From: Vitis vinifera
Taxonomy: Eukaryota > Streptophyta > Magnoliopsida > Vitales > Vitaceae
Length of the DNA: 64,000 nucleotides
NCBI RefSeq assembly: GCF_030704535.1
Contig: NC_081822.1
Coordinates: 8,102,501 to 8,166,500, forward strand
Reading direction: 5' to 3'
Shown here: positions 1 to 64,000 of the stretch, piece after piece
Layout of the letters: every line of letters begins with the position of its first letter
Position numbering within the stretch: position 1 is the stretch's first letter
Program-made: the position numbers and the translations under genes
The notes under the pieces: generated by a model
Told to the model about the DNA's origin: nothing
What the model saw: the letters and a program-made list of their open reading frames with translations, nothing else
Databases searched by the model: none

Positions 1-7
1 AGAAACG

Positions 8-94
8 ATGCCTGCACCATTGGTCTTGCTTATTCTCAATCTGCTTCTATCTTCCCCAATTTCGTCAGCTACTGTTTCCACTTGGAGTGCTTAG
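8..94 (+). pseudogene. RLK signal-peptide remnant, copy 1
   Basis: This is the start of an RLK gene cut off after its signal peptide. It reads 28 codons from an ATG (Met-Pro-Ala-Pro, a Leu-rich core, then SSATVSTWSA) and stops at TAG (92-94). It is clearly related at DNA level to the first codons of the A genes but more diverged than they are from each other, so it comes from another paralogue. Straight after it comes a copied piece of A-gene upstream sequence. The same remnant recurs at 16734, which marks it as part of the duplicated unit. It is not expected to be functional. Confidence 0.6.
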
Positions 95-581
95 GAGCCA
101 AAATCTGACCCGCGGTTGAAAGGAAAATGCACAATTATTGAAGTGGACAAAGACTTTTGACCTCATTTGTGGAAGCTAGTCGTTTTTTCAAAGATGAGGC
201 CGGAGCTTGGAACCTGGGGCATTCATGTTCCATCATCATCATTAATATTATTGCAAGTAGCTTTCCTCTTTCCATGGGAATTTCTACACTCCATACAAGT
301 CAAGAGCGACTTTGTCTTTCTAGAATCATTAATATTATTCCAAGTGGCCCATTCAAAGGGAAAAGAGCACATAGAGAAAAAATTGAATCCAAACTTAATA
401 CATTGAATTTAAAATAATAAATATGTTATGTGGTTTTACATTAAATATATAAGTTTTATTTTTTTAAATGATATGGACACTATGTTTAATGTAAGACTAT
501 ATAAAATTTAAATATTATTTTTAATAATATGAAGTCAAGCTAGTCCTTGAGGTTGGATGCATCTCTGATCTCTTTGCAGCA
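95..581. repeat. Copied fragment of A-gene upstream DNA
   Basis: From 95 to about 345 the sequence parallels the region just upstream of the A genes (compare 3624-3840): the same 'cggttgaaaggaaaatgcacaatt' context, the ATCATCATCAT tract, the CCATGGGAATTTCTAC segment and the GTCAAGAGCGACTTTGTC segment. It then runs into AT-rich DNA instead of a gene. Short open frames here are not convincing genes. A shorter relative is at 16820-17030. Confidence 0.6.
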
Positions 582-2135
582 TCAAATAAAATACTTGACG
601 GTGGCATGTTGTGTTGGACCCTTGTAGTTGTTGGTTGTGCAGGGCGGATCAACTTGATTAGCTTTTGTAGCAGATTGTAAGCGTGGCTCTCAAAATCTTA
701 AGGGACAGAAATGAAATTTACTCTAATAATATATATAGACACATAAAGATAAAAAATATACTATTATCCTTTTTTCATATAGTATTGTATCTTGTTTAGA
801 ATACATAATCACTCTAAGTAATTGTATTACCCAATAAATTATACCTAGTTTTAGTGACGGAACCAACAATTTGATCTAAGGGTGGCGACTTTTAATACAT
901 ATATGGATTTAGCCCAATAGTCAAGACTTATTATTGTTGAGGGAGACATTATTAGTTTTGAGTTTAAATCCTCCTATTGTAAGAATTGAATCTTTTATTT
1001 TCTAACATTTTCACAAGGGGAGATGGCTCCCCTAGGCCCTACTTGGCTCAGGCCGGTGCCGAGTTTATTGATTGATGGTGTTTGAATCTATTTATTTTTT
1101 ATTCTTAACATTTTCAAGGGGTAGGTGCCCTTAGGCCCAATCTAGTTCTACTAGTATCTATTTTATTGATCGATGGTGTTTGAATATATTCTTTATAAAA
1201 ATTTTCTATTTTTTATTTTAGTTAATATTTTATTTAAATTATTAAGTTAGTTTTAAACTGCATGCATTATTAATTTATTGCATCAAGTACAATAAAATAA
1301 GAAAATAATATACTCTATCCCACTAAATAAGTTCATTCAACGGTATTTCAAAAAGTAATTTTCAAATGATATAAGGAAGTTACAAAATTACACCCAAAAA
1401 AAATTCTCTTTCAGTTAAATTATATCTTATATTTAATTATTACTAAAAATAGAATATTTAATTGTACTTTTATTCATACCCCATATTATTATAATGGATG
1501 ATAAGTCGGTATAGGTAGATTAATACTATGATTGGTTTCAAAAAAACTATTAAGAAAAGAAAAAAAATATTAAAAAAAAAAGGTTTTTAATATCTTATTT
1601 TAGTATGAAAAATAAAAAATAAGATATAATTAAAATTAATTAAAAACTTATATATTTTTAAATTATTTGATATTGACATAAAAAAAAGTATATTAACTTG
1701 AATGAGTTTAAGATAGTATATAAAATAATTTATCAGCTTTTAATCTTTTTTTTTCTTTTACTTTTACATTATACTTAAAAAGATATATAAATGGAGAAAA
1801 AAATATACTAAATAAAATAAATTTATCTATATATAAAAATAATTTATTAATTTAAAATCTATTTTTATTTCCTTTAACTTTTCTTTCCTTTTCTTTTTTT
1901 TTTTTCTTATATTTCTTTTTCCATATTTTCCAAATACTTCACATATTGCTCCACTCCCAATTTTTTTCCCTCCCCTCAAAATTTCAAAACCAAACATAAA
2001 ATACAAACACAAGTGTAAAGTTTGTATCTTTGTGAAACTCATGTAATCTTGACCATAGGAACCTTCCCACACAATTAATTTCCTACAAAGGAAGGTGGCA
2101 ACATGTCATTGGGTGAGTGTCTTAGGAGACAAAAT
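582..2135. repeat. A-unit upstream block, copy 1
   Basis: This AT-rich block of about 1.55 kb recurs upstream of A2 (17167-18656), A3 (32083-33653) and in part A4 (54575-55061 plus 56697 onward). It contains a SINE-like stretch (about 900-1075) and an internal near-repeat of about 105 bp ('ttattgattgatggtg', near 1060 and 1165). No credible coding frame is present; the frame at 1827-2072 on the minus strand is low-complexity Lys-rich sequence. It ends at the insertion point of the 2136-3623 element. Confidence 0.65.
900..1075 (+). repeat. Possible tRNA-derived SINE relic
   Basis: TAGCCCAATAG (910-920) resembles a Pol III A box and GAGTTTAAATCC (960-971) resembles a B box about 40 bp further on. 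The copy at about 32400 is closer to consensus in both (TAGCTCAATAG, GAGTTCAAATTC). A third copy is near 17490. There is no clear 3' tail or target duplication. All three lie inside the duplicated block, so they are one ancestral insertion at most. Confidence 0.35.
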
Positions 2136-3623
2136 GGGCTTTTTTAGCTTTTGTAGCAGTTTTAAAAAATAATTATTAAAAAATGGTAGTTGAGAAAATA
2201 TTGATAGATCTACGGTAATTTTGGTCATGTGGAAGGTGTCTTTTGAAGAGAAGAGACACATTCCACAATTTTCAAAATCACGAAAGAATTGAATTTAAGA
2301 TAAAGGTCTCTTGAAAAGACACTTTTCATATGGCAAAAAATCCAATATGCATTAAAGGTATCTCTTGAAGAGACACCTTCCATAATTTGACAAATTTGAA
2401 TGTCTCATGATTTTAAAACTAAAGATATCTCTTGAAGAGACATGACCTTTTACGATTCCTAAAAATTTTAATTTATACAAAATGTGTCACTTGAAGAGAC
2501 ACTTTCCACAATTCCACAAATTCCAACATATACTAAAAATTGTAGAAATGATTTTAAAGTGAAAAATGTCTCTCTTCAACATAAATTCGAAATTTTCTAC
2601 TGTGTATGAAAAATCGGGTTTATACCAAAAGTGTCTCTTCAAGAAACACTTTCCACCAGAAAATTAGATTTATACTAAGGTATCTCTTGAAAAGACACTT
2701 TCCACAATTCCACAAAATTCAATATATATTAAAAATTGTAGAAATGATTTTAAAGTGAAAAATGCCTCTCTTCAACATAAATTCGAAATTTTCTACTGTG
2801 TATGAAAAATCGGGTTTATACCGAAAGTATCTCTTTAAGGGACACTTTTCACCAAAAAATTGGATTTATACTAAGGTGTCTCTTGAAAAGACACTTTCCA
2901 CAATTCCACAAAATCCAATATATATTAAAAATTGTAGAAATGATTTTAAAGTGAAAAATGTCTCTCTTCAACATAAATTTGAAATTTTCTACTATGTATG
3001 AAAAATCGGGTTTATACCGAAAGTGTCTCTTTAAGAGACACTTTCCACAATTTTCATACATAGTAGAAAATTTCGAATTTATGTTGAAGAGGGATATCTT
3101 TAACTTTAAAATCATTTCTACAATTTTTAATACATATTGGATTTTGTGAAATTGTGGAAAATGTCTTTTCAAGAGATACCTTTAGTATATATCGGAATTT
3201 GTGGAACTATGGAAAGTGTCTTTTTAAGTGATACCTTTTGTATAAATTAAAATTTTTAAGAATTGTAGAAAGTGTCTCTTCAAAAGACTTCTTTAGCTTT
3301 AAAATCATGAGACATTCAAATTTTTCAAATTATGGAAGGTATCTCTTGGAAAAGACACCTTTAATGCATATTAGATTTTTTATCATGTGGAAAATATCTT
3401 TTCAAGAGACACCTTTAATATAAATCCAATTTTCTGAAATTATAGAAAATGTCTCTTCAAGAAATACTTTTAATTTAAATTCAATTCTTTCATAATTTTA
3501 AAAATGGAAGGTATCTATTCAAAAGACACCTTCCATGTAGCGTTGTAGATATATCAATATTTTTCTAACTACCATTTTTTAATAATTATTTTTTAAAATT
3601 GCTGCAAAAGTTAAAAAGGCCCC
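2136..3623. mobile_element. TIR/foldback element with palindrome array (element 1)
   Basis: This 1.49-kb insertion sits between the upstream block and the A1 promoter. The left end (GGGCTTTTTTAGC) and the right end (TTAAAAAGGCCCC) are inverted copies, and the match runs for about 100 bp through 'aaataattattaaaaaatgg'. The inside holds about 21 short palindromes with a core like GTGTCTCTTGAAGAGACAC, roughly every 60 bp, so the whole element can fold into a long hairpin. The A2 site at about 18650 and the A3 site lack it; compared with them, two bases (CT) are missing and no target duplication is visible. No transposase is encoded. Frames inside it are palindrome artefacts. I read it as a non-autonomous element, probably Mutator-like by its long TIRs, but the missing duplication leaves the class open. 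Confidence 0.75.
2535..3030. repeat. 196-bp tandem repeats inside element 1
   Basis: The motif AAAAATTGTAGAAATG starts at 2535, 2731 and 2927, exactly 196 bp apart each time. About 2.5 copies are present, each carrying several of the palindromes. They lie only in the left arm, which makes the foldback asymmetric around about 3030. Confidence 0.8.
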
Positions 3624-3937
3624 GACCGGCGGTTGAAGGGAAAATGCACAATTATTGAAGTGGAAGGAGACTTTTAACCTTGTCTGTGGAAGCTGGGTCG
3701 TTTTCAAAACACGAGGCTGCAGCTTGGAACCTGGGGCATTCATATTCCATCATCATCATTGTTAACATTTTTATTCCATCTAGCTTTCATCTTCCCATGG
3801 GAATTTCTACCATCCGCACAAGTCAAGAGCGACTTCGTCTTTTCCATAAATATTAGTATTATTTGTGTGCTCCTTCCCAGAATTTGATTCAAGCTCAGCA
3901 TTACGGCCTTTTCAACTGATCCAATTTCATAGATCAC
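3624..3937 (+). promoter_or_regulatory. A1 proximal promoter and 5' UTR
   Basis: About 314 bp conserved upstream of all four A genes, and all that remains between element 1 and the A1 ATG. A TATA-like ATAAATAT is at 3846-3853, about 85 bp before the ATG. A W-box core (TTGACT on the minus strand) is at 3821-3826, a WRKY-type site. The same pair is kept in A2 (18857-18862, 18882-18889), A3 (33837-33842, 33862-33869) and A4 (56905-56910, 56930-56937). The conservation is partly just recent duplication, so regulation is inferred. Confidence 0.45.
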
Positions 3938-6343
3938 ATGGATGCGCCAGTTCTTTTGCTTCTTCTCACTCTGCTTCTATCTTCTCCACTTCCATCGTCC
4001 ACCCTCGACAGTTTGAGTCAAGGCTCATCCCTCTCAGTTGGGAAGCCTGAACAAGTTTTGATTTCACAAAGTGGAATCTTCTCAGCTGGCTTCTACCCCG
4101 TCGGTGATAATGCTTATTGTCTTGCCATATGGTTCACCAAACCATCCTACGAAGGCAAACATATCGTTGTTTGGATGGCAAACCGAAACCAACCAGTTAA
4201 TGGGAATTTCTCAAAGCTTTCCCTGCTAAAAAGTGGTGATCTTATCTTAACAGATGCTGGGCGGTTCATAGTTTGGACCATAAAGAGGGTTGGGATTTCT
4301 CCGGTGCAATTACACCTCTTCAACACTGGTAACCTTGTGCTGCGTACCTCGGATGGTGTTATTCAATGGCAAAGTTTCGATTCACCAACAGATACCCTTC
4401 TCCCTCACCAACCACTCACCAGAAATACGAGGCTTGTCTCTTCAAGAACCAAAACCAACTTTTTCCCAGGGTTTTATTATTTCTATTTTGACAACAATAA
4501 TGTCCTCATTCTTGTCTTCGATGGGCCAGACGCTTCAAGCATTTACTGGCCCCCATCGTGGATGGAAAACTGGCAGGCGGGAAGATCGGCATACAACAGC
4601 AGCAGAATTGCATTACTAGATTACTTTGGCTGTTTTTCCTCAACCGACGATTTTGGGTTTCAGTCCTCGGATTTTGGTGAGAAAGTCCAAAGAAGATTGA
4701 CCCTGGATATTGATGGCAACTTACGATTATACAGTTTTGAGGAAGGGAGAAATAAGTGGGTTGTTACTTGGCAAGCCATCACGCTACAATGCAACATCCA
4801 TGGAATATGCGGACCCAACAGTATTTGTACCTATGTGCCTGGTTCTGGGAGTGGAAGGAGATGCTCTTGCATACCTGGATATGAGATGAAAAATCGCACT
4901 GACCGAACTTATGGATGCATACCAAAATTCAATCTTTCTTGCGACTCACAGAAGGTTGGTTTCCTCCTACTCCCACACGTTGACTTCTACGGCTATGATT
5001 ATGGCTATTACCCTAATTACACCTTAAAGATGTGTGAAAAACTGTGCTTGGAAATATGTGGCTGCATAGGATTTCAATACAGCTATACTTCGGATGTTTA
5101 TAAATGTAATCCTAAGCGGCTGTTGCTCAACGGATACCGCTCGCCTAGTTTTGTAGGACATATATATCTAAAATTGCCTAAAGCTAGTCTTCTTTCCTAT
5201 GAAAAACCGGTTAAGGAATTCATGTTAGATTGCTCAGGCAACCGCTCAGAGCAGCTAGTAAAATCTTATGCAAAAGCCCACGAAAATGAAGTGTTATTAA
5301 AGTTCATCCTCTGGTTTGCGTGCGCAATTGGAGCAGTTGAGATGGTTTGCATCTGTATGGTGTGGTGTTTCTTGATGAAGGCCCAGCAAAACACCAGTAC
5401 AGATCCTCCAGGCTACATTTTAGCTGCCACGGGATTCAGAAAATTCACCTATACTGAGCTGAAGAAAGCAACACGGGGTTTCAGCGAGGAGATTGGAAGA
5501 GGAGGAGGTGGGGTTGTATATAAAGGTGTCTTGTCAGACCACCGAGTGGCAGCCATCAAGCAGCTCAGTGGAGCTAACCAAGGAGAATCTGAATTCTTGG
5601 CAGAAGTAAGTACCATTGGGAGGTTTAACCACATGAACTTGATAGAGATGTGGGGTTATTGCTTTGTGGGGAAGCACAGGCTCTTGGTTTATGAATACAT
5701 GGAGCATGGATCACTAGCACAAAACCTCACTTCCAATACACTTGATTGGCAGAAGAGGTTCGATATTGCGGTGGGCACAGCAAAAGGCCTGGCTTATTTA
5801 CACGAAGAGTGCTTGGAGTGGGTTCTACACTGCGATGTGAAGCCTCAAAACATACTCCTAGACGTTAATTGTCAGCCAAAAGTGGCAGACTTCGGCCTGT
5901 CAAAGTTACAGAACAGAGGAGGAATCAACAATTCGAGATTGTCGAGGATCAGAGGAACAAGAGGTTACATGGCTCCAGAATGGGTTTTGAACCTCCCCAT
6001 CACCTCCAAAGTAGACGTTTATAGCTATGGTATTGTGGTTCTGGAGATGGTTACCGGCCGAAGGAGTGCTTCAATGGCCATCCACGGTACAGATGGCATA
6101 GGGGAACGTCAGAGTTTGGTGGCATGGGTGAAAGGGAAGATGAATGGAGCAACTGCAGTTGCTTCGTGGATGAAAGAAATCCTAGACCCGTCGATGGAAG
6201 GCGAATATGACATGGGTGAGATGGAAATTCTAGTAGCAGTGGCTTTGCAATGTGTGGAATTGGACAAGGATGAAAGACCCACCATGAGTCACGTGGTCGA
6301 GACGCTTCTCCGCCCTGAACGTGGAAACAATCTTCACTACTAA
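3938..6343 (+). CDS. A1: G-type lectin S-receptor-like Ser/Thr kinase (ZmPK1-like)
   Basis: This intronless gene encodes an 801-residue single-pass plasma-membrane receptor kinase. Domains: signal peptide about 1-22; bulb-type lectin about 40-155; S-locus glycoprotein region about 200-280; EGF-like Cys cluster 285-327; PAN-like about 335-415; membrane span about 453-480; kinase about 518-790. Kinase landmarks are the Gly-rich loop GRGGGG (520-525), Lys541, HCD at 631-633, Asn638, DFG at 651-653 and APE at 679-681. HCD in place of HRD makes it a non-RD kinase. The start is the first ATG before a hydrophobic signal and is shared by all A copies. A1 differs from A2-A4 by one extra Leu in the membrane span (453) and by F563, V577, C645 and H785 at otherwise constant kinase positions. 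It is bracketed by two palindrome-array elements. Its ligand is unknown. Confidence 0.93.
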   Translation: MDAPVLLLLLTLLLSSPLPSSTLDSLSQGSSLSVGKPEQVLISQSGIFSAGFYPVGDNAYCLAIWFTKPSYEGKHIVVWMANRNQPVNGNFSKLSLLKSGDLILTDAGRFIVWTIKRVGISPVQLHLFNTGNLVLRTSDGVIQWQSFDSPTDTLLPHQPLTRNTRLVSSRTKTNFFPGFYYFYFDNNNVLILVFDGPDASSIYWPPSWMENWQAGRSAYNSSRIALLDYFGCFSSTDDFGFQSSDFGEKVQRRLTLDIDGNLRLYSFEEGRNKWVVTWQAITLQCNIHGICGPNSICTYVPGSGSGRRCSCIPGYEMKNRTDRTYGCIPKFNLSCDSQKVGFLLLPHVDFYGYDYGYYPNYTLKMCEKLCLEICGCIGFQYSYTSDVYKCNPKRLLLNGYRSPSFVGHIYLKLPKASLLSYEKPVKEFMLDCSGNRSEQLVKSYAKAHENEVLLKFILWFACAIGAVEMVCICMVWCFLMKAQQNTSTDPPGYILAATGFRKFTYTELKKATRGFSEEIGRGGGGVVYKGVLSDHRVAAIKQLSGANQGESEFLAEVSTIGRFNHMNLIEMWGYCFVGKHRLLVYEYMEHGSLAQNLTSNTLDWQKRFDIAVGTAKGLAYLHEECLEWVLHCDVKPQNILLDVNCQPKVADFGLSKLQNRGGINNSRLSRIRGTRGYMAPEWVLNLPITSKVDVYSYGIVVLEMVTGRRSASMAIHGTDGIGERQSLVAWVKGKMNGATAVASWMKEILDPSMEGEYDMGEMEILVAVALQCVELDKDERPTMSHVVETLLRPERGNNLHY

Positions 6344-6387
6344 TAAATTAATGCCTCGTATGGGGCCCAAGTGAGGTGGCTTTCTGT

Positions 6388-7428
6388 CTTTTCTCAATAG
6401 TACAGTAATTTAAAAAAATTATGCTTAAATTATTGTAGTAGAAGAAGTTATTACAAATATATGGTAGTTTTTGCCACATAGGAGAGAGGAGAGAGGGTGA
6501 GAGGGTGAGAGAGGAGAGAGGAGAGAGGGTGAGAGAGAGGAGAGAGGAGAGAGGGTGAACGGATAAATTTTTTTAAAAAAGGGAACTCGTCTCTTAAAGA
6601 GACGAGTTCCATGAAAAAAAAAATCCTATTTACTCAAGGGAACTCGTCTTTTCAAGAGACAAGTTCCATGAAAAAAGACAAGGGAAAGACGAGTTCCCAG
6701 GGAAAAATAATATTTTTTTTTTTAAATTATTTTTTATTTAAAAAAAATCCTAAATTAAATTTAAAAAAAAAAAATTTTCTAAAGGGAACTCGTCTCTTTG
6801 GGAAATTTTTTTTTTTTTAAATATATTTTTTATTTAAAAAAAAACCCAAATTAAAAAAAAAAATTCCTAAAGGGAATTCGTCTTTTCAAAAGACAAGTTC
6901 CCATGTAAAAAAATTTTTTTTTTTTTAAATATATATATATTTTTTTAAAAAAATTTCCTAAAGGGAACTCGTCTCTTGAAGAGACGAGTTCCATGGGAAA
7001 AAAAATATTTTTTTTTTAAAATATATTTTTTGTTTTAAAAAAAATCTCAAATTAAAAAAAATAAAAAAAAATCGAAGAGACGAGAAAAAAAATATTTTTT
7101 TTTAAAATATAAGAGACGAGTTCCCTTTAGGAATTTTTTTTTTTTAATTTGGGATTTTTTTTAAATAAAAAATATATTTTAAAAAAAATATTTTTTTTTT
7201 CCTATGGGAACTCGTCTCTTCAAGAGACGAGTTCCCTTTAGGAATTTTTTTTTAAATATATATATTTTAAAAAAATATATATATATTTTTTTACATGAGA
7301 ACTCGTCTCTTCAAGAGACGAGTTCCCTTTAGGAATTGTTTTTTTTTTTTAATTTATTTAATATATATTTAAAAAAAAAAATTTTACATGGGAACTCGTC
7401 TCTTGAAGAGACGAGTCCCTTTGGAATT

Positions 7429-7463
<35 letters not shown>

Positions 7464-8664
7464 TTGGGATTTTTTTTAATAAAAAATATATTTAAAAATA
7501 TATATATTTTTTTCCCATGGGAACTTGTCTCTTGAGTTCCCTTTAGGAATTTTTTTTTTAAATATATATATTTTAAAAAAAAAAATATTTTTTTTTACAT
7601 GGGAACTTGTCTCTTCAAGAAACGAGTTCCCTTTAGGAATTTTGAGGAATTGTTTTTTTTTTTAATATATATATTTAAAAAAAAATAAAGAGACGAGTTC
7701 CTTTTGGAATTGTTTTTTTTTTTTTTTTTTTTTAATTTGGGATTTTTTTAAATAAAAAATATATATTTTTTTAAAAAAAAAATTTTCCCAAAGGGAACTC
7801 GTCTCTTGAAGAGACGAGTTCCCTTTAGGAATTTTTTTATTTTATTTTTTTTAATTTGGGAACTTTTTTTAAATAAAAAATATATTTAAAAAAAAATATT
7901 TTTTTTCATATGGGAACTCGTCTCTTCAGACGAGTTCCCTTTAGGAATTTTTTTTTTTAAATATATATATATTTTTTTAAAAAAAATATTTTTTTTACAT
8001 GGAAACTCGTCTCTTGAAGAGATGAGTTCCATTTAGGATTTTTTTTTAAATAAAAAATATATTTAAAAAAAATATTTTTTTTTCCCATGGGAACTCATCT
8101 CTTGAAGAGACGAGTTCCTTTTAGGAAATTTTTTTTTTTTAATTTGGGATTTTTTTAAAATAAAAAATATATTTAAAAAAAATATTTTTTTTCCCATGGG
8201 AACTAGTTCCCTTTAGTTCCAAATTGTTTTTTTTTTTTTTTAATTTGTGAATTTTTAAAAAAAATATATATATATTTTTTTAATGAGAACTCATCTATTG
8301 AAGAAACGAGTTTCCTTGAAGAATTGTCTTTTTTTTTTTTTTTTTTAATTTGAGAATTTTTTTAAAAATATATATATATATATTTTTTCATGGAACTCGT
8401 CTCTTGAAGAGACGAGTTCCCTTGAGTAAATGGGGAATTTTCTTTAAAAAAAATATATTTTTTTTTTCATGGAACTCGTCTCGTCTCTTGAAGAGACGAG
8501 TTCCCTTTTTTAAAAAAATTTATCCGTTCACCCTCTCTCCTCTCTCCTCTCTCCTTTCTCCTCTCTCCTATGTGGCAAAAACTACCATATATTTGTAATA
8601 ACTTCTTCTACTACAATAATTTAAGCATAACTTTTTAAAATTACTGTACTATTGAGAAAAGTCC
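6388..8664. mobile_element. Mutator-like TIR element with palindrome array (element 2)
   Basis: This 2.28-kb insertion begins 44 bp after the A1 stop codon. It is flanked by a 9-bp direct repeat GCTTTCTGT (6379-6387 and 8665-8673); the empty sites after A2 (about 21411), A3 and A4 carry that 9-mer once. A 9-bp duplication with long TIRs is the Mutator-like (MULE) signature. The TIR runs about 200 bp: an outer 95 bp (CTTTTCTCAATAG against CTATTGAGAAAAG), then a GAGAGAGGGTGA-type simple repeat, then AACGGATAAATTT. The right end has three extra bases (TCC) with no partner on the left. No transposase or captured gene is present, so it is non-autonomous. Confidence 0.85.
6585..8512. repeat. Array of about 22 GGGAACTCGTCTCTT palindromes
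   Basis: The inside of element 2 is a string of near-perfect 31-bp palindromes: GGGAACTCGTCTCTT and its inverse joined at a central G or C. They are spaced about 90 bp apart by A-tracts, T-tracts and AT-rich filler. Well-preserved examples start near 6963, 7207, 7300, 7391, 7795, 8393 and 8475; others are half units or carry mismatches. The filler also reads as inverted repeats (ATTTTTTATTT against AAATAAAAAAT), so each module and the whole array can fold. Confidence 0.88.
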
Positions 8665-8673
8665 GCTTTCTGT

Positions 8674-10507
8674 ACCTGTTCCGCCCATTTATGATATTTG
8701 TAAAAGAACAGAGTAATTTTAAGTAGAATAATTGAGAAGCCAAATCTTTTGATACAACATACAATATAATTATATTGAAGTGTAAAAAGATACAACTTGG
8801 TTGTAAGTTTTAATCTCAACCTTCTCAAATGTTAAGCAAAAAATTATTTAATTTTTTTTTAAAACAAATCTTTAATATTATGTCACTGTATTAAAGTATT
8901 TCTTAAGAGGTAACTTGATTACCAAAAGTTGATATTATTTTTTAATTCAAATTTATAATTATAATTTATAAATAAATTTTTAATTATTATAAAATACAAA
9001 ACTTCTTACTTGATCAATTAGAATGGATGATCATTTATTCCCTTATATCTCTTCAATATTGTTGCTACCCACGTGCCTATTTTATATAAGATAAAGATTT
9101 TACTAATAAATATTACATAGAATTTTGTTCCCAATATCTGTCCTTCATTGCTTAGGAAATTTTGATGAATGTGAAAGGGAAATGGAAAATTGTGGGTCAC
9201 CATATAACATAGAAGGACAAAAATGGCATTTTATTGGTCTTGCATAGATGGAGGTGGAAATGGGGCAACACATCAAATCTGACATGGTGGATGACATGTA
9301 AAATACAATATTAAATAATGATTGAAAATGAAATGAATCGAGTCACCCAGCAAAAGTCTATTTTCAAGTATTTCATTAGATTTTTTTTTTTCAACCCAGG
9401 ACCTCTTTCTGTAAATTTATTATTAAAAATATTTTAATCCCTAACTTTTTGTGAGTGTCTTTTCGTAAACCTGTTGACCTAAACTAATTGAGGTTATGTT
9501 TGGCTTTCCCAAAAGAAACAAAAATACTAAAAATATAATGTTTTTTCTCTTATTTATATATTTTTAAATTATTTAATCTAAAACAATGAAAGGTAAATAA
9601 AATTTTATAAAAATAATTTATTAATTTTAAATTCTTATTTTATTTTTATTCATTTGACATACCTTCGATAATTAGTATAAAATTAATATAAATGTTTCAT
9701 ATATAATCAGTTTACATACAATATATATTATGTACAAACTTGAACATAATGAATGAGATAGTGTATGTGCATAAAGAATGTACGTTAGTGCATTGGTGTA
9801 AAATTCAATAAAGTGTTTTATACATATTTTGTACAACTAGTATACACCCTTTGTACATTGTTAACAAGGGAAAAAAAAAATAGATAGAAGTGTAAGAGTA
9901 AAATCAATGTATTCGTTTCGTTTGAATCAAACAAGAAAATTGAAAGAAAATATTTAAAATATATTTATGATAGGGGCCTTGAAGTGTATCTCGTTGGCAA
10001 TGCATATCTTTTATTGATCAAACACTTTTTTTGCTTAGCAAAGAGGTAGAAAATGTTTTTCAATGATTTGACATGAAATTCAAATAAGAAAACAAAATGT
10101 TAACAAATAATTTCAATTACTGAAAAATAATATTTGCAAACATTCATTCTTGATAGTTGATTGGATTTTATAATACTCGGATGAAAAACATATATAATGT
10201 GAAACCTTGGACTCATTTCACAGTCAATTTCTTTAAATTTTAATATTACAAACTAAACATTTGTACAAATGGTACAAGTTAGTATCTTTTTATGTAATTA
10301 ATTATTGTGAAGACATTTTATCTTTTTCATTTACCCAAGAATAATCATACTAATATAAACAAATAATTTTGATCATGCACAGATAAATATTCTTCTTCTT
10401 CGCTCTATCTCATGTGGTTGGATTTGGAGCATGGACCGTTTGTATTATTCAATTGTGGAAGACCAATTTCAATGAGTTGAAAGACCAATGGGCCATGGGG
10501 AGCAATG
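8674..10507. other. A1 3' flank, no gene seen
   Basis: AT-rich DNA that aligns with the A2 3' flank from about 21420 to 23504, with small indels. No coding frame is supported. The match stops abruptly after GGGGAGCAATG (about 10507). In the A2 and A3 units the flank goes on to a B gene; here a retrotransposon fragment follows, so this unit has lost, or never had, its B partner. Confidence 0.7.
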
Positions 10508-10596
10508 TGGAGCAAGGGTGTTCCATCTAGCATTTGCAGATGGTAAGCCCTTGAATTTCCAATTTTAGACACAATGTAGGGTCTTTCCCAATTTTC

Positions 10597-11690
10597 TTAG
10601 AGTTTCCCGGCTCCCTGTTCAACCGTATTCTCAAAGACCTTTTTGAGGACTAGAGTCCCAACCTTGAAGGCACGTGATCGGACTTTTCGATTGTAGTGGG
10701 GCAACAACTCGTTGCTGGTAGGATGCCATCCAGATGGATGCGTTCTCTCTTGCTTCATATGAATCCAGGTGTCTTTCAAGTTCCATATATTCATCTTTTT
10801 GGTCTTCAATGGTAGTTCGGGTTGTGGGCATACCTATCTTTGTGGGGATAACTGCATCCATCCCATAGGTGAGGATAAAAGGAGTGGTTCCCGTTGGTCG
10901 TCCGGGCGTTGTGCGATAGGCCCACAAGACTCCGGGCAATTCATCAACCCACATTCCTTTGGCTTTTTCCAACATTTTCTTTAGTGTAGAGAACAAGGTC
11001 TTGTTTGTTGCTTCTACTTGTCCGTTACTTTGAGGATACTGAGGACTGGAATACAATTTTTTTTATCTTCAGCTCTGAACAAAAGGTTCTGAAGGCAATG
11101 CTATCAAATTGTGGCCCATTGTCAGCTATAATTGCCTGTAAAATTGCGAACCGACATACGATGTTTTTCCAAATGAACTTGAAAACGTCTTTGTCTTTGA
11201 TGTTGACATATGTTTCTGCCTCTACCCATTTGTTGAAGTAGTCAGTGGCTACAAGTAGGAATTTTTTATGTGCGGCAGCGACGGGCAAGGGGCCAACTAT
11301 GTCTATTCCCTATTGCGCAAATGGCTAAGGGCTTGTGATTGGATTCAGGACCTCAGAGGGCATGCCTTTGGCATTGATCACACCTCTTAACGTAGTTCAC
11401 AACGTCTTGCTTCATGGTGGGCCAATAGTATCCTTATGAATGAGGACGATGTGCCAAGGTTTGTCCTCCTATGTGATTGTCGCATACGCCTTCATGCAAT
11501 TCCGCCAATACATATTGTGTTTCTATATCGTTTAGGCCCCTGAGGTATGGTCCTCCAAATGATCGCCTGTAAAGGTTGTCCTTAATCAAAGTGGAACAGG
11601 TAGCTTGTACTCGGATCTTATGAGCTTGTTTGCTTTCTTCAGGAAAATCTCTTATTTGGAGATATGTCTCAATTTCGTTCATCAGTCAAC
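10597..11690 (-). pseudogene. Integrase region of Tat-like element, broken
   Basis: The pieces span an integrase. The N-terminal part (11434-11682) is the zinc-binding side. The core (11025-11288) holds the first Asp in VATDYFNKW and the second in IADNGPQF. The third acidic residue is in NGQVEATNK in the overlapping piece 10631-11056, which continues into a TYGMDAVIP segment typical of plant gypsy elements. The pieces are in different frames, so no intact protein can be made. Confidence 0.7.
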
Positions 11691-11699
11691 GTTTGCTTC

Positions 11700-12125
11700 A
11701 TTGGTAGTGCACACGGGTGTGACAACTATGGATGACGTATCCTGGATGTAGACGCGTAATAATACTGCTTCCTTCACATAGAGAGTAGTTGTTATTCCGG
11801 CTAAGGTGTCAACCTTGGTGTTTTCTGAGTGGGGGATTCTCTTGATGTCCCACTTGCTTAATTTGTCCAGGCAAGTTTCTTACCTTTAAAAGGTACCGAG
11901 CCATGCACTCGTCCTTAGCTTCATATTCTCTCTAAATTTTCCCAACAACTAGTTAAGAGTCATTTGCGTATTTCAAGCTTGGACGGTGAGAAAGTCAGAG
12001 CAAGGCTAAGTCCGACGAAGATTGCCTTATACTCGACTTCATTATTAGAGGCTAGGAATCTGAGCTGGATAGCCTGTTCCAACTACTCTCCGGTCGGGGA
12101 TTGTAAGAGGAGGCCCATTCTATAT
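11700..12125 (-). pseudogene. Second RNase H domain of Tat-like element, broken
   Basis: The minus-strand translation contains segments resembling the additional (archaeal-type) RNase H of Tat-lineage elements: a 'LQSPTGE' strand, then 'ASNNEVEYKAI' with the conserved acidic position, then a 'PRLTP' tail. Several stops interrupt it, so it is assigned from short motif stretches only. Confidence 0.5.
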
Positions 12126-13492
12126 CATAAAGCCCAGGATGCCCCGTGAGAGCTTGGACCTTGATGAGGTTTTTGGTGTGTTTTGGATATGAAGTCAGCC
12201 ATGACTCGCCCTTTCATTGCCAGCCTGGGTTGATACTTGATTCTATACTCACTTAGTTCAATGGTCCACTTTACCAGTCTCCTGGATAGGTCTGGTTTGT
12301 GCAGAATGTTTATGAGTGGTTGATTTATGAGTACAATCACTTAATGAGCTTAGGAATAGGGATGGGGCTTTTGCGCAACACTCCTCAAGGCTAAGGCTGT
12401 TTGTTCTATCTTTGAATACCGGGTTTCTGTGTCAACCATTGCTTTGCTTACGTAATAGACGAGCCTTTGCTCCTTGTCATTTACGCAACAGAATAAAACA
12501 ACACTGACAACACAATCAAACACTGCTAAGTACATGTATAATTACTCACCAAGTTGAGGGCTACTTAGAATGGGAGGCTAAGTAAGGTAGCGTTTAATCT
12601 TCTCGAATGCTAGCTCACAATCACTTATCCACCTTGTCACGTTAGCTTCTTTCAGTGTGAGGAAGAAGAACCTTAACTTGTCTGTAAATCGGGTTATAAA
12701 GTGTCCTAATGCAACTAGTTGACACGTGAGGCGTTGCAAGTCCTTATTACAATTTGGGGTGAACGTCTCCATGACGACCTTGATTTGGTTCGGATTGACT
12801 TCTATCCCTCTTTGTGTAACCATGAACCCTAAGAACTTGCCTGCATTGACTCCAAAGGCGCACTTGGCTAGATTCAGCTTCATATTGTACGCTTTCATCA
12901 AACGAAAGGTTTCTTGTAAATGCCAAGCGTGCTTGCTCCTGGTTTTGCTTTTTACCACAATGTCATCGATATATACTTCCACAGTCTGGCCGATTAATGG
13001 CTTGAAAACTTTTGTCATTAGTCTCTGGTAGGTGGCTCCGACATTTTTAAGTCTAAACGACATGACCTTGTAGCAATATATTTCGTGTGGTATCACAAAA
13101 GAGGTCTTCTCATCATTTGGTTGGAATATGGGAATCTAATGGTAACCGGAGAAAGCATCTATGAAAGAGAGTATTCTATGCCCAATAGTGGAGTCGACTA
13201 TCTGGTTTATCCATGGCAATGAGAAGCTATCCTTCGGGTAGACATCATTCAGGTTGGTGTAGTCAACATAGACTCGTCATTTGCCTCTTTTTTTTGGGAC
13301 GACCACCATATTTGCTAACCACTCTGAATATTCTACTTTCCTGATAAACCCGGCCGCCGGTAATTTTTCTACTTTGGATTGGATGAATTTTTGCCTATTC
13401 GGGTGGAAGTGTCGGACCTTCTGGCGGATAGGTCGTGAGAAAAAGATAATATTGAGCCGATGTGAGGCTATCGATGGATGAATTCCGGGCAT
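12125..13492 (-). pseudogene. Reverse transcriptase and RNase H of Tat-like element, broken
   Basis: The 13277-13492 piece carries the RT N-terminal part (GFIRKVEYSEWLANMVVVPKK). The 12578-13096 piece holds the palm with the catalytic YIDD in VEVYIDDIVVKSK, then FLGFMV. The 12350-12535 and 12125-12340 pieces cover the first RNase H and connection (VKWTIELSEYRIKYQPR). The four pieces are not joined in one frame. Confidence 0.75.
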
Positions 13493-13672
13493 ATCAGAAT
13501 GAGTCCATACGAAGACGTCTTTATTCTGCTAAAGTACCTCTTTCAAAGATCTTGCTTCCTCCGTCGTGAGGAAGGAGCTAGCATAGGTGAAACGATTATT
13601 TTCTTATGAGAGTTGTATGATCTGCAGGGGGTCAGCTGCCGACGGATCTCTTTCCATCTGGCATTGTAATTG

Positions 13673-14230
13673 CTATTGTTCCTTTGTACTAGTCGGTTCA
13701 GTATGAGGCTCAGTAACGCTTGTGGATCCGAATTCTCGCGCCACCTGGTAACATTGTAGTGCTGCTAATTGGCTCCCAAAGAGGTTGACATGTTCGTTCT
13801 CAGTTAAGTAGTTCACTATTTGGTGATATGTAGAAGGGGTAACCTTCATGTCGTGCAACCAGGTGCGTCCCATGATGGCGTTGAAAGGGGACAAGTCTTT
13901 CACAATTGAGAATTGCACATTGAAGACCATTGGTCTGACTTGGACGAGTATTACAACATCTCCAAGAGAAGTTGTTGATGCTTCGTTGAACCCTGACAGT
14001 ATCCGCCCGAGATTTTCTAAAGCAGACAGTGAGAATCTCATTTGCTTGAACGCAGACATCTGTAATAGGTCGGTTGAGTTGTCTAGGTCAACTAAGATTC
14101 GCCTTACATCAAACTCGCTGATCCCCAATGTTAGGATGAGAACGTCTTGATGTGGTTGTAACACCCGATTGGGGTCTACTAAAGGAAAAGTGATTGTCTC
14201 ATCTATTAGGTGCACCCCCTCATCAGCCAA
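13673..14230 (-). pseudogene. Retropepsin region of Tat-like element
   Basis: An open stretch of 185 codons resembling the aspartic protease region of plant gypsy elements: the active-site strand reads ILVDLDNSTDLL, where DNGS or DTGS is expected, so the usual Gly is lost. It is followed by PFNAIMGRTWLH, a hallmark segment after the protease flap. Activity is unlikely. Confidence 0.65.
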
Positions 14231-14236
14231 TCCTGG

Positions 14237-15370
14237 TCAGATTGAGCTAATCCGCTCTCGTACGGAGGTGGCTCGGAGCAACCTTTGCCTCTTCCGCTTG
14301 GAGGTGTATTCTTCATTAACGGGCCCTCCATGGATGTAGTTGATCATGACTCTGGGAGCTGTTGAAGTTGTAGGGATTTGGACGTCTGGGTTATCTTTTG
14401 TCCGCGCTCGTCTCCTCTCTAAGCGGACATACTGCTTTAGGTGTTCAGCTCTTACCAGTTTTTCCACTAGGTAATGGAGACTTTTGCATTTCTCTGTGGC
14501 GTGATCATGTTCCTTGTGATAAGCGTACTTTCTACTCCAGTCCCGCTTAGCCGAATTCGTCTTGATTGGCTCTGGCCATCCACAACCAGCTAGATCTCGG
14601 ATTAGGTGGAGAAACTTGTCATATGAAATGTTGAGGGGGGTAATCTTGTCTTGGTTTGACTAATGATGTTTGTTTTGCCCTTTACCTGCCTGCCTTCGTT
14701 GGCTTGTAGTCTTAGAGCTCATGGCTAAGTCTTTCCTAGTGGGTTGGCTAATGACCATAACCTGTTGGGTAGCTGTGCGGACATTGTCCTTGAGCATGGA
14801 GTACTTGTTTTCTCGTCTGAACAGATCGTCCATAGTCATAGGAGGCTTTTTGGCAAGGGATTTGAAGAAGGGTGTACCAAGACAGATACTTTTTTTAAAG
14901 ATTTACAGGACTGTGTCCATGCTGTAAGATTATACTTGGAGTACAGTCTGCCCGAACCGCTTCACAAACTCCCTCAGCGATTCATTCTCCTGCATTTTTA
15001 TGTTCTATAGGGTATTGATGTTTTGTTTATGCCGTGTTGAGCACATATATTGTCCCACGAGAGCCTCCGACAGATCCCAAAAGTTATCGACGAAATTCAT
15101 CGAGAGACGGTGGAACCATGAGAGAGTCTGACCTTGGAGGTTGGTTAGAAAGACCTTACATAGTAGCGCATCATTCCCTATGTCGATGGCCATGAGTTGC
15201 TTGTAGTGTATGATATGGTCAAATGGATAATTGGATCTGTCATACACAGAGAATTTTGGAACTATGAACCCTCTCGAGAGTTCGTAGCTAATGATGTCAG
15301 GGGTGAAAGACATGGAGAACATGTCATCTAGTTGCTTATTAACAGAGCCTAGATGGCCTCTACTAGCCAA
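14237..15370 (-). pseudogene. Gag region of Tat-like element, broken
   Basis: The 15005-15370 piece matches the retrotransposon gag core in style: FIVPKFSVYDRSNYPFDHI, then LQGQTLSWFHRLS. The 14237-14467 piece, basic and ending near the protease, is the C-terminal side (EHLKQYVRLERRRA). The two are separated by frameshifts, and no intact zinc knuckle was found. Confidence 0.65.
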
Positions 15371-16092
15371 ACCCTTTACTGGTTTTTGTGCTAGCAGATA
15401 GGGGAGTCAATCCGTAATGACAAGTGTAGCTAAGAGGCTAAAATATGGCCCTTAGGCCATTGCTTCAGGTGATTCCCCCCATGTTAGGCAGCTACGGCTC
15501 TAGCCTTGCGTGCATTGCATTTGATAGTTGGGACTTCTTATCGTGTCTTCTCTTTGTTGAGATACGAGTGGAGTCTAAGCTTTCATCTTGCTGCGCACGA
15601 CAGGCTAGTGGGAATCTTTGTTTAGGCATTCTTTTTGGTTCATTAGAGGGGAACTCTGCATTCCCAAGGTATGTTGTCTCCTTGTTTTGCCTTGAGTTCA
15701 TTCGTTGACTTCTAGGTTGTCGGCTACAAGGAGGGCCTGACGAGGACACCTGAATATGTAACACGTCGTTTTCTTCTCTAAGTCTTCTTGTCTCTTAGAG
15801 CAAGGCCTGTACTTGTCATTCACTCTCTCACTGGCGTATTTCCATACTTGCACGCCAATCAAAATAACTCTCATCACCCATGGTTGACGATTGACTTTTT
15901 GAGAGTGTTGACATTTTTGTTCGTTCCCATAGACAACGCCAATGTCGATACCTTATCAACTGAGGATGGATTCCTCCCTTAGTTGTGGCAAGAGAAGTTT
16001 CCTTTCAAATGCTGGAATCTAGACTCCTTGCTTCCCTGCACAAAAATGCTCTGATCGGTTGTCCGGGCATACCCTTCAAAGCTCAAGTCAAT

Positions 16093-16093
16093 C

Positions 16094-16127
<34 letters not shown>

Positions 16128-16140
16128 GAAAGAAAGAAAG
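16093..16140. repeat. GA-rich microsatellite
   Basis: A run of (GA)n passing into GAAA units, inside the undefined right part of the Tat-like relic. Confidence 0.9.
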
Positions 16141-16733
16141 AGCTCACAGTGTCCTCATCCTCTTGTTCTTCTTCAATCGTGTTTTTTATAATGCTTTAAG
16201 GTAAAGGAAGACTCAACGATGCTGAGTTGGCTCATACAATGATGATTTGCGCAGTAGAGATAGGAGCAATCATCATATCTACAGGGCAACTGGGGGGTTG
16301 TGTCAGACGACGCTTCATGACAGAGCTTGCCATCCTTTCCACCTTGATGATGCCCTAAGGTCTTGTCTATTGACGCAGACATGAGGATGGAAAGAGTCTC
16401 ATCACTCAGTTTGATGTCAATCAGTCATGGTCTCATATACCAAAGAAGACTTGAGGCTATCAGGAGAGTACGAGTCGCTTAGTGGCGTAAATGGTCCAGA
16501 CAGGAGGTTCCCCGAATGTCTTGGAAGTTGTCCGGACAGTGATGAGAAATGTGACATATGGACTAGCCGAAACGATGTCATGTGGACAGACGCATGGAAG
16601 TATTTTGTAGGTGGACACGTGAGAGAAGACCTCTACATTAGGGTCAAACTTTCTTTGTGTTCTTCCCGGCCATCTTCACAAGGCTTTGATTGACGACCCT
16701 CGGCAACCGTTCTTCTAGCAGTTCACACAAGTG

Positions 16734-16886
16734 ATGCTTGCACCATTGGTCTTGCTTCTTCTCAATCTGCTTCTATCTTCCCCAAGTTCGTCAGCTACTG
16801 TTTCCACTTGGAGTGCTTATGAGCCAAAATCTGACCCACGGTTGAAAGGAAAATTAACAATTATTGAAGTGGACAAAGACTTTTGA
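16734..16886 (+). pseudogene. RLK signal-peptide remnant, copy 2
   Basis: The same broken RLK 5' end as at 8-94. Here the TAG is TAT, so the frame stays open for 50 codons: a clean Leu-rich signal peptide, then about 22 residues read out of copied upstream DNA (YEPKSDPRLKGKLTIIEVDKDF region). It could in principle encode a tiny secreted peptide, but no promoter is evident because the upstream side is retrotransposon relic. I treat it as a pseudogene. Confidence 0.5.
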
Positions 16887-18656
16887 CCTCATTTGTGGAC
16901 GCTAGTCGTTTTTCCAAATATGAGGCCGGAGCTAGGTACTTGGGGCATTCATGTTCCATCATCATCATTAATATTATTGCAGGTAGCTTTCCTCTTTCCA
17001 TGGGAATTTCTACCCTCCACATAAATCATGTATGAATATATTTTTTTTTTAAATGATATAGACACTATGTTTAATGTAAGACTATATAAAATTTAAATAT
17101 TATTTTTAATAATATGAAGTCAAGCTAGCCCTTGAGGTTGGATGCATCTCTAATGTCTTTGCAGCGTCAAATAAAATACTTGATGGTGGCATGTTGTGTT
17201 GGACCCTTGTAGTTGTTGGCTGTATAGGGCGGATCAGCTTGATTAGCTTTTGTAGCAGATTGTAAGCGTGGCTCTCAAAATCTTAAGATATAGAAATGAA
17301 ATTTACTCTAATAATATATATAGACACATAAAGATAAAAATATACTATTATCCTTTTTTCATATAGTATTGTATCTTGTTTAGAATACATAATCACTCTA
17401 AGTAATTGTATTACCCAATAAATTATACCTAATTTTAGAGACGGAACCAACAATTTGATCTAAGGGTGGCGACTTTTAATACATATGTGGGTTTAGCCCA
17501 ATAGTCAAGACTTATTATTATTGTTAAGGGAGACATTATTAGGTTTGAGTTTAAATCCTCCTATTGTCAGAATTGAATATTTTATTTTTTAACATTTTCA
17601 CAAGGGGAGATGGCTCCCCTAGGCCCTACCTGGCTCCGGTGCCTAATTTATTGATTGATGGTGTTTGAATCTATTTATTTTTTATTCTTAACATTTTCAA
17701 GGGTAGGTGCCCCTTAGGCCCAATCTAACTCTACTAATATCTAGTTTATTGATTGATGGTGTTTGAATCTATTCATTCTAAAAAAAATTTATTTTTTATT
17801 TTAGTTAAGATTTTATTTAAATTATTAAGTTAGTTTTAAATTGCATGCACTATTAATTTATTATTTCAAGTACAATAAAATAAGAAAATAATATACTCTA
17901 TCCTACTAAATAAGTTCATTCAACAGTATTTCAAAAAGTAACTTTCAAATGATATAAGGAAGTTACAAAATTAAACCCAAAAAAAATTCTCTCTGGGTTA
18001 AGTTATATCTTATATTTAATTATTAATAAAAATAGAATAGAAAAATTGTACTTTTATTCGTACCCCATATTACCATATTGGATGATAAGTCGGTAAAGGT
18101 AGATTAATAATATGATTGGTTTCAAAAAAACTATTAAGAAAAGAAAAAAAATATTAAAAAAATAGGTTTTTAATATCTTATTTTAATATGAAAAATAAAA
18201 AATAAGATATAATTAAAATTAATTAAAAACCTATATATATATTTAAATTATTTGATATTTATATATAAAAAAATATATTAACTTGAATGAGTTTAAGATA
18301 GTATATAAAATAATTTATTAATTTAATTTTTTTTTCTTTTACTTTTACATGATACTTAAAAAGGTATATAAATAAAGAAAAAATATACTAAATAAAATAA
18401 ATTTATTTATATATAAAAATAATTTATTAATTTAAAATCTATTTTTATTTCCTTTAACTTTTCTTTCTTTCTTTTTTTTTTTCTTATATTTCTTTTTTTT
18501 TTTTCCCTAAACCAAACATAAAATACAAACACAGGTGTAAAGTTTGTATCTTTGTGAAACTCATGTAATACTGACCCATGTAACCTTCCCATACAATTAA
18601 TTTCCTGCAAAGGAAGGCGGCAACATGTCATTGGGTGAGTGTCTTAGGAGACAAAA
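16887..18656. repeat. A-unit upstream block, copy 2
   Basis: Counterpart of 95-2135. The copied promoter fragment ends near 17030, then the block from 17167 follows copy 1 with scattered substitutions and indels. It runs directly into the A2 promoter at the point where copy 1 is interrupted by element 1, so it serves as the empty site. No gene is seen. Confidence 0.65.
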
Positions 18657-18973
18657 TCTGACCGGCGGTTGAAGGGAGAATGCACAATTATTGAAGTGGA
18701 CGGAGACTTTTAACCTTATCTGTGGAAGCTGGGTCATTTTCAAAACACGAGGCTGCAGCTTGGAACCTGGGGCATTCATATTCCATCATCATCATTGTTA
18801 ACATTTTTATTCCATCTTGCTTTCATCTTCCCATGGGAATTTCTACTATCCGCACAAGTCAAGAGCGACTTTGTCTTTTCCATAAATATTAGTACTATTT
18901 GTGTGTTCCTTCCCACAATTTGATTCAAGCTCAGCCCTACGGCCTTTTCAACTGATCCAATTTCATAGATTAC
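18657..18973 (+). promoter_or_regulatory. A2 proximal promoter and 5' UTR
   Basis: About 317 bp conserved with the other A genes. W-box core at 18857-18862 (minus strand), TATA-like ATAAATAT at 18882-18889, ATG at 18974. Unlike A1, it joins the longer upstream block without an insertion. Confidence 0.45.
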
Positions 18974-21379
18974 ATGGATGCGCCAGTTCTTTTGCTTCTT
19001 CTCACTCTGCTTCTATCTTCTCCACTTCCATCGTCCAACCTCGACAGTTTGAGTCAAGGCTCATCCCTCTCAGTTGGGAAGCCTGAACAAGTTTTGATTT
19101 CACAAAGTGGAATCTTCTCAGCTGGCTTCTACCCCGTCGGTGATAATGCTTATTGTCTTGCCATATGGTTCACCAAACCATCCTACGACGGCAAACATAC
19201 CGCTGTTTGGATGGCAAACCGAAACCAACCAGTTAATGGGAATTTCTCAAAGCTTTCGCTGCTAGAAAGTGGTGATCTTATCTTAACAGATGCTGGGCGG
19301 TTCATAGTTTGGACCATAAAGAGGGTTGGGATTTCTCCGGTGCAATTACACCTCTTCAACACTGGTAACCTTGTGCTGCGTACCTCGGATGGTGTTATTC
19401 AATGGCAAAGTTTCGATTCACCAACAGATACCCTTCTCCCTCACCAACCACTCACCAGAAATACGAGACTTGTCTCTTCAAGAACCAAAACCAACTTTTT
19501 CTCAGGGTTTTATAAGTTCTATTTTGACAACAATAATGTCCTCATTCTTGTCTTCGATGGGCCGGACGCTTCAGGCATTTACTGGCCCCCATCGTGGCTT
19601 GTAAGCTGGCAGGCGGGAAGATCGGCATACAACAGTAGCAGAACTGCGTTACTAGATTACTTTGGCTATTTTTCTTCAACCGACGATTTGAAGTTTCAGT
19701 CCTCGGATTTTGGTGAGAGAGTCCAAAGAAGATTGACCCTGGATATTGATGGCAACTTACGATTATACAGTTTTGAGGAAGGGAGAAATAAGTGGGTTGT
19801 TACTTGGCAAGCCATCACGCTACAATGCAACATTCATGGAATATGCGGACCCAACAGTATTTGTACCTATGTGCCTGGTTCTGGGAGTGGAAGGAGATGC
19901 TCTTGCATACCTGGATATGAGATGAAAAATCGCACTGACCGAACTTATGGATGCATTCCTAAATTCAATCTTTCTTGCGACTCACAGAAGGTTGGTTTCC
20001 TCCTACTCACACACTTTGAGTTCTACGGCTATGATTATGGCTATTACCCCAATTACACCTTACAGATGTGTGAAAAACTGTGCTTGGAAATATGTGGCTG
20101 CATGGGATTTCAATACAGCTATACTTCGGATAATTATAAATGTTATCCTAAGCGGCTGTTGCTCAACGGATACCGCTCGCCTGGTTTTTTAGGACATATA
20201 TATCTAAAATTGCCTAAAGCTAGTCTTCTTTCCTATGAAAAACCGGTTAAGGAATTCATGTTAGATTGCTCAGGCAACCGCTCAGAGCAGCTAGTAAGAT
20301 CTTATGCAAAAGCCCACGAAAATGAAGTGTTAAAGTTCATCCTCTGGTTTGCGTGCGCAATTGGAGCAGTTGAGATGGTTTGCATCTGTATGGTGTGGTG
20401 TTTCTTGATGAAGGCCCAGCAAAACACCAGTACAGATCCGCCAGGCTACATTTTAGCTGCCACGGGATTCAGAAAATTCACCTATACTGAGCTGAAGAAA
20501 GCAACACGGGGTTTCAGTGAGGAGATTGGCAGAGGAGGAGGTGGGGTTGTATATAAAGGTGTCTTATCAGATCACCGAGTGGCAGCCATCAAGCAGCTCA
20601 GTGGAGCTAACCAAGGAGAATCTGAATTCTTGGCAGAAGTAAGTACCATTGGGAGGCTTAACCACATGAACTTGATAGAGATGTGGGGTTATTGCTTTGA
20701 GGGGAAGCACAGGCTCTTGGTTTATGAATACATGGAGCATGGATCACTAGCACAAAACCTCACTTCCAATACACTTGATTGGCAGAAGAGGTTCGATATT
20801 GCGGTGGGCACAGCAAAAGGCCTGGCTTATTTACACGAAGAGTGCTTGGAGTGGGTTCTACACTGCGATGTGAAGCCTCAAAACATACTCCTAGACGTTA
20901 ATTATCAGCCAAAGGTGGCAGACTTCGGCCTGTCAAAGTTACAGAACAGAGGAGAAATCAACAATTCGAGATTGTCGAGGATCAGAGGAACAAGAGGTTA
21001 CATGGCTCCAGAATGGGTTTTGAACCTCCCCATCACCTCCAAAGTAGACGTTTATAGCTATGGTATTGTGGTTCTGGAGATGGTTACCGGCCGAAGGAGT
21101 GCTTCAATGGCCATCCACGGTACAGATGGCATAGGGGAACGTCAGAGTTTGGTGGCATGGGTGAAAGGGAAGATGAATGGAGCAACTGCAGTTGCTTCGT
21201 GGATGAAAGAAATCCTAGACCCGTCGATGGAAGGCGAATATGACATGGGTGAGATGGAAATTCTAGTAGCAGTGGCTTTGCAATGTGTGGAATTGGACAA
21301 GGATGAAAGACCCACCATGAGTCAGGTGGTCGAGACGCTTCTCCGCCCCGAACGTGGAAACAATCTTCACTACTATTAA
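18974..21379 (+). CDS. A2: G-type lectin S-receptor-like Ser/Thr kinase (ZmPK1-like)
   Basis: Intronless, 801 residues, with the same domain order as A1: signal peptide, bulb lectin, S-locus region, EGF-like, PAN, one membrane span, non-RD kinase. It is a near-identical paralogue of A1 and A3. It has one residue fewer in the membrane span than A1 and one more at the C-terminus, because the A1-type TAA became TAT and translation ends at the next TAA (HYY). Ectodomain changes relative to A1 include K187 for F and a cluster at about 209-212 (LVSW). All kinase landmarks (GRGGGG, Lys, HCD, DFG, APE) are present, so it looks functional. It is convergent with B1, 3.5 kb away. Confidence 0.94.
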   Translation: MDAPVLLLLLTLLLSSPLPSSNLDSLSQGSSLSVGKPEQVLISQSGIFSAGFYPVGDNAYCLAIWFTKPSYDGKHTAVWMANRNQPVNGNFSKLSLLESGDLILTDAGRFIVWTIKRVGISPVQLHLFNTGNLVLRTSDGVIQWQSFDSPTDTLLPHQPLTRNTRLVSSRTKTNFFSGFYKFYFDNNNVLILVFDGPDASGIYWPPSWLVSWQAGRSAYNSSRTALLDYFGYFSSTDDLKFQSSDFGERVQRRLTLDIDGNLRLYSFEEGRNKWVVTWQAITLQCNIHGICGPNSICTYVPGSGSGRRCSCIPGYEMKNRTDRTYGCIPKFNLSCDSQKVGFLLLTHFEFYGYDYGYYPNYTLQMCEKLCLEICGCMGFQYSYTSDNYKCYPKRLLLNGYRSPGFLGHIYLKLPKASLLSYEKPVKEFMLDCSGNRSEQLVRSYAKAHENEVLKFILWFACAIGAVEMVCICMVWCFLMKAQQNTSTDPPGYILAATGFRKFTYTELKKATRGFSEEIGRGGGGVVYKGVLSDHRVAAIKQLSGANQGESEFLAEVSTIGRLNHMNLIEMWGYCFEGKHRLLVYEYMEHGSLAQNLTSNTLDWQKRFDIAVGTAKGLAYLHEECLEWVLHCDVKPQNILLDVNYQPKVADFGLSKLQNRGEINNSRLSRIRGTRGYMAPEWVLNLPITSKVDVYSYGIVVLEMVTGRRSASMAIHGTDGIGERQSLVAWVKGKMNGATAVASWMKEILDPSMEGEYDMGEMEILVAVALQCVELDKDERPTMSQVVETLLRPERGNNLHYY

Positions 21380-24300
21380 ATTAATGCCTCGTATGGGGCC
21401 CAAGTGAGGTGGCTTTCTGTACCTGTTCCGCCCATTTATGATGTTTGTAAAAGAACAGAGTAATTTTAAGTAGAATAATTGAGAAGCCAAATCTTTTGAT
21501 ACAACATACAATATAATTATATTGAAGTGTCTTTTTAAAAGATACAACTTGGTTATAAATTTTAATGTCAACCTTCTCAAATGTTAAGTAAAAAATTATT
21601 TAATTTTTTTTTAAAAATATCTTTAATATTATGTCACTGTATTTAAAGTATTTTTTAAGAGGTAACTTGATTACCAAAATTTGATATTATTTTTTAATTC
21701 AAGTTTATAATTATAATTTATAAATAGTTTTTTAATTATTATAAAATACCGAACTTCTTACTAAATCAATTAGAATGGATGATCATCTATTCCCTTATAT
21801 CTCTTCAATATTGTTGCTACCCTCCTCCCAACTTTATATAAAATAAAGATTTTACTAATAAATATTACATAGAATTTTATTCCCAATATCTCTCCCTCGT
21901 ACTCTTATCTTACCCTCACATAATTTGTAACACTTCTAAGTTTTGCTCTTCATCATGGAACAAATTCTTTTCTATGTAGTATACATATATGAAAGGTATA
22001 CTACATATATGATGAATGTGACATTCATTTATTTTAATTATTTTTTCGGTGATATCATTGCTTAGGAAATTTTGATGAATGTGAAAGGGAAATGGAAAAT
22101 TGTGGGTCACCATATAACATATAAGGACAAAATGTAATTTTATTGGTCTTGCATAGATGGAGGTGGAAATGGGGCAACACATCAAATCAGATATGGTGGA
22201 TGACATGTAGAATAATGATTGAAAGTGAAATGAACGAGAGCCGCCCAGCAAAGGTCTATTTTCAAAGTATTTTATTAGGTTTTTTTATTTTATTTTTTCA
22301 ACTCAAGACCTCTTTCTGTAAATTTATTATTAAAAATATTTGAATCCCTAACTTTTTATGAGTGTCTTTTCGTAAACATGTTGACCTAAATCAGTTGAGG
22401 TTATGTTTGGCTCTTGGGGAAAGAAACAAAAAGACTAAAAATATAATTTTTTTTTTCTCTTATTTATATATTTTTAAATTATTTAATCTAAAACAATGAA
22501 AGGTACAAATTTTTCTATAATTACAATTTATTAATTTTAAATTCTTATTTTATTTTTATTCAGACATACCTTCAATAATTAGTATAAAATTAATATAATG
22601 TTTCATATATAATCAATTTACATATATTATATATTATGTATAAACACTAACATAATGAATGAGATGGTGTATGTACAAAAAGAACGTATGCTAGTGCATT
22701 GGTATAAAATTTAATAAAGTGTTTTATACATATTTTGTATAACTAGTATACACCCCCTTATACATTGTTTCTAAAGGAAAAGAAAATAAATTAGATATAT
22801 GTGTAAATGTGATATCAATGTATTCGTTTGGTTCGAATCAAACAAGAAAATTGAAAGAAAACATTTAAAATATATTTACAATAGGAGTCTTGAAATGTAT
22901 GTCGACATGCATCTCTTTTATTAATCAAGCATTTTTCTACTTAACAAAAAGGTAGAAAAATATTTTTGTAATGATTTGACATAAAATTCAAATAAGAAAA
23001 AAAATAATGTTAACAAATAATTTTAATTACTGAAAAATAATATTTGCAAACATTCCTTCTTGATAGTTGATTGGATTTTACAATACACTAATGAAACATA
23101 TATATTATGTGAAGCCTTGGACTTATTTCACATTTAATTTCTTCAAATTTTAATGCTACAAACTAAACATTTGTACAAATGGTACAAGTTAGTATCTTTT
23201 TATGTAATTAATTATTGTGAAGACATTTTATCTTTTTCATTTACCCAAGAATAATCATACTAATATATACAAATAATAGTTATACTAATATAAACAAATA
23301 ATTTTGATCATGCCCAAATAAAATACATTTTTATAAAATTTAGATTTAATTTTATAGTATATGACATAGATTCTTTTTCTTCTTCTTCTTTCTTCTTTGC
23401 TTTATCTCATGTGGTTGGATTTGGAGCATGGACCGTTTGTATTATTCAATTGTGAAAGACCAATTTCATTGAGTTGAAAGACCAATGGGCCATGGGGAGC
23501 AATGCTTGCTTCACTTAATTTTTTAAAACTCGTTTTTAGTAGTACAAAATTTTTTATCATGTGAAGTATGGATGTTATTATCTTTTTATATTAATTTTAT
23601 TTTCCTTCCCTTTTTTTATATTGATTTTATAAAAACATATATGAGGATATTATTTCACTAAAAACATATCATATGCATATAGCTTAACATGCAACATTTT
23701 CATACATAATCAAAGATGGATTTTTTTTTTTTTTTAATCACTTTTTCTCCCTTTTTTCTTTTCTTTGTATTTTCTCATATACAAACACGGCTTAGAATTT
23801 ACTCACAAACAAAGTGTTATGTTACTTTTATGGGCATCGAATTTAAAGACTTGGCATGCCGTCATGTACATAAGACACAAGTAGAAAGTCTCATATTGAA
23901 AATTTAATTCATTTAAGCGTACCATTTTTTTTTGTGATCATGGGTCTAAATATTAGCGGGGAAAGAGGCGAATTGACGTTATAGAAGGCCTAACGCTCAT
24001 GTTTTGTATTTATTAATCATTTATTGATGTGATAAAAAATTTGTAATTCAAAATTTGATTTTATCAAGTGAAGTACCCGATAAACAAAAATGGAGGAACG
24101 TAAAGGGAGGAAAAAAAAGGTGAAACGAAGACATATCCCAAAACACTAATGGCCTATCCCCTAAAAATTCTAGCTTTAGAATTATTGTCCTAAAAGAAAA
24201 AGATGAGCAAGTGTTTTCTCACGTCATGGAGTTATTATATAATGTTAAAAAACTAAAGTATTGTTTGCTTTCTTAATTTTTTATTTTGGTTTTTTTTTAA

Positions 24301-24927
24301 AACCTTTTGTTAACTTATTATTTATTTCTCAAAATTTTTTATTAAATAAAAAAATATATGATTTCTTCTAAATATTAAAAATAATTTATTAATTTTTTTT
24401 ACTTATTTAATAGAAATAAAATATAAAAAAAATAATTTAATATTTGATATTATTAACCATTATTTAATTTTAAAATTTATTTAAAATTAAGTAAAAAACC
24501 AAACATTAAATGTCTTCATTGCAATGTTGGACGTTATCTACTCTACTCTTTTATAAAATCTTTTATTTTAGAAAATTTTAGTCTCCAAAGTAGACATGAG
24601 AGAAATAACAATTGTGTTAAATTTAATTGAAATAAGTAAATAATAAAAAACACTTGAATGGATTAAGGACCAATTTTTTTTATGCCAAGGGAAGATGGTG
24701 GTGATATATTGACTTGAGTAAGAATTTCGTAATTTCTCAAAAGAAAGATAAAGAGGAAAAAACAACATTTATTAAAAGATATATACATTAGGATATCATA
24801 TTCAAATTTAGTATTTTTCAAACTGCACCGTTTCGTTTTTCACTTCATCTAATTTTACCTTCAATTCATTTTTTTTCCTATTTTATTTCTTGAAACATGT
24901 ATTGACTAAAGCCTCTGTACCAATGTT
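21380..24927. other. Spacer between convergent A2 and B1
   Basis: AT-rich, no supported gene. It contains both 3' UTRs. Segments recur in the A1 (to 10507), A3 and A4 flanks with different deletions. The empty target site of element 2 (GCTTTCTGT, single copy) is near 21411. A-tracts and T-tracts around 24270-24500 make short spurious frames. The last 150 bp before B1 are conserved before B2 and B3 and probably hold the B 3' UTR. Confidence 0.7.
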
Positions 24928-27336
24928 TCAGGACATGGAGAGGTAGCCGTCCTCCTCCGGCCTCTCCTCCGGGCACATAAGCTTCTCAACTATCTGGCTC
25001 ATCGTGGGTCTTGAGTCCCTGTCTTCCTCCACACATTCCAAGGCAACTCCAATCAGAATTTCCATCCGGCGCAGGTCGCATTCGCCTTGCATCACAGGGT
25101 CCAGGATGTCTTCAATCCACGACCCCCTGGCACCAATCCCATTCATTCGATCCCTCACCCATTTAATCAACCCACGCTGCTCTGTCTCTCCTTGGGCATC
25201 AGTATCGGGGATAGCAGTTGGGCTCTTCCCTGTCACCATCTCCAAAACCACGATTCCATAGCTATAAACGTCTACCTTGGAGGTTATGGGAAGGTTGAAT
25301 ACCCATTCAGGAGCCATGTATCCTCTGGTTCCTCTGATCCTCGAGAAACTTGAATTGTCAAGCCCTCCTCTGTTTCGCAGTTTCGACATCCCAAAATCGG
25401 CCACTTTTGGCTGGTAATTAGAGTCCAAGAGTATGTTCTGAGGCTTGACATCACAGTGCAGAACCCACTCCAAGCATTCTTCGTGTAAATAAGCTAGGCC
25501 TCTGGCCGTGCCAAGCGCTATTTGGAACCTCTTCTCCCAATCAAGAGTATTGGAAGATAGCTTTTGTGCCAAGGATCCATGTTCCATGTACTCATACACC
25601 AACAGCCGGTGCTTCCCCTCTATGCAATATCCCCACGTCTCTATTAAGTTCATGTGATTAAGCCTTCCAATGGTGCTCACTTCTGCTAGAAATTCTGCTT
25701 CTCCTTGATTGGCTTCTTTGAGGCGCTTGATTGCTGCCACTCGACGATCAAGCAATACACCTTTATATACCACTCCTCCACCTCCTCTTCCAATCTCTTG
25801 GGTGAAACCTCGCGTGGCCTTCTTCAACTCTGCATAGCTGAATCTTTTAAACCCGTTTGCAACGAGGATGTAGCCTTGCATGGTCGAGACTGGATCATGG
25901 TGTACCCAAAATAAGAAAAGCCATACCAGCAAGACAATTGCCCCCTCTAGAACTCCCAGTACGTAGGCAAACCACAGCAAAAACTTCAATGACCCATTTT
26001 CGTGGCCCTTGCGATATGTTGTATCTAGCTGTATATAACGAGTGTTGCCTGAACAATTTATGGTGAATTCTTCAAGAGGATCATATCTGGGAAAGAGACT
26101 AGCTTTAGGCAGTTTTAGATACATGGTTCCAGGATAATTTGGCGAACTGAATCCATTAAGCAAGAGGGTCTTTGGGTAACAACCGTAAAGGCCGTCGCTA
26201 AAATTTAGCAGGAAGGCCTTGCATTTGCACAACTGTAAGCATAGATTTTCACAGCTTTCATAGGTGTAATTGGGGTAGTGACCATAGTCATAGCCGTAGA
26301 GTTGAACATGAGGGAGTGGGAAGAAGCCCACCTCAGTTTGGTTACAAGCGATATCAGTTTCTGGTGCGCACCCATAAGACCAGTCAGTTGAATTTACAAT
26401 CTTGAATCCAGGCATGCAAGAGCATCCTCTGCCATAAGCAGGGGTGTAACTGCAGAGACTGTTGGGTCCGCAGATGCCATGAATCTGGCATGGTTGGGAG
26501 ATAGCCTGCCATGAAACCGACCAGGTTCCTCTCGTTTCTTCTAGACTATACATTCTAAGATTGCCATCGAAATCGAGGGCCAATCTTCTCTGAGGCCCCG
26601 CACCAAAATCCGCTGACCGAAATTCCAAATCATCTGATGCTCTATAATAACCCAAAGAATCGAATACTGCGATTCGACTGTTGTTGTATGTGCTTCTTCC
26701 AGCATCCCAGGTCACCAGGCTTGGGTCTGGCCAGTAGATGCTGGAAACCTCAGTACCATTGAAGAGAAGGCGGATGACGTTATCACTGTCAAAAAATAGC
26801 TTATAAAAACCAGAAGAATAGTTGCTTTGGCTTCTTGAGGAGATAAGGCTGGTATCTTTGGTCAGTATCTGGTGAGGAAGAAGAGTATCTGTGGGTGAGT
26901 CAAAGCTCTGCCAAATCACCGTCTTCTCCCAAGCATATAGAACAAGATTGCCGGTGTTAAGGAGCTGTAATCTCGCAGATGAGGTTGAAACGGTGTTGAT
27001 CATCCAAACCATGATTTTACCAGCATCAGTTAAGAGGAGATTGCCATTCCTCAACAAAGAAAGCTTGGAGCCTCTACCGTTGACCGGTTGGTCACGGTTC
27101 GCCATCCAAACTGTGGTTGCACCCCATGATTTTGTAAACCATATGGCGAAGCAGAAAGTGTTGTTGCCGACCTGATAAAACCCAGCAGAGAATATACCAT
27201 TTGCTGAAATGAGAAGATCATTTGATTTCTCCACGGAAAGAGACGAGCCTTCGCTCAGAGTATCATACGTTTCAGATGAAGATGGATAGCAAGTTAATAG
27301 CAAAGCCAAAACAAAGAAACCAACTGTCCTATCCAT
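24928..27336 (-). CDS. B1: G-type lectin S-receptor-like Ser/Thr kinase (ZmPK1-like)
   Basis: Intronless receptor kinase, 802 residues from the chosen ATG (27334-27336). Domains: signal peptide about 1-22 (MDRTVGFF then Leu-rich); bulb lectin about 35-145; S-locus region; EGF-like Cys cluster about 283-323; PAN about 330-410; membrane span about 450-478; kinase about 512-785 with Lys537, HCD ending at Asp629, DFG from 647 and GTRGYMAPEW from 669. It is non-RD, like the A genes. The frame stays open 62 codons further upstream, but those codons would bury the signal peptide and change faster between B1 and B2 than the body, so the inner ATG is preferred. B differs from A mainly in the ectodomain, juxtamembrane region and C-tail. 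This is the only complete, intact B gene in view. Confidence 0.93.
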   Translation of the reverse strand: MDRTVGFFVLALLLTCYPSSSETYDTLSEGSSLSVEKSNDLLISANGIFSAGFYQVGNNTFCFAIWFTKSWGATTVWMANRDQPVNGRGSKLSLLRNGNLLLTDAGKIMVWMINTVSTSSARLQLLNTGNLVLYAWEKTVIWQSFDSPTDTLLPHQILTKDTSLISSRSQSNYSSGFYKLFFDSDNVIRLLFNGTEVSSIYWPDPSLVTWDAGRSTYNNSRIAVFDSLGYYRASDDLEFRSADFGAGPQRRLALDFDGNLRMYSLEETRGTWSVSWQAISQPCQIHGICGPNSLCSYTPAYGRGCSCMPGFKIVNSTDWSYGCAPETDIACNQTEVGFFPLPHVQLYGYDYGHYPNYTYESCENLCLQLCKCKAFLLNFSDGLYGCYPKTLLLNGFSSPNYPGTMYLKLPKASLFPRYDPLEEFTINCSGNTRYIQLDTTYRKGHENGSLKFLLWFAYVLGVLEGAIVLLVWLFLFWVHHDPVSTMQGYILVANGFKRFSYAELKKATRGFTQEIGRGGGGVVYKGVLLDRRVAAIKRLKEANQGEAEFLAEVSTIGRLNHMNLIETWGYCIEGKHRLLVYEYMEHGSLAQKLSSNTLDWEKRFQIALGTARGLAYLHEECLEWVLHCDVKPQNILLDSNYQPKVADFGMSKLRNRGGLDNSSFSRIRGTRGYMAPEWVFNLPITSKVDVYSYGIVVLEMVTGKSPTAIPDTDAQGETEQRGLIKWVRDRMNGIGARGSWIEDILDPVMQGECDLRRMEILIGVALECVEEDRDSRPTMSQIVEKLMCPEERPEEDGYLSMS

Positions 27337-28030
27337 GAGTTTTGGGATATGGTTTATGTGCTCTGTTTCCTGATCAGATATTTGCAATGGAGAATGCAAG
27401 TGTACGGTGCTACCAGAGTTTAGAAAATAAATTGACTCCTTGACTGGGGTGAAGGGGGGAAATTCACATTGCCCCTCGGGCCAAGTTTTGCTTGTGCCAT
27501 CGTGTTGGGTTTCTAAAAGCATTTCATGTCAACGTCAAAATAATGGGATGAAGACCCGCTATTTTTAATGGGATCTATTTTGATTGGATGACTTGGGCCA
27601 TTCAAATTTTGTAGTTTCCACTTGGAACAACAAAATTATTATGAGATACGTCATTTTGAAGAAAGATTCTAGAAATAAGATGTTAAATTGATCTCTTTTC
27701 CATGTAGCTGAACTCGTCAACTGTGAGTCTGAGCCATATGATTTCTGTGCCATACAGAAGCTTATTGTTCCAAGTTGCCTGTTCAAAGGTTGACCTGTGA
27801 ACAGTTTGGATCCAAATACAATGAATGTGATGAAATTTACTGAAACCGGGACTCTCTGACTGGCCTGTGGCCTTTATGAGTTTTATTTTAGAGGTGACGT
27901 CTGATGTTGATTGGCCCAAGCAGGGAAAGATCAAATGGGAAACGACGGTCACAACTTGTGGGGTGACTTACCATTCACCAAGTAACACTTCAAAGAAATT
28001 AATCGAGCCAATGGATTTCACAAGTTCCCT
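27337..28030. other. B1 5' region
   Basis: Promoter and 5' UTR side of B1, conserved upstream of B2 (51112-51780) at high identity. Two TTGAC cores lie side by side on the minus strand near 27530-27540, possible W-boxes. No separate gene is supported. The homology to B2 stops near 28007, where B1 has about 690 bp that B2 lacks. Confidence 0.5.
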
Positions 28031-29016
28031 CTTTGCAGAATTTTGAATATTTAAAAAGAATCTTAACTTTTAAAACCTAAATTTATAGTTAATTTTTAGG
28101 TGTAATTGTGTTTTGGATGTAGTTGGACCAAAAAAATTAAGTTTTGATTCATATAAGTTTATCATTTAAGTCCAATACTTAAAGAAAGTATGAAAATTAA
28201 AAAAAATGATATGAATTTTTTATCTTTCTAAAAATGATATTTATTGACTATGAAAAAAATAAGTAGAAAAACATTAATTTAAATTTTATTCTTTTTATAA
28301 ACTTCAATAAAATTTAATTTCATTTAATGATTTGAAAAAAAAAACACCATTTTAAAAAAAATAATAATAAATTATTATTATTATTATTATTATTTAAAAA
28401 TCAAACATATTGAAAAAAATATATTTTTAAAATTATATATGTAAAAAATAACTAAAAACATGTCAAAATTTTTTTAAAAATGATATATTTTTAGAATATT
28501 TTTTTTTAAAAAAAATAGTTTTCTTAAAATAATAAATTTTCAGAATAATTATTAAAAAAAATTAAGATAAAAAAGTTTGTCAAACATTATAATAGAAAAC
28601 ACTCAAAATAGTTTTGAAGGGTATATGAGTGTTTTCATATTTTATATCCTTCCCCTTGATTATGCCCAGATAGATCCAAAACATTATTATCCCTAATTTT
28701 TAAACGCTTAATTATTGCGATTTGAGGGTAAAACATTTTCTTTTATTCAATCAAGATTGAATTTAAAATAATAGCGTTGGTATTACTCCCTCTCTTTTAT
28801 CCTTTTCTTATTCTATCTAATAGTTGTTTTCTCGCCGCCTTTGTGGGCCAAGATGAACTAATGCTAAGAATTTTATTCATCTGCTTTCTTTCAAGACTCA
28901 CTTATTGAATATAATATCTCAATAAATATGGAACCTGATTTTGATTATATTGGTACAATTATTGATACAACTGTTGGCTCCGCTCATTTTGATTATATTG
29001 GTACAATTTTATTCAT

Positions 29017-29565
29017 CCTAACCTCTATGTCAACAGGACCACTAAACTTAAGAAAAAACACTAAATTTTGAATTTTTAACTTCTAAAAAAAAACACCCGA
29101 CCCGACTACCTAATCTAAATGTTTTCCTTTCTCATTTGAAAGTTTTCTCTCATCTTTTTTCACTCATGACAACCCAAAATTTCTCTTATTTCAATTTAGA
29201 AACCCAAAACTGAAACTCCAAAGCGGTGTCAAAATGCCTCTTTCGACATGCCTCTGGCTGAGACGCCTCAGCTAGGCGCTTGCCTTGAGCCCTAACTACA
29301 GTTAACTCTCGTCTAGGAGCTATGGGAGTCTAAGACAATTCGGTAAAAACGAAATAGAGCTCAGATGGAGAGAGTAGATGCCCAAAAACTAAAACCCTAA
29401 CCTCCAAATGCGTCCTAAACTCGCAAATTCGTATTCAATATAGCTTTATCAGACATAAATAGCACCAAACATCTCTCTTAGACCACCGAATCGACAAAGC
29501 CCTTGAAGAACCAAAGGAAACGGTGCAAAAAATGAAGCGCAGGAGACTTTTAAAGTATTGGGTGT
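29017..29565. repeat. Shared intergenic block (other copy at 54015)
   Basis: About 550 bp with high similarity to 54015-54574, including the segment CTAACCTCTATGTCAACAGG and the TGAAGCGC end. It has a higher GC content than its surroundings in the middle. It may be a relic of a gene exon or transposon; the family is not recognised. Confidence 0.6.
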
Positions 29566-29621
29566 TGACGAACTTGTTGATCGAACCTTGATCGGTCACC
29601 TTTGGTATTTTGGTGACTGCA

Positions 29622-30090
29622 CCTTAGATACTACCTTAACTAACCTTTGGTACTACCTTAGTTAAACTTGAATACTACTTGTGTGAAACCTCAGAACTTC
29701 ATTTGTGGATATGACTCACTTCATTTGTGACCTTTAGAGCATGTCATTTTGTAATTAATTAGTGTGGTCAATTGGTTCACCTTTTGTATTTTAGTGACTG
29801 TACCTTAGACATTACCTTAATAGCCCTAAGATATAACCTTAATTTACCTTAAATACTACCTTAATTGACCTTAGGTACTACTTTAGTTAAGCTCATTCAA
29901 CTTTCTAAGAGCAAGTTGGTGTCCTTTTCAGTTTTAGACATAAAATAGGTCAACCGGTTATCCTTTCTCGATCAAGGTTTGGTTGAGAATGAAGTAAGTA
30001 ATATCCACAAATGAAATTCCGAGGCTTCAGATAGGTAGTACCCAAGTTTTACTAAGGTAGTACATAAGGTTGGTTAAGATAGTATCTAAA
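29622..30090. repeat. Inverted repeat with arms of about 104 bp
   Basis: The left arm 29622-29724 and right arm 29987-30090 are inverted copies with roughly three-quarters identity by eye. Both are built from CTACCTTA-like units and a CATTTGTGGATAT segment. The loop of about 260 bp repeats similar units. It may be a degenerate foldback element. Confidence 0.6.
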
Positions 30091-31044
30091 AAAAATATAT
30101 GCCATGATAAAAGAAATCCACCATGATAATCCGTTGGGAGAAAAATCGATAGAAAATCGGTAATTTCACTGAAAAATCAACGAAATCTCGGTGATAAGTT
30201 GGGATGTATGGCAACTTTGGGCAATCAGTGGTATAAAAAAAATTGTGGTGAAATATTAGCAACCCATTTTTTTGGTGGCAGTTTTTTTTTTTTTTTTAAT
30301 TTTATAATTTATCCTGTTTTTAAAATTTTTAATTATTCATTTTTAATTTATCATTTCATTTTTAACTATTTTTTATATTTATCACATTAATTTTATTTAA
30401 AAAAATTACTATCACTTCACTCTTAATTTTTCTTATATTTATCCTTTTAATTTTATTTAATTTTAAATGTTTTTGTTTTAAAATATTAAAAATATAATTT
30501 TACTAAAAAATTGTTACAATAAAAAAAATTAATGAAGTTCTAATATTTTATAAATTAAAATTAATTTAATAAAACAAATTATTAATAATTTTAATTATTA
30601 AAATAAATTAATTTTAATAGAAAAAGTTGTCAATATTTGTAATAAAATTTTAGAAATTAAATCTTAAATAAAATATGTTATATAAATCAATTTAATTTTT
30701 TATTTACAATGTAATAAAACATGGTTTAATAAAAATATTTTTAAAATGTTAAAATAAATTAATATAAATATATTAAAGGAAATTAAGCTATTTTTTTATG
30801 AAAATTTGATAAATATTATCTTTAATCATGTTTGGTAGTTACAAAATAATTTTAATATATATATTTTTTTATTTCATCATATTTTTGAAAGCTTTTTATA
30901 TGAATTTTGAACTACTTGTGTTTGATATGATATTTTTGTCAAAATATTCATCGATATTTATTCGATATTTTCGATATATCCATAAAATTTAAATACCATG
31001 TATCCATATTTAACGATATATTTCTAACATTTGAGTTGATGGGA

Positions 31045-31369
31045 AATGTGAATGAGATTAAGAAAAATAGAGAATGTTGAGTTTTAATTGGTTATAAGAA
31101 ATGAAATAATTCTCAAATCCAAAATTTAACGATTCCCATATTTTTTTTGTGGAAAAATAACTTTTTTTTTTATATATATATAAATGTTATTTTTTATTTC
31201 AAATATAATGTGAATGAGATTAAGAAAAATAGAGAATGTTGAGTTTTAATTGGTTATAAGAAATGAAATAATTCTCAAATCCAAAATTTAACCATTTCCA
31301 TATTTTTTTGTGGAAAAATAACTTTTTTATATATATATATATATAAATGTTATTTTTTATTTCAAATAT
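31045..31369. repeat. 162-bp tandem duplication
   Basis: AATGTGAATGAGATTAAG starts at 31045 and again at 31207. The two copies are nearly identical apart from the length of the T and TA runs, so the duplication is recent. Confidence 0.8.
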
Positions 31370-31583
31370 CTATATATAAGTTTTAAAAAAAATAATTATT
31401 TTTATAAGAAAATAATGAGGATATTTTTATCTAAATGATCTCAAAAAAAAAAATACCTAAAGATATTTTTGTATGATGTCTTGTCCATCATAAAAAAAAT
31501 TACTCAGGGAGGGTGTAGTTTGGTAAAGAGACCGAGCTCGTGGATGGAAGCTCTGGCCCACATCCGAAGATTTCATAACGACG

Positions 31584-31590
31584 TATAAAG
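31584..31590 (+). promoter_or_regulatory. TATA-like box before truncated A gene
   Basis: TATAAAG, about 111 bp upstream of the ATG at 31701. The normal A promoter is cut off here (homology starts near 31618), so the W-box and the usual TATA-like site are gone. This site lies in unrelated sequence. A promoter role is only a possibility. Confidence 0.25.
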
Positions 31591-31700
31591 TATAAACTAT
31601 CCTAGGCCTTCGCTTATAACTTCATTTGTGTGTTCCTTCCCAGAATTTGATTCAAGGTTCGCCCTACAGCCTTTTCAGCTGATCCAATTTCATAGATTAC

Positions 31701-32090
31701 ATGGATGCGCCAGTTCTTTTGCTTCTTCTCGCTCTGCTTCTATCTTCTCCACTTCCATCGTCTACCCTCGACAGTTTGAGTCAAGGCTCATCCCTATCAG
31801 TTGGGAAGCCTGAACAAGTTTTAATTTCACAAAGTAGAATCTTTTCAGCCGGCTTCTACCCCGTCGGTGACAATGCTTATTGTCTTGCCATGTGGTTCAC
31901 CAAACCATCCTACGACGGGAAACATACGGTTGTTTGGATGGCAAACCGAAACCAACCAGTTAATGGGAATTTCTCAAAGCTTTCCCTGCTAAAAAATGGT
32001 GATCTTATCTTAACAGATGCCGGGCGGTTCATAGTTTGGGCCACAAAGACGGTTGGGATTTCTCCGGTGCGATTACATCTCTTCAAATAA
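31701..32090 (+). pseudogene. Truncated A gene (signal peptide plus partial lectin)
   Basis: The first 129 codons of an A gene, ending at TAA (32088-32090). It covers the signal peptide and about 85 residues of the bulb lectin domain. At LHLF the A sequence ends and the upstream block of A3 begins. The join lies in a shared TCAA (CTTCAA of the gene, ATCAAATAAA of the block), which suggests a microhomology-mediated deletion. It also has Arg for the conserved Gly in QSGIFSAGF. If transcribed it could give a small secreted lectin fragment, but a dead remnant is more likely. Confidence 0.85.
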
Positions 32091-33653
32091 AATACTTGAC
32101 AGTGGCATGTTGTGTTGGACCCTTGTAGTTGTTGGTTGTACAGGGCGGATCCGCTTGATTAGCTTTTGTAGCATATTGTAAGCATGCATGGCTCTCAAAA
32201 TCTTAAGAGACAGAAATGAAATTTACTCTAATAATATATATAGACACGTAAAGATAAAAATATACTATTATCCTTTTTCATATAGTATTGTATCTTGTAT
32301 AGAATACATAATCACTTGAAGTAATTGTATTACCCAATAAATTGTACCTAGTTTTAGTGACGTAACCAACAATTTGATTTAAGGGTGGCAACTATTAATG
32401 CATATATAGGCCTTAGCTCAATAGTCAAGACTTGTTATTGTTAAGGGAGACATTATCTGTCTTGAGTTCAAATTCTTATATTGTAAAAATTGAATCTTTT
32501 ATTTTTTAGCATTTTCATGAGGAGAGATGACCCCCATAGGCTCTATCTGGCTCTATGTCAATGCCTAGTTTATTGATCGATGGTGTTTGAATCTATTTAT
32601 TTTTTATTCTTAACATTTTCAAGGGGTAGGTGCCCCTTAGGCCTTACCCAGCTCTACTTGTATCTAGTTTATTGATTGATGGTGTTTGAATCTATTCATT
32701 ATAAAATTTTCTTATTTTTTATTTTAGTTAATATTTTATTTAAATTGTTAAGCTTGTTTTCAATGATTAAAATAAATAAAAACAGCATGCATTATTAATT
32801 TATTACGTCAAGTACAATAAAATAAGAAAATAATATACTTGGCTAAATAAGTTCATTCAATAGTATTTCAGAAAGTAACTTTCAAATGATAAGGAAGTAA
32901 CAATATTACACAAAAAAAAAAAAGTTCTCTGAGGTTAAATTATATCTTATATTTAATTATTAATAAAAATAGAATAGTCAATTGTACTTTTATTCATACC
33001 TCATATTACTATATTAGATGATAAGCCAGTATAGATAGATTAATACTATGATTGGTTTCAAAAAATTATTAAGAAAAGAAAAAGAATATTAAGAAAAATA
33101 GGTTTTTAATATCTTATTTTAGTATAAAAATAAAAAATAAGATATAATTAAAATTAATTAAAAACTTACATATTTTTAAATTATTTGATATTTATATAAA
33201 AAATAATATATTAACTTAAATGAGTTTAAGATGGTATATAAAATAATTTATCAGCTTTAAATTTTTTTTTTTTTTACTTTTACATGATACTTAAAAAGGT
33301 ATATAAATAGAGAAACAGTATACTAAATAAAATAATTTTATCTATATATAAAAATAATTTATTAATTTAAAATCTATTTTTATTTCCTTTTAACTTTTCT
33401 TTCCTTTCTTTTTCCATATTTTCCAAATACTTCACAGAGCACTCCACTCCCTTTTTTTTTTTCTTTTTTTTTTCTTTTTTACCTCAAAATTTCAGAAACC
33501 AAACATAAAAATACAAACACAGGTGTAAAGTTTGTATCTTTGTGAAACTCATGTAATCCTGACCCATGGGAACCTTCCCATACAATTAATTTCCTGCAAA
33601 GGAAGGCGGCAGCAACATGTCATTGGGTGAGCGTCTTAGGAGACAAAATCTGA
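32083..33653. repeat. A-unit upstream block, copy 3
   Basis: Third copy of the 582-2135 block, starting at the break in the truncated A gene. It has a small insertion near 32765 and otherwise substitutions and short indels. The SINE-like boxes near 32400 are best preserved here. No gene is seen. Confidence 0.65.
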
Positions 33654-33953
33654 CCAGCGGTTGAAGGAAAAATGCACAATTTAACTTATCTGTGGAAGCT
33701 TGCCCAGCTGGGTCGTTTTCCAAAACACGAGGCTGCAGCTTGGAACCTGGGGCATTCATATTCCATCATCATCATTATTAACATTTTTATTCCATCTAGC
33801 TTTCACCTTCCCATGGGAATTGCTACCATCCGCACAAGTCAAGAGCGACTTTGTCTTTTCCATAAATATTAGTATTATTTGTGTGTTCCTTCCCAGAATT
33901 TGATTCAAGCTCAGCCCTACGGCCTTTTCAACTGATCCAACTTCATAGATGAC
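33654..33953 (+). promoter_or_regulatory. A3 proximal promoter and 5' UTR
   Basis: About 300 bp matching the other A promoters. It keeps the W-box core (33837-33842, minus strand) and the TATA-like box (33862-33869). It has a short rearrangement at about 33680-33715, where the AATTATTGAAGTGGAC segment is replaced. Confidence 0.45.
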
Positions 33954-36356
33954 ATGGATGCGCCAGTTCTTTTGCTTCTTCTCACTCTGCTTCTATCTTC
34001 TCCACTTCCATCGTCCACCCTCGACAGTTTGAGTCAAGGCTCATCCCTCTCAGTTGGAAAGCCTGAACAAGTTTTGATTTCACAAAGTGGAATCTTCTCA
34101 GCTGGCTTCTACCCCGTCGGTGATAATGCTTATTGTCTTGCCATATGGTTCACCAAACCATCCTACGACGGCAAACATACCGCTGTTTGGATGGCAAACC
34201 GAAACCAACCAGTTAATGGGAATTTCTCAAAGCTTTCGCTGCTAGAAAGTGGTGATCTTATCTTAACAGATGCTGGGCGGTTCATAGTTTGGACCATAAA
34301 GAGGGTTGGGATTTCTCCGGTGCAATTACACCTCTTCAACACTGGTAACCTTGTGCTGCGTACCTCGGATGGTGTTATTCAATGGCAAAGTTTCGATTCA
34401 CCAACAGATACCCTTCTCCCTCACCAACCACTCACCAGAAATACGAGACTCGTCTCTTCAAGAACCAAAACCAACTTTTTCTCAGGGTTTTATAAGCTCT
34501 ATTTTGACAACAATAACGTCCTCAGTCTTGTCTTCGATGGGCGGGACGCTTCAAGCATTTACTGGCCCCCATCGTGGCTTGTAAGCTGGCAGGCGGGAAG
34601 ATCGGCATACAACAGCAGCAGAACTGCATTACTAGATAACTTTGGCTATTTTTCTTCATCCGACGATTTTAAGTTTCAGTCCTCGGATTTTGGTGAGAGA
34701 GTCCAAAGAAGATTGACCCTGGATATTGATGGCAACTTACGATTATACAGTTTTGAGGAAAGGAGAAATAAGTGGGTTGTTACTTGGCAAGCCATCACGC
34801 TACAATGCAACATTCATGGAATATGCGGACCCAACAGTATTTGTACCTATGTGCCTGGTTCTGGGAGTGGAAGGAGATGCTCTTGCATACCTGGATATGA
34901 GATGAAAAATCGCACTGACCGAACTTATGGATGCATACCTAAATTCAATCTTTCTTGCGACTCACAGAAGGTTGGTTTCCTCCTACTCCCACACGTTGAG
35001 TTCTACGGCTATGATTATGGCTATTACCCCAATTACACCTTACAGATGTGTGAAAAACTGTGCTTGGAAATATGTGGCTGCATAGGATATCAATACAGCT
35101 ATAATTCGGATGTTTATAAATGTTATCCTAAGCGGCTGTTGCTCAACGGATACCGCTCGCCTAGTTTTGTAGGACATATATACCTAAAATTGCCTAAAGC
35201 TAGTCTTCTTTCCTATGAAAAACCGGTTAAGGAATTCATGTTAGATTGCTCTGGCAACCGCTCAGAGCAGCTAGTAAGATCTTATGCAAAAGCCCACGAA
35301 AATGAAGTGTTAAAGTTCATCCTCTGGTTTGCGTGCGCAATTGGAGCAGTTGAGATGGTTTGCATTTGTATGGTGTGGTGTTTCTTGATGAAGGCCCAGC
35401 AAAACACCAGTACAGATCCGCCAGGCTACATTTTAGCTGCCACGGGATTCAGAAAATTCACCTATACTGAGCTGAAGAAAGCAACACGGGGTTTCAGTGA
35501 GGAGATTGGCAGAGGAGGAGGTGGGGTTGTATACAAAGGTGTCTTATCAGACCACCGAGTGGCAGCCATCAAGCAGCTCAGTGGAGCTAACCAAGGAGAA
35601 TCTGAATTCTTGGCAGAAGTAAGTACCATTGGGAGGCTTAACCACATGAACTTGATAGAGATGTGGGGTTATTGCTTTGAGGGGAAGCACAGGCTCTTGG
35701 TTTATGAATACATGGAGCATGGATCACTAGCACAAAACCTCACTTCCAATACACTTGATTGGCAGAAGAGGTTCGACATTGCGGTGGGCACAGCAAAAGG
35801 CCTGGCTTATTTACACGAAGAGTGCTTGGAGTGGGTTCTACACTGCGATGTGAAGCCTCAAAACATACTCCTAGACGTTAATTATCAGCCAAAGGTGGCA
35901 GACTTCGGCCTGTCAAAGTTACAGAACAGAGGAGAAATCAACAATTCGAGATTGTCGAGGATCAGAGGAACAAGAGGTTACATGGCTCCAGAATGGGTTT
36001 TGAACCTCCCCATCACCTCCAAAGTAGACGTTTATAGCTATGGTATTGTGGTTCTGGAGATGGTTACCGGCCGAAGGAGTGCTTCAATGGCCATCCACGG
36101 TACAGATGGCATAGGGGAACGTCAGAGTTTGGTGGCATGGGTGAAAGGGAAGATGAATGGAGCAACTGCGGTTGCTTCGTGGATGAAAGAAATCCTAGAC
36201 CCGTCGATGGAAGGCGAATATGACATGGGTGAGATGGAAATTCTAGTAGCAGTGGCTTTGCAATGTGTGGAATTGGACAAGGATGAAAGACCCACCATGA
36301 GTCAGGTGGTCGAGACGCTTCTCCGCCCCGAACGTGGAAACAATCATCACTACTAA
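33954..36356 (+). CDS. A3: G-type lectin S-receptor-like Ser/Thr kinase (ZmPK1-like)
   Basis: Intronless, 800 residues, same domain order as A1 and A2. Its kinase domain is essentially that of A2 (both have GEINN after DFG and YQPKVADF), while the ectodomain shares changes with A4 (for example the KLYFDNNNVLSLVFDG segment and GYQYSYNSDVYKC). The catalytic Lys, HCD, DFG and APE are intact and no breaks were found. It pairs tail to tail with broken B2. A3 may therefore be an A gene without a working B partner in its own unit. Confidence 0.94.
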   Translation: MDAPVLLLLLTLLLSSPLPSSTLDSLSQGSSLSVGKPEQVLISQSGIFSAGFYPVGDNAYCLAIWFTKPSYDGKHTAVWMANRNQPVNGNFSKLSLLESGDLILTDAGRFIVWTIKRVGISPVQLHLFNTGNLVLRTSDGVIQWQSFDSPTDTLLPHQPLTRNTRLVSSRTKTNFFSGFYKLYFDNNNVLSLVFDGRDASSIYWPPSWLVSWQAGRSAYNSSRTALLDNFGYFSSSDDFKFQSSDFGERVQRRLTLDIDGNLRLYSFEERRNKWVVTWQAITLQCNIHGICGPNSICTYVPGSGSGRRCSCIPGYEMKNRTDRTYGCIPKFNLSCDSQKVGFLLLPHVEFYGYDYGYYPNYTLQMCEKLCLEICGCIGYQYSYNSDVYKCYPKRLLLNGYRSPSFVGHIYLKLPKASLLSYEKPVKEFMLDCSGNRSEQLVRSYAKAHENEVLKFILWFACAIGAVEMVCICMVWCFLMKAQQNTSTDPPGYILAATGFRKFTYTELKKATRGFSEEIGRGGGGVVYKGVLSDHRVAAIKQLSGANQGESEFLAEVSTIGRLNHMNLIEMWGYCFEGKHRLLVYEYMEHGSLAQNLTSNTLDWQKRFDIAVGTAKGLAYLHEECLEWVLHCDVKPQNILLDVNYQPKVADFGLSKLQNRGEINNSRLSRIRGTRGYMAPEWVLNLPITSKVDVYSYGIVVLEMVTGRRSASMAIHGTDGIGERQSLVAWVKGKMNGATAVASWMKEILDPSMEGEYDMGEMEILVAVALQCVELDKDERPTMSQVVETLLRPERGNNHHY

Positions 36357-38030
36357 TAAATTAATGCCTCGTATGGGGCCCAAGTGAGGTGGCTTTCTGT
36401 ACCTGTTCCGCCCATTTATGATATTTGTAAAAAGACAGTAATTTTAAGTAGAATAATTGAGAAGCCGAATCTTTTGATACAACATACAATATAATTATAT
36501 TGAAGTATCTTTTTAAAAGATACAACTTGGTTATAAATTTTAATGTCAATCTTCTCGAATGTTAAGTAAAAAATTGTTTAATTTTTTTAGAAAATCTTTA
36601 ATATTATGTCACTATATTTAAAGTATTTTTTAAGAGGTTATCAAAATTTGATATTATTTTTTAATTCAAATTTATAATTATAATTTATAAATAGTTTTTT
36701 AATTATTATAAAATACCGGACTTCTTACTAGATCAATTAGAATGGACGATCATCTATTCCTCTATATCTCTTCAATATTGTTGCTATCCTCCTCCCAACT
36801 TTATATAAAATAAAAATTTTACTAATAAATATTACATGGAATTTTGTTCCCAATATCTCTCCTTCGTACTCTTATCTTATTAAACTCTTCTTTTACAATA
36901 TTAATTGATATATTTTAGGTATTTGTATGTTAGTGAATTAATTTAAATATCGTAGGTTTTGACTTTTGGGACAACCATTTTAGAGAGCTCATACATCACG
37001 CACTACCACCTCAACCTTCTTTGACATTCATTTATTTATTTTTATTACCTTTCGATCGGTGATATCATTGCTTAGGAACAATAATTATTGTGAAGGCATT
37101 TTATCTTTTTCGTTTACCCAAGAATAATCATACTAATATAAACAAATAATTTTGATCATGCACAAATAAATATATTTTTATAAAATTTAGATTTAATTTT
37201 TTAGTATATGACATAGATTCTTCTTCTTCTCCTTTGCTAAATCTCATGTGGTTGGATTTGGAGCATCGACTGTACGTATTATTCAATTGTGAAAGACAAA
37301 TTTCATTGAGTTGAAAGACCAATGGGCCATGGACGCAATGCTTGCTTCACTTAATTTTTTAAAACTCGTTTTTAGTAGTACAAATTTTTTTATTATATAA
37401 AGTATTGATGTTATTATCTTTTTATATTAATTTTATTTTTCTTCCATTTTTTATATTGATTTTATAAAAACATATCTTGGGATATTATTTCACTAAAAAC
37501 ATATCATATGCATAACCGTTTAACATGCAATTTTTTCATACATAATCAAAGATAGACTTTTTTTTCCTTTTACTTTTTTTCCTTCTTTTTTTTTTTTTGG
37601 TATTTTGTCGTAAACAAACACGGTCTTAGAATTTAATCACAAACAAAGTATTATGTTACTTTTAATCAAATTTAAGGACTTGGCATGCCTGTCATGTACT
37701 TTAGACACAAATGAAAAGTTTGAGGTCTCCTATTGAAAATTTAATTCATTCCAGTATACCATATTATTATTATTATTATTATTTTGGTGATCATGGGTAT
37801 AAATATTACTAGGAAAAAAGGCAAATTGACGTAATAGAAGGCCTAACGGCTCATGTTTTGTATTTATTTAAATTAGTATTTATTAATCATTTATTGATGT
37901 GATAAAAAATTTGTAATTCAAAATTTGATTTTATCAAGTGAAGTACCCGATAAACAGAAACGGAGGAACCTAAAGGGAGGGAAAAAAAAAAGGTGAAATG
38001 AAGACACATCCAAAAACCCTAATGGCCTAT

Positions 38031-38894
38031 TGTCACACCCTCGAAAATCACCTTAAATTTTTCTTACGAGTGCGTGGTGCTAAGGACCCGTCCTTAGCCA
38101 ACCTTCCCTTCCCAACGTTTAGAAGAACAGAATAGAATACAGAAATCAAAGCAACAGGGACACACGAGGTTGCAGGAAAATCCTTTCCCAACTTGTATTA
38201 ATCACTCTTACAAGACAAAATTGCTTCTTGAACTAGAGTACAATGCACTTACCCAAGGCATACAAGAAGGAATCCTTTCCCCAACTCTCACCCTCTGTTT
38301 CAAGGCTGCAGGAGCCCTATTTAAATGACTCATCTACAGTTACACATTTGAATTCCCTCAATTCAAATCTTGGAGCCAACTAGGTGGTCATGCAACTGGC
38401 CAGAACTGCCCTCAACTGCTTGCACAACCACCCACTGTGGATTCGGCTCCTTGCGACACGTGGCATCGCGCATTTCACCCGGACGGAAATTCTCCCTTAT
38501 TCCACCCGAATATCTCATATCCGGAATTCTGTCCGCTGACGTTCCACTCGGATATCTCACATCCGGCGCCTGTCCGCCGCCGTTCCACTCGGATATCTTA
38601 CATCTGGCGCCTGTCCACCGTTGTTCCACCCGAATATCTCTCATCCGACGCCCCATGTCATCGGATAGGAGAGGAGGACGATTCAACTTCCCCAGGTAGA
38701 CATGTCCGAATCCTTTGGTAACGCCTATTCGGGGTGCGCGCATGACTTGTCCACGATCCCCACACTTAGCTCCTGGGGTTTGAACCACAAAACCTCCAGG
38801 CTTTCCTTGCTTTCCACCTAGGCTCTCATAGGTGCAAGACCTACCCATGAGGCTTATTTCTCCGGGTTTGAATCAAGTGGATAAGGGGTTGACA
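38031..38894 (-). mobile_element. Solo LTR, 864 bp
   Basis: It begins TGTCACACCC and ends GGGTTGACA, so it has TG...CA ends. The flanks are CCTAT (38026-38030) and CATAT (38895-38899), a 5-bp target duplication with one change. The A2/B1 spacer at about 24150 has the uninterrupted site. The minus orientation is a guess. It is GC-richer than its surroundings. The family was not identified; it is probably gypsy-type. Confidence 0.7.
38500..38664. repeat. 41-bp minisatellite in solo LTR
   Basis: TTCCAC starts at 38500, 38542, 38583 and 38624, giving four copies of a 41-42 bp unit with GAATATCTC or GGATATCTC and a TGTCCGCC segment. It lies inside the LTR. Confidence 0.85.
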
Positions 38895-40886
38895 CATATC
38901 CCCTAAAAATTCTAGCTTTAGAATTATTGTCCTAGAAGAAAAAGACGAGCAAGTGTTTTCTCACATCATGGAGTTACTATATAACGTTAAAAAACTAAAG
39001 TATTGTTTGTTTTCTTAATTTTTTATTTCGGTTTTTTTTAAACCTTTCATTAACTTATTATTTACTTCTTAAATTTTTTTATTAAATAAAAAATTTTAAA
39101 TATATAAAATTTTTAAATATTGAAAATAATTCATTAATTTTTCTTTACTTATTTAATAAAAATAAAATATAAAAAATGAACAATTTAATACTTAATATTA
39201 TTAAATACTATTTAATTTTAAATTTTATTTAAAATTAAGTTAAAAAGAAACACCATTTAAATGTCTTCATTGTGTGTTGGACATTATCAACTCTACTCTT
39301 TTATAAAAAAATTTATTTTAGGAAATTTTAGTTTCCAAATGAAGTAGGTTTATAAACATATCAATTGCCTTAAATTTAATTGAAATAAATAAACAATAAA
39401 AAAACACTTGAATTGATTAAGGAACAATTTTTTTATGCCAAGGGAAGATGGTGGTGATATATTGATTTGAGTAAGGATTTCATAATTTCTCAAAAGAAAG
39501 AGAAAGAGGAAAAAGCAAGATTTATTAAAAGATAGATACATTAGGATATCATATTCGAATTTAGTATTTTTGTTTTCTCTTCTTTATAAAACTAAATAAT
39601 AGAAATCAAATACTTTTACCAACTTCGCATACTGCACCGTTTCGTTTTTCACTTCGTCTAATTTTACCTTCAATTCATTTGTTTCCTATTTTATTTCTTG
39701 AAACATGTATTGACTAAAGCCTCTGTACCAATGTTTCAGGACATGGAGAGGTAGCCGTCCTCCTCCGGCCTCTCCTCCGGTCACATAAGCTTCTCAACTA
39801 TCTGGCTCATCGTGGGTCTTGAGTCCCTGTCTTCCTCCACACATTCCAAGGCAACTCCAATCAGAATTTCCATCCGGCGCAGGTCGCATTCGCCTTGCAT
39901 CACAGGGTCCAGGATGTCTTCAATCCACGACCCCCTGGCACCAATCCCATTCATTCGATCCCTCACCCATTTAATCAACCCACGCTGCTCTGTCTCTCCT
40001 TGGGCATCAGTATCGGGGATAGCAGTTGGGCTCTTCCCTGTCACCATCTCCAAAACCACGATTCCATAGTTATAAACGTCTACCTTGGAGGTTATGGGAA
40101 GGTTGAATACCCATTCAGGAGCCATGTATCCTCTGGTTCCTCTGATCCTCGAGAAACTTGAATTGTCAAGCCCTCCTCTGTTTCGCAGTTTCGACATCCC
40201 AAAATCGGCCACTTTTGGCTGGTAATTAGAGTCCAAGAGTATGTTCTGAGGCTTGACGTCACAGTGCAGAACCCACTCCAAGCATTCTTCGTGTAAATAA
40301 GCTAGGCCTCTGGCCGTGCCAAGCGCTATTTGGAACCTCTTCTCCCAATCAAGAGTATTGGAAGATAGCTTTTGTGCCAAGGATCCATGTTCCATGTACT
40401 CATACACCAACAGCCGGTGCTTCCCCTCTATGCAATATCCCCACGTCTCTATTAAGTTCATGTGATTAAGCCTTCCAATGGTGCTCACTTCTGCTAGAAA
40501 TTCTGCTTCTCCTTGATTGGCTTCTTTGAGGCGCTTGATTGCTGCCACTCGACGATCAAGCAATACACCTTTATATACCACTCCTCCACCTCCTCTTCCA
40601 ATCTCTTGGGTGAAACCTCGCGTGGCCTTCTTCAACTTTGCATAGCTGAATCTTTTAAACCCGTTTGCAACGAGGATGTAGCCTTGCATGGTCGAGACTG
40701 GATCATGGTGTACCCTAAATAAGAAAAGCCATACCAGCAAGACAATTGCCCCCTCTAGAACTCCCAGTACGTAGGCAAACCAAAGCAAAAACTTCAATGA
40801 CCCATTTTCATGGCCCTTGCGATATGTTGTATCTAGCTGTATATAACGAGTGTTGCCTGAACAATTCATGGTGAATTCTTCAAGAG

Positions 40887-41224
40887 TGTTGGAAATCAAG
40901 CCAGCATCCTCTGTTTACTTCCCTAATTAGTGTAATGTACAGCCTTTATTATAATTGATTTAGGAGTAATTCTAGCAAGGTAGTTTATTCACTTTCCATG
41001 TAAGAGTAGTTTATTCACTTCCCATGTAAGAGTAGTTTATTCACTTCCCATGTAAGAGTTTATTCACTTTCCATGTAAGGGAAATTCCATTCCGGAATTG
41101 TCTCATATCTGTAGGCTATTTATTTATGCTTTCATTCATTGTAAAGGGTGAGATCACGGAATGAATTGAGGTGTTCCTCCATAGTTTGTCTTCAAATTCT
41201 TCATATTTTTCTTCAAATTCTTCA
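40887..41224. mobile_element. Solo LTR, 338 bp, in B2
   Basis: TGTTGGAAATC to CAAATTCTTCA, with TG...CA ends, flanked by AAGAG (40882-40886) and AAGAT (41225-41229), a 5-bp duplication with one change. B1 has the empty site (TTCAAGAGGATC). The size and TGTTGG start suggest a Ty1/copia-type LTR. Inside are three or four copies of an 'agtttattcacttcccatgt' unit near 40980-41075. No internal retrotransposon sequence remains, so it is a solo LTR left by recombination. Confidence 0.8.
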
Positions 41225-42142
41225 AAGATGATCATATCTGGGAAAGAGACTAGCTTTAGGCAGTTTTAGATACATGGTTCCAGGATAATTTGGCGAACTG
41301 AATCCATTAAGCAAGAGGGTATTTGGGTAACAATCGTAAAGGTCGTCGCTAAAATTTAGCAGGAAGGCCTTGCATTTGCACAACTGTAAGCATAGATTTT
41401 CACACCTTTCGTAGGTGTAATTGGGGTAGTGACCATAGTCATAGCCGTAGAGTTGAACATGAGGGAGTGGGAAGAAGCCCACCTCAGTTTGGTTACAAGC
41501 GATATCAGTTTCTGGTGCACACCCATAAGACTAGTCAGTTGAATTTACAATCTTGAATCCAGGCATGCAAGAGCATCCTCTGCCATAAGCAGGGGTGTAA
41601 CTGCAGAGACTATTGGGTTCGCAGATGCCATGAATCTGGCATGGTTGGGAGATAGCCTGCCATGAAACCGACCAGGTTCCTCTCGTTTCTTCTAGACTAT
41701 ACATTCTAAGATTGCCATCGAAATCGAGGGCCAATCTTCTCTGAGGCCCTGCACCAAAATCCGCTGACCGAAATTCCAAATCATCTGATGCTCTATAATA
41801 ACCCAAAGAATCGAATACTGCGATTCGACTGTTGTTGTATGTGCTCCTTCCAGCATCCCAGGTCACCAGGCTTAGGTCTGGCCAATAGATGCTGGAAACC
41901 TCAGTACCATTGAAGAGAAGGCGGATGACGTTATCACTGTCAAAAAATAGCTTATAAAAACCAGAAGAATAGTTGCTTTGGCTTCTTGAGGAGATAAGGC
42001 TGGTATCTTTGGTCAGTATCTGGTGAGGAAGAAGAGTATCTGTGGGTGAGTCAAAGCTCTGCCAAATCACCGTCTTCTCCCAAGCATATAGAACAAGATT
42101 GCCGGTGTTAAGGAGCTGTAATCTCGCAGATGAGGTTGAAAC

Positions 42143-44118
42143 TGTCACGCCCCAAGACCCACTCCAAGGGCGTGACGGTCATTTCACACCTCAAACCCGA
42201 AGGCTTAAAGTATAATCTGACCCGAACAATCATATTATAACTAGATGTTACCAATTACCAAATACCTGTTCAGAGTAGCAGAACAAAATCTAAATTCCTC
42301 AAAATTCAATTTCCAAATAACTTCCAAATATCAAATGATCCAAATGAACATAACTAACAGTTAAACAAAATCCAACATAAAATCCTAAGTCAAATCTTAA
42401 TGATGACCATTCTTCAGCCTAGCCATCACTCCTCACCCGAACTAAGAGTACCTGAAAATTTTCAACAATTGGGAATGAGCTCACAGCCCAATAAGGAATA
42501 TTAATGCAATTCATGGATCAAATATTTTCATTTCAAATAGGAGATATCAATTTTTTTTTTTCTCATCAAATATCAGAGTTCCAAAAATACCAATATATTC
42601 AAAATTCAACCAACCAATTTCATATCAAATTCAAACACTTTCACATAAAATTCAATCAAATTCATTCAAGTTTCATTACTCTGGTTATCAAATATCAAAT
42701 GCCCAGTTAGGTGGGACTTTTCAAATGGGTGGCTAGCCTCAAATTGTTCCTGGTGGACGGAACCAAACACTACTAGTACTAGTAACCTCTAACCAAACCC
42801 CTAGAGGCTGGGGTCCAAATCAATTACATTCCCACCATGAAATGTAAAGGTCAACTATTATATCCCGTTGATAGGGCCGAATAGTCAATTATTATATCCC
42901 GTTGACAAGGGTCAAATAAACCAGAGTGATGTTTTTGTTCAAGTTTTCAAATTTACACAACATAATATCTCCATATTTTGTGTCATAAATAAAACAAAAT
43001 ATTCCAACATAACATTTAGTGCAAAACAATTTGATCCATGCATGGTAACAAAATATCATTTTCTTTTCCACAATTCAAAATAACATATAAGATAATTTAA
43101 TTTTATAAATATTACATTAACTTCCCTTACCTCAAAAGAAGTCCTTGAAAGCTTGGGAGAAGAATAATTCTGAAAAAAAAAATATAATCTACTCTTCACC
43201 TAATATAACATAAAAGAAACAATTATTACTATTTATTTATAATTTAACTAATCTATTCCTTATTTAAAAAAAACTAATAAATTCCCAATTTGTTTCTAAT
43301 AATACATTACTAATTTAATTAAATTATAACTTTATTTCGCTATAAAATTCTATATATATATATATATATATTGCTAAATCTCTTATTCTATTTATTACAA
43401 AAATACCATTATTACTATTATCTTATTTATAAATCTAAAACTAAATATTATTATTTAATTAACCAATTCCAAACCACTCAACCTCGGGTACACCAAACCA
43501 AAAAGCAAGTTTTTATTTTTATTTTTTATTTTTTTTTCATTGCCAATCATGATCCATTAATATATATATATATATATATATATAAAAGGGGCTTCCTGGC
43601 ACACGCACCTTTTTTTTTTTTTTTTAATAAAATTAACCCTAACCTAAAATCAAAACCTTCCAAGAAATTTTTTTTTTTTTCTAATAAAACTTAAGATCTC
43701 CCAAATTCCAATACTAAAATCAAAATATTAAATTTTCACTATTTGATATTAAAACGAATTAAAAAAATAATCTAACCCTAATCTAGATTTGGGGTTTTCC
43801 AAAAAAATATATCTAATGTGTTTGAAATTAATCAATGAATCTAAAATATTAAACTAGGGGTTAGAATCTTACCTATAGAGATCTGTTCTTCAACCCTGAA
43901 ATCTGACTCCAATCTTACGTTCTCTGGAATTCTACGAACAGGAAATCTATTCAGAAAAAAAGGGAAAAAAATAAAATTTCTAATTTATACCTAGGGTATT
44001 TATTCGTAAAATTACACTTTTACCCTTCTTCCACTTTATTAAATTAATTAATTAATTAATTTAATTATTAATAACAATTTCCTAAATTACCCTTAAAAGA
44101 AAATGCTTGGGCATTACA
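42143..44118 (-). repeat. 3' LTR of chromovirus
   Basis: 1976 bp, TG...CA ends (TGTAATGCCC to GGGCGTGACA in element orientation). Length differs from the other LTR mainly in TA and T runs (near 43352 and 43558). Short frames in it are not genes. Confidence 0.9.
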
Positions 44119-44131
44119 TCCTCCCCTCCTT
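44119..44131 (-). other. Polypurine tract of chromovirus
   Basis: AAGGAGGGGAGGA on the minus strand, directly next to the 3' LTR. This is the expected place for the plus-strand primer. Confidence 0.85.
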
Positions 44132-44140
44132 AACAAAAGT

Positions 44141-47100
44141 TTAGTCCTCTAAACTTGACATACCTGAGTCTTGAAATAATTGAGGATGTTTTTCTCTCAT
44201 CTCTTCTTCTAACTCCCAAGTGGCCTCTCGGATACTATGATTGCTCCACTGGACCTTTACCAACTTGACAACAGCATGTCGTAGTACCTTATCCATCATA
44301 TCCACAATTTGAACGGGTACCTCTTCATAGGTCAAGTCCTCAAAATTTTGAATAGGCTCCAACTCCACAACATGAGAAGGATCATAAATATACTTCCTTA
44401 GAGTCGAAACATGAAACACATTATGAACCTTAGACAAGCTTGGGGGCAAGACTACTTTATATGCCAAAGTGCCTACTCTTTCTAATATTTCAAACGGACC
44501 CACAAAACGAGGACTAAGTTTTCCTTTTCTCCCAAATCTCATCACATACTTCATAGGTGAAACTTTCAAGAACACATGATCACCCACCTCAAACTCCAAA
44601 TCTCGCCTACGATGATCAGCATAACTCTTATGTCTACTTTGAGCTGCTTTTAATATTTCTTTAATCAAAGCAACCTTTTCAACAGTCAACTGCACAAGTT
44701 CAGGCCCCAAAAGTTTCCTTTCTCCAACATCATTCCAATAGATAGGAGATCGACATTTCCTACCATACAATGCCTCAAAAGGTGTCATCCCAATGCTAGC
44801 TTGAAAACTATTGTTATAGGCAAACTCTACTAAAGGTAAATGATCATCCCAATTACCTTGCAGGTCCAAAATACAAGCTCTCAACAAGTCTTCCAAAACC
44901 TTAATTACCCTTTCTGATTGGCCATCAGTTTGAGGATGGAAAGCAGTACTAAAACTCAACTTAGTGCCCAAAGTTTTTTGTAGACTATGCCAGAATCTAG
45001 AAGTGAAACGAGGATCTCTATCAGACACTATAGAAACTGGTACTCCATGCATTCTCACAATCTCCTTCACATAAAGAGAAGCTAAACGATCTAAAGAAAA
45101 GTTCACTTTCATAGGTAAAAAGTGAGCAGACTTTGTCAACCGATCAACAATCACCCAAATAGCATTATTACCCCCTAAGGTTCTTGGCAATCCTATCACA
45201 AAATCCATGGTAATATGCTCCCACTTCCACTCAGGAATAGCAAGTGGCTGCAAAGACCCTGCTGGTCGTTGATGTTCAGCCTTCACCTGTTGACACACTA
45301 AATACTGAGCCACAAATTGTGCAATATCACGCTTCATACCTGACCACCAATAGTTTTGCCTCAAATCCTTGTACATCTTTGTCCCTCCTGGGTGGATTGC
45401 AAACTTGGAACAATGAGCTTCCTCTAAAAGCTCCCTCTTTAAGTCTTCATCATTTGGGACACAAAGTCTAGTCCCAAATCTCAAGATCTCATCATCTGAC
45501 AAAACAAAATCAGGCTTACTGTCCCTCTTAACTTCCTCCATAACTTGCACTAATTGGGAATCATTCTTTTGTAGGGTCTTAATTCTCCCAACTAAGTCTG
45601 GTTGTACTCTGAAATTTGCTACAAGTGCTCCTAAGCCCATAACTCGAAAGTGGACTTGTAAACTCCTCAACTCTTCAAGTAACTGCCTTTGACAACCTCT
45701 AATAGCTGCTAGAGAACCAACTGACTTCCTACTCAAGGCATCAGCTACAACATTCGCCTTCCCAGGATGATACTGAATAATACAATCATAGTCCTTAAGT
45801 AGTTCTATCCATCTTCTCTGTCTTATGTTCAACTCCTTTTGGGAAAATAGATACTTCAAACTCTTATGATCTGTGAATATCTCACAAGTTTCACCAAAAA
45901 GAAAATGTCTCCAAATCTTAAGTGCAAAAACCACAGCAGCTAACTCCAAATCATGAGTAGGGTAATTCCTTTCATAAGGCTTCAACTGTCTAGAAGCATA
46001 AGCTACAACTCTCCCATGTTGCATAAGAACACAACCTAAACCCTGATGAGAAGCATTACTATACACCACAAATCCTCCTGAACCTGAAGGGATAGTCAAA
46101 ATAGGAGCTGACACTAATCTATTCTTCAACTCTTGGAAGCTACATTCACAATCATCAGACCACTCAAACTTAACTCCCTTCTGTGTCAACTTAGTTAAAG
46201 GTAGGGCAATCTTAGAGAACCCTTCTATAAACCGCCTATAGTAACCAGCAAGTCCCAAGAAACTTCGAATCTCAGTCACAGTACTAGGTCTTCTCCAATT
46301 AGCTACAGCATCTACCTTGCCAGGGTCAACTGAGATGCCATCATTGCTTACCACATGCCCAAGGAAAGAAATTCAGTCTAACCAAAACTCACACTTCTTC
46401 AGTTTAGCATACAACTGCTTATCTCTGAGGATATGTAATACAATACTCAAATGGCCCTCATGCTCCTCTCTACTTCTTGAGTATACCAAGATGTCATCTA
46501 TAAAAACCACCACAAATTGATCTAAATAGGGTTTGAATACCCTATTCATCAAGTCCATAAAAGCAGCAGGTGCATTAGTCAAACCAAAAGGCATAACAAG
46601 AAACTCATAGTGCCCATACCTAGTTCGAAAAGCAGTCTTGGGTACATCTTCCCCTCTAACCCTCAACTGGTGATAACCCGATCAAAGATCTATCTTAGAG
46701 AACACACAAGCACCTTGTAACTGATCAAACAAATCATCAATCCGAGGAAGGGGATACTTGTTCCTCACTATCACCTTATTCAACTCCCTATAGTCAATGC
46801 AAAGTCTCATTGAGCCATCCTTCTTTTTCACAAATAGAACAGGAGCTCCCCAAGGTGAAACACTAGGCCTGATAAAACCCTTGTCTAATAACTCTTGAAG
46901 CTGAACTTTCAACTCCTTAAGCTCCACAGGTGCCATCCTGTATGGGGCCTTAGACATAGGACCTATTCCTAGTACTAGATCAATGGTGAACTCCACCTCT
47001 CTCTCTGGTGGCAAGCCAGACAAATCCTCTGGAAAGACATCAGGATACTCTCTTACTATAGGTATGTCTTCCAACTTCAAATCACTTTCATTACTCACCA

Positions 47101-47666
47101 TACTAGCCAAAAATCCTTGGCAACCCTTCTTAAGCAAGCTACTAGCACGCAAGGCTGAGATCATACGCAGTGGTCTGTCCACATGCTTCCCTTCAAAGCT
47201 AAACTTAGGCTGACCAGGAATACTAAATGTCACTCTTTTCTCAAAACAGTCAACAGAGGCATGGTAGGAAGCTAACCAATCCATACCCAAAATCACATCA
47301 AAATCCTGAAGGTCAAGGAGTACTAAATCAACTGGCATTTCCCTATAACCAATCATCACAATACAATTTCTAAGCATTCTACTGGCCACAACAGAATCTC
47401 CCACAGGAGTAGCAACAATCAAATCAAAGTCCATGCTAACAACAGGCAAACCCAACAAACCAGCAAAAGATACTGAAACAAAAGAGTGTGTTGATCCAGG
47501 ATCAATCAAGACTCTAGCAAATAAGGTGTGGATTCGGAGAGTACCTGTCACCACATCAGAAGTGGCCTGAGCATCTCGATGAGTCATAGCAAACACCCGT
47601 CCTTGGGCTTTGGGTTTCTGTTTATCCTCCTTATTTTCCTCTTTAAGCTTCCCAGTGATGAACTTC
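44141..47666 (-). pseudogene. Pol of chromovirus (PR, RT, RNase H, INT, chromodomain), broken
   Basis: The order is protease ([12 protein letters not shown] near the N-terminus), reverse transcriptase (catalytic [10 protein letters not shown]), RNase H, integrase with HHCC and DDE parts, then a chromodomain-like end ([14 protein letters not shown]). It ends next to the polypurine tract. Damage visible: TGA at 46682-46684 in the RT finger/palm region and TGA at 46373-46375, both in the pol frame. The first RNase H Asp is Asn (VYSNASHQG), and one Cys of the integrase zinc site is Tyr (AQYLVCQQ). The integrase core Asp and Glu residues are present. These changes make the element non-autonomous. 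Most fit C-to-T or G-to-A changes. Confidence 0.88.
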
Positions 47667-48605
47667 CTATTCTCTGATCAAATGTCCTTGCTTCCCACAA
47701 CCAAAGCAAGCTCCAGTCTCTCTATAGCATGGCCTACCCCCATGCTTCTTACCACAAGTAGGACAAGCCCCATCTAAATTCTGCGCTGCCTTCCCTTTAT
47801 TCTGATTTCTTCCTGATGTAGACCTTCGCTGTGCTTGATTACCATGAGCACCATCACTCCTATTTCGCTTCCTTTGCTGTTCCCTATACTGATGAAGCTC
47901 TTCATTATCTTTCTCTGTTATAAGGGCTCTGTCAACAACCTCTGAATAGACACCAAGCTTCAGAATAGATATCTTGTTCTTCAAATAAGGCTTCAATCCA
48001 TCCTGAAACTTTAATGCCTTTTCCTCCTCTATAGCAATCAACTGTGGGGAAAAACGTGATAACTTTGTAAATTTGGCCTCATACTGAGCCACAGTCATAT
48101 CCCTCTGTTCCAAACGAATAAACTCTCCCACCTTCTGCCACCTAACACTGTCAGGGAAATACTTCTTGTAGAAAGCCTCCCTAAATTGTCTCCATGTTAT
48201 GGGTCCCTGATCCTCCAAAAGTCTCTTAGTCATACGCCACCAATGATCTGTCTCTTTATCTAACATAAAAGCTGCATAAGAGGCTTTTTGCTCCTCAGAG
48301 CAATCTATGACACCAAAGAATTTCTCCATCTTAAGGATCCAAGCCTCTGCCTCTGTGGGATCTGTAGCACCAGAAAAGTAAGGAGGACCCAATTTCTTGA
48401 AGTCATCAAAAGAGCTACCCCTAGAAGATGAAGACTGTCCCTGAACATTAGTCCCAACAGCTCGAGCTTGGCGTTCAACTAAACCAACTAGTGTCCCAAG
48501 ATACCTATAGATCCCTTCTGCACTCACGGGAGGCAAACCCTCAATTGGAGGTACATCGTCATTAGCCTGACTGTTTTGTGAAGAAGTTGTTCTTCTTGGT
48601 GGCAT
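47667..48605 (-). pseudogene. Gag of chromovirus, frameshifted at its end
   Basis: 312 residues from an ATG (MPPRRTTSSQ). It contains a retrotransposon gag core (AWILKMEKFF, WRQFREAFYKKYFP) and a CCHC zinc knuckle (CFGCGKQGH). It stops right after the knuckle, where a frameshift near 47670 separates it from the pol frame. In this lineage gag and pol are usually one frame. Confidence 0.88.
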
Positions 48606-48780
48606 GATGTCCTAAAATAATAAGGCATAACTAAATTAGTCACTAAAGAACCAATTAGAAAATTTTCCAATTAAAGAAAGAATTGGAATTTATACTAAAT
48701 GAAACTAAAACTTAAACAAATGCGTTACTCATCTATCCCTAATCTAAACCAATTCAAATTCCCATCAAGATCAAAACCTA

Positions 48781-48794
48781 GTGCTCTGATACCA
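48781..48794 (-). other. Primer-binding site of chromovirus
   Basis: TGGTATCAGAGC on the minus strand (48794 down to 48783), three bases inside the 5' LTR. This matches the 3' end complement of initiator-Met tRNA, the standard primer for many plant LTR elements. Confidence 0.92.
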
Positions 48795-48797
48795 CTC

Positions 48798-50761
48798 TGT
48801 CACGCCCCAAGACCCACTCCAAGGGCGTGACGGTCATTTCACACCTCAAACCCGAAGGCTTAAAGTATAATCTGACCCGAACAATCATATTGTAACTAGA
48901 TGTTACCAATTACCAAATACCTGTTCAGAGTAGCGGAACAAAATCTAAATTCCTCAAAATTCAATTTCCAAATAACTTCCAAATATCAAAGATCCAAATG
49001 AACATAACTAACAGTTAAACAAAATCCAACATAAAATCCTAAGTCAAATCCTAATGATGACCATTCTTCAGCCTAGCCATCACTCCTCACCCGAACTAAG
49101 AGTACCTGAAAATTTTCAACAATTGGGAATGAGTTCACAGCCCAATAAGGAATATTAATGCAATTCATGGATCAAATATTTTCATTTCAAATAGGAGATA
49201 TCAATTTTTTTTTTTCTCATCAAATATCAGAGTTCCAAAAATACCAATATATTCAAAATTCAACCAACCAATTTCATATCAAATTCAAACACTTTCACAT
49301 AAGATTCAATCAAATTCATTCAAGTTTCATTACTCTGGTTATCAAATATCAAATGCCCAGTTAGGTGAGACTTTTCAAATGGGTGGCTAGCTTCAAATTG
49401 TTCCTGGTGGACGAAACCAAACACTACTAGTACTAGTAACCTCTAACCAAACCCCTAGAGGCTGGGGTCCAAATCAATTACATTCCCACCATGAAATGTA
49501 AAGGTCAACTATTATATCTCGTTGACAGGGCCGAATAGTCAACTATTATATCCCGTTGACAAGGGTCAAATAAACCAGAGTGATGTTTTTGTTCAAGTAT
49601 TCAAATGTACACAACATAATATCTCCATATTTTGTGTCATAAATAAAACAAAATATTCCAACATAACATTTAGTGCAAAACAATTTGATCCATGCATGGT
49701 AACAAAATATCATTTTCTTTTCCACAATTCAAAATAACATATAAGATAATTTAATTTTATAAATATTACATTAACTTCCCTTACCTCAAAAGAAGTCCTT
49801 GAAAGCTTGGGAGAAGAATAATTCTGAAAAAAAAATATAATCTACTCTTCACCTAATATAACATAAAAGAAACAATTATTACTATTTATTTATAATTTAA
49901 CTAATCTATTCCTTATTTAAAAAAAAACTAATAAATTCCCAATTTGTTTCTAATAACACATTACTAATTTAATTAAATTATAACTTTATTTCGCTATAAA
50001 ATTATATATATATATATATATATATATTGCTAAATCTCTTATTCTATTTATTACAAAAATACCATTATTACTATTATCTTATTTATAAATCTAAAACTAA
50101 TTATTATTATTTAATTAACCAATTCCAAACCACTCAACCTCGGGTACACCAAACCAAAAAGCAAGTTTTTATTTTTATTTTTTATTTTTTTTCATTGCCA
50201 ATCATGATCCATTAATATATATATATATATATAAAAGGGGCTTCCTGGTACACGCACCTTTTTTTTTTAATAAAATTAACCCTAACCTAAAATCAAAACC
50301 TTCCAAGAAATTTTTTTTTTTTTCTAATAAAACTTAAGATCTCCCAAATTCCAATACTAAAATCAAAATATTAAATTTTCACTATTTGATATTAAAACGA
50401 ATTAAAAAAATAATCTAACCCTAATCTAGATTTTGGGTTTTCCAAAAAAATATATCTAATGTGTTTGAAATTAATCAATGAATCTAAAATATTAAACTAG
50501 GGGTTAGAATTTTACCTATAGAGATCTGTTCTTCAACCCTGAAATCTGACTCCAATCTTACGTTCTCTGGAATTCTACGAACAAGAACTATATTCAGAAA
50601 AGAAGGGAAAAAAATAAAATTTCTAATTTATACCTAGGGTATTTATTCGTAAAATTACACTTTTACCCTTCTTCCACTTTATTAAATTAATTAATTAATT
50701 AATTTAATTATTAATAACAATTTCCTAAATTACCCTTAAAAGAAAATGCTTGGGCGTTACA
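48798..50761 (-). repeat. 5' LTR of chromovirus
   Basis: 1964 bp, near-identical to 42143-44118. Differences by eye are mostly transitions plus TA-run and T-run lengths. Confidence 0.9.
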
Positions 50762-51111
50762 GAAACGGTGTTGATCATCCAAACCATGATTTTACCAGCA
50801 TCAGTTAAGATGAGATTGCCATTCCTCAACAAAGAAAGCTTGGAGCCTCTACCGTTGACCGGTTGGTCATGGTTCGCCATCCAAACTGTGGTTGCACCCC
50901 ATGATTTTGTGAACCATATGGCGAAGCAGAAAGTGTTGTTGCCGACCTGATAAAACCCAGCAGAGAATATACCATTTGCTGAAATGAGAACATCATTTGA
51001 TTTCTCCACGGAAAGAGACGAGCCTTCGCTCAGAGTATCATACGTTTCAGATGAAGATGGATAGCAAGTTAACAGCAAAACCAAAACAAAGAAACCAACT
51101 GTCCTATCCAT

Positions 51112-52019
51112 GAGTTTTGGGATATGGTTCATGTGCTCTGTTTCCTGATCAGATATTTGCAATGGAGAATGCAAGTGTATGGTGCTACCAGAGTTTAGAA
51201 AATCAATTGACTCCTTGACTGGGGTGAAGGGGGAAAATTCACATTGCCCCTCGGGCCAAGTTTTGCTTGTGCCATCGTGTTGGGTTTCTAAAAGCATTTC
51301 ATGTCAACGTCAAAATATGGGATGAAGACCCGCTATTTTTAATGGGATCTATTTTGATTGGATGACTTGGGCCATTCAAATTTTGTAGTTTCCACTTGGA
51401 ACAACAAAATTATTATGAGATACGTCATTTTGAAGAAAGATTCTAGAAATAAGATGTTAAATTGATCTCTTTTCCATGTAGCTGAACTCGTCAACTGTGA
51501 GTCTGAGCCATATGATTTCTGTGCCATACAGAAGCTTATTGTTCCAAGTTGCCTGCTCAAAGGTTAACCTGTGAACAGTTTGGATCTAAATACAATGAAT
51601 GTGATGAAATTTACTGAAACCGGGACTCTCTGACTGGCCTGTGGCCTTTATGAGTTTTATTTTAGAGGTGACGTCTGATGTTGATTGGCCCAAGCAGGGA
51701 AAGATCAAATGGGAAACGACGGTCACAACTTGTGGGGTGACTTTCCACTCACCAGGGAACACTTCAAAGAAATTATCCCTAATTTTTAAACGCTTAATTA
51801 TTGCGATTCGAGGGGTAAAACATTTTCTTTTATTGAATCAAGATTGAATTTAAAATAATAGTGTTGGTATTACTCCCTCTCTTTTATCCTTTTCTTATTC
51901 TATCTAATAGTGGTTTTCTCGCCGCCTTTGTGGGCCAAGATGAACTAATGCTAAGAATTTTATTCATCTGCTTTCTTTCAAGACTCACTTATTGAATATA
52001 ATATCTCAATAAATATAGA
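51112..52019. other. B2 5' region
   Basis: Matches the B1 5' region (27337-28007), then jumps at about 51774 to sequence equal to 28690 onward; the join lies in a shared ATT. Either B2 lost about 690 bp or B1 gained it. No gene is seen. Confidence 0.6.
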
Positions 52020-53700
52020 ACCATATTTTGATTATATTGGTACAATTATTGATACAACTGTTGGCTCCGCTCAAGTCATTTTGGCGTGGACTTTTAGGGT
52101 ATGGTAGAGTGGAGCTTGTATCACTACTAATTATTAAAATGGTTAAAGGATGTCTTTGTCATTTTAGTGCACATATAATTATTATTACAATTGAGGGTCC
52201 TCCAATATCCCATTTTTCCAATTTTGACTTTTGATCGGAAAAAATTTAGTATACAAGGATAGGAAAATATGCTAAATAAAATAATTTTCTCATATTTAGG
52301 TTTATTAAAAATTATAAAAAATAATATAATATAATATAATTAAAAAGTTATGTATTTTTAAATTAGATAATTTTTTTATAAAACAATTAAAATAAGTTAA
52401 ATGAGTTTGAAATTCCATATAAAAATAATTTATTGATTTAAAATCTATTTTTATTTCCTTTAACTTTTTTTCATATATTTTTTTTTTGAATTTTTCAAAT
52501 ACTTCAAACAGCTATTTTTAAGTTTGTATCTTTGTGAAACTCGTGTAATCGTGACCCATGAGAACCTTCAAGTCATTTTGATTATATTGGTACAATTATT
52601 GGTACAACTGTTGGCTCCGCTCAAGTCATTTTGGCGTGGACTTTTAGGTTATGGTTGAGTGGAGCTTGTATCACTACTAATTATTAATATGGTTAAAGGA
52701 TGTCTTTGTCATTTTAGTGCACATATAATTATTATTACAATTGAGGGTCCTCCAATATCCCATATTTCCAATTTTGATTTTTCAAGGTATGATCGGAAAA
52801 AATTTAGTATACAAGGATAGGAAAATATGTTAAATAAAATAATTTTCTTATATTTAGTTTTATTAAAAATTGTAAAAAATAATATAATATAATATAATTA
52901 AAAAGTTATGTATTTTTAAATTAGGTAATTTTTTTATAAAACAATTAAAATAAGTTAAATGAGTTTGAAATTTTATAGAAAATTAATTTATTGATTTAAA
53001 ATCTATTTTTATTTTCTTTAACTTTTTTTCATATATATTTTTTTTTTTGTATTTTTCAAATACTTCAAGTAGCACCCCATTTCCTATTTTCAAGTTTGTA
53101 TCTTCGTGAAACTCATGTAATCGTGACCCATGAGAACCTTCAAGTCATTTTGATTATATTGGTACAATTATTGGTACAACTGTTGGCCCCGCTCAAGTCA
53201 TTTTGGCGCGGACTTTTAGGGTATGGTTGAGTGGAGCTTGTATAACTACTAATTATTAATATGGTTAAAGGGTGTCTTTGTCATTTTAGTGCACATATAA
53301 TTATTATTACAATTGAGGGTCCTCCAATATCCCATTTTTCCAATTTTGACTTTTCAAGGTCTGATCGGAAAAAATTTAGTATACAGAGAAAATATGATAA
53401 ATAAAATAATTTTTTCATATTTAGTTTTATTAAAAATTGTAAAAAAATATATATATAATTAAAAAGTTATGTATTTTTAAATTAGGTAATTTTTTTTTAT
53501 AAAACAATTAAAATAAGTTATATGAGTTTGAAACTCCATATAAAAATAATTTATTAATTTAAAATTTATTTTTATTTCCTTTAACTTTTTTTCTTATATT
53601 TTCTTTCGTATTTTCCAAATATTTCAAATAGCACTCTATTCCCATTTTCAAGTTTGTATCTTTGTGAAACTCATTTAATCGTGACCCATGAGAACCTTCC
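52020..53700. repeat. Three tandem copies of a 550-570 bp unit
   Basis: ATTATATTGGTACAATTATT starts at 52031, 52581 and 53153 (periods 550 and 572). Each unit runs through 'ttggcgtggacttttagg', an AT-rich middle and an end (AAGTTTGTATCTTTGTGAAAC) that also ends the A-unit upstream block. The equivalent place near B1 (28941-29016) has only a collapsed remnant. Weak frames in it are not genes. Confidence 0.85.
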
Positions 53701-54574
53701 CATAACTACAAAGGAAGGTGGCAACATATCATTGGGAGAGTGTCTTAAGAGCCAAAATTTGACTAGCGGTTGAAAGGAAAATGCACAATTATTGTAGTGG
53801 ACAAATACTTTTAACCTCATTTGTGGAAGCTAGGTTGTTTTTACAAGGGAAACTTGTGTTCCAAGTTAGATATTTGAAAGTAATATTATATTCAAACCCC
53901 AATTAGCTGGAATATGAGATTTGACTATTAAAAGAGAAAATATTATTGTGTTTGTGCATTCTAAGTTGGCTCTATCTTCTATGCCCAAATTGCCCTTTTG
54001 TTTCTCTAGCTCAACATCATCCTAACCTCTTTGTCAACAGGACCACTAAAATTAAGAAAAAACACTAAATTTTGAATTTTTAACTTCTAAAAAAAAAAAC
54101 ACCCGACCCGACCACTTAATTTGAATGTTTTCCTTTCTCATTTGGAAGCTTTCTCTCATCTTTCTTCATTCATGACAACCCAAAATTTCTCCTATTTCAA
54201 TTTAGAAACCCAAATCTGAAACTCTAAAACGGTGTCAAAATGCGTCTTTTGACGTGCCTCTGGCTCAGATGCCTCAGCTAGGCGTTTGCCTTGAGCCCTA
54301 ACCGTAGTTAACTCTCGTCTAGGAGCCACGAGAGTGCAAGAGAATCCAATAAAAATGAAATGGAGCTCGGGTGGAGAGTAGATGCCCAAAAACTGAAACC
54401 TTAACCTCCAAATGCGTCTTAGACTCGCAAATTCATATCCAAGATAGTTCTATAAGACAGAAATAGCACCAAACATCTCTTTTAGACCACCGAATCGACG
54501 AAGCCCTTGAAGAACCAAAGGAAACGGTGCAAAAAATGAAGCGCGGGAAACTCTTAAAGTATTGGGTCTTGACA
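53701..54574. repeat. A-upstream fragment plus shared intergenic block
   Basis: 53701-53850 is another copy of A-gene upstream sequence (CGGTTGAAAGGAAAATGCAC). 54015-54574 is the second copy of the 29017-29565 block. At about 54574 it joins the A-unit upstream block in mid-sequence. No gene is seen. Confidence 0.6.
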
Positions 54575-55061
54575 AAAAGAATATTAAGAAAAATAGGTTT
54601 TTAATATCTTATTTTAGTATAAAAATAAAAAAATAAGATATAATTAAAAACTTGTATATTTTTAAATTATTTGATATTTATATAAAAAATAATATATTAA
54701 CTTAAATAAGTTTAAGATAGCATATAAAATAATTTATCAGCTTTAAATTTTTTTTTTACTTTTACATGATACTTAAAAAGGAATATAAATAGAGAAACAA
54801 TATACTAAATAAAATAATTTTATCTATATATAAAAATAATTTATTAATTTAAAATCTATTTTTATTTCCTTTTAACCTTTCTTTCCTTTTTTTTTTTTTT
54901 TTTCCATATTTTCCAAATACTTCACATAGCACTCCACTCCCTATTTTTTTTTTCTCTCTAAATTTCAGAAACCAAACATAAAATACAAACACTGGTGTAA
55001 AGTTTGTATCTTTGTGAAACTCATGTAATCTTGACCCATAGGAACCTTCCCATATAATTAA
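54575..55061. repeat. A-unit upstream block, copy 4 (3' part only)
   Basis: Aligns with about 33080-33590. The first kilobase of the block is missing. It is interrupted at 55061 by a TIR element and resumes at 56697. Confidence 0.65.
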
Positions 55062-56696
55062 AGGAGAATTACCCAATAGGGTGGGCTTGGTAAAACAATT
55101 ACTAGAAATGGTAGTCTCTTCTAATAATTCTTGGGGAGGATTTTAATAGGTTTAATATACCAAAACTGTCATTTAACTAAAATTTTTAAAATTCAAAGTA
55201 TTTAAAGCACTTCACTTGATTTGTCGATACAATTATAGTACATGAGTCTCATATTTATTGTAATTATTAATATTCAAATTTTAAATCAAAATTTTGGGTT
55301 TAACCTTTACAATTATATATAATTTGTTATTTAAATTTACTATTTAAAACAAAAATACTTTTAAAAAGTATTTTCAAAATATCATTTATTGTTTTTTTTA
55401 CATTTTTTATTTTTATTCTAATTTTTAATTTTATTAAGAAAAAAATAAGTTTTATAATTATATAATAAAAATGATGATTTTTTCATATATATATATGTAT
55501 ATATTATAATTTTAAATTGATAAATTATGTTTTTGTTTTAAATTCAAGGAAGATAAAATGTTTAATTTTTCATTCAGATTCTTTAAAAAGAATAAGAAAA
55601 TGATAGAGAATGTTTAATAATTTTTTATTTTTATAATAAAATAATTTTAAAAAATTTATATGATTTTTTTTCCTTTGCATAGTGTTTTTTTTTTTTTCAT
55701 ATAAAATTTTTTTTCTCAGTACATCGACTGGATGATGTTAATATATTTGATATGTTGAATATTAATAAGGTATAAAAGGTGATCATCGAGATTATTACTT
55801 TTATTATAAAATATAGGTACAACAAAAATATGTTATAATTACCATATAAATACACTTACATTACAATAAAACCTAATTAGGAAATTTTTGAATTTTTTTA
55901 TAAAAATGATAATTTGGTAAGATCATACCATATTTTATAACATACCTATATCATAAATAATTTCTGAAACCAAATGAAATACTAATTTGAATTCACGAGA
56001 CTTGTAGTTTATATATATAAATGATTAAATAATTTCAAAACACTAAATAAATGTTGTTAATATATTGATACGATGCGTTAATACCAACGGGGTATGAATA
56101 AACATTTTTAAAATTATTCCTTTTGTAATTAAATATAGATATGACATAAATACATTATACTTACAATATAAATACGTGTTATCATTACAATATATTACAA
56201 TATAATTTAATTTATTTTTATTTAATTTTTTCAAGTGTTATATTATCCAATGAATAATTGTGAGTTATTCTATTTAATAGGTGTGTGTTAATCAATTGAA
56301 TATTTACATATTATTCAATTGATGAGTGCTCGTAAAAAATAATTATTCATTATATTATGATAACAAAGTTTTTAATTATATGTTTTATATATAAAACAAT
56401 ATAATAATTTTAGGATATGGTTTTTATTTATGAGATAATGAAAATTATATTTTTTTATAAGGTTCTTTATAAAATATAGCAAATTTTTAAATAATCATTT
56501 GATTGTTCAAAAGTTAATAATAATTTTTTTAAGCTGAGAAATATATTATTGATTACTTATCATCATGCATGAATTCCACAACAATCTCAATTTATTTATA
56601 AATAATATAAAAACATATTATAGGTAAAATTATCTATAACCGAGAGAGCCTTCATAATAATTAGTTTTTTGGGCTACCCTGTTCGGTAATTCTCCG
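55062..56696. mobile_element. TIR element with 9-bp target duplication (element 3)
   Basis: 1635 bp. The left end AGGAGAATTACCCAATAGGG and right end inverse CGGAGAATTACCGAACAGGG match over about 26 bp with a few changes. It is flanked by TATAATTAA (55053-55061) and TACAATTAA (56697-56705), a 9-bp duplication with one change; A2 and A3 show the empty site CATACAATTAATTTCC. The inside is AT-rich with no transposase. The 9-bp duplication suggests a Mutator-like non-autonomous element, of a different family from elements 1 and 2. Confidence 0.78.
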
Positions 56697-56705
56697 TACA
56701 ATTAA

Positions 56706-57021
56706 TTTCCAGCAAAGGCAGGTGAGTGTTGAGGAGACAAAATCTGACCCGCTGTTGAAGGGAAAATGCACAATTATTGAAGTGGACGGAAACTTTTAAC
56801 CTTATCTGTGGAAGCTGGGTCGTTTTTCAAAACACGAGGCTGCAGCTTGGAACCTGGGGCATTCTAGCTTTCATCTTCCCATGGGAATTTCTACCCTCCG
56901 CACAAGTCAAGAGCAACTTTGTCTTTTCCATAAATATTAGTATTATTTGTGTGTTCCTTACCTGAATTTGATTCAAGCTTAGCCCTACGGCCTTTTCAAC
57001 TGATCCAATTTCATAGATCAC
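56706..57021 (+). promoter_or_regulatory. A4 proximal promoter and 5' UTR
   Basis: Same elements as in the other A genes: W-box core 56905-56910 (minus strand), TATA-like 56930-56937, ATG 57022. It lacks the ATCATCATC tract present in A1-A3 (deletion near 56865). Element 3 lies just upstream. Confidence 0.45.
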
Positions 57022-59424
57022 ATGGATGCGCCAGTTCTTTTGCTTCTTCTCACTCTGCTTCTATCTTCTCCACTTCCATCGTCCACCCTCGACAGTTTGA
57101 GTCAAGGCTCATCCCTCTCAGTTGGGAAGCCTGAACAAGTTTTGATTTCACAAAGTGGAATCTTCTCAGCTGGCTTCTACCCCGTCGGTGATAATGCTTG
57201 TTGTCTTGCCATATGGTTCACCAAACCATCCTACGACGGCAAACATACCGCTGTTTGGATGGCAAACCGAAACCAACCAGTTAATGGGAATTTCTCAAAG
57301 CTTTCCCTTCTAGAAAGTGGTGATCTTATCTTAACAGATGCTGGGCGGTTCATAGTTTGGACCATAAAGAGGGTTGGGATTTCTCCGGTGCAATTACACC
57401 TCTTCAACACTGGTAACCTTGTGCTGCGTACCTCGGATGGTGTTATTCAATGGCAAAGTTTCGATTCACCAACAGATACCCTTCTCCCTCACCAACCACT
57501 CACCAGAAATACGAGACTCGTCTCTTCAAGAACCAAAACCAACTTTTTCTCAGGGTTTTATAAGCTCTATTTTGACAACAATAACGTCCTCAGTCTTGTC
57601 TTCGATGGGCGGGATGCTTCAAGCATTTACTGGCCCCCATCGTGGCTTGTAAGCTGGCAGGCGGGAAGATCGGCATACAACAGCAGCAGAACTGCATTAC
57701 TAGATTACTTTGGCTATTTTTCTTCAACCGACGATTTTAAGTTTCAGTCCTCGGATTTTGGTGAGAGAGTCCAAAGAAGATTGACCCTGGATATTGATGG
57801 CAACTTACGATTATACAGTTTTGAGGAAGGGAGAAATAAGTGGGTTGTTACTTGGCAAGCCATCACGCTACAATGCAACATTCATGGAATATGCGGACCC
57901 AACAGTATTTGTACCTATGTGCCTGGTTCTGGGAGTGGAAGGAGATGCTCTTGCGTACCTGGATATGAGATGAAAAATCGCACTGACCGAACTTATGGAT
58001 GCATACCAAAATTCAATCTTTCTTGCGACTCACAGAAGGTTGGTTTCCTCCCACTCCCACACGTTGAGTTCTACGGCTATGATTATGGCTATTACCTCAA
58101 TTACACCTTACAGATGTGTGAAAAACTGTGCTTGAAAATATGTGGCTGCATAGGATATCAATACAGCTATAATTCGGATGTTTATAAATGTTGTCCTAAG
58201 CGGCTGTTTCTCAACGGATGCCGCTCGCCTAGTTTTGGAGGACATACATATCTAAAATTGCCTAAAGCTAGTCTTCTTTCCTATGAAAAACCAGTTGAGG
58301 AATTCATGTTAGATTGCTCAGGCAACCGCTCAGAGCAGCTAGTAAGATCTTATGCAAAAGCCCGCGAAAATGAAGTGTTAAAGTTCATCCTCTGGTTTAC
58401 GTGCGCAATTGGAGCAGTTGAGATGATTTGCATCAGTATGGTGTGGTGTTTCTTGATGAAGGCCCAGCAAAACACCAGTACAGATCCGCCAGGCTACATT
58501 TTAGCTGCCACGGGATTCAGAAAATTCACCTATATTGAGCTGAAGAAAGCAACACGGGGTTTCAGTGAGGAGATTGGCAGAGGAGGGGGTGGGGTTGTAT
58601 ATAAAGGTGTCTTATCAGACCACCGAGTGGCAGCCATCAAGCAGCTCAGTGGAGCTAACCAAGGAGAATCTGAATTCTTGGCAGAAGTAAGTACCATTGG
58701 GAGGCTTAACCACATGAACTTGATAGAGATGTGGGGTTATTGCTTTGAGGGGAAGCACAGGCTCTTGGTTTATGAATACATGGAGCATGGATCACTAGCA
58801 CAAAACCTCACTTCCAATACACTTGATTGGCAGAAGAGGTTCGATATTGCGGTGGGCACAGCAAAAGGTCTGGCTTATTTACACGAAGAGTGCTTGGAGT
58901 GGGTTATACACTGCGATGTGAAGCCTCAAAACATACTCCTAGACTCTAATTATCAGCCAAAGGTGGCAGACTTCGGCCTGTCAAAGTTACAGAACAGAGG
59001 AGGAATCAACAATTCGAGATTGTCGAGGATCAGAGGAACGAGAGGTTACATGGCTCCAGAATGGGTTTTGAACCTCCCCATCACCTCCAAAGTAGACGTT
59101 TATAGCTATGGTATTGTGGTTCTGGAGATGATTACCGGCCTAAGAAGTGTTGCAAATGCCATCCACGGTACAGATGGCATAGGGGAACGTCAGAGTTTGG
59201 TGGCATGGGTGAAAGGGAAGATGAATAGTGCAACTGCAGTTGCTTCGTGGATTGAAGAAATCCTAGACCCGTCGATGGAAAGCCAATATGACATGGGTGA
59301 GATGGAAATTCTAGTAGCAGTGGCTCTGCAATGTGTGGAATTGGACAAGGATGAAAGACCCACCATGAGTCAGGTGGTCGAGACGCTTCTCCGCCCTGAA
59401 CGTGGAAACAATCATCACTATTAA
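57022..59424 (+). CDS. A4: G-type lectin S-receptor-like Ser/Thr kinase (ZmPK1-like)
   Basis: Intronless, 800 residues, with the A-type domain order and intact kinase landmarks (GRGGGG, Lys, HCD, DFG, APE). It is the most distinct A copy. Three ectodomain Tyr or Tyr-like positions are Cys (residues 60, 391 and 400), which could change disulphides. Around the catalytic loop it reads IHCDVKPQNILLDSNYQ, with Ser-Asn like the B genes. After APE it has a patch of changes (MITGLRSVANA, SWIEEI, ESQYD) not shared by A1-A3; SWIE is B-like. The upstream and downstream neighbours are element 3 and B3 (tail to tail, about 3.4 kb apart). Confidence 0.94.
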   Translation: MDAPVLLLLLTLLLSSPLPSSTLDSLSQGSSLSVGKPEQVLISQSGIFSAGFYPVGDNACCLAIWFTKPSYDGKHTAVWMANRNQPVNGNFSKLSLLESGDLILTDAGRFIVWTIKRVGISPVQLHLFNTGNLVLRTSDGVIQWQSFDSPTDTLLPHQPLTRNTRLVSSRTKTNFFSGFYKLYFDNNNVLSLVFDGRDASSIYWPPSWLVSWQAGRSAYNSSRTALLDYFGYFSSTDDFKFQSSDFGERVQRRLTLDIDGNLRLYSFEEGRNKWVVTWQAITLQCNIHGICGPNSICTYVPGSGSGRRCSCVPGYEMKNRTDRTYGCIPKFNLSCDSQKVGFLPLPHVEFYGYDYGYYLNYTLQMCEKLCLKICGCIGYQYSYNSDVYKCCPKRLFLNGCRSPSFGGHTYLKLPKASLLSYEKPVEEFMLDCSGNRSEQLVRSYAKARENEVLKFILWFTCAIGAVEMICISMVWCFLMKAQQNTSTDPPGYILAATGFRKFTYIELKKATRGFSEEIGRGGGGVVYKGVLSDHRVAAIKQLSGANQGESEFLAEVSTIGRLNHMNLIEMWGYCFEGKHRLLVYEYMEHGSLAQNLTSNTLDWQKRFDIAVGTAKGLAYLHEECLEWVIHCDVKPQNILLDSNYQPKVADFGLSKLQNRGGINNSRLSRIRGTRGYMAPEWVLNLPITSKVDVYSYGIVVLEMITGLRSVANAIHGTDGIGERQSLVAWVKGKMNSATAVASWIEEILDPSMESQYDMGEMEILVAVALQCVELDKDERPTMSQVVETLLRPERGNNHHY

Positions 59425-62400
59425 TAAATCAATGCCTCGTATGGGGCCCAAGTGAAGTGGCTTTCTATACCTATTCCGCCCATTTATGATATTTGTAAAA
59501 AAACAGAGTAATTTTATTCCCAATATCTCTCCTTGGTGCTCTTATCTTATTAAACTCCTTTTTTTTTTTTTGCAATATTAACTATTATATTTTATAAAAT
59601 CCTTTTTAAAATTTGTTGAATTTGATCTATTTTATCCTCACATAATTTGTAGCAGGAGAAGTTTTTCTCCTCATCATAGAACAAATTCTTATATATGTAG
59701 TATACATATATGAAAGGTATAAATGGTTTTAGCTTTAGTTGATATCATATAATTTCTCATTGAATCTATTCTAATGTGACTTTAAAATTTTTCAAAATAT
59801 AAATCAATTCCTCTTCCTTTGTGTGTTAGTGAATGAATTAGTTTAAATGTCATAGGTTTTGACTTTTTAGACAGCTATTTAACCTATTTTAAATAGCTCT
59901 GCATCACACCATCACTTCAACCTTCCTTGACATTTTTTTATTTATTTATTTTAATTACCTTTGGATGGTATCATTGCTCGGAAAAATTTGATGAATGTAA
60001 AAGGGAAATGGAAAATCGTGGGGCACACATACATTATGGAGTCAAAATCTTTGAAAGATGTAAAATTGTCGTGCAATTCAATCTAATGTAGATGGACAAA
60101 AATGTCATCTTATTGATCAAGCATAGATGGAAAATCAAATGAATGAGCCACCCTGCAAATGTTTATTTTCAAGTATTTCTTTTTTTTTTTCAACTTAAGA
60201 CCTCTTTTTGGAAATTTATTATTAAAAATATTTTAATCTCTAATTTTTTATAAGTGTCTTTTCATAAGCATGTTGATTAGAAAGAAACAAAAATATATTT
60301 TTAAATTATTTAATCTAACACAAGAAAGACAAGTAAAATTTTATAAAAATAATTTATTAATTTTAAATTTATATTTTATTTTCATTCATTTGACATACCT
60401 TCAATAATTAGTATAAATTAATATAAATGTTTTATATAATTCGTTTACATGCATTGTATATTATGTACAAACAGGAACAAAATGAATGAGCCACTGTATG
60501 TGACAAATAAATACATTTTTATAAAATCTAAATTTAATTTTATAGTATATGACATGGATTCTGGCGTCATCTTCCACATCACTGAACTTCTTCTTTACCT
60601 ATTTCATTGTTCTCTGCTTCCAACGCTTCCCACTATGAACGTCTCTAGAAAAAACTGTCCGGTGTGGCTCTCCTCTTGGCTCTACCACAGTTGAGATTTT
60701 CGGCTTGATGCCTTCGCTCTATCTCAGGTGGTCGGCTTTGGAGCATGGATGGCTGCAGATCTGCCAAGTTGTTGGCCATGAATCTCCCGAATCCACTTGC
60801 TGCTAACCGTTTGTATTATTCAATTGTTGAAGGCCGATTTGAGTTGAAAGGCCAATGGGCCATGGGAAGCAATGGTTGCTTCACCCAATTTTTTAAAATT
60901 CGTTTTAAGTAATACCAAAATTTTTATTGTATGAAGTATTGATGTTATTATTATCTTTTCATATTGATTTTATTTTTTAATTTTTTTTTCTTAGGATTTT
61001 TTTTCTTTTCACTTTTTCTCCCACCTTTCTTTTATTTATATTTTCTCATAATCAAATATGGCCTTAAATTTAATCGCAAGCAAAGTGTTATGTAGACAAT
61101 TAATATGTTCTTACTATTTTGCTTTTATGGCCATTAAATTTAAGGACTTCAGGTGATGGCAATAGGGTGATTTTTTTTAGGTAATAGTCCAACCTGCTTC
61201 TAATAGGATGAGTTTGAAATTTAAATAAATGAGTTTGAAGTAAATTTAAGTTTTTTTAAACTCAAAATGAGTTTGGATATTGTCACATCCCAATTATATA
61301 TAAAATTAATTTAATTTGATTTTTTATTTTTTTATTTTTAATAATAATAATAATAAAAAAATACTTTTTTAATAAAATAAGTTATAAAAATTTATAATAA
61401 TCTAATTATATAAAATATCTTTATTTTAATGTAATTAAATACTCTAATAAGTTATAAAAATTTATAATACTCTAATTATATAAAATACATTTTAAATAAT
61501 TTTAAATGAGGTAAGGTAGGACGAGTATGAGAATTTTTTTTACCTATCCCACCCCGTCCTGTCATGTTTAATTTTTTTAATGGTACAAGGTTGGAATATG
61601 TGCTTTCTATTCTAAACCGGTCTCATTATCATCCCTTCATGTGTCTGCATGAATATAAGATATTAGTGAAAAGTTTGAAGTATGATATTAAAAATTCAAT
61701 TCACCATTTATTTTGTAATTATACTTCTAAATATAAGCATGAAAGGGCGAATTGACATAATAGAAGGCCTAACTGCTCATGTTTTTATTTATTTAAATTA
61801 ATATTTATTAATAATTTATTTATGTAATAAAAAATTTGTAATTCAAAATTTGATTTTACTAAGTGAAGTACCTGATGTCCAGAACTGGAGGAACCTAAAG
61901 AAAGAGAAGAACAAAAAGTGACACCAAGACATATCCCAAAAGCCTAATGGCCCATCCCCCTACAAATTCTAGCTTTATAATTATTGTCCTAAAAGAAAAA
62001 GATGAACAAGTGTTTTTTCGTCATATAATGTTAAAAAATTAAAGTATCAATTTTTTTTTTTTAAACTTTCTACCAAAAATAATTTAATTTCATATTTCTA
62101 ATTGTTTTTTTTAAACCTTTTGTCACTTATTATTTATTTTTTAAATATTTTTACTAAATTTAAAAAGAAAAAAATATATATATTTTAAATATTAAAAATA
62201 ATCTATTAATTTTTCTTTACTTAATAAAAATAATATATTTAAAAAAATAAATAACTTAATAATTAATATTATTAAACACTATTTAATTTTAAATTCAATT
62301 TACAATTAAGTTTAAAAAACACCACTTAAATGTCATTATTGCAACGGACAACAACATTAACTCTACTCTTTTATAAAATCTTTTATTTTAGGAAATTTTA

Positions 62401-62800
62401 ATTTCCAAATGAAGTAGTTAAGAGAAAAATAAACATTGTGGTTGAACTTAATCGAAATAAATAAACCATAAAAAAACACTTGAATGGATTAAGGACCCTT
62501 TTTTTACGCCAAGGTGGTGGTGATATATTGATTTGAGTAAGAATTTTATAATTTCCCAAAAGAAAGATAAAGTGGAAAAGCAACATTTATTAAAAGATAG
62601 ATACATTAGAATATCATATCTAAATTTAGTATTTTTCTTTTCTCTTCTTTATAAAACTAAATAATAGAAATCAAATACTTTTTCCAACTTCTCGTACTGA
62701 ACCGTTTCGTTTTTCATTTCATCTAATTTTACCTTCAATTCATTTCTTTCCTATTTTATTTCTTGAAACATGTATTGACTAAAACCTCTGTACCAATGTT
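59425..62800. other. Spacer between convergent A4 and B3
   Basis: AT-rich. It follows the A2/B1 spacer loosely, with more divergence. Two GC-richer segments absent from the other flanks lie at about 60561-60706 and 60748-60806. A further insertion, about 61150-61600, has an 'accccgtcctgtc' end and may be a degenerate small transposon. No gene is supported. Confidence 0.6.
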
Positions 62801-64000
62801 TCAGGACATGAAGAGGTAGCCATCCTGCTCCGCCCTCTCCTCCGGGCACATAAGCTTCTCAACTACCTGGCTCATCGTGGGTCTTGAGTCCCTGTCTTCC
62901 TCTACACATTCCAAGGCAACTCCAATCAGAATTTCCATCTGGCGCATGTCGCATTCGCCTTGCATCACAGGGTCCAGGATGTCTTCAATCCACGACCCCC
63001 TGGCACCAATCCCATTCATTCGATCCCTCATCCATTTAATCAACCCACGCTGCTCTGTCTCTCCTTGGGCATCAGTATCGGAGATAGCAGTTGGGCTCTT
63101 CCCTGTCACCATCTCCAAAACTACGATTCCATAGCTATAAACGTCTACCTTGGAGGTTATGGGAAGGTTGAATACCCATTCAGGAGCCATGTATCCTCTG
63201 GGTCCTCTGATCCTCGAGAAACTTGAATTGTCAAGCCCTCCTCTGTTACGCAGTTTCGACATCCCAAAATCGGCCACTTTTGGCTGGTAATTAGAGTCCA
63301 AGAGTATGTTCTGAGGCTTGACGTCACAGTGCAGAACCCACTCCAAGCATTCTTCGTGTAAATAAGCTAGGCCTCTGGCCGTGCCAAGCGCTATTTGGAA
63401 CCTCTTCTCCCAATCAAGAGTATTGGAAGATAGCTTTTGTGCCAAGGATCCATGTTCCATGTACTCATACACCAAAAGCCGGTGCTTCCCCTCTATGCAA
63501 TATCCCCACGTCTCTATTAAGTTCATGTGATTAAGCCTTCCAATGGTGCTCACTTCTGCTAGAAATTCTGCTTCTCCTTGATTGGCTTCTTTGAGGCGCT
63601 TGATTGCTGCCACTCGACGATCAAGCAATACACCTTTATATACCATTCCTCCACCTCCTCTTCCAATCTCTTGGGTGAAACCTCGCGTGGCCTTCTTCAA
63701 CTCTGCATAACTGAATCTTTTAAACCCGTTTGCAGCGAGGATGTAGCCTTGCATGGTGGAGACTGGATCATGGTGTACCCTAACTAAGAAAATCCATACC
63801 AGCAAGACAATTGCCGTCTCTACAACTCCCAGTACGAAGGCAAACCATAGCAAAAACTTCAATGACCCATTTTCATGGCCCTTGCGATATGTTGTATCTA
63901 GCTGTATATAACGAGTGTTGCCTGAACAATTTATGGTGAATTCTTCAAGGGGATCATATCTGGGAAAGAGACTAGCTTTAGGCAGTTTTAGATACATGGT
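62801..64000 (-). CDS. B3: G-type lectin receptor kinase, 5' part beyond window
   Basis: The C-terminal 400 codons of a B gene; the frame is open to the window edge. It includes the end of the PAN region (MYLKLPKASLFP), membrane span, juxtamembrane segment and full kinase domain. The stop is TGA at 62801-62803. The catalytic Lys, HCD (non-RD) and DFG are present. Two changes from B1/B2 lie at key places: the Gly-rich loop reads GRGGGGMVYKG (Val to Met), and the activation segment reads GPRGYMAPEW instead of GTRGYMAPEW (ACC to CCC). The Thr is nearly invariant in plant receptor kinases, so activity may be reduced or lost. The rest of the gene cannot be judged from this window. Confidence 0.9.
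   Translation of the reverse strand, partial: TMYLKLPKASLFPRYDPLEEFTINCSGNTRYIQLDTTYRKGHENGSLKFLLWFAFVLGVVETAIVLLVWIFLVRVHHDPVSTMQGYILAANGFKRFSYAELKKATRGFTQEIGRGGGGMVYKGVLLDRRVAAIKRLKEANQGEAEFLAEVSTIGRLNHMNLIETWGYCIEGKHRLLVYEYMEHGSLAQKLSSNTLDWEKRFQIALGTARGLAYLHEECLEWVLHCDVKPQNILLDSNYQPKVADFGMSKLRNRGGLDNSSFSRIRGPRGYMAPEWVFNLPITSKVDVYSYGIVVLEMVTGKSPTAISDTDAQGETEQRGLIKWMRDRMNGIGARGSWIEDILDPVMQGECDMRQMEILIGVALECVEEDRDSRPTMSQVVEKLMCPEERAEQDGYLFMS

Follow-up and report, generated by a model that had tools for sequence, protein, structure and literature searches.

Two insertions, E1 and E2, lie on either side of a receptor kinase gene in a 64,000-nucleotide stretch of Vitis vinifera DNA (NC_081822.1, positions 8,102,501 to 8,166,500; the window). 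In both, terminal inverted repeats (TIRs) enclose head-to-head arrays of the 15-letter palindrome GTCTCTTSAAGAGAC. An earlier note, made from the letters alone, had described them as unrelated-looking, non-coding elements built from one core. Neither contains a stop-to-stop frame of at least 120 aa. The locus raises the question whether the two share an origin, and what holds the same palindrome in both. The features are:

2136..3623, no strand assigned: E1, 1488 bp, assigned to an E1-type family of non-autonomous foldback MULEs, delimited by paralog break points
2136..2213, plus strand: E1 left TIR, starting GGGCTTTTTTAGCTTTTGTAGCAG, 78 nt, 90% complementary to 3545-3622
2238..3527, no strand assigned: E1 palindrome array, symmetrised arm GGAAAGTGTCTCTT
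2471..3048, plus strand: 196-bp tandem repeat in E1, 2.9 copies, 92% match, lengthening the left arm
3545..3622, minus strand: E1 right TIR
3938..6343, plus strand: S-domain (G-type lectin) receptor kinase gene, between E1 and E2
6379..6387, plus strand: left target-site duplication of E2, GCTTTCTGT, 9 bp
6388..8664, no strand assigned: E2, 2277 bp, assigned to an E2-type family of non-autonomous foldback MULEs, delimited by paralog break points
6388..6496, plus strand: E2 left TIR, 109 nt, 97% complementary to 8553-8661
6480..6558, plus strand: GA-rich subterminal repeat of E2, GAGAGAGGAGAGAGG, mirrored at 8532-8569
6589..8497, no strand assigned: E2 palindrome array, 31-bp palindrome GGGAACTCGTCTCTTSAAGAGACGAGTTCCC in AT-rich spacers
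8553..8664, minus strand: E2 right TIR, beginning GGACTTTTCTCAATAG on the minus strand
8665..8673, plus strand: right target-site duplication of E2, GCTTTCTGT, 9 bp

Paralogous kinase repeats within the window provide the empty sites. They break at 2135/3624 for E1 and at 6387/8665 for E2, which bears out the coordinates proposed earlier exactly or very nearly. The target site of E2 is present as a single copy in the paralogs at 21412 and 36392, and as GCTTTCTAT at 59460. No target duplication is seen at the resolved empty site of E1. The left TIR tip of E2 is 3 bases shorter than the E2 right end and than other copies of the family. In E1, the inversion centre lies at about 3028, with a left arm of about 893 bp and a right arm of about 595 bp (complementarity 0.81 over 129 bp). 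The centre of E2 lies at about 7100, between arms of about 712 bp and 1564 bp; unit orientation flips at this point.

The shared-palindrome arrays are real, and the 15-bp core consensus is identical in E1 and E2. With at most three mismatches, 34 core matches were found in the window, 29 of them inside E1 or E2 (expected 1.06; 34 reached by 0/100 shuffles). The whole genome (495.6 Mb) contains 2347 exact cores, the reversed control 0. A chance simple repeat was rejected on these counts. The earlier figure of about 20 palindromes per element was right as to dense arrays and somewhat too high: E1 contains 16 or 19 cores and E2 14 or 16, at up to three and up to four mismatches of 14, respectively. 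At the wider threshold, the 19 sites of E1 are distributed as 12 left of the centre, 1 at the centre and 6 to the right, the 16 sites of E2 as 5 and 11. Spacings of 60 and 90 bp had been claimed. They are recognizable in 13/18 gaps of E1 (49-68 bp) and 8/15 gaps of E2 (84-93 bp), but are less regular than stated; the central 196-bp unit of E1 comprises 84+63+49 bp, and the remaining E2 gaps measure 57 and 106-243 bp.

The earlier note had proposed a genome-wide search for core clusters and a definition of their TIRs and duplications. This search tied opened clusters to TIR ends, defined duplications and yielded paired copies. All nine clusters opened, taken from the head of the cluster list, match an E1- or E2-type TIR at one of their edges; the match covers the full length in L005, L006, L008, L010, L011 and L013, and is partial or diverged in L007, L009 and L012. 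For the E2 TIR, 360 candidates were obtained, and 40/40 scored, E2 included, matched at 97-100%. Re-examination of 23 loci gave 22 paired E2-type copies of 889-5115 bp with 4-34 cores (r = 0.74), a sample which favours well-kept copies, since it was drawn from the best TIR matches. L008 and L009, unpaired on the first pass, were omitted. The left end of the unpaired L054 lies beyond the stretch analysed, and L046 and L063 were counted after re-pairing, the initial pairing having used an internal piece. Fifteen of the 22 copies have exact 10-bp target duplications, two have one mismatch, two have exact 9-bp duplications and three have none or poor ones (L055 without a clear duplication, L060 poor, L051 with mutually inverted flanks). 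The first 125 bases of E1 have 42 genome matches, at 87-94% apart from the self-match. Among these, six copies with both ends were chosen by eye, and an exact 10-bp duplication was read by eye in 4/6; C18:2115107-2115376, with two E1-type ends pointing away from each other, was left out.

Target-site duplications of MULEs measure about 9 bp, with a range of 8-11. The 9 bp of E2 and the 10 bp of most copies in both families agree with this, as do the long outer TIRs of 78 and 109 nt (90% and 97%). Long arms inverted across most of the element, internal repeats and a variable unit number are of the foldback type. Strict MITEs are under about 600-800 bp and homogeneous in length; this class was rejected on the length range of the paired E2-type copies, which are neither short nor uniform. 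Elements of the hAT superfamily combine an 8-bp target-site duplication with a hAT transposase. A hAT origin was discarded on the 9-10 bp duplications and on the MULE transposase between the ends. Annotation is corrected accordingly: duplications are mostly 10 bp, and E1 and E2 fall into two identifiable MULE families instead of unclassified inverted repeats. Independent satellites or simple repeats that happen to sit in two unrelated MITEs would explain the tandem core spacing and the spacers, AT-rich like simple sequence. This account is scarcely credible, being already contradicted by paired ends and duplications: each of the nine opened clusters is accompanied by a matching end, the arrays lie between target duplications and the TIRs are homologous.

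The TIRs of E1 and E2 align from a similar offset (base 25 in the E1 left TIR, 22-25 in E2), and segment TGGTAGTT, as the earlier note had recorded, is present in the TIRs of both. The alignment score was reached by 0/300 shuffles in each of four pairings. Of 6000 genuine window pieces of 110 bp, none scores as high as the E1 left TIR and 9 score as high as the E1 right TIR, and the latter figure makes the in-window evidence alone for homology moderate. The kinship is settled by a coding element, whose E1-type right end aligns with the E2 TIR starting at the tip, with 67/95 columns identical (0/2000 shuffles). The two elements are thus not unrelated. Common descent, the alternative considered earlier, is supported by the homologous TIRs and by transposase frames near E1-type ends, which share 64-75% identity with the frame of the E2-type coding element.

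A MuDR-type transposase flanked by such ends, the check proposed in the earlier note, was detected for both types. A 14,285-bp element (C9:1138168-1152452) has E2 TIRs at both ends and flanks TATAGGATAG/TATAGGATAA, a near-exact target duplication. Sequence similar to the GA-rich subterminal repeat of E2 occurs inside both its ends. With at most three mismatches, its left 2.4 kb contains 17 cores and its right part 10, of which 8 are exact. It encodes a 585-aa mudrA-like frame with the Pfam domains MULE (PF10551, 2.6e-18) and DBD_Tnp_Mut (PF03108, 2.8e-11); frames of relatives have 854-860 aa. The transposase frame had no match among solved structures, and in NCBIfam its sole match, IS256, was below the cut-off. 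An 11,002-bp element (C3:10479015-10490016) lies within an exact 10-bp duplication, TAATTTTAAA. It encodes a transposase frame that shares 67% identity with the frame of the C9 element, with one internal stop in the match, and its right end is of the E1 type. Its left end matches its right end in register (72% of 75 bp). Its first 3.3 kb are free of cores at up to three mismatches, so arrays at both ends are unnecessary for movement. Given the short frame of the C9 element and the internal stop in the C3 match, either element may be inactive. The frames of 64-75% identity are located 5.0-5.5 kb from E1-type ends at four loci (C1, C3 twice, C11). Two further 98% transposase copies adjoin exact E2 ends (C7, C3). 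A transposase match at C5:6254659 was rejected as an E2-type element; the nearest exact E2 end is 20 kb away and in the wrong orientation.

Given these coding elements with the same kinds of ends, E1 and E2 are very probably non-autonomous foldback derivatives of two sister grapevine MuDR-type MULE families. In the E1-type coding element, the right TIR is palindromic and the left end has diverged, whereas E1 and its six paired relatives carry the right-end type at either end; E1-type copies therefore seem to have arisen by inverted duplication of a single end with its array. The TIR arms of both families contain one ancestral palindrome in tandem arrays. The arrays would expand and contract through unit duplication, as suggested by the 196-bp repeat in E1 and by core numbers that range from 4 to 34. 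Since target duplications flank the copies, array-bearing foldback copies have moved.

Two sister families, both having coding as well as non-coding members, thus retain one palindrome as the repeat unit of arms that otherwise differ, and the genome contains over 2000 copies of it. We consider it reasonably probable, judging from sequence, that the core is a transposase-binding module. The transposase, probably as a dimer, would bind the palindrome at many sites per arm. Multiple binding would raise end recognition, offset length and keep the core constant between families as spacers diverge. After insertion, a copy would be free to decay. A site needed for mobility fits a core that is identical across families with diverged spacers, yet decays inside copies. 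In the E1 arms, palindromes differ at 13/95 positions and spacers at 15/225 (p = 0.052), and palindromes are also more divergent among the 196-bp copies. The E2 arms are mixed (palindromes vs spacers 0/31 vs 8/91, 4/31 vs 6/68 and 1/26 vs 0/48). One-sided changes far exceed compensated ones (67 vs 4 in E1, 28 vs 1 in E2), which argues against upkeep of symmetry inside a copy. Selection for the sequence, as suggested earlier, is consequently seen between families only; selection for palindromy inside copies was dropped as unsupported by the arm comparisons.

The unconserved palindromes of E1, the mixed pattern of E2 and the uncompensated changes would suit roleless by-products of replication stalling and template switching or unequal exchange, with the core as unerased shared ancestry. 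So would the local 196-bp duplication and the range of 4-34 units among copies with one TIR. We hold this explanation possible but the less favoured one. Between E1 and E2, only TIR, core and AT-rich matches occur among the matches listed, and the core consensus is the same. Moreover, 2127 of the 2347 exact cores belong to one of two classes defined by their flanks (587 and 1540), which shows an unchanged core in changed surroundings. The by-product account shares the MULE origin and differs in its view of the core only.

As single strands, E1 and E2 fold far below shuffled sequence (DNA fold of the whole strand -423.7 and -697.1 kcal/mol vs means of -136.0 and -243.6 for six shuffles each). 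Arrays could thus act as RNA, read-through hairpins giving small RNAs and methylation, by which an element survives or spreads its influence via silencing. Three well-aligned arm pairs of E1 show transitions and transversions at 23:5, compared with 113:81 in the flanking paralogs (p = 0.02), or 234:150 with all five (p = 0.03). This excess counts for an RNA role, as it is expected of methylated cytosines. Whole-element alignments, which include poorly aligned AT-rich spacers, lack it (E1 143:126, E2 89:177), and silencing would account for decay but not for the keeping of the same core. An RNA role is rather unlikely. An RNA family was rejected, with 0 Rfam matches at gathering score across the window. 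A Brassica small RNA sharing ACTCGTCTCTT and core-like words within kinase coding sequences were judged chance. Carriers other than plants were rejected, as exact pieces of the E2 palindrome had 0 matches in viral contigs (21 bases) and in bacterial and archaeal genomes (25 bases).

Transposase binding at repeated sites has a precedent in Galileo (P superfamily, Drosophila), which in the available part of the account has multiple binding sites in long repetitive TIRs, extra ones being held by two internal repeats; this counts as support for the explanation preferred here (PMC3688188). Galileo and Tetris share long foldback-like TIRs with internal tandem repeats, but differ in host, in superfamily (Galileo) and, as far as the accounts extend, in lacking a palindrome common to two families (PMC3688188; PMC4079207). 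Tm1 Mutator/Foldback elements of root-knot nematodes have composite TIRs, a variable tandem motif number, a Mutator-type transposase in some copies and 8-10 bp duplications, but a motif of 13-15 bp, a single family and an animal host, according to the part consulted (PMC3169594). In plants, FARE of Arabidopsis is likewise a foldback element classed as a MULE (cited in PMC4486113). MuTAnT of Medicago is similar in that it consists of non-autonomous foldback MULEs, has ends of the GGGG type with a varying number of terminal Gs, and has a relative that bears a transposase; unlike E1 and E2, 90% measure 200-300 bp, targets are TA microsatellites, duplications are 9 nt and no shared-palindrome array appears in the portion available (PMC4486113).

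From the same host genus, the MuDR-like families Mutavine-1 to -18 have been described (Benjak et al., 2008; PMC2528002, available in part). No duplication is given in that part for Mutavine-1 (17.7 kb, TIR of 70 bp) or for Mutavine-2 (11 kb, TIR of 180 bp); where present, Mutavine duplications are always 9 nt, as opposed to mostly 10 here. Palindrome arrays and foldback derivatives are unmentioned there, and the word 'foldback' is absent from the main text. The E1- and E2-type coding elements may belong to families of this kind. Among the best-ranked papers of the literature searched, which excluded Repbase and most subscription papers, no description of GTCTCTTSAAGAGAC or of these foldback families was found, and none of the papers listed by a word search by sequence had a title on a plant transposon. 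With this material it can be tested whether the modules repeated along foldback arms bind transposase. The coding elements offer a protein source, the two families natural variants and the copies with 4-34 units a dose series.

E1 ends about 315 bp upstream of the receptor kinase ATG; the three nearest copies of this gene, at 18956, 33936 and 57004, have no E1. The E1-type palindrome TGTCTC-N5-GAGACA consists of two canonical auxin response elements in inverted orientation (IR5). It has 587 perfect genome copies; at C1:14762-15727, ten are packed into 966 bp. The E1-type family might spread ready-made auxin-responsive arrays, rewiring nearby genes or timing its own movement by auxin. This idea, drawn from the motif, is improbable; if A-class ARFs bind the E1-type palindromes, auxin control of neighbouring genes would be rewired. 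Copies adjoining genes hold dense auxin-element-like sites, which is cheap to check in public expression data. E1 alone contains 15 TGTCTC half-sites, a density of 10 per kb compared with 0.35 per kb for the window once E1 and E2 are excluded.

E1 (2136-3623) and E2 (6388-8664), non-coding foldback copies of two sister MuDR-type MULE families, lie in a receptor-kinase block repeated several times within the window, which is part of contig C18 of a 495.6-Mb assembly. A Vitis vinifera protein matches the kinase gene between them at 96% identity. Compared with the block at 3624-6387, the three remaining plus-strand blocks show 95-97.5% identity and provide the empty sites. When the block copy at 1-9000 is aligned with others, the match breaks off exactly at E1 and E2. 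The kinase genes and the empty sites are at these positions:

3920-6343, 18956-21379, 33936-36356, 57004-59424, plus strand: S-domain receptor kinase cluster (ZmPK1-like)
24928-27528, 39781-40914, minus strand: further genes of this cluster
near 18658, 33650, 56745 and others: empty sites of E1
21412, 36392, 59460: empty sites of E2

The flanks of E2 have GCTTTCTGT in common; the empty copies carry it only once, one of them as GCTTTCTAT. Compared with its right end and with the ends of the family, the left end of E2 lacks 3 bases, so this duplication of 9 bp may originally have measured 10 bp and been trimmed. For E1, the closest empty copy reads CAAAATCTGACCGG and the filled site CAAAAT[E1]GACCGG; this comparison revealed no target-site duplication and two missing bases.

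Each element is a head-to-head array, with an inversion centre near 3028 in E1 and near 7100 in E2. TGTGGAA-type markers of E1 lie right of the centre in 5 of 6 cases, TTCCACA-type markers left of it in 8 of 9. Among the CATG-side markers of E2, 8 are forward on the right and 4 inverted on the left; forward CCTTTAGG-type markers lie on the right in 10 of 11 cases (one, at 6796, on the left), and all five inverted AAAGG-type matches, from two overlapping patterns, on the left. Single-strand DNA folds yielded -423.7 kcal/mol for E1 and -697.1 kcal/mol for E2, against shuffle means of -136.0 and -243.6 (n=6 each); a control flank of E1 length gave -130.8 against -136.2 for its own shuffles. The 15-bp palindromic core occurs 16 times in E1 and 14 times in E2 (up to 3 mismatches). 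Before the centre, the symmetrised arm reads GGAAAGTGTCTCTT in E1, with several positions below 70%, and GGGAACTCGTCTCTT in E2.

The exact core has 2347 genomic occurrences, its reversed control none. Extended by one base on each side, 587 belong to the E1 class (TGTCTC..GAGACA), 1540 to the E2 class (CGTCTC..GAGACG) and, by subtraction, 220 to neither. The survey of core clusters suggested in the earlier note linked the arrays to terminal inverted repeats (TIRs): the nine clusters opened, which head the list and are all on contig C1, each carry a TIR match of E1 or E2 type at an edge. This match is full-length in L005, L006, L008, L010, L011 and L013; in L007, L009 and L012 it is partial or diverged. 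The E2 TIR has 360 candidate matches, of which the 40 scored show 97-100% identity, a lower bound; the E1 end has at least 42 matches at 87-94% besides itself (174 candidates, 40 scored). Both ends were found at 22 of 23 re-examined E2-type loci. These copies measure 889-5115 bp, contain 4-34 cores (up to 2 mismatches) and are flanked by exact 10-bp duplications in 15 cases, by 10-bp duplications with one mismatch in two and by exact 9-bp duplications in two. Among the remaining three, L055 has no duplication and L060 matches in 8 of 10 bases. At L051 (C5:1989468-1991941), the 15-bp flanks are exact reverse complements without direct duplication, an arrangement that a larger inverted duplication spanning the whole site would give. 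With 34 cores in 4791 bp, L052 (C3:17788643-17794427) has the highest core number in the E2-type sample, and its 10-bp duplication is exact; a very long array therefore did not prevent movement here, unless it grew after insertion. E1-type copies, read by eye, have an exact 10-bp duplication in 4 of 6 cases (C7, C17, C10, C2) and an imperfect one in two (C4, C19). Two E1-type ends at C18:2115107-2115376 stand back to back with 38 bp between them and represent adjacent or nested copies.

A MuDR-type transposase between the same ends, proposed as a check in the earlier note, was found for E2 on contig C9. Exact E2 ends at 1138168 (plus) and 1152452 (minus) lie in facing orientation at a distance of 14,285 bp, and the flanks TATAGGATAG and TATAGGATAA, matching in 9 of 10 bases, mark one single insertion. 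Of the 17 cores (up to 3 mismatches) in the left 2.4 kb, 12 are exact, as are 8 of the 10 in the right part; the sequence was examined on both sides of the middle 5.9 kb, where nested insertions are possible. Between both arms lies a 585-aa open frame with a MULE transposase domain and a MuDR DNA-binding domain. It has 76 matches in the genome and may be incomplete, since its closest relatives are open frames of 860 aa. Copies with 98% identity on C7 and C3 adjoin exact E2 ends in matching orientation, one end each. From frame to right end, the distance is 2.5 kb on C7 and 3.4 kb on C9; to the left end it is 8.9 kb on C3 and 9.1 kb on C9.

Related frames stand beside E1-type ends (identity to the C9 frame):

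C3:10483088: 67%
C3:17601699: 67%
C11:8466007: 75%, partial
C1:9087: 64%

The distance from matched frame to end is 5.0-5.5 kb at all four loci. For 42 ends and 76 matches spread over 495.6 Mb, simple arithmetic predicts about 0.04 chance pairs within 6 kb; this set contains 3, C1 being outside it. On C1, frame and end are separated by array L005, which has 15 cores at up to 2 mismatches. The first C3 locus is a closed element, extending the transposase association to E1-type ends: TAATTTTAAA precedes GGATTCTTGATAAATATACAGCAATTAG at 10479015 and follows the GGGC-type end at 10490016. Its left end is in register with the right, E1-type TIR (72% over 75 bp). Allowing up to 3 mismatches, its first 3.3 kb are free of cores; the right end has one near-core palindrome within the 200 bases examined. 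In this E1-type element, the palindromic TIR thus appears to belong to one end. Non-coding E1-type copies have this right-end type on both sides, and so look like inverted duplications of the array-bearing end.

The two end types, described in the earlier note as different in sequence, proved alike. Within the window, their alignment starts from base 25 of the left E1 TIR and base 22 or 25 of the E2 TIR. Its score was equalled by 0 of 300 shuffles in each of four pairings, and by 9 of 6000 real window pieces for the right E1 end and 0 of 6000 for the left. Relatives settle the doubt left here and show that the TIRs are related, because their ends align with the E2 end: the E1-type end of L010 does so with 72% over 94 bp, while for the coding C3 element 67 of 95 columns are identical at its right end (0 of 2000 shuffles). 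The L012 end is in between, with 83% to E2 and 69% to E1.

E1 and E2 have an identical core and unlike spacers. Differences between the E1 arms affect 13 of 95 palindrome sites versus 15 of 225 others (p=0.052); transitions per G/C-type site are alike (11/37 versus 12/53, p=0.47), and the same arm comparison in E2 was mixed. One-sided changes outnumber compensated ones (E1 67 versus 4, E2 28 versus 1). Since they dominate and the core is the same in both families, single copies appear to decay freely once inserted, the core being kept in moving lineages. Judged from two families, this resembles the pattern of a site read by the transposase. A precedent that has been tested is Galileo, whose long repetitive TIRs hold additional binding sites; its authors call such sites untested for Foldback and Phantom (PMC3688188). 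Duplicated TIRs of tomato MULEs are reported to be associated with higher amplification (PMC3310237). Well-aligned E1 arms show 23 transitions versus 5 transversions, two flank comparisons 113 versus 81 (p=0.02), an excess that fits methylated cytosines; whole-element alignments gave no such excess (E1 143 versus 126, E2 89 versus 177).

E1-type palindromes could hypothetically act as auxin response elements. Counting both strands, E1 has 15 TGTCTC half-sites, or 10.1 per kb, versus 0.35 per kb in the window without the two elements; they form just one perfect inverted pair. According to a review excerpt, AtARF5 binds inverted pairs at 5-9 bp spacing, more weakly outside 7/8, and AtARF1 at 7/8 only (PMC10690724). 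The E2 class (CGTCTC) is at odds with this element.

A literature search found no published description of the palindrome arrays, their sharing or the foldback derivatives. The coding elements may be members of the grape MULE families of similar size described by Benjak et al., in whose account duplications, if present, are always 9 nt (PMC2528002, in part). The reported Brassica small RNA bra-miRn20-5p (PMC3936892, excerpt) has ACTCGTCTCTT in common with the E2 arm, likely by chance. GTCTCTTCAAGAACC, two mismatches off the core, occurs at 4436, 19472, 34452 and 57520 in the coding sequence of four kinase paralogs, probably also by chance. Other features of the window are:

44141-48611, minus strand: Ty3-type retrotransposon frames (gag, protease, RNase H, integrase)
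12578-13135, minus strand: reverse transcriptase remnant
38500-38652: 41-bp GC-rich tandem repeat, 3.7 copies, within two overlapping opposite-strand frames
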